This document shows positions 1 to 33,528 of a stretch of DNA of 33,528 bases, piece by piece. The notes under the pieces are model-generated. The model was not told the origin of the DNA, did not search any database, and worked only from the letters and a program-made list of their open reading frames with translations. Position numbers and translations under genes: made by a program. Every line of letters starts with the position of its first letter. The stretch's first letter is position 1. Origin of the DNA: Caryophanales bacterium (GTDB lineage: Bacteria > Bacillota_I > Bacilli_A > RF39 > UBA660); assembly GCA_016288305.1 (NCBI GenBank), contig JAEEYW010000040.1, positions 1 to 33,528 of the forward strand, written 5' to 3'.

Positions 1-1375
1 CATCATCATTGTTATCCTCTACACCTACATATCTGCCAGGTGTTAATACATAATCATTTGACTTAATTTCTTCTATTGTTGCAGAATAACAGAATCCTTT
101 ATTATCTGAATAATCTTCATCATTTTGATAATTATGATAAGTATCTGCAATCTTCTTTATATCACCTGAGCTTAGTTCTCTTAATCTTCTAGTAACCATA
201 GTTCCTAAATTACTCGCATTTATAAATAAAGTATTATTTCTTTGTTTCTTGTTTCTGTTAATAATCCATATAGAACACGGAACTGTTACTGTATAAAATA
301 AATTAGTTGGCATTGCTATAATACAATCTACTAAATCATTTTCTATAAGATTCTTTCTGATTTCTCCCTCTTGTCCTCCAACTGATAATGAACCATTAGC
401 TAGAATACAAGCCATTTTACCATTTTGAGATAATTTGGAAATCATATGTTGTAACCAAGCATAATTTGCATTATTTTTGGGAGCTAAACCATATCTCCAT
501 CTAGAATCGTTCTCTACTTTTTCTCTTTCCCATTCTAAATTAAATGGTGGATTAGCTAATATGAAGTCAGCCTTTAAATCTTTATGTAAGTCTTCAGTAA
601 ATGTATCTGCTGCATACTTACCTAAATCTCCATACATAGAACGAATAGCTAAATTCATTTTAGCAAGTCTCCATGTAGTAGGATTCTTTTCTTGACCGTA
701 TATACCAATGTTATAAACATTTCCTTGATGTTCCTCTACGAACTTCATTGATTGAACAAACATGCCACCTGAACCACATGCTGGATCATATACTTTTCCA
801 TTAAATGGTTCAATACATTCAACCATTGTTCTAACCAAACATGCAGGTGTATAGAATTCTCCACCTTTTTGTAATTCATTCTTTGCAAATTGTCCTAAGA
901 AGTATTCATATATTCTACCTAATAAATCTTTTTCTTTTGCTTCTTTAGTACCTACTTTAATATTAGTAAATAAGTCTAATAGTTCTCCAAGACTAACATT
1001 TCTCATTGTTGGTGAGTTATAGTTTTTAGGTAATACATTCTTTAATGATGTGTTTTCTTTTTCGATTAAAGTTAGAGCATCATCAATTATTTCACCAATA
1101 TTAGAATCTTTAGAATGTTCTACTAAATATTCCCATCTTGCATTCTTCGGAACATAGAATATATTCTCAGCTGTATAACAATCTCGTTCTTCTTCAAGAC
1201 CTGCCCCCTCTTCAACTAGTTCTTTATACTTCTCTTCAAAAGAGTCAGATATATACTTTAAAAATATTAAACCTAATACTATAAATTTATAATCAGCTAC
1301 TGAAACTGCACCTCTCATTTTATCAGCTGCAGCCCATAGTTTATCTTCTAATTTCTTTAGTTCTTGTTCATTCAT
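1..1375 (-). CDS. hsdM: Type I restriction-modification DNA methyltransferase subunit HsdM (3' end outside window)
   Basis: This is the modification subunit of a type I restriction system. With HsdS it methylates adenine N6 in the recognition sequence, and HsdR adds restriction. About 458 codons are present, starting at ATG 1375, and the frame runs open off the left edge; family members are about 500 residues, so only the C-terminus is missing. The N-terminal helical HsdM domain is followed by the SAM-binding motif DPACGSGG near residue 197 and the adenine-methylase motif NPPF near residue 273. A strong AAAGGTGG ribosome site lies in the end of the upstream small gene, whose stop is one base from this start, so the two are translationally coupled. 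hsdS and hsdR would be expected beyond the left edge. Confidence 0.95.
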   Translation of the reverse strand, partial: MNEQELKKLEDKLWAAADKMRGAVSVADYKFIVLGLIFLKYISDSFEEKYKELVEEGAGLEEERDCYTAENIFYVPKNARWEYLVEHSKDSNIGEIIDDALTLIEKENTSLKNVLPKNYNSPTMRNVSLGELLDLFTNIKVGTKEAKEKDLLGRIYEYFLGQFAKNELQKGGEFYTPACLVRTMVECIEPFNGKVYDPACGSGGMFVQSMKFVEEHQGNVYNIGIYGQEKNPTTWRLAKMNLAIRSMYGDLGKYAADTFTEDLHKDLKADFILANPPFNLEWEREKVENDSRWRYGLAPKNNANYAWLQHMISKLSQNGKMACILANGSLSVGGQEGEIRKNLIENDLVDCIIAMPTNLFYTVTVPCSIWIINRNKKQRNNTLFINASNLGTMVTRRLRELSSGDIKKIADTYHNYQNDEDYSDNKGFCYSATIEEIKSNDYVLTPGRYVGVEDNNDD

Positions 1376-1376
1376 A

Positions 1377-1592
1377 TTACTTACCACCTTTTAATTTATA
1401 TATTGCATAAGCAATTAATGCTAACCAAACTCTATTTGCAGAATTATTATTTAATTGTGCAGCTTTATCAAGCATTTCCGTTCCTTTGTGATAGGTTTCC
1501 AATTCTTCAAGTGTTAAATTTTGACTTATTATCCATTGTTTTAACTGTTCAATAGTCATTGATTGAAAATCTATTAAAAAATTATTATCCAT
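1377..1592 (-). CDS. Small hypothetical protein coupled to hsdM
   Basis: A 71-residue protein that I do not recognise. ATG 1592 was chosen because GGGAGGT precedes it at good spacing; an in-frame upstream start at 1619 lacks this. The sequence is mostly helical and rich in Leu, Ile and Gln, with a segment SANRVWLALIAYAIYKLKGG near the C-terminus that could be an amphipathic or membrane-contacting helix. It sits directly upstream of hsdM and its end carries the hsdM ribosome site, so it is the first gene of the restriction-modification operon. Position alone suggests a role linked to the methyltransferase (stoichiometry control or a regulator), but no motif shows this. Confidence 0.7.
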   Translation of the reverse strand: MDNNFLIDFQSMTIEQLKQWIISQNLTLEELETYHKGTEMLDKAAQLNNNSANRVWLALIAYAIYKLKGGK

Positions 1593-1744
1593 AATAGTAC
1601 CTCCCAAGATATCTCTCATATAAAATTATAACATACAATTCGACAAATTTTGATTTTTTGTGACCAATTCGTACCAGAAATTACCAAATTATATCAATAA
1701 TCTTGACTAATTTTTAATTTTAAGTGATTAATACAAGAAATTGT

Positions 1745-2055
1745 ATGATTAGAAAATGTACTGATGAAAATATTTCTGATGAAGAATTAGAAAAAGTTAT
1801 AAATCCTTTTTATGACAATTATCACGAATATATTATTACTTAGTTGTACCTGAAATAATTGCATTTTATATTGCTAGTTCCTATAGTAGGAATGCTACGT
1901 GAGAAGCAACTTTTTATCAACATTATAATTCTATTAAAGATATCTTTAATGTTAGTTATGATGAGGACTATGATAAAGTTAAAGATGAGGTAATTAAATT
2001 ATTAAAAATTAAATATTCTTTAGAAATAATTAATGAAGATCCATTGGATTTTAAA
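1745..2055 (+). pseudogene. Decayed ORF of unknown function
   Basis: Codon use resembles coding DNA but the reading frame is broken. From ATG 1745 the frame gives about 32 residues and stops at TAG 1841. The frame beginning at 1846 then continues with protein-like sequence (VPEIIAFYIASSYSRNAT), is interrupted by a TGA near 1900, and resumes with EATFYQHYNSIKDIFNVSYD and an acidic/lysine-rich tail up to the terminator hairpin. One frameshift plus one nonsense change would explain it. The product is not recognised. It lies next to a recombinase remnant, which fits decay of an acquired segment. Confidence 0.5.
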
Positions 2056-2096
2056 AAAAAGAGTATTAGATTTTATTATTCCAATACTCTTTTTTT
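2055..2096 (+). terminator. Rho-independent terminator, probably bidirectional
   Basis: A 13-bp stem (AAAAAAGAGTATT at 2055-2067 against AATACTCTTTTTT at 2084-2096) encloses a loop of about 16 bases. It has a T run on the plus strand and an A run on the other side, so it could stop transcription both ways. It closes the decayed ORF. Confidence 0.75.
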
Positions 2097-2258
2097 ATTT
2101 CATTTTCCAAAAAACTCACGGAAAATCTATAATTGTGTGAATGTATGTGGGCTGTGGGTGTGGAAATAATTATATTTTTTATCTACCTACCCTCTGGGGG
2201 GAGGTCTATCTATACTCTATAATTTTCTGCAGTTCTTCCTTACTTATATCGCTCCAGA
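2097..2258. other. Non-coding stretch with G-rich patch
   Basis: No gene is visible. Bases 2135-2165 are G/T-rich on the plus strand, and 2190-2212 holds an imperfect inverted motif, CCCTC facing GGGGGGAGG. Both are strikingly unlike the surrounding AT-rich DNA. This may be the non-coding flank of an acquired element; I cannot assign a function. Confidence 0.4.
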
Positions 2259-2471
2259 ATGGCTGATATGGCCGAATTAAAACGTATTAGGATTCATGAC
2301 TTCAGACTTTCATGTGCTTCTCTTTTAATCAACAATGGTGCTAATGTAACTTTAGTTGCAAAATATTTAGGACACACAAAAATCGAGGAGACACTAAATA
2401 CATATTCCCATATGTTTAGCACACCACTCGATTCAGTTGTTTCTGTTATAGATAGCTTAGAAGATGACTAA
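2259..2471 (+). pseudogene. C-terminal fragment of a tyrosine recombinase (phage-type integrase)
   Basis: The 70-residue open frame matches only the last part of the catalytic domain of integrases. It contains IRIHDFR (the HxxR box with its Arg), then ASLLINNGANVTLVAKYLGH (second box His/Trp position) and LNTYSHMF with the nucleophilic Tyr. The normal HDLRHS reads HDFRLS. The N-terminal DNA-binding domains and the first catalytic Arg are missing, and the upstream DNA is not coding in this frame, so the gene is a truncated remnant. Integrases are common next to type I restriction loci, either as phase-variation recombinases for hsdS or as mobile-element integrases; which one this was cannot be told. 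Confidence 0.85.
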
Positions 2472-2478
2472 GCTTTTT

Positions 2479-4476
2479 TTATGACAATTTATCAATAATT
2501 TCATTCAATTTTTCATTTAAAATTTTAAAAGGATACTCACGCATAGGGTCATTAATTTTTTCTTTTTTTAGTTTATCCTCTAATTTGATTTTAAACTCTC
2601 TTATACTTTCTAAATCTGATTCATAATAACCTTTTATATTTGCAAAATCATAGACAGAATCCAAAGAGTACTTAAACAAATATACATCTTTTATTTCTGT
2701 GCTAAATAATAATTCTAATATTTTATTGACATCTAATTCAGAAAAAAATCTTTTGTTAATAATGAAATCATTTTTATTCTTAACAATATAATCATGGAAG
2801 TTTTCGCCCCAATTAGGATTGTTAAAAATATTATCTAGCATACTTTCGTTTTTATTTTTGGTATTTTTTTTCAATACACCTTTAATTATCTCCATATGTT
2901 GATTATAAAACTTGGCTGATTCATCATTTGTAAAAAATGGGTATGCTTCCAGTTGAATATCCTCACCATTTTCAACATTGTTTTTAATACAATCTACTAT
3001 TTCTTCAACTATATTACTTTTAAAGCCCATAGATTCTAAACGCGATAATTGCTTAATTATAGTGTTGTAAAAGGCAGGATTATACTTGTGACTTTCAATA
3101 TTTATTTTAATATCATTCAAATTATTTTCTATATTCTCAGATGAATTAAACCAAAATTCACCGGTTAAATTATTAAACGGATCATCAGCAGATAATTTTT
3201 CACAATTAGAAGATTCAAATTCTTTAATAGTTTTTTCGATATCGCTTTTCTTAATACAATTATATATTAAGTATTCATTTACAAAATCAAACGTCAAATG
3301 CAATTTAGATGAAAAAATTGAATCTTGGTCTTTGCCATATGAAACATAATCATATCGTTTTTCAGATTGAAGTAATGGTAAATTATCACCTTTTTTCATA
3401 GTAATACAACCATTTATTATGCTTGATGAAAGACTACTATAAATAAAGCCATGGTCTATACAGCAATTATCAATAAAATCTTTCGAATAATTATAAATTT
3501 GGTAAAAATTATCAAAATAAAAGTCTAATGTTCTAATATTATTAAATTCATTCGTTATCATTGAATTAATAACACTTGTTTTGGTATTACATAATATCTT
3601 AAAGAAATCATCATCTTTGCTATACTTAAATGCTAAATTGTCATATGCATCATCAAGGACAGGAACAAACTTAAATACCTTACCTATAAGTTTCTCTTTA
3701 ATTATTTTATATTTATTATTATCGTTATATAAATATTTAATTCGATTCTTTATATCCTCAAAATCCACTTTACCTGGCTCTTTTTCACTATATTTATCCG
3801 GTTTTTTATCACAATCATAAAATTCAATACTATTATTTAATACAGACATTACTTTTAATTCAACATTTTCAGTTATCGTTTTGTCTATTTCATCTTCATT
3901 AGCTACAATAATACATTTCATATTTTTGTGTTCTACAAAATCATTTAGAAAGCCAAGAACTTCATCAATTGGAATCCCACATCTTTCTAAATCATCAATT
4001 ATCAAAATAAATTCATCAATTTTTTTGACAATTTTTAGTGCTCCATAATAGTCAATTTTTTTTAAAGATGAAACATTAATATCCAATTTAACTAATCCTA
4101 AATTTAATGTTAATAATCCAATTAGTTTAAATATTAAGTAGAAAATAAATTTTAATATTTTAATTATCCACTTTAACAATGTAACGGGAATAAAGAAGAA
4201 AAACTTAATTATTCCTATTTTATACAAATTGATTATAAATCTAAGAAACGAACTTTTCACATATTTAGATTTTAATAATTCAAAATATATTTTTTCACTC
4301 AGCTTATCTAAGGAATTTACATCATATAAAGAAACGTATAATGCATTTGAATACCTTTTTAAAATATTTTTTTTAATAAAAAATGTTTTGCCAGATCCCC
4401 AAGCACCATCAATCATAATAGCATAATTAATTCTTTTATTACGAATATACTCTTCAATTGCAGATACTAAATCCAT
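2479..4476 (-). CDS. KAP family P-loop NTPase with membrane insertion
   Basis: This is a 665-residue P-loop ATPase. Walker A is GAWGSGKT at residues 24-31. A strongly hydrophobic block follows at about residues 77-129, enough for two membrane helices. Walker B is ILIIDDLER at about 157-165. Insertion of membrane segments between Walker A and B is a hallmark of KAP NTPases (Kidins220/ARMS and F-plasmid PifA, a phage-exclusion protein). The C-terminal 450 residues are helical and charged and not recognised. TATGGAGG precedes ATG 4476. Its promoter is followed by a terminator-like hairpin in the leader. It stands downstream of a helicase/nuclease and a second KAP gene, suggesting a membrane-anchored defence ATPase; that role is inference. 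Confidence 0.85.
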   Translation of the reverse strand: MDLVSAIEEYIRNKRINYAIMIDGAWGSGKTFFIKKNILKRYSNALYVSLYDVNSLDKLSEKIYFELLKSKYVKSSFLRFIINLYKIGIIKFFFFIPVTLLKWIIKILKFIFYLIFKLIGLLTLNLGLVKLDINVSSLKKIDYYGALKIVKKIDEFILIIDDLERCGIPIDEVLGFLNDFVEHKNMKCIIVANEDEIDKTITENVELKVMSVLNNSIEFYDCDKKPDKYSEKEPGKVDFEDIKNRIKYLYNDNNKYKIIKEKLIGKVFKFVPVLDDAYDNLAFKYSKDDDFFKILCNTKTSVINSMITNEFNNIRTLDFYFDNFYQIYNYSKDFIDNCCIDHGFIYSSLSSSIINGCITMKKGDNLPLLQSEKRYDYVSYGKDQDSIFSSKLHLTFDFVNEYLIYNCIKKSDIEKTIKEFESSNCEKLSADDPFNNLTGEFWFNSSENIENNLNDIKINIESHKYNPAFYNTIIKQLSRLESMGFKSNIVEEIVDCIKNNVENGEDIQLEAYPFFTNDESAKFYNQHMEIIKGVLKKNTKNKNESMLDNIFNNPNWGENFHDYIVKNKNDFIINKRFFSELDVNKILELLFSTEIKDVYLFKYSLDSVYDFANIKGYYESDLESIREFKIKLEDKLKKEKINDPMREYPFKILNEKLNEIIDKLS

Positions 4477-4493
4477 ATATTACCTCCATATCA

Positions 4494-4542
4494 AGAAAAA
4501 AATCTATTATGAAAATAGATTTATTATATAAATATTATATCA
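4494..4542 (-). promoter_or_regulatory. Extended -10 promoter with attenuator-like hairpin in the leader
   Basis: On the minus strand an extended -10 (TGATATAAT, with TATAAT at 4539-4534) has no clear -35. The expected transcript start near 4527 is followed at once by a hairpin (8-bp stem, 4515-4522 with 4500-4507) and a run of seven T. Only then come the GGAGG and start codon of the KAP gene. A terminator between promoter and its own gene suggests attenuation or anti-termination. It could instead mark the end of transcripts coming from upstream. Confidence 0.5.
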
Positions 4543-4649
4543 TATATTTGCGTCTTTATATCAGAAGAATATATTTTATTATAAATGTTCTAATCTGCAT
4601 GGACAGTGTTTAATCGCACCTAAATTCTGTTTCATCGTACGCCAAAAAT

Positions 4650-4672
4650 AAAAAAGCCCGTAAATACGGGGC
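4650..4672 (-). terminator. Rho-independent terminator after the helicase gene
   Basis: Read on the minus strand, GCCCCGTA - loop - TACGGGC is followed by TTTTTT. It lies about 75 bases past the helicase stop and is the only GC-rich stem nearby. The remaining bases between 4540 and 4746 show no gene. Confidence 0.8.
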
Positions 4673-4746
4673 AAAATGAGCATAAATTAATAGCATAGGG
4701 GAAGAGAATAAATAAATGGTATTTAAATATCATTCACCATATTAAT

Positions 4747-6888
4747 CTATTGTATATCCTTGCTTTTTGTTAGCAGTTCGTCAACAAATTCACTTCTATT
4801 TTTAGTATTCATATTGTACATAACGAATACATTATTCTTAGTACGCGTCATAGCAACATAGAATACTCTGCGTTCTTCAGCATATTTAATAGATTCTTGA
4901 GGTATTTGTGGTTTAAATAGTTCTAATAACCAATAATAATCTAAATGATCGGTTGGAAATTCCTTAGTCATACCTATAATAATAACTTCATCAAATGTTA
5001 ATCCTTTAGATTTATGTATTGTCATACCATCTAATTTTAAATCATGCACATTTTCAATTCTTATTTTAGTGTCCAAATCATCGATAAAATCAGTATTATA
5101 TTCAAACATTTTATCTATCATAGCATTAGTTCTACCTAAAACAAGTATACTATGTGATGGCCATGTATCATGAATTTTAATAATTAAATCTCTTAATTTA
5201 TTGTACTCAGATGCTTCATCTATTCTGTCACCATCTCTATCATCATATTTAACAAAATGAATTGGTCTATCTAGATGTTTAAATGATATTAAATCTTTGC
5301 TTATTTGATCAGGATTCTCTTTAATAAAACTTCCTGCTATATCAACTAATTCTTGACTATTACGATATGTCCTTTTAATTGATAATATGGTTGGGTAATC
5401 AAAATAATCCGCAAATCTAGTTATATATCCTATGTTAGAACCTCTAAATGAATATATACTTTGCCAATCATCACCTACAGCAAATACTTTAGCTGAAGTT
5501 TTATTCGAAGTATTACGCGCTAAAGAATACTCACCATCAGAAATATCCTGATACTCATCAATGATGATATATTCATAATCAAAATCACCAATAAATTCTT
5601 TATTAGCTAAATATTTATTTGAATAATATAACAAGTCAGAATAATCAAAACCATATGTTGAAGCATTGATAAGTCTATTGGAATAATACTTATAGAATTG
5701 ATCTATATAGGCAAACTGTTTTTTCATTTGCTCTTTCTCATCAGCATTATCACACGCTTCTATATATCTATTTACAATATTTAAATAATCAGCGCGTTGA
5801 ACATTTTCTTTTATTCTATCCACAGCACTATAGAATAAGTTTTTTAATTTATAAATTTCTGTTAATCTTTTAGTATCTAGTAATTGTGTATATATATCAA
5901 TATAGCTTCTATCACGATATATAAATCCCATGTTCTTAAGCTCAAAATCTAATCTTTCTTCTAATGCATCTAAAGAAGTTTTATCAACGCATATAAATTT
6001 ATTATTATGCGCCTTATGCATAGCAATTTTCTTTTCTTTTTCTTTAAGATACTTCTCATCATTCAAGCCAAAATATTCTAAATAAACAGGTACACCAGCT
6101 AAGTTCAATGTGAAATCAGGTTTATACACTTTTCGATCTTCAACTATTCTGTCATATACTTTTTCATACTGATATTCAATACCATGTTTAAATAAGAAAT
6201 TAGCTATTTTAGCCTCAGCGGCTGATTTAACTAATTCACCCTTAATAGATGTAATATATTCATCAGCATTAATCTTTTTATCAATTAGTTCTTCTACAAC
6301 TTTTTCAATTCCTATACTTTTAGCTTCTTCAATTTTATATTCTTTGTATTCATTGAAATAGTGATCATAATCTTCAAATTTATAGTAATTCTTATATAAG
6401 AAACTACCATACCCAAAATGTTTGTTACCAACGGTTTCAGCTGTAAATGTATTCATTAGATCATAGATTTTTCTTCTACGATATAGTTCATTAATATAAT
6501 CATAAAATATCTGTTCACGAATGTTGTAATCAACAATCTGACATTTCTTACCTTCAAATATTTTTCTTACGTATTTATACGCCAAAGAATGGAAAGTAGT
6601 AACATCGGCATTAATATTAAATTCGTCATTTATTAATGTTCTTAACTCTTCAACAGCTTTTTTAGTATAACTGATAACTAATATTTTTGATGGATCAACT
6701 TTTTTAATATCAACTAAATACTTTACCTTACCAACCATTGTAGTTGTCTTACCAGTACCAGCACCAGCTAAAATTAAAACATAATTATCATCTGTCATTA
6801 TTGCCTTAATTTGATCATCATCAAGAGCAATATTAGGATCAATATCACTAAACATATTTTTAAAGTAATCTTTTAATTCCTCATTCAC
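4747..6888 (-). CDS. UvrD/helicase IV-like superfamily 1 helicase with inserted nuclease-like domain
   Basis: A 713-residue SF1A DNA helicase. Motif I is GAGTGKT (residues 42-48), motif II DEYQD, motif III GDDWQSIYSFRG, motif IV RTYRNSQE, motif V THKSKG-like IHKSKGLTFDE, and motif VI VAMTRTK. Between motifs Ia and II, about residues 218-295, is a segment with E225, KPDF (PD at 257-258) and YLEYFG (E271). It resembles the PD-(D/E)xK-type insert seen in some helicase IV-like proteins; the usual Lys is not obvious. The start is GTG 6888, eight bases after AGG, in preference to later ATGs. The gene has its own promoter and terminator. UvrD-like helicases paired with ATPases or nucleases occur in phage defence (GajB of Gabija), so a defence role is plausible here; general repair is the alternative. 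Confidence 0.9.
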   Translation of the reverse strand: MNEELKDYFKNMFSDIDPNIALDDDQIKAIMTDDNYVLILAGAGTGKTTTMVGKVKYLVDIKKVDPSKILVISYTKKAVEELRTLINDEFNINADVTTFHSLAYKYVRKIFEGKKCQIVDYNIREQIFYDYINELYRRRKIYDLMNTFTAETVGNKHFGYGSFLYKNYYKFEDYDHYFNEYKEYKIEEAKSIGIEKVVEELIDKKINADEYITSIKGELVKSAAEAKIANFLFKHGIEYQYEKVYDRIVEDRKVYKPDFTLNLAGVPVYLEYFGLNDEKYLKEKEKKIAMHKAHNNKFICVDKTSLDALEERLDFELKNMGFIYRDRSYIDIYTQLLDTKRLTEIYKLKNLFYSAVDRIKENVQRADYLNIVNRYIEACDNADEKEQMKKQFAYIDQFYKYYSNRLINASTYGFDYSDLLYYSNKYLANKEFIGDFDYEYIIIDEYQDISDGEYSLARNTSNKTSAKVFAVGDDWQSIYSFRGSNIGYITRFADYFDYPTILSIKRTYRNSQELVDIAGSFIKENPDQISKDLISFKHLDRPIHFVKYDDRDGDRIDEASEYNKLRDLIIKIHDTWPSHSILVLGRTNAMIDKMFEYNTDFIDDLDTKIRIENVHDLKLDGMTIHKSKGLTFDEVIIIGMTKEFPTDHLDYYWLLELFKPQIPQESIKYAEERRVFYVAMTRTKNNVFVMYNMNTKNRSEFVDELLTKSKDIQ

Positions 6889-6910
6889 ACTATCAACCTA
6901 CCATAATCAC

Positions 6911-6940
6911 ATTATAACATGGTAAACATAAAAATGTAAA
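6911..6940 (-). promoter_or_regulatory. Promoter of the helicase gene
   Basis: On the minus strand TTTACA (6940-6935) and TATAAT (6916-6911) are 18 bases apart, with the GTG start 22 bases further on. This makes the helicase a separate transcription unit from the KAP operon that ends just upstream. Confidence 0.7.
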
Positions 6941-6952
6941 TCAATGATTGCT

Positions 6953-6986
6953 ATTACTAATTTAATAATGTTATCAAATTAGTAAT
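6953..6986. other. 11-bp stem-loop at the 3' end of the second KAP gene
   Basis: ATTACTAATTT (6953-6963) pairs perfectly with AAATTAGTAAT (6976-6986) around a 12-base loop. It covers the last codons of the gene and has no T run, so it is not a classical terminator. It may stabilise the mRNA end or be a weak terminator. Confidence 0.45.
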
Positions 6987-8270
6987 ATATGTAGCATCAA
7001 TCGTGAGTTGTGGAATAAATACATTCATGCGTTCCAAAATCCCTCTTTCCTGCTCAAAATTTTTTATACCAGGAACATCAATAAATTCCTTATATTTGAC
7101 ATCAATATAGGTTTTACTGCCATACCTTTTTAGCGCTCCTATACAACTTTCAATATTACAATCAGTAAATTTATCTAATTTAAAAGATAAAATATCAAGA
7201 TATTTTTTTCTATCAATGTCACCGTTTTGCAATATTGCTTGTCTGAAATTATCGAAGTTGCCATCAATAATGCTATTAAAAAACATCAAATCAATATTTT
7301 TTAAAGTTAACATAAATAACACGAACACACTTTGACTTTTTGTCCATGGCGTAGCATTACAATATCTTTCGTATTTTTGTAAAAATTCAGTAAATATTTT
7401 ATGGCCATCGCGAATTGATACATCCAATGTTTTGAAAATATAATCAACTGAAGGTATAATATCAGGTATTTTATTAACTGACGAACAATCCAGTATTTGG
7501 CTAAATGTAATCCTATTTAAATTCATTTTGTAGTCGAAAAATTTGCTGAAGTAAACATCACTATTCATCCCTTGACCATATATCGTCTTAACAGATTCTT
7601 GTAATTGTTTCTCATCCAACAACAATATTATGATTAAATTATTAATATCTAAAAAATACTTCATAATTTCAAGCGTGCCAATAGCAAATGTAGGCTTGCA
7701 TCTATCAAGTTCATCTATTATCAAAATCAAGCTTTTTTCAGATGCTTTAGTGGTAAGTTGTTCTTTTATTTTTTCTCGCAATTCATTAATTTTTTTGAAT
7801 TCTTCATACGCTACATTATTATTATTAAGTTCATTATTTATGCCATCACATACTTCTTTAAGCTTATCAAATTTATCTCCAAATTTCAGTTTAATTATTG
7901 CATCAAGGGCAGTATACATATATCTGAATATTTGTTTCCCAATTTGATTACATGCGACATTGGCAAGTCTATCAATATCAATATCAGTATTTAGTTTATC
8001 ATTCAAATACGAAAAAAACGGAATATATGGATTATCGTAAAAGTCGTATTCAAAAGCGTCATACGTAATGACATTATACTTCTCTTTAAGTTCCTCATCG
8101 TCGCATATATCCTTTGCAAATCTTGTTTTGCCAGAACCCCATGTTCCATTTATTAAAATTGATAATCCGTTTTCACTATTTTCTTGATAATATTGCCTAT
8201 TTGCTATTAATTCCTTAAGCGTTCTGATTTCATCAAGTCTTTCAACATGGTTCCTATTATACCTATACAT
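6957..8270 (-). CDS. KAP family P-loop NTPase, soluble type
   Basis: A 437-residue ATPase with Walker A GTWGSGKT (residues 42-49) and Walker B LILIIDELDRCKP (about 181-193). The DExDRC signature is followed by a helical region ending in FDYKMNLNR, typical of KAP P-loop domains. Unlike the KAP protein at 2479-4476, the segment between Walker A and B is charged and helical with no convincing membrane helix. It is the last gene of an operon starting with the AbiEi-like gene, with only 14 bases after the preceding small gene. KAP ATPases occur in phage exclusion and defence (PifA; RdrA of RADAR is KAP-like). I infer a defence ATPase whose partners are the small upstream proteins or the neighbouring helicase. 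Confidence 0.85.
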   Translation of the reverse strand: MYRYNRNHVERLDEIRTLKELIANRQYYQENSENGLSILINGTWGSGKTRFAKDICDDEELKEKYNVITYDAFEYDFYDNPYIPFFSYLNDKLNTDIDIDRLANVACNQIGKQIFRYMYTALDAIIKLKFGDKFDKLKEVCDGINNELNNNNVAYEEFKKINELREKIKEQLTTKASEKSLILIIDELDRCKPTFAIGTLEIMKYFLDINNLIIILLLDEKQLQESVKTIYGQGMNSDVYFSKFFDYKMNLNRITFSQILDCSSVNKIPDIIPSVDYIFKTLDVSIRDGHKIFTEFLQKYERYCNATPWTKSQSVFVLFMLTLKNIDLMFFNSIIDGNFDNFRQAILQNGDIDRKKYLDILSFKLDKFTDCNIESCIGALKRYGSKTYIDVKYKEFIDVPGIKNFEQERGILERMNVFIPQLTIDATYITNLITLLN

Positions 8271-8284
8271 ATGATTTCACATCC

Positions 8285-8503
8285 TTAATCTTTCAAATTA
8301 TTAAATTCATCTATTGCATCTTCGAACTCAGCGTGAGTACATAATTTGCCATTACATAGGATCCTTACATTATTATCATACCCTTTATACAATTCTCGAT
8401 GCCAGTTCTTTATATCATCTAAAACTGATAGCATTTTATGTCTAGAAGCCACTATTTCCATTTCTCTAGCACTTTCAGTTTCAAATACATATTTATCATT
8501 CAT
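8285..8503 (-). CDS. Small phage-like hypothetical protein
   Basis: A 72-residue charged helical protein whose central part, SVLDDIKNWHRELYKGYDN, resembles small early-region proteins I associate with Firmicutes phages; no function is known to me. GGGGG lies nine bases before ATG 8503, and the gene overlaps the preceding zinc-ribbon gene by eight bases, so the operon is tightly coupled. The Asp/Glu-rich character might suit a nucleic-acid mimic or adaptor, but this is speculation. Confidence 0.65.
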   Translation of the reverse strand: MNDKYVFETESAREMEIVASRHKMLSVLDDIKNWHRELYKGYDNNVRILCNGKLCTHAEFEDAIDEFNNLKD

Positions 8504-8696
8504 CTTTTTTATCCCCCTTTTCTACCTCTGATAATTCTTCATAATCTTCTTCATTACCTAGTCGTTTTAAATAATCTTTCCCACCATCAACTGCAACTGC
8601 CCCACATTTACAAAACTTAAAATCATGCCTATAAGTTGATTCAATTATATCTCCACATTTTTTACATTTAATTTTGTTAACTATTATCTTATTCAT
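8496..8696 (-). CDS. Short zinc-ribbon protein (DUF7695-like)
   Basis: A 66-residue protein with CKKCGD at residues 10-15 and FCKCGAVAVDGGKDYLKR in the middle. Two cysteine pairs form a probable zinc ribbon, followed by a Gly-Gly-Lys-Asp-Tyr-Leu-Arg-type motif and an acidic tail. From memory this pattern matches a short family often found in phages and mobile regions of Firmicutes (DUF7695); I could not search to confirm. It overlaps the AbiEi-like gene by eight bases, and its GGAGTGG ribosome site lies inside that gene. It is likely a nucleic-acid-binding or adaptor component of the operon. Confidence 0.75.
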   Translation of the reverse strand: MNKIIVNKIKCKKCGDIIESTYRHDFKFCKCGAVAVDGGKDYLKRLGNEEDYEELSEVEKGDKKDE

Positions 8697-9315
8697 ATAA
8701 CCACTCCAATAAATCCATCACTTCTTTTTTTATACCCATTTTATCTGCGTACTTAGAAAGTTTAACTAAATCTTTATCCTTTCTCTTAATATATTCTCTC
8801 AAGCTATATTTAACATGTTCTCTATCCATTCTATTTTTAGACCTTATAATATCACATATGCATCTTTCAATATCATATACTCTAACAACATTACCAAATG
8901 GTGTTTTAACTTCCGTTAATCCTAGTTCATATATATCATCAGAAACATAAAACACCTTATGATTTTTCAATTTAATACTATTATAATTTTTCTTAACAGT
9001 TACATCATATTTACTATCAGGAGCTTTAATTGATAATCCATGAAAATATAATGCAGTCATATGCGAATATATAATACCTGGTAAATTCAAATTAAGTACA
9101 TAATAAGAATCTGGAAATTTATTAACATCAAGATATATTCCATTATCAAGTTTTTCTATAATATTTCTATCTACCATAATATTAAGATACATTCTATGAA
9201 TACCCAATTCAGTTAATTGTTTGGATGTAATATATCCATTATTAGCTTTCATTAACTCCTGTATTATCTCAATATTGCTTTGATCTTTAAACTCTTTTAT
9301 AGTCATCTTTTCCAT
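8689..9315 (-). CDS. AbiEi-like winged-helix antitoxin/regulator
   Basis: A 208-residue protein. Its N-terminal winged-helix part (about residues 1-60, with ITSKQLTELGI and IEKLDNGIYL) and following domain (IIYSHMTALYFHGLS, then VRVYDIERCICDIIR) match AbiEi, the antitoxin and autorepressor of type IV AbiE systems. The partner nucleotidyltransferase AbiEii normally follows but is absent; the next genes encode a zinc ribbon, a small protein and a KAP NTPase. ATG 9315 is preferred because GGAG lies at proper spacing; the upstream ATG at 9321 abuts GGAG. It is probably the transcriptional regulator of this operon, acting on the inverted repeat upstream. Confidence 0.8.
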   Translation of the reverse strand: MEKMTIKEFKDQSNIEIIQELMKANNGYITSKQLTELGIHRMYLNIMVDRNIIEKLDNGIYLDVNKFPDSYYVLNLNLPGIIYSHMTALYFHGLSIKAPDSKYDVTVKKNYNSIKLKNHKVFYVSDDIYELGLTEVKTPFGNVVRVYDIERCICDIIRSKNRMDREHVKYSLREYIKRKDKDLVKLSKYADKMGIKKEVMDLLEWLYE

Positions 9316-9344
9316 ATACATTCTCCTTTGACTTATGTACCTTT

Positions 9345-9373
9345 ATTTTATGTCATATCAGTACAAATGTCAA
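9345..9373 (-). promoter_or_regulatory. Consensus sigma-A promoter of the AbiEi-KAP operon
   Basis: On the minus strand TTGACA (9373-9368) and TAAAAT (9350-9345) are separated by exactly 17 bases. The start codon lies about 30 bases past the -10. Such a strong promoter suggests that repression is needed to keep expression low. Confidence 0.85.
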
Positions 9374-9385
9374 TTACAAAATTAA

Positions 9386-9409
9386 AATACTAATTTATAT
9401 ATTAGTATT
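9386..9409. promoter_or_regulatory. Inverted repeat upstream of the operon promoter (putative operator)
   Basis: AATACTAAT (9386-9394) pairs with ATTAGTATT (9401-9409) around six bases, starting 13 bases upstream of the -35. AbiEi proteins bind inverted repeats near their own promoters, so autoregulation is a reasonable inference. A weak terminator for the preceding unit is less likely, as that unit already has one. Confidence 0.5.
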
Positions 9410-9437
9410 CTTTGCATACCATAAACCTTCATGGCAC

Positions 9438-9465
9438 AAAAAGTATCCAGTAAAAACTGGATACT
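9438..9465 (-). terminator. Rho-independent terminator after the aminotransferase-GNAT gene
   Basis: Ten perfect base pairs (AGTATCCAGT / ACTGGATACT, 9442-9465) with a TTTT loop and a T run on the minus strand begin at the stop codon. It separates the NAD-related genes from the defence-like operon. Confidence 0.9.
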
Positions 9466-11521
9466 AATAGCTTCCATCTTTATCTATTTCTTCTAAGTCA
9501 AAGTAGAAACCATATTCTTCATATGTTTCATCACCAATCTTAGCCATTTTAGTTTCAGATTTAATACCGCCTAAACTTTCATAAAATTTAATGGCATTTA
9601 TATTATCTTTTAGGCACCAAACAATCATATTTCTTTTACCCAAAGAAAATAATTCTTTAGCCGTTTCTAAAAATAAAGCTTTACCTATACCTTTATGTTG
9701 ATACTCTTTTTTAATATATAAACTAACTAATTCAGAATCATATTTAAATGAATCATCCTTAGGATCTAAACAAGAATAGCCTAATACTTCATTACCTTTT
9801 ACAGCAACTAATACTTTATCTTTATATTCATCAAAACTTCTACAATATCTTTCTGTTTGTTCTTTAACATCCATGCCTTTTAAATATGTCGAAGCAATAA
9901 TACCTTCATATGTATCACGATATCCATCAATTTTAATTCTTGCCATTTGTTCTTGGTCTTCAAGCTTATTAAATCTAATAATATAATCTTCTTTATCCGT
10001 TAATAATTCTAAAGCCCTACCCATCTTATATAGAGCATTAATAATTAATTCTTTATCTAAAGCAAAATTAACTCTTCCAACCAATTCATCTTCATATGGC
10101 CAAGATATTGATTGACCTACTAAAAATCTAATTCTTCCCATCTTATAAAAGAACTTAAGTAAATCTCTTTCTGTACTAATAATTCTACCTTTGTATTTCA
10201 TTCCTTTAATTTTAGTAAAATCTAAAATAGCAAAGAACCCTGATTCAGTTTCTAAATTAGTAGGGAAAGTTACATAAGGTAATCCTTTTAAAGCTATGGA
10301 TGCATTTTCTTTAAGTACATTATTTACATCACTAATAATTTTATCTTTATCGGTATCAACTGTATCAATACCATCTACTAAAGCTTTTAATAAATTTAAG
10401 CGATATTTATATTCATTTCTTAAATTAGTAAAATATTCTTGATATACAATACTTCTTTCTTTAGAAGCATTGAATCCTCCAGCTAAAGCATATCCTGTTA
10501 TGGAAGGACTTGAATCTATTTCTTGGAATATTCTATTTATGACTTCTCTAATAATAAGTTCATCTGCTACAACAAAACCAGCTCTTAGTGAGGCAAGTCC
10601 ATATGCCTTAGATAAGCCAAATAAAGAAATAGTATTTCTAAACATACCAGGAATAGTGGCAATAGGTTTAGCGATATTATTTTCATCGAAAGTAATATCT
10701 CTATAAACCATATCATCAATAATGAATACACCTCTTTTATTACATACTTCACCTATTTTAGTCAATAACGCAACATCTTTTTCACCCATAACTTTACCAG
10801 TTGGATTATTAGGATTAGCATTTAAAAAAGCTACTACTCTAGGAACATATCCTTTTCTTCTGTTATATACCTTTTGTAAAGATTCATTAATTTCATCTAT
10901 TTTAGCAGCTAACTTATCAGGATTAACTAAGAAATTATCTTCTTTTTCTAAAGGAAGAATATCTACTTCCGCACCACATCTTTCAGCTCTAATCGTAAAT
11001 AAACCATAATTTGGTCCTGTTACTAATAATACATCACCTGGTCTAGATATAATATTAATAATAATATTAAATATCATGGATGTAGAAGGCATAAATGTTA
11101 TATTGTGAACAGATAATCCTTTATCATCAACATCATTATATGGGTAAGGTCGATCATTATTAAAACCTATGCTTTCTACATAATCAAGTAATTCTTTTCT
11201 GATAGAATCAGCACCCTCTGTATATGGATAAGAATATAAATAATCGCTACCTAGCCATTCTTTCATCTTATCTATACATAAAGGAAAGGGCTTATAACGT
11301 AAAGGATTACCACTACCCAAATCAATATCTTTGACAGTCGTTATATTTTCATCTCTAACTTCATAACCATAGAAGTTAATAGCATCAGCAATTTTCTCTA
11401 CAGTAGGATTAAACTTTTCCATATCAAGCCTATTGCCCACTAAAGGAAGACCAAATCTTCTTTCTGACAATTCAGGATTATCACGCAAAAACCTATCTAT
11501 AGCACTTGATTTAATTAACAT
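9464..11521 (-). CDS. Class I/II aminotransferase fused to a GNAT acetyltransferase
   Basis: A 685-residue fusion. The first 510 or so residues are a fold-type I PLP aminotransferase: NANPNNPTGK (about 235-245), IIDDMVYR (about 267-274), LFGLSKAYG with the PLP Lys at about 305, followed by SLRAGF. The last 170 residues are a GNAT N-acetyltransferase with the acetyl-CoA loop QHKGIGKAL (about 608-616) and a C-terminal INAIKFYESLGG. ATG 11521 is used because AGGTG precedes it; an in-frame GTG lies nine bases upstream. The gene follows nrtR but after a terminator and with its own -10, so it is only loosely attached to the NAD operon. The fusion suggests transamination followed by N-acetylation of the same or a related amine; the substrate is unknown. 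Confidence 0.85.
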   Translation of the reverse strand: MLIKSSAIDRFLRDNPELSERRFGLPLVGNRLDMEKFNPTVEKIADAINFYGYEVRDENITTVKDIDLGSGNPLRYKPFPLCIDKMKEWLGSDYLYSYPYTEGADSIRKELLDYVESIGFNNDRPYPYNDVDDKGLSVHNITFMPSTSMIFNIIINIISRPGDVLLVTGPNYGLFTIRAERCGAEVDILPLEKEDNFLVNPDKLAAKIDEINESLQKVYNRRKGYVPRVVAFLNANPNNPTGKVMGEKDVALLTKIGEVCNKRGVFIIDDMVYRDITFDENNIAKPIATIPGMFRNTISLFGLSKAYGLASLRAGFVVADELIIREVINRIFQEIDSSPSITGYALAGGFNASKERSIVYQEYFTNLRNEYKYRLNLLKALVDGIDTVDTDKDKIISDVNNVLKENASIALKGLPYVTFPTNLETESGFFAILDFTKIKGMKYKGRIISTERDLLKFFYKMGRIRFLVGQSISWPYEDELVGRVNFALDKELIINALYKMGRALELLTDKEDYIIRFNKLEDQEQMARIKIDGYRDTYEGIIASTYLKGMDVKEQTERYCRSFDEYKDKVLVAVKGNEVLGYSCLDPKDDSFKYDSELVSLYIKKEYQHKGIGKALFLETAKELFSLGKRNMIVWCLKDNINAIKFYESLGGIKSETKMAKIGDETYEEYGFYFDLEEIDKDGSY

Positions 11522-11538
11522 ACATATCACCTAAAACA

Positions 11539-11570
11539 ATTATATCACAAAAAAAGAACTATTCGTTCTT
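11539..11570 (-). promoter_or_regulatory. Terminator of nrtR followed by extended -10 promoter for the fusion gene
   Basis: On the minus strand a small hairpin (AAGAAC/GTTCTT, 11570-11554) starts in the nrtR stop codon and ends in a T run. It is followed directly by TGATATAAT (TATAAT at 11544-11539), an extended -10 without a good -35. The leader to the fusion gene would be only about ten bases. Confidence 0.55.
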
Positions 11571-12377
11571 ATACTTAAATAAAGCAGATGGGCGATGTCC
11601 GCCATCACTTCTTATCTTATCCGTTTTTACAACCTTATCCGCTATAATTCTTCTAAAAGCAGGATCTAATAATTTCTTGCCGAGTATTACCTCATATACT
11701 TGTTGAAGCTCACCTAAAGTAAAATAAGGAGGCATAACATTAAATACAACATCCGTATAATTAGTTTTATTTCTGATCCTTTCCATACCAGATAAAATGA
11801 CAATATCATGATCAAAAGCTAAAGTATTAGTTTTAGAAACAAAGGCATATCTATCCGTTGTTTTTTCTTTTAAATGTTTTTCAACTTCTATTTTTAAAGT
11901 TTCTTTGCCATTATCAAGTACTAATGTTACATTATTACCTTCTTCAAACATTGTAACATCAAACCAAGATGCATTAGCATTAATAGGTTGCCCTAAAAGA
12001 TTTTTATCAATCAAAGCCACAAAAGAACAAGATACAACTCTAAGACGCGGATCTCTATTTATAGCATCGAATGTATATAATTGTTCTAAATAGATATCGG
12101 AAAGATTAGTCTCAGTCTTTAAAACACGTTTAGCACATTCTTCTAAAGTTTCAGATTTAGGATTTAAAAATCCTCCTGGTAGGCACCATCTATCTTTATA
12201 AGGATAATCATCTCTTTTTACTAAAAGGATAGACATAATCTTACCATTATTTCTTCGATAATCCTTTTTTTCTATATCTGATACACTTATTAAACATATA
12301 TCCGATGTCATAGATAATTTATCAAACATAGATGAATCATAATTTTTTAAGAATTCTTCTTCAGAGTTATATTTCAT
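11559..12377 (-). CDS. nrtR: NrtR-type Nudix-related transcriptional regulator of NAD metabolism
   Basis: A 272-residue protein with an N-terminal Nudix fold (WCLPGGFLNPK near residue 65-75) and a C-terminal winged helix (FTLGELQQVYEVILG, then DPAFRR and GGHRPSALFKYK), the architecture of NrtR. NrtR represses NAD genes and is released by ADP-ribose or related ligands in studied bacteria. The Nudix box departs from the consensus: the R-E and E-E glutamates read RVLKTET, so hydrolysis is probably lost and the domain senses ligand. It lies near the end of the NAD operon it presumably controls, via palindromes upstream of pncA. AAGAGGTG precedes the ATG. Confidence 0.9.
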   Translation of the reverse strand: MKYNSEEEFLKNYDSSMFDKLSMTSDICLISVSDIEKKDYRRNNGKIMSILLVKRDDYPYKDRWCLPGGFLNPKSETLEECAKRVLKTETNLSDIYLEQLYTFDAINRDPRLRVVSCSFVALIDKNLLGQPINANASWFDVTMFEEGNNVTLVLDNGKETLKIEVEKHLKEKTTDRYAFVSKTNTLAFDHDIVILSGMERIRNKTNYTDVVFNVMPPYFTLGELQQVYEVILGKKLLDPAFRRIIADKVVKTDKIRSDGGHRPSALFKYKNE

Positions 12378-12399
12378 ATAAACACCTCTTATTAATATT

Positions 12400-12858
12400 T
12401 TATAAAAAACTAATTAATTTATCAAGGATTTTATTTAAAATATACTCTTTATTTTCACTTCTTGTATCTTTTGTAACCGTTATTTCTAAATCATTATATA
12501 TTCCATTATAATAGATAGAAACATATACTTTATTATCTTCACCTTGAGGATTATTTTTATCTTTTCTTTTTAGTTTACCTGTTATACCTATACCAATATC
12601 ACTACCAGCATATTTTTTTATATTGTATGCCATTTCACGTGCCACTTCCATACTATACACAGAATACTTATTAATTGTTTCTTCATTCACGCCCAATTTA
12701 ATTTTAAAAGCATTGCAATATGTTACGGCTGAAAACTCTAATACATCAGAAGCGCCTTCGATACTTGTAATAGCATTAGCAATAGCTCCACCTGTACATG
12801 ATTCCATAGTAGATATTCTTAAATGTAATTTTCTTAATCGGCTGACAATGTCTTGCAT
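12400..12858 (-). CDS. pncC: Nicotinamide-nucleotide amidase (CinA C-terminal family)
   Basis: A 152-residue stand-alone CinA C-terminal domain, full length for PncC. It contains the conserved STMESCTGG (about 17-25), a GASDVLEFSAVTY segment and GIGITGKL. PncC deamidates NMN to nicotinate mononucleotide, feeding NadD and NadE. It overlaps the preceding ADP-ribosylglycohydrolase gene by 25 bases. The operon context makes NMN deamidase far more likely than a competence role. Confidence 0.9.
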   Translation of the reverse strand: MQDIVSRLRKLHLRISTMESCTGGAIANAITSIEGASDVLEFSAVTYCNAFKIKLGVNEETINKYSVYSMEVAREMAYNIKKYAGSDIGIGITGKLKRKDKNNPQGEDNKVYVSIYYNGIYNDLEITVTKDTRSENKEYILNKILDKLISFL

Positions 12859-13679
12859 TTGACACCACCATATCGTTTATCACTATATATCAAATCTATT
12901 TGCTCTTTCGTTAAATATTTTTTAACTTCATTTTTTAATTCTTCAGGAATACCATAATAACTTTCTGCTATACTACCAGCAATAGCAGCAATAGTATCTG
13001 TATCCCCTCCAATAGAAATAGCCTTTCTAATTGTATCTTCAAAATCATTAGCAACCATAAATACATATATAGCTTGTGGTATAGTAATCGATGCCTTACT
13101 TGAAAATTTATTATTCCTTTGTAAATCCTCTAAATCGTAACTTAAATCATAATAATTATCTTTAATATATTTTATGACATCTTCTTTAGACTCACCATGA
13201 CGTAATTTGAAAATAGCTGAAGCTACAGCTTCACTAGCTTTAATAGCATCTTCATGATTATGTGATGGAATAGTTGCTTTTTTACTTTCTTTGATAACAT
13301 CTTCTAAGTTATCAAATAAAAATCCAACAGGACTTATACGCATTGCACATCCATTACCATAGCTATTACCCTCTTTTTCACCTAAAAGCCAAGATACAAA
13401 GCCCTTACCAAATCTACTTCTACCATATTTATCTTCACCCAAATTTATTTCAGCTAAACCATACTTTTTTAAATATTCCTCATATTTAAAATTGCCATTT
13501 ACAATAGCATCATATATAGCACAAGTTAAAACTGTATCATCAGTATATGAAGAATCACTAGTAAATAGTGGTATATCTTTATTTAAAATTTTGATTCTTT
13601 CTTCATAAGTTCTATGATTTTTGATTTCAAGTACTTCATAGTAAGAACCTGCGATATCTCCTATTATTGCTCCTAACAT
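12834..13679 (-). CDS. ADP-ribosylglycohydrolase family protein
   Basis: A 281-residue DraG/ARH-type hydrolase. Metal ligands are recognisable in SYTDDTVL (about 44-51), GNGCAMRISPVG and the C-terminal GGDTDTIAAIAGSIAESYYG. The family removes ADP-ribose from proteins or cleaves ADP-ribosyl compounds using Mg2+. AGGAGG precedes ATG 13679. Located between nadD and pncC, it likely recovers ADP-ribose; the Nudix hydrolase in the same operon could then cleave it to AMP and ribose phosphate. The true substrate cannot be read from sequence. Confidence 0.92.
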   Translation of the reverse strand: MLGAIIGDIAGSYYEVLEIKNHRTYEERIKILNKDIPLFTSDSSYTDDTVLTCAIYDAIVNGNFKYEEYLKKYGLAEINLGEDKYGRSRFGKGFVSWLLGEKEGNSYGNGCAMRISPVGFLFDNLEDVIKESKKATIPSHNHEDAIKASEAVASAIFKLRHGESKEDVIKYIKDNYYDLSYDLEDLQRNNKFSSKASITIPQAIYVFMVANDFEDTIRKAISIGGDTDTIAAIAGSIAESYYGIPEELKNEVKKYLTKEQIDLIYSDKRYGGVKCKTLSAD

Positions 13680-13688
13680 ATATACCTC

Positions 13689-14228
13689 CTAATATAAATT
13701 ATTATCTTTGATATATTTAAACACTCTTGGATCCAAATATTTACTATCTAAATCGTTTCTAATCATTGTAGATGATATATTTAAAAATTTATAATCTCTA
13801 CATACAATAAAATTAGAAGTATGATAATCTTTAATATACTCATCAATATTGATATTATCCCTATTTACGACAATGATATTATATTTTAATAACTCTTGAT
13901 AATTTTTCCATTTATGAAAATTAACAATATTATCAGCACCCATAATAAGATATAAATCATCAATATAATCTTTTTTCAAACTACACATCAAATCACAAGT
14001 AAATTCATAATTATTATTTTTATCATCAACAACAATACTGTCGTTCTCAAAAAATTTCAGCATATTAATACGATGTTTTATATCAACTAAGTTACGTTTA
14101 TCCCAATATCCAATAGTTGGCACAATTAAAACCTTATCAACATAATTTTCTTTAAGTAAATAATTTACTAAATCAATATGCCCTTTATGTACAGGATTAA
14201 AACTACCTATGTATACTCCTAATTTCAT
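13689..14228 (-). CDS. nadD: Nicotinate-nucleotide adenylyltransferase
   Basis: This 179-residue enzyme transfers AMP from ATP to nicotinate mononucleotide, making deamido-NAD. It shows GSFNPVHKGHIDL (nucleotidyltransferase HxGH motif, about residues 8-20), MGADN near residue 97 and SSTMIR near the C-terminus. It is seven bases after nadE in the operon. Somewhat short but complete for NadD, with good AGGGA ribosome site. Confidence 0.93.
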   Translation of the reverse strand: MKLGVYIGSFNPVHKGHIDLVNYLLKENYVDKVLIVPTIGYWDKRNLVDIKHRINMLKFFENDSIVVDDKNNNYEFTCDLMCSLKKDYIDDLYLIMGADNIVNFHKWKNYQELLKYNIIVVNRDNINIDEYIKDYHTSNFIVCRDYKFLNISSTMIRNDLDSKYLDPRVFKYIKDNNLY

Positions 14229-14235
14229 ATTATCC

Positions 14236-14991
14236 CTACTTACTTTTTACTTCACCATATTTATAAGATGGCATTAATTTCATCTTAAATTCATTAATTT
14301 TATGTTTATGATCAATCAAATTTTTAATATCTTTATCTTCACAAATGCCAGTACGTAAATATTTATCCAAAGTAGCATATGTAAAACCTAAATTATCTTC
14401 ATCTGTTTTACCACATAAACCATCACTAGGCGTTTTATAAACTAAATCTTTAGGTAAACCTAATTCCATGCCTAACAACTTTACCTCAGCAACAGTCAAA
14501 TTAGCTAAAGGCGCTACATCACCAGCAGAATCACCATAACGTGTGGAATAACCTACCCAATCTTCAGATAAATTACATGTATTTATAACGCGGCCATTGA
14601 TAGTCTGACTAACAGCATATAAAGTAGCCATACGAATTCTAGGTGGTAAATTAATCAAAGTTTGTTCACTTAATTCACAACCTAAACTTTCTTTTAATAA
14701 CGCTATTTCTTTCTCAACGACATCTTTGATATTAATTGTAATATTATCAATACCAAGATGTTGGCACACTCTAATAGAATCACTAATATCATTTTGAACA
14801 CCATTAGGCATTAATACACCAAATACATTTTCTTTACCTAAAACTTCAACACATAAGGCTGCTGTTACAGTTGAATCTTTACCACCAGATATACCAATAA
14901 CAGCTTTACAACCTTTACCATTTTCTTCAAACCATTCTTTTAACCATTTAACCAATTCTTCTTTTACTTTTTTAGCATCAAAATCATTCAT
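14236..14991 (-). CDS. nadE: Ammonia-dependent NAD synthetase
   Basis: A 251-residue synthetase that converts deamido-NAD to NAD using ammonia. The P-loop is SGGKDST (about 34-40). Downstream are NLSEDWVGYSTRYGDSAGDVAPLANL and TPSDGLCGKTDE-type segments, all typical of NadE. No glutaminase domain is present, so ammonia is the nitrogen donor. It overlaps pnuC by eight bases. Confidence 0.96.
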   Translation of the reverse strand: MNDFDAKKVKEELVKWLKEWFEENGKGCKAVIGISGGKDSTVTAALCVEVLGKENVFGVLMPNGVQNDISDSIRVCQHLGIDNITINIKDVVEKEIALLKESLGCELSEQTLINLPPRIRMATLYAVSQTINGRVINTCNLSEDWVGYSTRYGDSAGDVAPLANLTVAEVKLLGMELGLPKDLVYKTPSDGLCGKTDEDNLGFTYATLDKYLRTGICEDKDIKNLIDHKHKINEFKMKLMPSYKYGEVKSK

Positions 14992-15709
14992 TAGTCTTAT
15001 TCCTTTCTTTATTCAACTTAACCCAATTTCTTAAACCAATAATTGCCATTATTAAATAAATTGATTTTTTTGTTAAATAAACTGTATCGAAATGTACGAT
15101 ATACATTATAACAGCAATTATATCTGTAATTATCCACCATACATATTGTTCAGCATATCGATATAATTCTAAAACAGTAGCAACTAAACCAATAGCTACA
15201 GTTAAAGCATCTAGAAAAGCAACTGTACCACCAACACTTACAAGTATTTCATATGTTACAAATGTTGTAATAGCAACTAAACCAATACTTAATATACGTT
15301 GTTTCATTGTTAATTGTTTTGCTAAAGTTTTTTCGGGTATTTTTTTATCTCTATGTCTAGCCCAATTAATCCATGATGCTATATTCATAGGTAAATAGAA
15401 TAATACCTCTAAACAAAATGTTCCATATATCTTATAATACAATAAATATATAGCATATACAATAGTATTAACTAAACCAAAGATAAAATTTGATACATTA
15501 GCTTTAGCACAAAAGAAGATACATATAATACCACATATAGCACTTATAAAATTAACTATTGTTAACCATAATGGGTTACTAGTACTAGCTGGGTTAACAA
15601 ATGCGTTATACACAGCAATACCAGCTATAAATACCATTATTATAATCATTATTATTTCATACCATTTTAATTCTTTAAAACTATTTTTTAAGTTCTTTAA
15701 ACCATCCAT
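14984..15709 (-). CDS. pnuC: PnuC-family nicotinamide riboside (vitamin B3) transporter
   Basis: A 241-residue integral membrane protein with about seven hydrophobic helices. It has the PnuC signature region FYLPMNIASWINWARHR near the middle and YAEQYVWWIITDI near the C-terminus. PnuC proteins carry nicotinamide riboside or related vitamins by facilitated diffusion, driven by intracellular phosphorylation. No ribosylnicotinamide kinase is found in this operon, so the trapping step must be encoded elsewhere or the substrate differs. Overlaps its neighbours on both sides. Confidence 0.93.
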   Translation of the reverse strand: MDGLKNLKNSFKELKWYEIIMIIIMVFIAGIAVYNAFVNPASTSNPLWLTIVNFISAICGIICIFFCAKANVSNFIFGLVNTIVYAIYLLYYKIYGTFCLEVLFYLPMNIASWINWARHRDKKIPEKTLAKQLTMKQRILSIGLVAITTFVTYEILVSVGGTVAFLDALTVAIGLVATVLELYRYAEQYVWWIITDIIAVIMYIVHFDTVYLTKKSIYLIMAIIGLRNWVKLNKERNKTNE

Positions 15710-16188
15710 TTTTCTCTTTCCTCTTTTCTTTCCATATTCCTTATCATTGTCCCGCTTATAGGATAATGTTTTCTTTTGACATCTACTAATCTATGTATAG
15801 CTTCTGGATAAGCCCTTGCAAAATACTCTCCATAACTTTCCTCACTAGAATATACAGCATCTAATCTATTACCTACAACCTCTCTAACCAAAGGTGTTTC
15901 AGCATCCCAATCTTCCTTACCGTTTTCCAATCGACAATTAGTTACATCGATAAATATAGGAATTGCATTAGGATAATTAGCTGTAAGTTGTCTTACTTTC
16001 TCTTTTCTTGTTTCTACTGATAAATAATTAGAAGCATTATTTTTTAATATTTCCATTTCATCAGATCCACCATAGAATAATATCACATATACTTTTTCAC
16101 ATTCCAAACAGGCTACATCAACGCAATATTTATGTCCTTTATGAAAAGGCATAAATTTGCCACCATACATACCAATTTTATATTTCAT
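15697..16188 (-). CDS. NadR-type nicotinamide-nucleotide adenylyltransferase domain protein
   Basis: A 163-residue cytidylyltransferase-like protein with GGKFMPFHKGH at the N-terminus. The middle and C-terminal segments, DAVYSSEESYGEYFA, VDVKRKHYPISGTMIR, resemble the NMN adenylyltransferase domain of NadR. It would convert NMN to NAD directly. The NadR helix-turn-helix and the C-terminal ribosylnicotinamide kinase domain are absent. ATG 16188 is chosen because AAGG lies at proper distance; the earlier ATG at 16206 precedes that site. It overlaps the Nudix gene and pnuC. Confidence 0.85.
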   Translation of the reverse strand: MKYKIGMYGGKFMPFHKGHKYCVDVACLECEKVYVILFYGGSDEMEILKNNASNYLSVETRKEKVRQLTANYPNAIPIFIDVTNCRLENGKEDWDAETPLVREVVGNRLDAVYSSEESYGEYFARAYPEAIHRLVDVKRKHYPISGTMIRNMERKEEREKWMV

Positions 16189-16762
16189 TTTTATATACCT
16201 TAGCATGAGTTAAAGCTAACTTAGAATTAGCTCCACTAATATACCCTTCTTTTTCTAATTCTAAAACTTCATCGAATGTGAATTCCATATATTTAATATA
16301 CTCATCGCTATCTAGATCTTGTTCATATGCTTTTTTACAATCATGCGCAAGAAATATATGATTATAAGCACCAGAGCATCCTTCATCCTGATAGAATGAA
16401 TCAACTAAAGTTAGTGAAGAAGGCACTAAACCAGTTTCTTCTTTAAGCTCTCTCAAAGCTGCTTCATAGGGATCCTCGCCTTTTTCTATATATCCTGCAG
16501 GAAAACCTACCCCAACACCCAATTTAGTAAATACTCTAGGCTCAATAACTAAAAGAACATTATTATTAATATAAGGAACAATAATTACAGCCGATCCATC
16601 CTTATTCCCTTTTATAATTTTTTCTCTTTTTAGTTTTAATCCGTTATTCAATGTCACTTGATAAGCTTGAGTAGTAATAAATGAAGAATCTGTCTTTTCA
16701 AATTTGCAAGGTTTATATTCTTCAATCATTTTATTAAAAACTTTTAACTTTTTGATATCCAT
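16178..16762 (-). CDS. Nudix hydrolase, probable ADP-ribose pyrophosphatase
   Basis: A 194-residue Nudix hydrolase with an intact Nudix box, GYIEKGEDPYEAALRELKEE plus TGL (about residues 92-114). A trailing acidic segment and the size fit ADP-ribose pyrophosphatases. In this operon the likely substrate is ADP-ribose from NAD breakdown, giving AMP and ribose 5-phosphate. NADH pyrophosphatase activity is an alternative. It overlaps pncB by 29 bases. Confidence 0.88.
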   Translation of the reverse strand: MDIKKLKVFNKMIEEYKPCKFEKTDSSFITTQAYQVTLNNGLKLKREKIIKGNKDGSAVIIVPYINNNVLLVIEPRVFTKLGVGVGFPAGYIEKGEDPYEAALRELKEETGLVPSSLTLVDSFYQDEGCSGAYNHIFLAHDCKKAYEQDLDSDEYIKYMEFTFDEVLELEKEGYISGANSKLALTHAKVYKNEI

Positions 16763-18209
16763 TTTCTTCTACCTGACCTTTTGCTTGTTTAATTAATTCT
16801 TTTTTTAACTCTAACAATTTTTTAGTTAAATCAACATAATAAATATGTGGATTATTTATTCTTCTTACTTCAGGATATAATGTTTCCATTTCCTTATTCA
16901 TGTATTCTTTTCTTTCAGAAATACTCTTATTATTATAAACCTGTTTTCCATCGATATAAATAGGAACTTGTAACTCTCTTACCTCATAATCAGTTATCGT
17001 CGTTTGTTTCCATTCTTCTGTTGGACTAACTAAAGTAAATTTATTATTTGGAATAATTTCATCACTAAGCGCTATAACATCACCTAAAGCATAACCGGTT
17101 TTCTTATCATAGAAGCGATATACTTTCTTATATCCAGGATTAATAGTTTTAAGGCTATCTTCACTAACTTTAATTTTAGGTATTAACTTACCATTTTCTT
17201 CTATAGCCACTAATTTGTATACGCCTCCAAGTCTTTCTTTACTAGCGGCGATATTATCGCCCACACCTAAAGAATCAAACTTAGCGCCTTCCTTAACTAA
17301 ATCACGAATGGTATATTCATTAAGTCCATTAGATAAACAGATTTTAGTATCAGTAAAGCCAGCTTCATCTAATAGTTTTCTAGCTTCTTTAGATAGATAA
17401 GCTAAATCACCAGAATCAATTCTTATACCTTTAAATTTATAACCATTAGGAACTAAGTAATCTTTAGCTACTTTAATAGCTGCTTTAACCCCACTTCTTA
17501 AAGTATCATAAGTATCAACTAAGAAAATACAATTATTAGGATTTGCTTTAGCGTATTTTAAGAAAGCTTCATATTCATTTTCTGAATTAGTTACAAGTGA
17601 ATGAGCCATAGTTCCTGATACAGGGATACCATATTTCTTACCAGCATATGTATTACTTGTAGCAACACATCCACCCATAACACCATATTTACTTGCTTCA
17701 ATAGCTGAATCAATACCACGCGCTCTTCGTGCTCCAAATTCCATGACAGGTATTCTTTTACCATCTATGATAGCTTCATCGGTAATCCTTTTGGCAGCTG
17801 TTGTAACTAAAGAAGCATGATTGAAACATGCAAGTAAGGCTGTCTCTAAAATTTGAGCTTCAATAGCCTTAGCCTTAACTGTAATTACTGGTTCATTTGG
17901 AAATACAGGTGTTCCATCAGGAATAGCATAAATACTACCTGTAAACTTAAAGTTTCTTAAATACTCTAAAAATTCCTCATTAAAATCTCCTGTGCTTCTT
18001 AAATAATCTAAATCATCATCACTAAATTTAAGATTATTTACATAATCAATAATTTCATCAATACCAGAAGAAATAGTATAGCCTCCATCCATGGGATTTT
18101 TTCTAAAGAAGATATCAAAATACATTACTTTATCTTTATCTCCTTCATCAAAATAAGTTTTAGCCATTGTTAATTCATAATAATCAGTCATTAATGTTTT
18201 ATTTATCAT
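16734..18209 (-). CDS. pncB: Nicotinate phosphoribosyltransferase
   Basis: A 491-residue enzyme, full length, that joins nicotinate and PRPP to form nicotinate mononucleotide. Typical segments are TDYYELTMAKTYF at the N-terminus, EFGARRARGIDSAIEA (about 165-180), GTMAHSLV (about 198-205) and IRIDSGDLAYLS (about 265-275). It starts one base after the pncA stop, so the two first steps of the Preiss-Handler pathway are translationally coupled. Confidence 0.97.
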   Translation of the reverse strand: MINKTLMTDYYELTMAKTYFDEGDKDKVMYFDIFFRKNPMDGGYTISSGIDEIIDYVNNLKFSDDDLDYLRSTGDFNEEFLEYLRNFKFTGSIYAIPDGTPVFPNEPVITVKAKAIEAQILETALLACFNHASLVTTAAKRITDEAIIDGKRIPVMEFGARRARGIDSAIEASKYGVMGGCVATSNTYAGKKYGIPVSGTMAHSLVTNSENEYEAFLKYAKANPNNCIFLVDTYDTLRSGVKAAIKVAKDYLVPNGYKFKGIRIDSGDLAYLSKEARKLLDEAGFTDTKICLSNGLNEYTIRDLVKEGAKFDSLGVGDNIAASKERLGGVYKLVAIEENGKLIPKIKVSEDSLKTINPGYKKVYRFYDKKTGYALGDVIALSDEIIPNNKFTLVSPTEEWKQTTITDYEVRELQVPIYIDGKQVYNNKSISERKEYMNKEMETLYPEVRRINNPHIYYVDLTKKLLELKKELIKQAKGQVEENGYQKVKSF

Positions 18210-18210
18210 A

Positions 18211-18792
18211 TTACCACTTCCTTCTATATACTTTTACGCCATTTGCTTCCATATCAGCCAAAGCTCTTTCTGTTACCTCATCACAATTATGACCAGGTGC
18301 ATCATATGTATCTATCGCATCAGCATATACACCAACTAAAACATCTCTATTAGTTTCATCAAAATAATTTCTAGCGGTAATAGCTGCATTTTTTACGCAC
18401 ACTTCGGATAAACATCCCACAAAAGAAATCCTTTTCAATTTATAGCATTTATTTAAGAATGGTATAACACCACTTGCTAACATAAAATTAGTACTGTTCT
18501 TGGTAAAATCCACAGCTTTTTTAGCATAAGGTTTTAATTCATCGACTAGTAAAGTTTCAGAAGTTCCATCCAAACAATGCTCACCAAAAGTTTTAAATTC
18601 GATAGAGTCCTTTGTATGTGTGTCCCTAACTATAACATTTAAAGCTTTTTTATTCTTTTCATTTTGTTCTAATAAGTTTTGTATTCTTGGTATGATTCTT
18701 TGAATACTTGGTGCAGCAAGTAAACCCTCTTTAACAAATCCGTTAACCATATCAATGACAACAAGTAATTCTTCAATATCTTTGTATTTCAT
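18211..18792 (-). CDS. pncA: Nicotinamidase (isochorismatase family)
   Basis: A 193-residue cysteine hydrolase that deamidates nicotinamide to nicotinate, the entry step of the operon. The catalytic Asp is in VVIDMVNGF, metal ligands in RDTHTKDS and GEHC, Lys in DFTKNSTNFM and the nucleophilic Cys in GCLSEVCV. ATG 18792 was chosen because AAAGGAGG precedes it; an in-frame ATG at 18819 lies upstream of that ribosome site. It is the first gene after a consensus promoter with palindromic operator-like sites. Confidence 0.94.
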   Translation of the reverse strand: MKYKDIEELLVVIDMVNGFVKEGLLAAPSIQRIIPRIQNLLEQNEKNKKALNVIVRDTHTKDSIEFKTFGEHCLDGTSETLLVDELKPYAKKAVDFTKNSTNFMLASGVIPFLNKCYKLKRISFVGCLSEVCVKNAAITARNYFDETNRDVLVGVYADAIDTYDAPGHNCDEVTERALADMEANGVKVYRRKW

Positions 18793-18807
18793 ATTTTCCT
18801 CCTTTTT

Positions 18808-18836
18808 TGTTATTATCATTTTGTTAATAACAAAAT
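18808..18836. promoter_or_regulatory. Tandem palindromes in the pncA leader (putative NrtR operator)
   Basis: ATTTTGTTAATAACAAAAT at 18818-18836 is a perfect 19-bp palindrome. Abutting it, 18808-18818 (TGTTATTATCA) is the same box with one mismatch. Both lie between promoter and pncA ribosome site. With the matching site over the promoter they are the best NrtR-binding candidates; nothing but pattern and context supports the assignment. Confidence 0.65.
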
Positions 18837-18864
18837 TTATTAATTTTCAGATGTTTTCTGCATC

Positions 18865-18903
18865 TGTTATTAACATTTTATTAAAAACAAATTATTTTGT
18901 CAA
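18865..18903 (-). promoter_or_regulatory. Promoter of the NAD operon with overlapping palindrome
   Basis: On the minus strand TTGACA (18903-18898) and TAAAAT (18880-18875) have a perfect 17-base spacer. The palindrome TGTTATTAACA (18865-18875) covers the end of the -10 and the transcript start, where a bound repressor would block initiation. A small hairpin, CAGATG/CATCTG (18848-18866), follows in the leader. Confidence 0.8.
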
Positions 18904-18920
18904 TACCTTTTTAAAAAATT

Positions 18921-18961
18921 TTTAAAAAAAATAAAAATATACTATTTTTATATAGTATATT
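18921..18961 (-). terminator. Rho-independent terminator after the dCMP deaminase-like gene
   Basis: A ten-base-pair stem (18936-18945 with 18952-18961), followed on the minus strand by a long T-rich run, closes the sigma factor/deaminase unit before the NAD operon promoter. Confidence 0.8.
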
Positions 18962-18976
18962 AACCAACATTAACTG

Positions 18977-19534
18977 TTATTTTTTAATCATAATATTATG
19001 TTTTTCATCAGCTTGCATATTAAATTCTACATTACAAAGATTACTAATAGTTTTAAAATCTACATATTCTATACCACATCTTTTTAATAAAATTTTAGTT
19101 AAATCAAATTCAGAACATTCTCTATAATTTAAATAAACAACTTTTTTAACGCCTAAATTAATAAGTGACATAGCGCACTCTTTGCAAGGAAATAAAGTAA
19201 CATATAAAGTAGCATTTTTAAAATCACTAATAGACGCTGCACTATTATGTAAACTAGCTCTTTCAGCATGATCAATAAATGTATATTTAACATTCTGAAC
19301 TCCATATTGTGGATCTGTGTTCCAAGGAAATTCATCTTCGTTCCAACCAAAAGGTACTTGATTACAACCTGTAGCTAAAATTTTACCTTCAGAGCTAACA
19401 TAGCAAGCTCCAACTTGTGTTGATGGATCTACACTATTAGAAGCACAAGCTAAAGCTACTAACATATACATTTCATCTTTATTAGTTGATACATCTCTTT
19501 TCTTACCTAAATGTTTATTATCAATTTCTAACAT
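18977..19534 (-). CDS. dCMP deaminase-like cytidine/deoxycytidylate deaminase family protein
   Basis: A 185-residue zinc deaminase. It carries DHAERAS (His ligand and catalytic Glu, about 89-95) and LFPCKECAMS (two Cys ligands, about 113-122), with the dCMP-type N-terminal SVDPSTQVGA. dCMP deaminases make dUMP for thymidylate synthesis; a ComEB-like or other role cannot be excluded. AAAGGAG precedes ATG 19534. It follows the sigma-like gene by 30 bases, with no terminator between. Confidence 0.85.
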   Translation of the reverse strand: MLEIDNKHLGKKRDVSTNKDEMYMLVALACASNSVDPSTQVGACYVSSEGKILATGCNQVPFGWNEDEFPWNTDPQYGVQNVKYTFIDHAERASLHNSAASISDFKNATLYVTLFPCKECAMSLINLGVKKVVYLNYRECSEFDLTKILLKRCGIEYVDFKTISNLCNVEFNMQADEKHNIMIKK

Positions 19535-19564
19535 ATTAACAGCTCCTTTAATTATATAATCCTA

Positions 19565-20497
19565 TTATAATCTATAGTTTAATTCATTCATATCCTTGTA
19601 TTTTTGATCACGTAAACAATGCTTAAACATTTTATTTAAAGCTCGTTCTTCAGCAAGGCGAACACCTTCAGCCGTCATATCAAATACTTCACCAACTTCA
19701 GAAAGTGTTTTAACTTTACCATCAAAACCATATAAAGAATATATAATATCACGTTGTTTCTGTGATAAATTATTAAATAACTCATCAAGGCTGAAATTCT
19801 TCATTTCCATATCATAAATAATTCTATCTTCCATATTATCATCGGATTGATAATCAACAGTTTTATATTCAAACAAAGTCATCTCTAAAAACATTTTTAC
19901 TGTATCTCTTAATGTTGTTAAATCAAAACATTTCTTTTTTTCTATACAAGCATCAAATACCATGCTATAGATTCCTTCAATTAATGAAGCTACAATATCA
20001 GTATTATATTTTTTACTTCTTAAATCATTATTTATAACATCATAAACACTACAACTCATATTTTTTTCTTTAAGCACTATATATTTAGCTAGTATATCCG
20101 CAAAATAATCTGCATTTACACCTGTAGGTATACAATGTAATCTATGGCCACACACATTGCGGCGTAATGAACGTGCGAAATCATAGCTTTGAACAATATT
20201 GGCAAAACCAGGTACCTTAAGTAGATATCCTTTTCGTATTTTATCATTCCATACAGCAAAAGTAGAATTCATGATATCATCAATATCAAAAGCTCCTGAT
20301 GAAATAATATCAAAACCACTATCCACAACATAATCATAACATACATATAAAGTACCCATAACAATTCTATTGATATAGTTTTCCCTTAATTCTAAATTAT
20401 CCGTTTCTATAGCTTTTTCATATAATTTTTTAGCTTCACAAAATCTCATTTTTTCTAAAGAATCAATTTGCTTTTTCCAAGCATCTAATTTATCCAT
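19565..20497 (-). CDS. Sigma-70 family RNA polymerase sigma factor-like protein
   Basis: A 310-residue protein with a recognisable region 4: LSQKQRDIIYSLYGFDGKVK (about residues 242-261), then TLSEVGEVFDMTAEGVRLAEERAL, the promoter -35 helix-turn-helix form seen in primary-type sigma factors. The N-terminal third has a region 2-like stretch (DIDDIMNSTFAVWNDKI), and a long helical middle replaces region 3. It is divergent from the housekeeping sigma and is probably an alternative sigma or transcription regulator. It has its own consensus promoter and GGGGG ribosome site. Paired with the deaminase gene; the regulon is unknown. Confidence 0.78.
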   Translation of the reverse strand: MDKLDAWKKQIDSLEKMRFCEAKKLYEKAIETDNLELRENYINRIVMGTLYVCYDYVVDSGFDIISSGAFDIDDIMNSTFAVWNDKIRKGYLLKVPGFANIVQSYDFARSLRRNVCGHRLHCIPTGVNADYFADILAKYIVLKEKNMSCSVYDVINNDLRSKKYNTDIVASLIEGIYSMVFDACIEKKKCFDLTTLRDTVKMFLEMTLFEYKTVDYQSDDNMEDRIIYDMEMKNFSLDELFNNLSQKQRDIIYSLYGFDGKVKTLSEVGEVFDMTAEGVRLAEERALNKMFKHCLRDQKYKDMNELNYRL

Positions 20498-20523
20498 ATT
20501 AATACCCCCGCAAAACGATTAAT

Positions 20524-20552
20524 ATAATAGCATAAAGGAGATATCAAGTCAA
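20524..20552 (-). promoter_or_regulatory. Promoter of the sigma-like gene
   Basis: TTGACT (20552-20547) and TATTAT (20529-20524) on the minus strand, 17 bases apart, immediately downstream of the preceding terminator. Confidence 0.8.
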
Positions 20553-20558
20553 TAAAAA

Positions 20559-20575
20559 GCCAAGTAAAACTTGGC
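20559..20575 (-). terminator. Rho-independent terminator
   Basis: GCCAAG/CTTGGC stem with a five-base loop, followed on the minus strand by TTTTTATT, two bases after the stop of the split coiled-coil/zinc gene. Confidence 0.85.
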
Positions 20576-20576
20576 C

Positions 20577-21167
20577 TTATTTTCTTAATAAACTAACATT
20601 TATATTTAATCTTTTAGCAGCAGCTCGTTCTTCTGTAGAATTACCTTTTATATGCGCTAAATTATCAATTTCATTTTGAAAACGTCTACGCAATTCTTCA
20701 TCGTTCATATTAGGACATGAAACTTTAAGATAATCATATATAGCCTTAATCAAATCACGATTAGAAGACACATTAATATAAATACCTTTTTTGTGTTCAC
20801 CATATTTCAAAACCTCATACATTAATTTTTCCGTATCACTTAACACTATCGCATTATCACATTTTGCTTTCTTATAAACAACACTATCATCAAGTCCACA
20901 TTTAACGCATATACAATAATTTTATGAATTACCCTCTTTTTTTAAATGCTTTTCATCTAAAACAGCCCATACATGATTACAATTAATATATTTTTCTTTT
21001 AATACACCATTATAGGCATATTTTATACTTTTAAGTAAATCCTCATGTTTTTTCAACAATTCCTTATATTGTTTAACTTCTTCGTTTTCCTCTAATTCTT
21101 TAATATGCTCCATAAGTTTTCTATCTTGACTAACTAGTTTATTATAATTATCTCTACTGCTTTCCAT
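20577..21167 (-). pseudogene. Coiled-coil/zinc-ribbon protein gene split by an in-frame TAA
   Basis: One reading frame of 197 codons runs from ATG 21167 (after AGGGGTG) to the stop at 20577, interrupted only by TAA at 20924-20922. The first 81 codons give a charged coiled coil ending in NCNHVWAVLDE. After the stop the same frame continues NYCICVKCGLDD, supplying the remaining cysteines of a probable zinc-binding unit (CNH ... CxCxxCG), then a helical C-terminal domain. A GTG at 20846 could start an 89-residue fragment, but no ribosome site is evident. The split falls inside the metal site, so this is most likely a recent nonsense mutation; readthrough or sequencing error are alternatives. The function is not known. 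Confidence 0.75.
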
Positions 21168-21193
21168 ACTATCACCCCTATAAATTGTTAATT

Positions 21194-21221
21194 ATTATAA
21201 CACTAATATCAATATTTGCAA
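21194..21221 (-). promoter_or_regulatory. Promoter of the split zinc-ribbon gene
   Basis: TTGCAA (21221-21216) and TATAAT (21199-21194) on the minus strand with a 16-base spacer; the ATG follows 27 bases later. An intact promoter suggests the interruption is recent. Confidence 0.7.
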
Positions 21222-21247
21222 CAAAAAAATGAGAATATTCTCATTTT
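21222..21247 (-). terminator. Rho-independent terminator of the peroxide-defence operon
   Basis: The perfect palindrome AATGAGAATATTCTCATT (21228-21245) is followed on the minus strand by seven T. It lies just past the dehydrogenase remnant. Confidence 0.75.
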
Positions 21248-21298
21248 CTAAACACAAGTATATCCACCATCAATAGGTAGGATAACACCTATTATAAC
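21248..21298 (-). pseudogene. C-terminal remnant of a short-chain dehydrogenase
   Basis: Between ohrR and the terminator, the minus strand encodes VIIGVILPIDGGYTCV followed by TAG. The G-x-x-LPxDGGYT ending is the typical C-terminus of SDR oxidoreductases. Nothing longer is open upstream because ohrR occupies the DNA. It is probably the scar of a deleted SDR gene that once followed ohrR. Confidence 0.6.
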
Positions 21299-21315
21299 AG
21301 CTACCCTACCTTTTA

Positions 21316-21741
21316 TTATTCACCATTTCCTAATATCTTATATAAAATATTATATAAAGTCATAGCCTCTTCATCACTTAAACAAATACACTTACCAATT
21401 TTAGCAGGTATTAAAGATGCTTTTTCACTTAATTTTGAGCCTTCACTAGTTAAACAAATCATTAAGTTTCTCTCATCACTACTTGATCTAGACCTTGATA
21501 TATAACCCTTAGACTCTAACGTTTTTAAAAGAGGCGTTAAAGTACCTGAATCTAAATATAATTTATTACCTAATTCTTTTACATTAATTTCCTTCATATC
21601 CCATAAAACCATCATAGCGATATATTGTGTATACGTTAAGTTTATCTCATCTAAAAATGGCTTATATTTACGAATAACTTCTCTAGAAGCTGCATATAAA
21701 GGAAAACATAATTGATTTTCTAACTTCAAACAATCTTTCAT
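21316..21741 (-). CDS. ohrR: MarR-family organic peroxide sensor OhrR
   Basis: A 141-residue MarR-type repressor. The N-terminal KLENQLCFPLYAASRE carries the Cys (residue 12) that corresponds to the peroxide-sensing Cys of OhrR. The winged helix includes NVKELGNKLYLDSGTLTPLL and the wing SRSSSDERN. In Bacillus OhrR represses ohrA until the Cys is oxidised. Here it is the last gene of an operon for thioredoxin, thioredoxin reductase and glutathione peroxidase, starting two bases after trxA. A matching OhrR box overlaps the operon promoter, so autoregulation is likely. Confidence 0.9.
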   Translation of the reverse strand: MKDCLKLENQLCFPLYAASREVIRKYKPFLDEINLTYTQYIAMMVLWDMKEINVKELGNKLYLDSGTLTPLLKTLESKGYISRSRSSSDERNLMICLTSEGSKLSEKASLIPAKIGKCICLSDEEAMTLYNILYKILGNGE

Positions 21742-21743
21742 AA

Positions 21744-22046
21744 CTATGCTCCTAATATTTCTTTTAATTCTTCCCTAGATTTAAAACCTAATACGCTTTG
21801 TTTTAAAGCACCATCTTCAAATATTAATAACGTAGGTATTGACATAATACCATATCGTATAGCTATACTCTCAGCCTCATCAACATTTAGTTTATAAAAC
21901 TTATAAGTAACAATTTCCTTAGATAATTCATCGATAATAGGCGCTAACATCTTACATGGGCCACACCATGGAGCATAGCAATCAACTAGCACCTTACCCG
22001 TACTTACAACATTGTCAAATTCATTTTCCATAATTTCCCTAACCAT
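21744..22046 (-). CDS. trxA: Thioredoxin
   Basis: A 100-residue thioredoxin with the redox motif WCGPC (about 27-31) and the cis-Pro loop SIPTLL near residue 74. It is the electron carrier between the reductase encoded just upstream and peroxidases or reductases. AAGGAG precedes ATG 22046, overlapping the end of trxB. Confidence 0.95.
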   Translation of the reverse strand: MVREIMENEFDNVVSTGKVLVDCYAPWCGPCKMLAPIIDELSKEIVTYKFYKLNVDEAESIAIRYGIMSIPTLLIFEDGALKQSVLGFKSREELKEILGA

Positions 22047-22048
22047 AC

Positions 22049-22921
22049 TTAACTCTCCTTAATCGCCATAACAGCCGCTATAGCGCCATCACTTTCAGCT
22101 GTTACCAATTGTCTCAATTCTTTTTTACGAGCATCACCCGCAACATAAACATGTTCTTTATTAGTATGAACACCATCTTTAGATATTATATAACCATTTT
22201 CATCAATATCAGCAACGTTACTAAAAATAGCATTATTAGGTTGTTGACCAATAGCTATAAATAAACCACTGACTTCAATATTTTTACCATTATCCAAATC
22301 AATACTTTCTAAAACATTTTCACCATTTAATTTACTAACATTAGCATTCATAATGCATTCAATATTAGATTTAGAAGATAATTCATCTTGATATTTTTGA
22401 TCAGCTCTAAAGCTATCACCTCTATGTATTAAATATACATGATTAGCCAAATCAGCTAAATATATAGCGTCCTCTAAAGCTGTATTACCACCACCAATAA
22501 CAGCAACATCTTTACCTTTGTAGAAGTTTCCATCACATGTAGCGCAATATGATACACCCTTACCAGTCAACTCAATTTCCCTATCTAAATTAAGCTTCCT
22601 ATTTTTTACGCCAACAGCTAAAATAATAGCCTTAGTTTCATATGTATTGCTTGTAGTTATAACAGAATGTTCATCTACTTTAACAACAGTTTCATATTTA
22701 ATTTCTCCGCCTAATTTGATAACTTGATTGTATAGATTAGTCGCAAAATCAAAACCAGAAATACTTTCAATACCAGGATAGTTTTCAACCTTACTAGCAT
22801 TAACTATCTGACCACCATATGCTTTAGCCTCCAAAATTAAAACTCTTTTATTAGCCCTTAAACCATATATAGCAGCTGTCATTCCAGCAGGACCAGCTCC
22901 AACAATTATAATATCGTACAT
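22049..22921 (-). CDS. trxB: Thioredoxin reductase
   Basis: This 290-residue flavoprotein reduces thioredoxin with NADPH. FAD-binding GAGPAGMTAA is near the N-terminus, the redox pair CATC about residue 132, the nucleotide-binding GGGNTALEDA about 149-158, and the C-terminal FAD motif VAGDARKK. Cofactor choice (RGDSFRADQK region) lacks a classical HRRxxxRA, so NADPH specificity should be taken with care. It lies two bases from gpx and two from trxA. Confidence 0.94.
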   Translation of the reverse strand: MYDIIIVGAGPAGMTAAIYGLRANKRVLILEAKAYGGQIVNASKVENYPGIESISGFDFATNLYNQVIKLGGEIKYETVVKVDEHSVITTSNTYETKAIILAVGVKNRKLNLDREIELTGKGVSYCATCDGNFYKGKDVAVIGGGNTALEDAIYLADLANHVYLIHRGDSFRADQKYQDELSSKSNIECIMNANVSKLNGENVLESIDLDNGKNIEVSGLFIAIGQQPNNAIFSNVADIDENGYIISKDGVHTNKEHVYVAGDARKKELRQLVTAESDGAIAAVMAIKES

Positions 22922-22923
22922 AA

Positions 22924-23400
22924 TTAATCCTCCAATAATCTTTTAATAGTATCTTCAATTTTAGAAGGTGTAACAGTTGGTTCATATCTAGCAACTACAT
23001 TACCATTCTTATCAACTAAAAACTTCGTAAAATTCCATTTAATAGCTTTGATTAAACCATGCTTTTGATTCTTCAAATAAACAAACAATGGATCCGCATT
23101 TTTACCATTAACATCAACCTTAGAAAATTGTTCAAAAGTAGTATGATACTTCAAAGTACAAAATTCATGTATTTCCGAATCACTACCAGGAGCCTGGCCA
23201 GCAAATTGATTACATGGAAAATCTAATATTTCAAATCCCTTACTATTATATTTTTCATATAAACTTTCTAGTCCTTCATATTGTGGTGTGAATCCACAAC
23301 CTGTAGCTGTATTAACAATTAGTAACACTTTACCCTTATACTTATCTAAACTTATATCCTCACCATTCATATTCTTAACTTTATAATCATATATATTCAT
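22924..23400 (-). CDS. gpx: Glutathione peroxidase-family (thioredoxin-dependent) peroxidase
   Basis: A 158-residue peroxidase that reduces organic or hydrogen peroxides. The peroxidatic residue is Cys, not selenocysteine, in NTATGCGFTPQY (about residue 35). FPCNQFAGQAPG supplies the Gln and a second Cys, and KWNFTKFLV the Trp/Asn. Bacterial Cys-type members usually use thioredoxin, consistent with the following genes. ATG 23400 was chosen because AAGGA lies at good spacing; the ATG at 23409 is inside that site. First gene of the operon. Confidence 0.93.
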   Translation of the reverse strand: MNIYDYKVKNMNGEDISLDKYKGKVLLIVNTATGCGFTPQYEGLESLYEKYNSKGFEILDFPCNQFAGQAPGSDSEIHEFCTLKYHTTFEQFSKVDVNGKNADPLFVYLKNQKHGLIKAIKWNFTKFLVDKNGNVVARYEPTVTPSKIEDTIKRLLED

Positions 23401-23424
23401 AATAACCATCCTTTTTCAATTTAT

Positions 23425-23462
23425 TACAATTTAATTGTACACAATTTAATTAATTTTGTCAA
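23425..23462 (-). promoter_or_regulatory. Promoter with OhrR box for the peroxide-defence operon
   Basis: On the minus strand TTGACA (23462-23457) and TACAAT (23439-23434) have a 17-base spacer. The palindrome TACAATTTAATTGTA (23425-23439) overlaps the -10 and start; it matches the known Bacillus OhrR operator pattern. An imperfect second copy (AATTAAATTGTG on the minus strand) lies next to it in the spacer. Confidence 0.85.
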
Positions 23463-23469
23463 TTTCCAT

Positions 23470-23497
23470 TTAACTAACACCTAAAACATGATATAAT
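23470..23497 (+). promoter_or_regulatory. Promoter of the small two-helix membrane protein gene
   Basis: TATAAT at 23492-23497 with a weak TTAACT 16 bases upstream, 25 bases before the ATG. It is divergent from the peroxide operon promoter, whose OhrR box ends about 30 bases away. Confidence 0.55.
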
Positions 23498-23522
23498 ATA
23501 TAGGCTCAAAAGGAGAAATAAC

Positions 23523-23810
23523 ATGACAAAGAATAAATACAAAATATTACGCGTTCAAAAATATAATGAAGAAATAAACAAATGTAAAAGGAATATAATT
23601 CAAGATATTATTTTTACTGTAGCTTGTACTAGTATACCAGTATCATATTATGTTTTATCCGGTCTACAAACCAATATAACAACAGGCATCTTAACAGTAC
23701 TTCCTATCGTAAAGACTATCCACAGCTTTGTATGCGCTAAGAAAAATATATCTGAATTAAATGAATATAAAAATGAAATAAGTTACATCAAAGGTGAAAT
23801 CAAAAGATAA
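23523..23810 (+). CDS. Small membrane protein, unknown function
   Basis: A 95-residue protein not recognised. Charged N-terminal helix, two hydrophobic segments (about residues 27-45, IFTVACTSIPVSYYVL, and 53-65), then a basic/acidic C-terminal helix, so probably a two-pass membrane protein with both ends in the cytoplasm. AAAGGAG precedes ATG 23523, and a terminator overlaps the stop. Monocistronic and divergent from gpx. Confidence 0.75.
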   Translation: MTKNKYKILRVQKYNEEINKCKRNIIQDIIFTVACTSIPVSYYVLSGLQTNITTGILTVLPIVKTIHSFVCAKKNISELNEYKNEISYIKGEIKR

Positions 23811-23821
23811 TCACCTTTTTT
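23790..23821 (+). terminator. Rho-independent terminator overlapping the stop codon
   Basis: AAAGGTGA (23790-23797) pairs with TCACCTTT (23811-23818), followed by T residues. The left arm lies within the last codons of the small membrane protein gene. Confidence 0.75.
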
Positions 23822-23889
23822 GTGTCAAAATATGTAAAAATATAAATATAGATATTGCTATTTAGAAATATTTAAGGTATAAATATGCT

Positions 23890-23921
23890 GGGAGGGTAAT
23901 GATTTTCATTACAAAATAATT
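23890..23921 (+). promoter_or_regulatory. Distant ribosome site separated from the start by a hairpin
   Basis: GGGAGGG (23890-23896) is 25 bases from ATG 23922, too far for normal initiation. A perfect stem-loop (GTAATGA/TCATTAC, 23896-23912) fills the gap; folding it would leave about nine bases. The same stretch encodes a six-codon ORF (ATG 23899 to TAA) that could act as a leader peptide. Confidence 0.4.
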
Positions 23922-24170
23922 ATGATAAATATTAAGGATGTAGTAACCTTAGATGATAATAATGATTACATAGTTGCAAGTAAAGCCGACTTAGATTACA
24001 AACAATACTTTTTATTAGTAGATATGAACAATAATCAAAACATAAAATTCTGCTATATTGAAGAAGATGAAATGGTACAAATAACAGATAATGAAACATG
24101 TAATAAACTACTACCACTATTCTATAAAGCATCTAAAGAGGCTCTAGAAGACGAATTAAAAACGAACTAG
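23922..24170 (+). CDS. Small acidic protein, DUF1292-like
   Basis: An 82-residue acidic protein. The pattern of a beta-rich N-terminus (DVVTLDDNNDYIVASKADL), YFLLVDMNN and FCYIEEDEMVQI is like small cytoplasmic proteins of low-GC Gram-positives that I would group loosely with DUF1292; the role is unknown. A distant relative in the window is the 79-residue protein at 29980-30219. The stop overlaps the stop of the convergent gene in a shared CTAG. Confidence 0.65.
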   Translation: MINIKDVVTLDDNNDYIVASKADLDYKQYFLLVDMNNNQNIKFCYIEEDEMVQITDNETCNKLLPLFYKASKEALEDELKTN

Positions 24171-24185
24171 CAAGTTCGTTTTTTT
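24159..24185. terminator. Bidirectional terminator between convergent genes
   Basis: AAAACGAACT (24159-24168) pairs with AGTTCGTTTT (24173-24182) around four bases, with a T run on the plus strand and A residues on the other side. It contains both overlapping stop codons. Confidence 0.85.
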
Positions 24186-24955
24186 ATTAATCTAGCTATA
24201 CCATAAGGTACAAATGCACCTAATGACATAATAGCAATATATATAATTAAATATAAAATATAAGGTGTATGTGATTGAATATAATCAAATACAGGTAAAG
24301 AACTAATAAAATAAGGACTTATGAAAAACATATTAAATGTTGCATCACCAAGTACACCAGAATTATATACCACAATATTAAGAATATTAGCTATATCAGC
24401 AAAAAATATAAATACAACAATAGCAGACGCATATGATCTAATCTTTGTATCAACAAAATTATTCATAATCAAATACAAAGAAACAACCATACTACCACAA
24501 TGTAACCACATAGTATGTATATCTACCAATATATCCCTTACAAAACAACTATCAGGCATCAAAATAGTCATTATAGAACCCAATATTGTTACATAAGCAA
24601 CATATGAAAGTAACGCCTTGCGTACCTTACCATCATTCAAAAATAAGCATATTAATGAAACATACATTGGTGTTGTACACAATTGAAAAGGCGCTGCATA
24701 CCAAGTATATTTCCATATAATATTACCATCATTATAATCAAAAGACCACGCTAACTGTTTAAGCACTTCAAGTATTAAAGCTATAATACCATATATAGCT
24801 AATACTTTTTTTAAGTTTTTCTCACCCTTCTTGCCATATAAGAAAATGACCATAAATAAAGTAAAGACTATCCAAAATATATGAAACATACCATATGGTT
24901 GTGGTGCATCTATTTTAGTTTGCAAAAACAAAAGTATGCGATAAAAAAAATTCAT
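24167..24955 (-). CDS. YwaF/TIGR02206-like integral membrane protein
   Basis: A 262-residue protein with about seven hydrophobic helices. The sequence WYAAPFQLCTTPMYVSL, then an SCFVRDILVDIHTMWLHCG region with conserved His, matches the YwaF (TIGR02206) family of membrane proteins from memory. The function of the family is not established. GGGGGATG precedes the ATG. Single-gene unit between two terminators. Confidence 0.75.
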   Translation of the reverse strand: MNFFYRILLFLQTKIDAPQPYGMFHIFWIVFTLFMVIFLYGKKGEKNLKKVLAIYGIIALILEVLKQLAWSFDYNDGNIIWKYTWYAAPFQLCTTPMYVSLICLFLNDGKVRKALLSYVAYVTILGSIMTILMPDSCFVRDILVDIHTMWLHCGSMVVSLYLIMNNFVDTKIRSYASAIVVFIFFADIANILNIVVYNSGVLGDATFNMFFISPYFISSLPVFDYIQSHTPYILYLIIYIAIMSLGAFVPYGIARLIKKRTC

Positions 24956-24983
24956 ACTACATCCCCCATAACCTTATTATACC

Positions 24984-25015
24984 ATAAAAAAACGATAGTT
25001 TAAATACTATCGTTT
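24984..25015 (-). terminator. Rho-independent terminator after the HtrA-type protease gene
   Basis: AAACGATAGT/ACTATCGTTT (24990-24999 with 25006-25015), with the stop codon in the loop and seven T on the minus strand. Confidence 0.85.
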
Positions 25016-26085
25016 AGTGTAACATTAATCGTTTTAACATTACCATCACGTTCATATGTAATACTAATAGTATCACCAAGACTATATTTATATAAAACAT
25101 ATTTAAAGTGAACAGTATTTTGAATAGCTATATCATTAATTTTAAGAATAACATCATTAGTTTGTAATCCAGCCTTGTAAGCAGCAGATTGCTTATCAAT
25201 TCCAGCAACTACAACACCGTATTCATAACTTTTACTTAGATAAATTTGATATCTATATAAAGCATAATTGTTATTAGCATCAATTAAATTAACCCCTAAT
25301 AAAGGTCTTTCTATCTTTTGGCCATTCTCTAATCTATCTAAAACGGAAGTAGCCATTTCAATAGGAATAGCAAACCCCATACCTTCAATTTGATCATCAA
25401 CTAATTTTAAACTATTAATGCCAACAACTTCACCTTTCATATTAACTAAAGGTCCACCACTATTACCAGGATTAATAGCAGCATTAGTTTGAAGTACTTC
25501 CATCATAAATTCGGTATTATCATTTAAAGTAACTGTGACTGTTCTATTAACACCAGAAACAATACCCTTCGTTACTGAATTAGCATATGAAGATGAAACA
25601 GGAGTACCAACCGTAAATACTGTATCACCAATACGTAAATCAGTACTGTTACCTAATGTCGTAACCTTTAAAACAAAAGATTTATCAACACGTAAAACAG
25701 CTAAGTCAGCATATTCATCACTACCAAGTAAAGTGGCTTCAACTGTACTATTCTGTGTATTTGTAACTTTAATTGTTTTAGCACCTTTAACAACATGATT
25801 GTTAGTTAAAATATAACCATAATTATCATCTGTCTTATAAACAAAACCTGTTCCTATACCAGATAAAGCACGTGTATAATTAGACACTGTAACAACACCA
25901 TCATATACCATTTCCACAGCAGGAGCTATTGTGTCTGTTTCACTAATAACAGATTGTTCATATACTGTTTTAACAACTACAGGTTGTTCCTTAGCAGGAA
26001 TATAGTACACAAGTAATATTGTGGAACACATACCTACAAATAAAGAAATCACTATAGCCAAAACATAACCTAATTTGTTTTTCAT
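25000..26085 (-). CDS. htrA: HtrA/DegP-type membrane-anchored serine protease
   Basis: A 361-residue protease/chaperone for damaged envelope proteins. One N-terminal membrane helix (about residues 6-30) anchors it. The trypsin-like domain has the triad His97 (LTNNHVV), Asp127 (EYADLAVL) and Ser209 (GNSGGPL). A single C-terminal PDZ domain contains YKAGLQTNDVILKIND. ATG 26085 is used because AAAGGTG lies six bases before it. It follows the Abi-like gene by 11 bases, likely on the same transcript. CtsR- or CssR-type operators were not seen. Confidence 0.94.
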   Translation of the reverse strand: MKNKLGYVLAIVISLFVGMCSTILLVYYIPAKEQPVVVKTVYEQSVISETDTIAPAVEMVYDGVVTVSNYTRALSGIGTGFVYKTDDNYGYILTNNHVVKGAKTIKVTNTQNSTVEATLLGSDEYADLAVLRVDKSFVLKVTTLGNSTDLRIGDTVFTVGTPVSSSYANSVTKGIVSGVNRTVTVTLNDNTEFMMEVLQTNAAINPGNSGGPLVNMKGEVVGINSLKLVDDQIEGMGFAIPIEMATSVLDRLENGQKIERPLLGVNLIDANNNYALYRYQIYLSKSYEYGVVVAGIDKQSAAYKAGLQTNDVILKINDIAIQNTVHFKYVLYKYSLGDTISITYERDGNVKTINVTLNDSI

Positions 26086-26096
26086 ATATATCACCT

Positions 26097-27023
26097 TTAT
26101 TTAATATCTGCAATATTTCTCCAGTTATCTGGAAAATGAATTTTATTTAAAATTATTTTTGTATCAACTGAATCAATCTTACTATCTAAGATATCCATCT
26201 CATAACTTATTTCATTAATCAAATCCGCAAACTCAACTTCACTCAACATTTGTCTTAAAATAATGATAATAGCAAATAAATCATTCTTACCATAAATATA
26301 TTCGCCATCACTACTTTCAATATTTAAAAACTTATGAAATCTGTTGTTTGGAATTGAACGTTGTGTGCGATGATCATATAAAATATCCTCATGAGCACAT
26401 AAATTACGATAATTAGAAAGCAACGCTAAATAAATACTTAAATCAGTAGAACTTACACCATATACATTAGCAATCTCAGTTTGGTCATCATCCTTTAATA
26501 TAGCATATAATTCAGATATGATACCAAAAGATAAAACCTTAACAGAAACCCACATTGGAATATATCCGTAATTACTGATATAATGCAATGTTGCAGTATG
26601 TTGTTTACCATTCAATCTAATTTGTCTTTTCATTTTATTTATAATATCATTAACCTGACTTAATCTAAAACTATCTTGTCTAAAATGTTTAGGATTCAAA
26701 TAATCCTTTTCTTTATAACCATATTTTTTAGATAATTGATAACTAATAATAGATTTGATATTATTTTCAACAATTAAAATGTTCTTAAATAAAATATTTC
26801 TTACCTTTCTATCAAATACAAAAATAGCATATAATTCTTCAAAAGTAGAACCTTCAATAAATTTATTAGCGCCAGGATCAATAAGTAAATGTCTATATCC
26901 ATTTAAAAAGAAATAATTCTCTCTAAATAAAATAGCTTTAGCCTTATCATAATCATTGATAGTTAAACCCTTAGCCTTTAATATTTCTAATTGCTCATCC
27001 AAGTTTTTAAATGTCTTCTGCAT
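26097..27023 (-). CDS. Abi-like protein (AbiD/AbiF, Abi_2 family) with HEPN motif
   Basis: A 308-residue protein of the Abi_2 family, known from lactococcal abortive infection. The N-terminus YDKAKAILFRENYFFLNGYRH and middle VFDRKVRNILFKNILIVEN are typical. LSNYRNLCAHED gives the R-N-x3-H motif of HEPN RNases (about residues 206-211). GTG 27032 is also in frame, but AGGA is better placed for ATG 27023. An extended -10 lies just upstream. Such proteins are thought to cut RNA on phage infection, and some abiF genes are linked to a structured RNA. Co-transcription with htrA would be unusual. No antitoxin gene is adjacent. Confidence 0.88.
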   Translation of the reverse strand: MQKTFKNLDEQLEILKAKGLTINDYDKAKAILFRENYFFLNGYRHLLIDPGANKFIEGSTFEELYAIFVFDRKVRNILFKNILIVENNIKSIISYQLSKKYGYKEKDYLNPKHFRQDSFRLSQVNDIINKMKRQIRLNGKQHTATLHYISNYGYIPMWVSVKVLSFGIISELYAILKDDDQTEIANVYGVSSTDLSIYLALLSNYRNLCAHEDILYDHRTQRSIPNNRFHKFLNIESSDGEYIYGKNDLFAIIIILRQMLSEVEFADLINEISYEMDILDSKIDSVDTKIILNKIHFPDNWRNIADIK

Positions 27024-27043
27024 TACTATCACATCCTATATAA

Positions 27044-27052
27044 ATTATAGCA
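27044..27052 (-). promoter_or_regulatory. Extended -10 promoter of the Abi-like gene
   Basis: TGCTATAAT on the minus strand (27052-27044), with no convincing -35. Just upstream are direct repeats of ATTATCAT (27067-27096 region), which could bind a regulator. Confidence 0.5.
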
Positions 27053-27100
27053 TAAAGAAAGTCAAAATTAAATGATAATTTTATGATAATTATGTGATAA

Positions 27101-27167
27101 AAACAACCATAAAGGTTGTTTCTTTTTCAATAAATTTAGAAAATAATCGGTAATTAACCGATTATTT
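27101..27167. terminator. Two consecutive hairpins upstream of the Abi-like gene
   Basis: AAACAACC/GGTTGTTT (27101-27121) and AAATAATCGGT/ACCGATTATTT (27141-27167) both have T runs. They end transcription of the protease/lipoprotein unit on the minus strand; the second also has a long T run on the plus strand. This is also where a structured RNA linked to abiF would sit. Confidence 0.65.
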
Positions 27168-27197
27168 TTTTATACCATTTATAAAGAATAAAGACAT

Positions 27198-27533
27198 TTA
27201 ATATATATCTTCATATTCATTAGTATTTTTATTAATCTTATATAATGAACATTTATCTTCATTTTTTGATAAATTTATTATATCATCAATAGTTACCTTT
27301 TTTTCTTCTATAGCTTTTGAAAAAGATATTCTCTCATCATTAATTTTCAAATAATTTCCTTGATATGAAAAACAGTATTTATATTCTTCATTTTCATGAA
27401 AGCAATCTAAAGCCGCATTCATTCCTATACATATCAATTCTAATTTATCTTTTTGATTATTAATTGAATAGTAACTACAACCCGTTATAATTATTAGCAC
27501 AATTGCTAATAAGATTTTTCTTGAAACAAACAT
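27198..27533 (-). CDS. Small putative lipoprotein
   Basis: A 111-residue protein with a lipoprotein signal: basic start MFVSRK, hydrophobic core, and lipobox IITGC with the Cys at about residue 18. The rest is charged, with Cys residues (IGMNAALDCFHE, EYKYCFS), and has no family I recognise. ATG 27533 is chosen from GGTGGTG spacing; it follows the subtilase stop by five bases. It may be a partner, inhibitor or immunity protein of the secreted protease, by position only. Confidence 0.75.
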   Translation of the reverse strand: MFVSRKILLAIVLIIITGCSYYSINNQKDKLELICIGMNAALDCFHENEEYKYCFSYQGNYLKINDERISFSKAIEEKKVTIDDIINLSKNEDKCSLYKINKNTNEYEDIY

Positions 27534-27538
27534 AATTA

Positions 27539-29545
27539 TCACCACCAAGCCATAGAAAATTTAGTAGGAATGGTATTACCATACGCATCCCAATTTATAA
27601 CTTTAAATTTGTATTGACCATATCCATTATTTGTTGTAAAGCGTATCCACTCAATATTATCATAAGTAGATATAGATTTAACGATTTTTTCACCATTTGG
27701 ACCTATAATTTGTAAATCCAAGTCTGCCATTTGGTCACTGCCATAACTAATATTATTAATACTTGTAGCTGTATTGGGCTTAGACCAAGCTATAGCAACC
27801 CTTACATCCATTCCATTTCCTAAAGTGTTATTATAAATATAGCTATTTGAAGTACCAACAGCTACAGTTGAAGTTCTATATTGCCCCCAACTTAATAAAT
27901 CATAAGCAGCTTTTGTATCAAGAATACCTAAGCCAACTTTTTCGTGATAATTATAATAAATCTTACCCCAATTTGGATCTGATACACTATAATTATTATA
28001 ATAACCATCTATAGGTCTCGCAGTAGCAGATAAAACTGCTTTTACAAGAGTAAAATCATTTCTTGCTGCTGCATTATTTTGCATAAGTAAAGCAGCTGCA
28101 CCGCTAACAAGAGGTGCCGAAAAACTAGTTCCGTCAACTCCTCCACCATAAACACCTGTATAATTTATATCTTCCCCAGGAACAACTATTTCAGGTTTAT
28201 TTACAATTTTAGCCCCCGCTCCAGAAACAGCTTCAGTTGTGTAACTACTAAAATCACTCTTATATGCTTCAATTGCAGCTTGAGCAAAACTAGTTCCCGT
28301 ATAATCAATACTGCCAATTGTAAGAACATTAAAAGCTGTATTAGGTGAAGATATTGTGTTCGCATAAACTTCATTGCCAGATGCGCCCACAAAAACCACG
28401 TCATTCATATAAATAATTGCATCCAACCAACGTGCAGTAGTGTCATATTCATAAACATTTAGCTCAGTTCTGGCGCTCATATTAATTATGTCAACATTTT
28501 TACTTATTAGCCAATTTATGCCACTAACAAAATTACTAACAACATTGCTATCTGTATCATTATAATTTCTAAATAAACATGCCGAATATAAGCTAGCATT
28601 AGGAGCAACACCAGTACTACCAACCATAATACCTGCTACTTCTGTGGCATGGCTATCAACTAGCGAACAATCATCCTTTTTAGTAATACTATGCCCTACT
28701 AAATATGGATTGCTAGTATTAGGGACACGCGTTTCAATTTGGCCAATCTTGATACCCGTGCCTGTAACTCCTGCTGATTTAACTATGTTAGTTCTAGTCA
28801 CATAAGTCGAATTTTGATTAACAGTAACATTACTATTAATTCCACCGCTACTATCAAAGCTATCATTAAAATCATCCGATGCACTGTAATATTCTGTAAT
28901 TGGTTCTATATGTGCTAATCCAATCTTAAATACCTTATCATTATTTTTTAATTCTTCGATTTCCGTTTTTGTCGCCCTCAAAAAGATAAATGGCGAATAT
29001 TCAGATATGGCTATTGTCTTATAATCTTTATCCAACTTATTATAAGCTACCATTTTATTTTTTATATATTCTCTTTTCAGATTTTTCAATTGAGATTTTT
29101 TTTCTGTCTCAGTAGCAACACTAATCTTTTGATTGCTATAATATTTTTGTTCTTGTCTATATAATTCATTAGACAACTCAGTATAATCAAACGCCAGCTC
29201 AACAATGATTTCCATTTTATCATCTGTGTTAGCAGCATCCATACGTTTTTTTAGGCTATCATCTAATTTATTCGATTCGCCTCGCTTAACAATATTATAT
29301 AAATTAATAGTTTCATCTTTATCTACTGCTAATTTATAATACTTATCATTTAAAATATCATATACCTTATAAACTGAAATACCCTCTTCAGTATATTTAT
29401 CCATAATTTCAACCGAAGTAGAATTTAAAAAAACTTTTATTTTTTCAATTCTTGATATTTGCTTGATTGTGCTTTGAGCATGTACTATAACAGCCATAGC
29501 CAGCAAAGTTCCACACAAAAAAACAAATGTAACAAATTTCTTCAT
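27539..29545 (-). CDS. Secreted subtilisin-like serine protease (S8) with Glu at the Asp position
   Basis: A 668-residue secreted protease. The signal peptide is residues 1 to about 23 (cleavage near VHAQ), followed by a long propeptide. The S8 catalytic domain runs from about 258: IKIGQIETRVPN has Glu271 where subtilases have the catalytic Asp, DSHATEVAGIM has His299, VGASGN has the oxyanion Asn391, and GTSFSAPLVSGAAALL has Ser474. A C-terminal beta-rich domain of about 120 residues follows. AGGAGGG lies four bases before ATG. Glu replaces Asp in some clostridial subtilases as I recall, so it may still be active. Its partner is the lipoprotein gene downstream. Confidence 0.9.
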   Translation of the reverse strand: MKKFVTFVFLCGTLLAMAVIVHAQSTIKQISRIEKIKVFLNSTSVEIMDKYTEEGISVYKVYDILNDKYYKLAVDKDETINLYNIVKRGESNKLDDSLKKRMDAANTDDKMEIIVELAFDYTELSNELYRQEQKYYSNQKISVATETEKKSQLKNLKREYIKNKMVAYNKLDKDYKTIAISEYSPFIFLRATKTEIEELKNNDKVFKIGLAHIEPITEYYSASDDFNDSFDSSGGINSNVTVNQNSTYVTRTNIVKSAGVTGTGIKIGQIETRVPNTSNPYLVGHSITKKDDCSLVDSHATEVAGIMVGSTGVAPNASLYSACLFRNYNDTDSNVVSNFVSGINWLISKNVDIINMSARTELNVYEYDTTARWLDAIIYMNDVVFVGASGNEVYANTISSPNTAFNVLTIGSIDYTGTSFAQAAIEAYKSDFSSYTTEAVSGAGAKIVNKPEIVVPGEDINYTGVYGGGVDGTSFSAPLVSGAAALLMQNNAAARNDFTLVKAVLSATARPIDGYYNNYSVSDPNWGKIYYNYHEKVGLGILDTKAAYDLLSWGQYRTSTVAVGTSNSYIYNNTLGNGMDVRVAIAWSKPNTATSINNISYGSDQMADLDLQIIGPNGEKIVKSISTYDNIEWIRFTTNNGYGQYKFKVINWDAYGNTIPTKFSMAWW

Positions 29546-29798
29546 TTATCCCTCCTAATTTTCACAATTTGATTATTTATTGAGTTTGATTTTTAGTAAT
29601 AATAATTGCCTATAAAATAATCGCATGGCAACAGCAAATCAGTCCCACCCCCACTTCTTATTAAAATGCTAATGAATTTAGTAATCAGAACGATAGCAGC
29701 ATTACTTATACAATTCAAACATCCCGGCAACGTACATATATTTTCAGGTAAATAGTATCATATTCGTGCTATATTGTCAAGCAGATATCCATAGGTAA
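29546..29798. other. Non-coding region upstream of the subtilase gene
   Basis: No gene, tRNA or clear promoter is seen. Together with 29799-29979 it forms a gap of 434 bases holding only a recombinase remnant and two hairpins. Base composition is slightly less AT-biased around 29630-29660. Confidence 0.5.
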
Positions 29799-29918
29799 TA
29801 TATAGTGTTACGTATTTACAATAATAACAGCATAGAAATTAAAACAATGCAACAAAGATTAGGGTATCCCGATACCAATACCACTCTTAACACATATATT
29901 CATTCAAATTTGAGGTAA
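29799..29918 (+). pseudogene. Second tyrosine recombinase remnant (extreme C-terminus)
   Basis: A 39-codon open stretch. Its end reads IEIKTMQQRLGYPD followed by NTTLNTYIHSNLR and TAA, matching the ending of phage integrases (xxIxTVQxRLGHxxxxTTLNTYxH) including the nucleophilic Tyr; the box-II His is Tyr. The rest of the gene is lost. It is not the same sequence as the remnant at 2259-2471. Confidence 0.75.
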
Positions 29919-29920
29919 GA

Positions 29921-29949
29921 AAAAAATTAATCATTCTGATTAATTTTTT
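29921..29949. terminator. Bidirectional hairpin terminator
   Basis: AAAAAATTAATCA/TGATTAATTTTTT, a 13-bp stem with a TTC loop and T/A runs on both sides. It stands between the recombinase remnant and the small protein gene. Confidence 0.75.
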
Positions 29950-29962
29950 TTAAATTTAAGAA

Positions 29963-29979
29963 GCAACCATAAAGGTTGT
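29963..29979 (-). terminator. Short hairpin after the 79-residue protein gene
   Basis: CAACC/GGTTG stem with loop ATAAA, essentially the same sequence as the hairpin at 27101-27121. The T run is weak. Confidence 0.5.
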
Positions 29980-30219
29980 TTAAAATTGCATATATGAATA
30001 TAAATATTTAATAAAATTAGAATCCGTTAACACTTCAATATTAACTTTATTATCAACGACAACTTCATGGAAAAATTTAACATCACTAGACATAGGTAAT
30101 TCATACTCATCTAATTTTGAAGCTATATAATAATTATCACCTTTATATACAGCTTGTTTTAAAATAACATATTTACTTCCTGTTTCAAGTTTTAATACTT
30201 TATGAATTCTATTTTCCAT
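29980..30219 (-). CDS. Small protein, DUF1292-like
   Basis: A 79-residue protein with a beta-rich N-terminus (HKVLKLETGSKYVILKQAVY, then DNYYIASKLDEYEL) and a hydrophobic C-terminus. It resembles the protein at 23922-24170 in size and pattern; function unknown. It overlaps the end of the long coiled-coil gene by 11 bases, and GGTGATATAA provides the ribosome site, so the two form an operon. Confidence 0.65.
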   Translation of the reverse strand: MENRIHKVLKLETGSKYVILKQAVYKGDNYYIASKLDEYELPMSSDVKFFHEVVVDNKVNIEVLTDSNFIKYLYSYMQF

Positions 30220-31882
30220 TTATATCACCATCAAAATTCTTAATTTTACCATTTACATTATTAACATTATTAGTTAAAGGTTTACCACTCTTTGTAACTA
30301 CTATTCCTTGTGTATTTAATGAATCAATATATAATTTATTAATACGTTCAATACTTCCATTATCGATTTCGCTATCAATACTCATCTTGACACCATCAAT
30401 AAATTCTTTTTCATATAAGCAAGGTAAATCATGGTAATCCCTAATATCAATAACACCAATAAACTGTCTATCATTTTCAACAGCAATATTGTCCATCATC
30501 GCACAATAATCATTACTAATTACCGTTGTAACATAATTATATAATTCAACAACAAAATTAATAATTTTAATTTCTTCTTTAGCCATATCTAAAACAAATT
30601 TATCAACAATATCATTATTACTCTTCTTATCTTCAATTTGTCTTTGGATATCTTCTTTAGTATTTTCCGCATCTTTCTTAAGTTTTTTAATTAATGTCTT
30701 AGCTTCTTCGTTAATAGCAATACTACTATAATTGCTACGGATATATCTAGTATTATTAGAAATTTCCTTATTATATTTTCTTATTGTTTTAGAAGCATAA
30801 TCAATATCACGGAAAGGACGTATTACCTTTAAATCAACAATATCATTTTGAGTATCAGTAATATCGTATTCTAATTTTGACATTCTCCATTTTGATCCAG
30901 AAGCACATATATCAAGATCACGAATCATCTGTGTATACATGTCAATAATACTTTTATATAACTGTAACTGTCTTTTTAAATCCGCAACTTCTTGATTACG
31001 TAAATTAATTTCTTCCTCAGTCATAACTTCAGTTTGACTACTTCTTGCTATAATATTATTCTTTTCTTTTTCGCATTCTTTAACATCTATACATTTAACA
31101 AACTCAACTAATATATTATTAGCCTTACTTGTCATTTCCTTAATAGTTGCTAACTTATCATCAAAAACCTTAGATGTTGCTTCTCTCGTTAATAAGTAAT
31201 CATTTAATTCTCTTAGTTTTGTAATTATTTCCTCATATGAAGAAGTTATATTTAAAGTATCAATTAAACGATATAAAGTATTTAATTTTATCTTATCCGT
31301 ATTTCTTTCATCTTCATTGATTTCAAAATCTCTACTACCTTCTTTAGCTAGACGATAGTATTCTTCTTTTTGATCAGCATCCGCTAAATCCTTATTACAT
31401 CTTTCAATCTTTTCTAATTCAGCTTTTATCTCATTATCTGTATCTTTATTTTCTTTTATAAGGGCCTCAATACGCTCATTATTACGGTCTAATACATCTT
31501 TAGCTTGAACATCATCTGATAAGTCAGCACTATTTTGTATCACTTTATTTTTTCTTTTAAGAACACTTATCAAAGCGTTGTTGTAATCTTTTCCATCGTT
31601 TAAAGAGTTAACATTATTCCTATAGCTACCAATCAAACTTTTGATGCGTTCTTTATCATTTTGAACTATTTGTAAATTAACATCACATAATCCTAATTCA
31701 CCAGTAAAGTCACGGTAATTATCATCATCTTTAATTTTCGCATCCAATATAGCAGCATAGTTACCTATATATTCTTTTGAAAATGCCTTATCTTTAGCGC
31801 ACATAGAAGTTAAAACTTCAATAGTTTGTTGCATATGCGTTATAATTATTTGTATGTTAGAACTTAAAACGTTTTTATTCAT
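30209..31882 (-). CDS. Long coiled-coil protein, unknown function
   Basis: A 557-residue, almost entirely helical protein with long charged coiled-coil stretches (about residues 90-190, 230-340 and 380-440). The C-terminal part has FIGVIDIRDYHDLP, which looks like a small folded domain, and an Asn-rich tail. No ATPase motif or membrane helix is present, so it is not an SMC protein. ATG 31882 is preferred; an upstream ATG at 31894 lies within the AAGGATG ribosome site. It is transcribed with the 79-residue protein from a good promoter. Structural or cytoskeletal function is a guess. Confidence 0.75.
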   Translation of the reverse strand: MNKNVLSSNIQIIITHMQQTIEVLTSMCAKDKAFSKEYIGNYAAILDAKIKDDDNYRDFTGELGLCDVNLQIVQNDKERIKSLIGSYRNNVNSLNDGKDYNNALISVLKRKNKVIQNSADLSDDVQAKDVLDRNNERIEALIKENKDTDNEIKAELEKIERCNKDLADADQKEEYYRLAKEGSRDFEINEDERNTDKIKLNTLYRLIDTLNITSSYEEIITKLRELNDYLLTREATSKVFDDKLATIKEMTSKANNILVEFVKCIDVKECEKEKNNIIARSSQTEVMTEEEINLRNQEVADLKRQLQLYKSIIDMYTQMIRDLDICASGSKWRMSKLEYDITDTQNDIVDLKVIRPFRDIDYASKTIRKYNKEISNNTRYIRSNYSSIAINEEAKTLIKKLKKDAENTKEDIQRQIEDKKSNNDIVDKFVLDMAKEEIKIINFVVELYNYVTTVISNDYCAMMDNIAVENDRQFIGVIDIRDYHDLPCLYEKEFIDGVKMSIDSEIDNGSIERINKLYIDSLNTQGIVVTKSGKPLTNNVNNVNGKIKNFDGDINGK

Positions 31883-31913
31883 AACTATCTTCATCCTTCT
31901 ATATACCTATAAT

Positions 31914-31942
31914 AATATATCATTTTTATAGTTTTTTTTCAA
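31914..31942 (-). promoter_or_regulatory. Promoter of the coiled-coil gene
   Basis: TTGAAA (31942-31937) and TATATT (31919-31914) on the minus strand with a 17-base spacer, 31 bases before the chosen start codon. Confidence 0.7.
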
Positions 31943-31959
31943 GAATAATCATCCTCATT

Positions 31960-32598
31960 TTACTGAACTTTACAATATTCGATAATTGCATCTGTTATAT
32001 CGCTTGCCAGTGTTTCTATATACTTATCATCCATAAGTTTTTTTCTATCATTTTCATTGGAAATAAACCCTGCTTCGATCAAAACACCTTTAACTTTAAT
32101 GCGCTTATACATATATGAATTATCGATCGTTTTAGCTTTTCTATCTTTATTTAGATAACTTTGTAGTATTTCAGCTATTTCTTTATTTTCTTTATTTATA
32201 TTGTTATAAAATATTTGCGCTCCATTCCATTTAGGATTGGGATCAGAATTCAAATGCACAGATACATACATATCCGCTATCGAATTATTGATCATCACAA
32301 CTCTATTATATAAATCACTTCTTTTTCTTAAAGTAGCATTATTGGTCGCTAAATCATAGTCACCATATCTTGTCATATAAACTTTAGCGCCTTTACTTTC
32401 CAATACTTCCTTTAGTTTTAAACATATTTTTAAATTGATATCTGCTTCATGAATATCCTTGTATATAGCGCCTGGATCCTTACCACCATGACCGGGGTCC
32501 AAATAAATTATTTTACCTTGCAAAGGCAATACATTAGCCTTTATTATACCTATACCAAATAAAAAAACTAAAAAAAATATAGTTACATACTTTTTCAT
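31960..32598 (-). CDS. N-acetylmuramoyl-L-alanine amidase (CwlD-like, Amidase_3)
   Basis: A 212-residue cell-wall hydrolase cleaving between N-acetylmuramate and L-alanine. A signal peptide or anchor occupies the first 20 residues. The zinc-site residues are in IYLDPGHGGKDPGA (about 31-44), DIHEADINL, VSVHLNSDP and LIEAGFISNE, the last carrying the catalytic Glu. Length and layout match CwlD, which trims spore cortex peptidoglycan, but vegetative amidases have the same fold. AGGTG precedes the ATG. Confidence 0.92.
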   Translation of the reverse strand: MKKYVTIFFLVFLFGIGIIKANVLPLQGKIIYLDPGHGGKDPGAIYKDIHEADINLKICLKLKEVLESKGAKVYMTRYGDYDLATNNATLRKRSDLYNRVVMINNSIADMYVSVHLNSDPNPKWNGAQIFYNNINKENKEIAEILQSYLNKDRKAKTIDNSYMYKRIKVKGVLIEAGFISNENDRKKLMDDKYIETLASDITDAIIEYCKVQ

Positions 32599-32619
32599 AA
32601 ATTCACCTATTAGAGTATA

Positions 32620-32646
32620 TGAAAAAAATTAGATATTATCTAATTT
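32620..32646 (-). terminator. Rho-independent terminator after the small coiled-coil gene
   Basis: AAATTAGAT/ATCTAATTT with a three-base loop (32626-32646), followed on the minus strand by a run of T. It begins inside the last codons of the upstream gene. Confidence 0.75.
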
Positions 32647-32839
32647 GTTTTCCATCTTCCGTCTTATCATTTTTTGCATTTTTTAGTTCTTCTAATTCTT
32701 GTTGCAATCTAGCCATTTCAATATACTTTTCAGTTCGTTGCTGTGGATCAAGAAAAACACTATTAAGTTCTTTTTCCACTTGATCTAATTTTATCTTTAA
32801 AACTTGCTCATATGTTACCTCGTTTAGTCCAGCGCCCAT
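32636..32839 (-). CDS. Small coiled-coil protein
   Basis: A 67-residue protein: short head MGAGLNEVTYEQVLK, then a continuous charged helix with ELEELKNAKND at the end. ATG 32839 is selected from GGTGAG just upstream; a longer frame from 32905 overlaps the RluA gene and lacks a ribosome site. Function unknown. It follows the pseudouridine synthase by 19 bases. Confidence 0.6.
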   Translation of the reverse strand: MGAGLNEVTYEQVLKIKLDQVEKELNSVFLDPQQRTEKYIEMARLQQELEELKNAKNDKTEDGKQIR

Positions 32840-32858
32840 ATTCTCACCATCTTTCTTT

Positions 32859-33506
32859 TTATTTATATATATTCCAAGGATATCTATTTGGTATAGGTAG
32901 TTCAAGAGTCATCACTTCATTTGTTACAGGATGTTTAATCGAAAGTTCACTTGCGAATAATGCAATTTGTTCTCCTGCTTTAGCATTCTTATTATATTTT
33001 TGATCACCATATAAAGGATGATTATGATAAGAAAACTGCACTCTTATTTGATGTGAACGTCCTGTTTTTAGATTAATTTTAACTAAAGACATATTATCTT
33101 TATAATCTTCACAAACATAATCTAAAATAGCTTCTTTACCATTTTTATCAACTTTAGTTATATTTGTTTTGCTATCTTTCAATAAATAATCCTTAAATGT
33201 ACCATTATCTAATTTACCATATACAACAGCATGATAAGTTTTTTTAAATTCATGTGTACGTACTTGATCACTTAATCTAGACGCTGCTTTAGATGTTTTA
33301 GCAAACACCATAACACCACCTACAGGTCTATCAAGTCTATGTACTAATCCTAAATAAACATTACCTGGTTTATTATACTTATCTTTTATATATTTTTTTA
33401 ATATATTTAATAAATCTTCATCCTTGCTTTCATCTTCACAAACAGGAACATTAATAGGCTTTTCAACCACTAATAAATGGTTATCTTCATATAATATATT
33501 AATCAT
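32859..33506 (-). CDS. RluA-family pseudouridine synthase
   Basis: A 215-residue enzyme that isomerises uridine to pseudouridine in rRNA or tRNA. The catalytic motif VHRLDRPVGGVMVFAKT has the active Asp (about residue 59), and GRSHQIRVQF is the conserved C-terminal motif. The N-terminal S4 domain of larger RluA/RluD members is absent. ATG 33506 has GGAAG eight bases upstream; an in-frame ATG at 33521 is possible. Its target site cannot be read from sequence. Confidence 0.92.
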   Translation of the reverse strand: MINILYEDNHLLVVEKPINVPVCEDESKDEDLLNILKKYIKDKYNKPGNVYLGLVHRLDRPVGGVMVFAKTSKAASRLSDQVRTHEFKKTYHAVVYGKLDNGTFKDYLLKDSKTNITKVDKNGKEAILDYVCEDYKDNMSLVKINLKTGRSHQIRVQFSYHNHPLYGDQKYNKNAKAGEQIALFASELSIKHPVTNEVMTLELPIPNRYPWNIYK

Positions 33507-33528
33507 TTTCCCATCTTCCATATATACC

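Follow-up and report, generated by a model that had tools for sequence, protein, structure and literature searches.

We report that four closely packed genes in a 33,528-nucleotide stretch of a Caryophanales genome (the window) are very probably a deletion-scarred remnant of a defence island and not a purpose-built four-gene system. In the ancestor, AbiEi, DUF7695 and a conserved 104-aa gene (S104) would have been followed by an AbiL-type pair, the AAA ATPase AbiLi and the TOPRIM-like effector RloB, the order that loci L141 and L146 still have. S104 and the rloB end each hold one copy of an imperfect 17-nt direct repeat, and a deletion of about 2.1 kb between these copies would have taken AbiLi, the promoter-like region upstream of it and nearly all of RloB, joining S104 codons 1–61 in frame to the last 11 rloB codons as a 72-aa ORF. 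This would have left a single-gene KAP NTPase (PDC-S20) whose start is 14 nt past the scar and which the AbiEi transcript probably includes (a KAP promoter of its own is also possible), with AbiEi predicted from homology to bind the promoter as a weakened repressor.

Gene organization and promoter region

The four ORFs, found where the initial annotation had placed them and all on the minus strand, are packed as tightly as it had described for a single operon. An intact AbiEi-family protein of 210 aa (8689–9321) overlaps by 8 nt an intact DUF7695 zinc ribbon of 66 aa (8496–8696), which in turn overlaps the 72-aa ORF (8285–8503) by another 8 nt. The KAP P-loop NTPase of 437 aa (6957–8270) starts 14 nt past the stop codon of the 72-aa ORF, and an AAGGA motif overlaps that stop. 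Family searches bore out the names given to three of the products. AbiEi matched its PADLOC model at 1.5e-61, with Pfam AbiEi_4 slightly below cut-off and solved relatives in 6y8q (1.5e-32) and 9hlo/AbiGi (about 1e-32); the zinc ribbon matched PF24749 at 1.6e-29; and the third product matched Pfam KAP_NTPase at 7.2e-34 and the PADLOC candidate model PDC-S20 at 8.4e-50 over residues 5–341 of 437. The 72-aa ORF matched no database family in these searches.

The promoter with an inverted repeat, also claimed initially, is present. A sigma-70-type promoter, TTGACA-N17-TAAAAT, with 11/12 consensus matches lies at 9373–9345 on the minus strand, and an AT-rich inverted repeat, AATACTAAT...ATTAGTATT, which was read off the sequence, occupies 9386–9409 and is present in the window's clade. 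Between the upstream gene (9464–11530) and the AbiEi block sits a terminator-like hairpin of the intrinsic type (9465–9442, minus strand; 10-bp stem, four GC pairs, T tail). Together, hairpin and promoter suggest that the AbiEi block is a transcription unit of its own. The inverted repeat lies at the left edge of the block common to the sister loci; it may serve as a replacement site or as a terminator, or it may mark where a cassette ends.

The 72-aa ORF and the deletion junction

Codons 1–61 of the 72-aa ORF correspond to the 5' part of S104, whose full-length relatives have 104–107 aa. At the other end, positions 8321–8285 (minus strand) are identical, stop codon included, to the final 37 nt of the rloB genes of L141 and L146 (100%, E 3e-11 in a search of the retrieved loci), and these 37 nt are all that remains of the RloB effector in the window. 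In the alignment, S104-like sequence turns into RloB sequence within an imperfect direct repeat (GAAGCAAGAGATGAATT in S104, GATGCAATAGATGAATT in rloB), the copies of which are 2104 bp apart in L141; the junction, at 8304–8321 on the minus strand, matches both. The two copies are in one reading frame, and the product is S104(1–61) followed by the RloB tail AIDEFNNLKD. The RloB part comprises the last 11 residues of RloB, and other RloB proteins have similar C-terminal ends (e.g. ...ILDAIDEFNKI). Because an S104 start and an exact rloB end are joined in frame inside a repeat, the 72-aa protein is best read as a deletion product.

Homology to the sister loci L141–L146 begins at 9412–9413, where the inverted repeat has its outer edge, and ends within the small ORF at 8304, with DNA identities of 91.5% (L141), 90.2% (L145), 88.0% (L146) and 87.0% (L144). 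Past the rloB stop, the window has no homology to either L141 or L146, and the KAP gene may therefore have been acquired separately. The direct parent of the deletion is inferred from L141 and L146, since we found no relative with an undeleted module and a KAP gene in the equivalent place. The retained S104 codons 1–61 have low dN/dS values of 0.06–0.15, with no strong sign of decay; in the values against L141 (0.147 here, and likewise those given below for AbiEi and DUF7695), divergence before and after the deletion is inseparable. L145 has decayed independently: its S104 is cut short by an early stop codon, and the short rest of the contig has no AbiLi. Another rloB 3'-end remnant occurs in a different genome (L416, G234), where 24 codons, 92% identical, are left and the rest of the gene is gone.

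The genome is a draft in 73 contigs, and the junction is known from assembled sequence, not reads, which raises the question of an assembly chimera. Here, however, the parental sequences share just the imperfect 17-nt repeat, and exact matches at the crossover are short; such a shared stretch is too short for the usual k-mer join, and the fusion is in frame. We consider a chimera highly improbable.

The small protein had been called phage-like. Neither the 72-aa ORF nor full-length S104 has a match among phage records, S104 has none in IMG/VR, and we accordingly rejected the idea that the small ORF derives from a phage. The AbiEi query likewise had no match in IMG/VR, and the AbiEi/S104 unit gives no sign of viral origin. 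The structure model of S104 is poor (pTM 0.43), making a fold search on it meaningless. In two further loci (L102, L103), an AbiEi–AbiEii pair is followed by a 107-aa S104 relative; S104 thus also accompanies complete AbiE pairs.

Gene order in related genomes

We queried 288 same-order genomes with the four genes one by one and mapped about 60 longer stretches; a scan of GTDB genomes added 80 DUF7695 loci. Nowhere in these two sets did the four genes occur together again. Besides the window, 11 database loci have the AbiEi–DUF7695 pair with its 8-nt overlap, and the tails behind it are of three or more kinds. The pair is followed by S104, AbiLi and RloB in L141, L144 and L146; by S104, an AbiLi-like ATPase and a 264-aa gene without assigned family in L189; by AAA_14–DUF4143 (PDC-S01) in L142, L143 and L147; by a Bro-N protein (PDC-S13) in L193, L194 and L199; and by the decayed tail in L145. 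None of L141–L147, L189, L193, L194 and L199 has a KAP gene beside the pair.

These data bear on the proposal of the initial annotation that the AbiEii toxin had been replaced by three other proteins in one defence module, with AbiEi as autorepressor. In a genuine module of this kind, a KAP effector would be modulated by DUF7695 together with the 72-aa protein. The tight overlaps and single good promoter agree with such a module, as do the intact AbiEi, DUF7695 and KAP genes, the intact Walker motifs and the standing of KAP as a PADLOC defence candidate. Against it, the arrangement was found nowhere else in the sets searched, the very outcome that the initial annotation had named as refuting it; its third gene is the S104–RloB fusion scar, and the other S104-bearing AbiEi–DUF7695 loci have an AAA ATPase and a partner gene, not KAP; elsewhere among the sister loci other genes take that place. 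We therefore hold a genuine four-gene module to be very unlikely. What stands of the defence reading is an AbiEi head within a defence island.

Comparison of the sister loci indicates that heads and tails have differing histories, tails having been swapped between near-identical heads. Between L144 and L146, identity is 95.6% in the head against 46.8% amino acid identity for AbiLi; between L141 and L146, it is 91.4% in the head and 94.6% in AbiLi DNA; and between L189 and L141, S104 DNA is 92% identical against 80% for the head. Sequence comparison shows the scar and the lost genes as well as the swapped tails. Since promoter-like sequences (consensus matches only) precede AbiLi and DUF4143, the AbiEi–DUF7695 head may be a separate unit and not the first part of one operon. 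As judged from gene order, AbiEi–DUF7695 without AbiEii is a portable unit that stands beside AbiL/RloB, AAA_14–DUF4143 or Bro-N genes.

By homology, DUF7695 would be a small putative zinc-binding accessory; its dN/dS against L141 is 0.037. Its overlap with AbiEi, kept in the sister loci, and the recurrence of the pair before different tails could mean that AbiEi–DUF7695 is the functional unit, an AbiE-like pair with DUF7695 in the place of AbiEii and the downstream genes as passengers. The promoter-like sequences of the AbiL and DUF4143 tails fit this idea, and both genes are open where the tail has decayed, in L145 and in the window. However, DUF7695 is often found without AbiEi, beside AbiL–RloB or Bro-N genes and in viral contigs, and so is no dedicated partner, and nothing indicates toxicity. 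We regard an AbiE-like pair as rather unlikely.

In viral contigs (L221–L300) DUF7695 is common amid small, tightly packed genes. Upstream of AbiLi–RloB, DUF7695 without AbiEi was seen in L105, L106, L112, L172, L174, L185, L190 and L192, some of which represent one genome counted twice. A 71-aa gene on the opposite strand, with a weak DUF3892 match (tested in L106), lies between DUF7695 and AbiLi–RloB in these loci. This AbiEi-less arrangement is a second, separate association.

AbiEi, its putative operator and the absence of AbiEii

The observation that AbiEi lacks its usual AbiEii toxin was confirmed: none is present in the operon, and a PF08843 search of the genome (assembly about 95% complete) returned none, ruling out AbiEii supplied in trans. 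AbiEi relatives occur in 129 of the 288 same-order genomes, and in most of the close ones the next gene is AbiEii, which was recognised in one representative by Pfam PF08843 and in the others by similarity to that one. In the AbiEi tree, the window belongs to a fully supported eight-member clade (100/100), within which DUF4143 and AbiL tails are interleaved. Because this whole clade has no AbiEii beside AbiEi, the loss of AbiEii appears to be older than the deletion; the alternative that the toxin was merely lost here does not hold. The dN/dS of AbiEi against L141 is 0.095.

In Streptococcus agalactiae, the AbiEi operator is an inverted repeat in the promoter (PMC3985639, PMC7319586), and AbiEii-linked loci have a promoter inverted repeat as this operator predicts. 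In the window, the AbiEi-type operator (9328–9373, minus strand) has an intact left arm, TTGACATTTGTACTGA, a spacer of 14 nt and a degenerate right arm. With 11/16 matches in the correct 14-nt register (at least 11 by chance, about 0.02), it falls within the range of the window's clade (9–11/16), whereas AbiEii-linked loci reach 13–16/16 in the identical register. AbiEi binding may persist here, probably more weakly, and autorepression is probably weakened because one operator arm is degenerate in the clade. The suggestion that AbiEi is an autorepressor is weakened by this degeneracy.

The KAP NTPase

The Walker A and Walker B motifs of the KAP protein are intact, and no clear transmembrane segment was found (best 19-residue hydropathy 1.62). 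In the structure model the P-loop domain is confident and residues 363–437 are unreliable. A fold search gave partial likeness to ORC/Cdc6 and RdrA at TM-scores of 0.30–0.40. PifA, QatA and RADAR RdrA share the KAP/AAA+ NTPase domain with the window KAP, and RdrA chains are among its best fold matches, but these proteins have about 600–850 aa against 437 and the TM-scores are low. With PifA (full length about 720 aa), the NTPase domain alone matches (1.2e-11, residues 30–248). No RdrB or Qat partner was recognised beside KAP, and there was no deaminase among the surrounding proteins scanned. The PDC-S20 model expects a KAP P-loop NTPase of about 450 aa, as here; the KAP genes of the mapped relatives lie outside AbiEi operons, whereas the window KAP stands operon-like behind the scar. 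No functional test of PDC-S20 was found in the literature searched.

KAP matches occur in 12 of the 288 same-order genomes, the window's included (10 without two marginal short matches), and among these it adjoins AbiEi, DUF7695 or the small ORF in the window alone. A contig search with a single sequence, which reaches close kin alone, returned no KAP relatives, and these were therefore taken from the whole-genome search. No KAP gene was found near RloB in 30 RloB-match loci with flanks of up to 1.5 kb, ruling out a conserved RloB–KAP pair within these flanks. KAP is thus most likely an independent candidate defence gene that by chance lay behind rloB or arrived later, and homology suggests an ATP-driven effector or sensor working without the other three genes.

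A fresh hybrid, compatible with the deletion, would have an accidental origin and real regulation: KAP captured under the AbiEi promoter and now regulated by AbiEi. The short distance from scar stop to KAP start, with AAGGA across the stop, favours such a capture, as do the unit delimited by hairpin and promoter and the intact AbiEi and DUF7695. The degenerate right operator arm and the other gene contexts of KAP in relatives (L121, L122) count against it. We see AbiEi-regulated capture as a serious possibility, if short of the probable outcome.

Genomic neighbourhood

Positions 2–8270 of the window form a defence island, with HsdM (type I restriction-modification) at the contig edge. Outside the module, its genes include a second, different KAP NTPase (PDC-S49; 2479–4476, minus strand) and a UvrD/helicase IV-like gene that has a promoter-like site of its own (4747–6888, minus strand). 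The latter has GajB-like matches, and its best relatives are 34–39% identical. A tyrosine recombinase fragment at 2259–2471 on the plus strand (Pfam Phage_integrase 1.5e-10, C-terminal part only) may be what remains of a mobile element since lost; no plasmid match was found. Among 60 genomes, a single relative matches most of the length of the gene immediately upstream of the operon. Further upstream, a Nudix-winged-helix (NrtR-like) regulator (11559–12377) lies just beyond a compact NAD-salvage cluster (12400–18819) with NAPRTase, an NMN transporter, NAD synthase, two nucleotidylyltransferase-like genes, isochorismatase, CinA and an ADP-ribosylglycohydrolase.

Discussion

AbiE is a type IV toxin–antitoxin system of AbiEi and AbiEii (Dy et al. 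2014, PMC3985639). Like it, the window has an AbiEi protein first in a tight operon and a putative inverted-repeat operator over the promoter; unlike it, the window has no AbiEii in operon or genome, its right operator arm is degenerate, and DUF7695 follows AbiEi. AbiL/RloB-type pairs consist of an AAA_21 ATPase and RloB, which is related to TOPRIM_OLD (PMC10440598). Sister loci have an intact pair behind AbiEi–DUF7695–S104, and the AAA_21 gene present in L141, L144 and L146 is absent from the window operon, which has lost nearly all of RloB too and keeps the last 11 rloB codons. A distant AbiLi homologue (33%) exists elsewhere in the window's genome. WYL-domain (BrxR-type) regulators stand beside diverse defence systems (PMC9122601), a comparable case of one regulator family adjoining many systems, but they are another protein family, whereas the window type consists of AbiEi heads with DUF7695.

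A further idea is that AbiEi–DUF7695, in many cases joined by S104, would be a portable unit complete in itself: a toxin-less AbiEi and a zinc ribbon would control or guard downstream defence genes, KAP having replaced the lost pair in the window. We put this forward as a speculative and doubtful reading. DUF7695 is unmentioned in the literature searched, and its association with AbiEi is likewise undescribed there.

One deletion can create a convincing 'new operon', for which overlaps and a common promoter are insufficient proof, and a deletion-born fusion ORF can pass for a small partner protein. The part of the locus worth following is the AbiEi–DUF7695 association, in which AbiEii-less heads change tails in defence islands, mostly of uncultured Bacilli. 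It raises the question of toxin-less antitoxins as island regulators.
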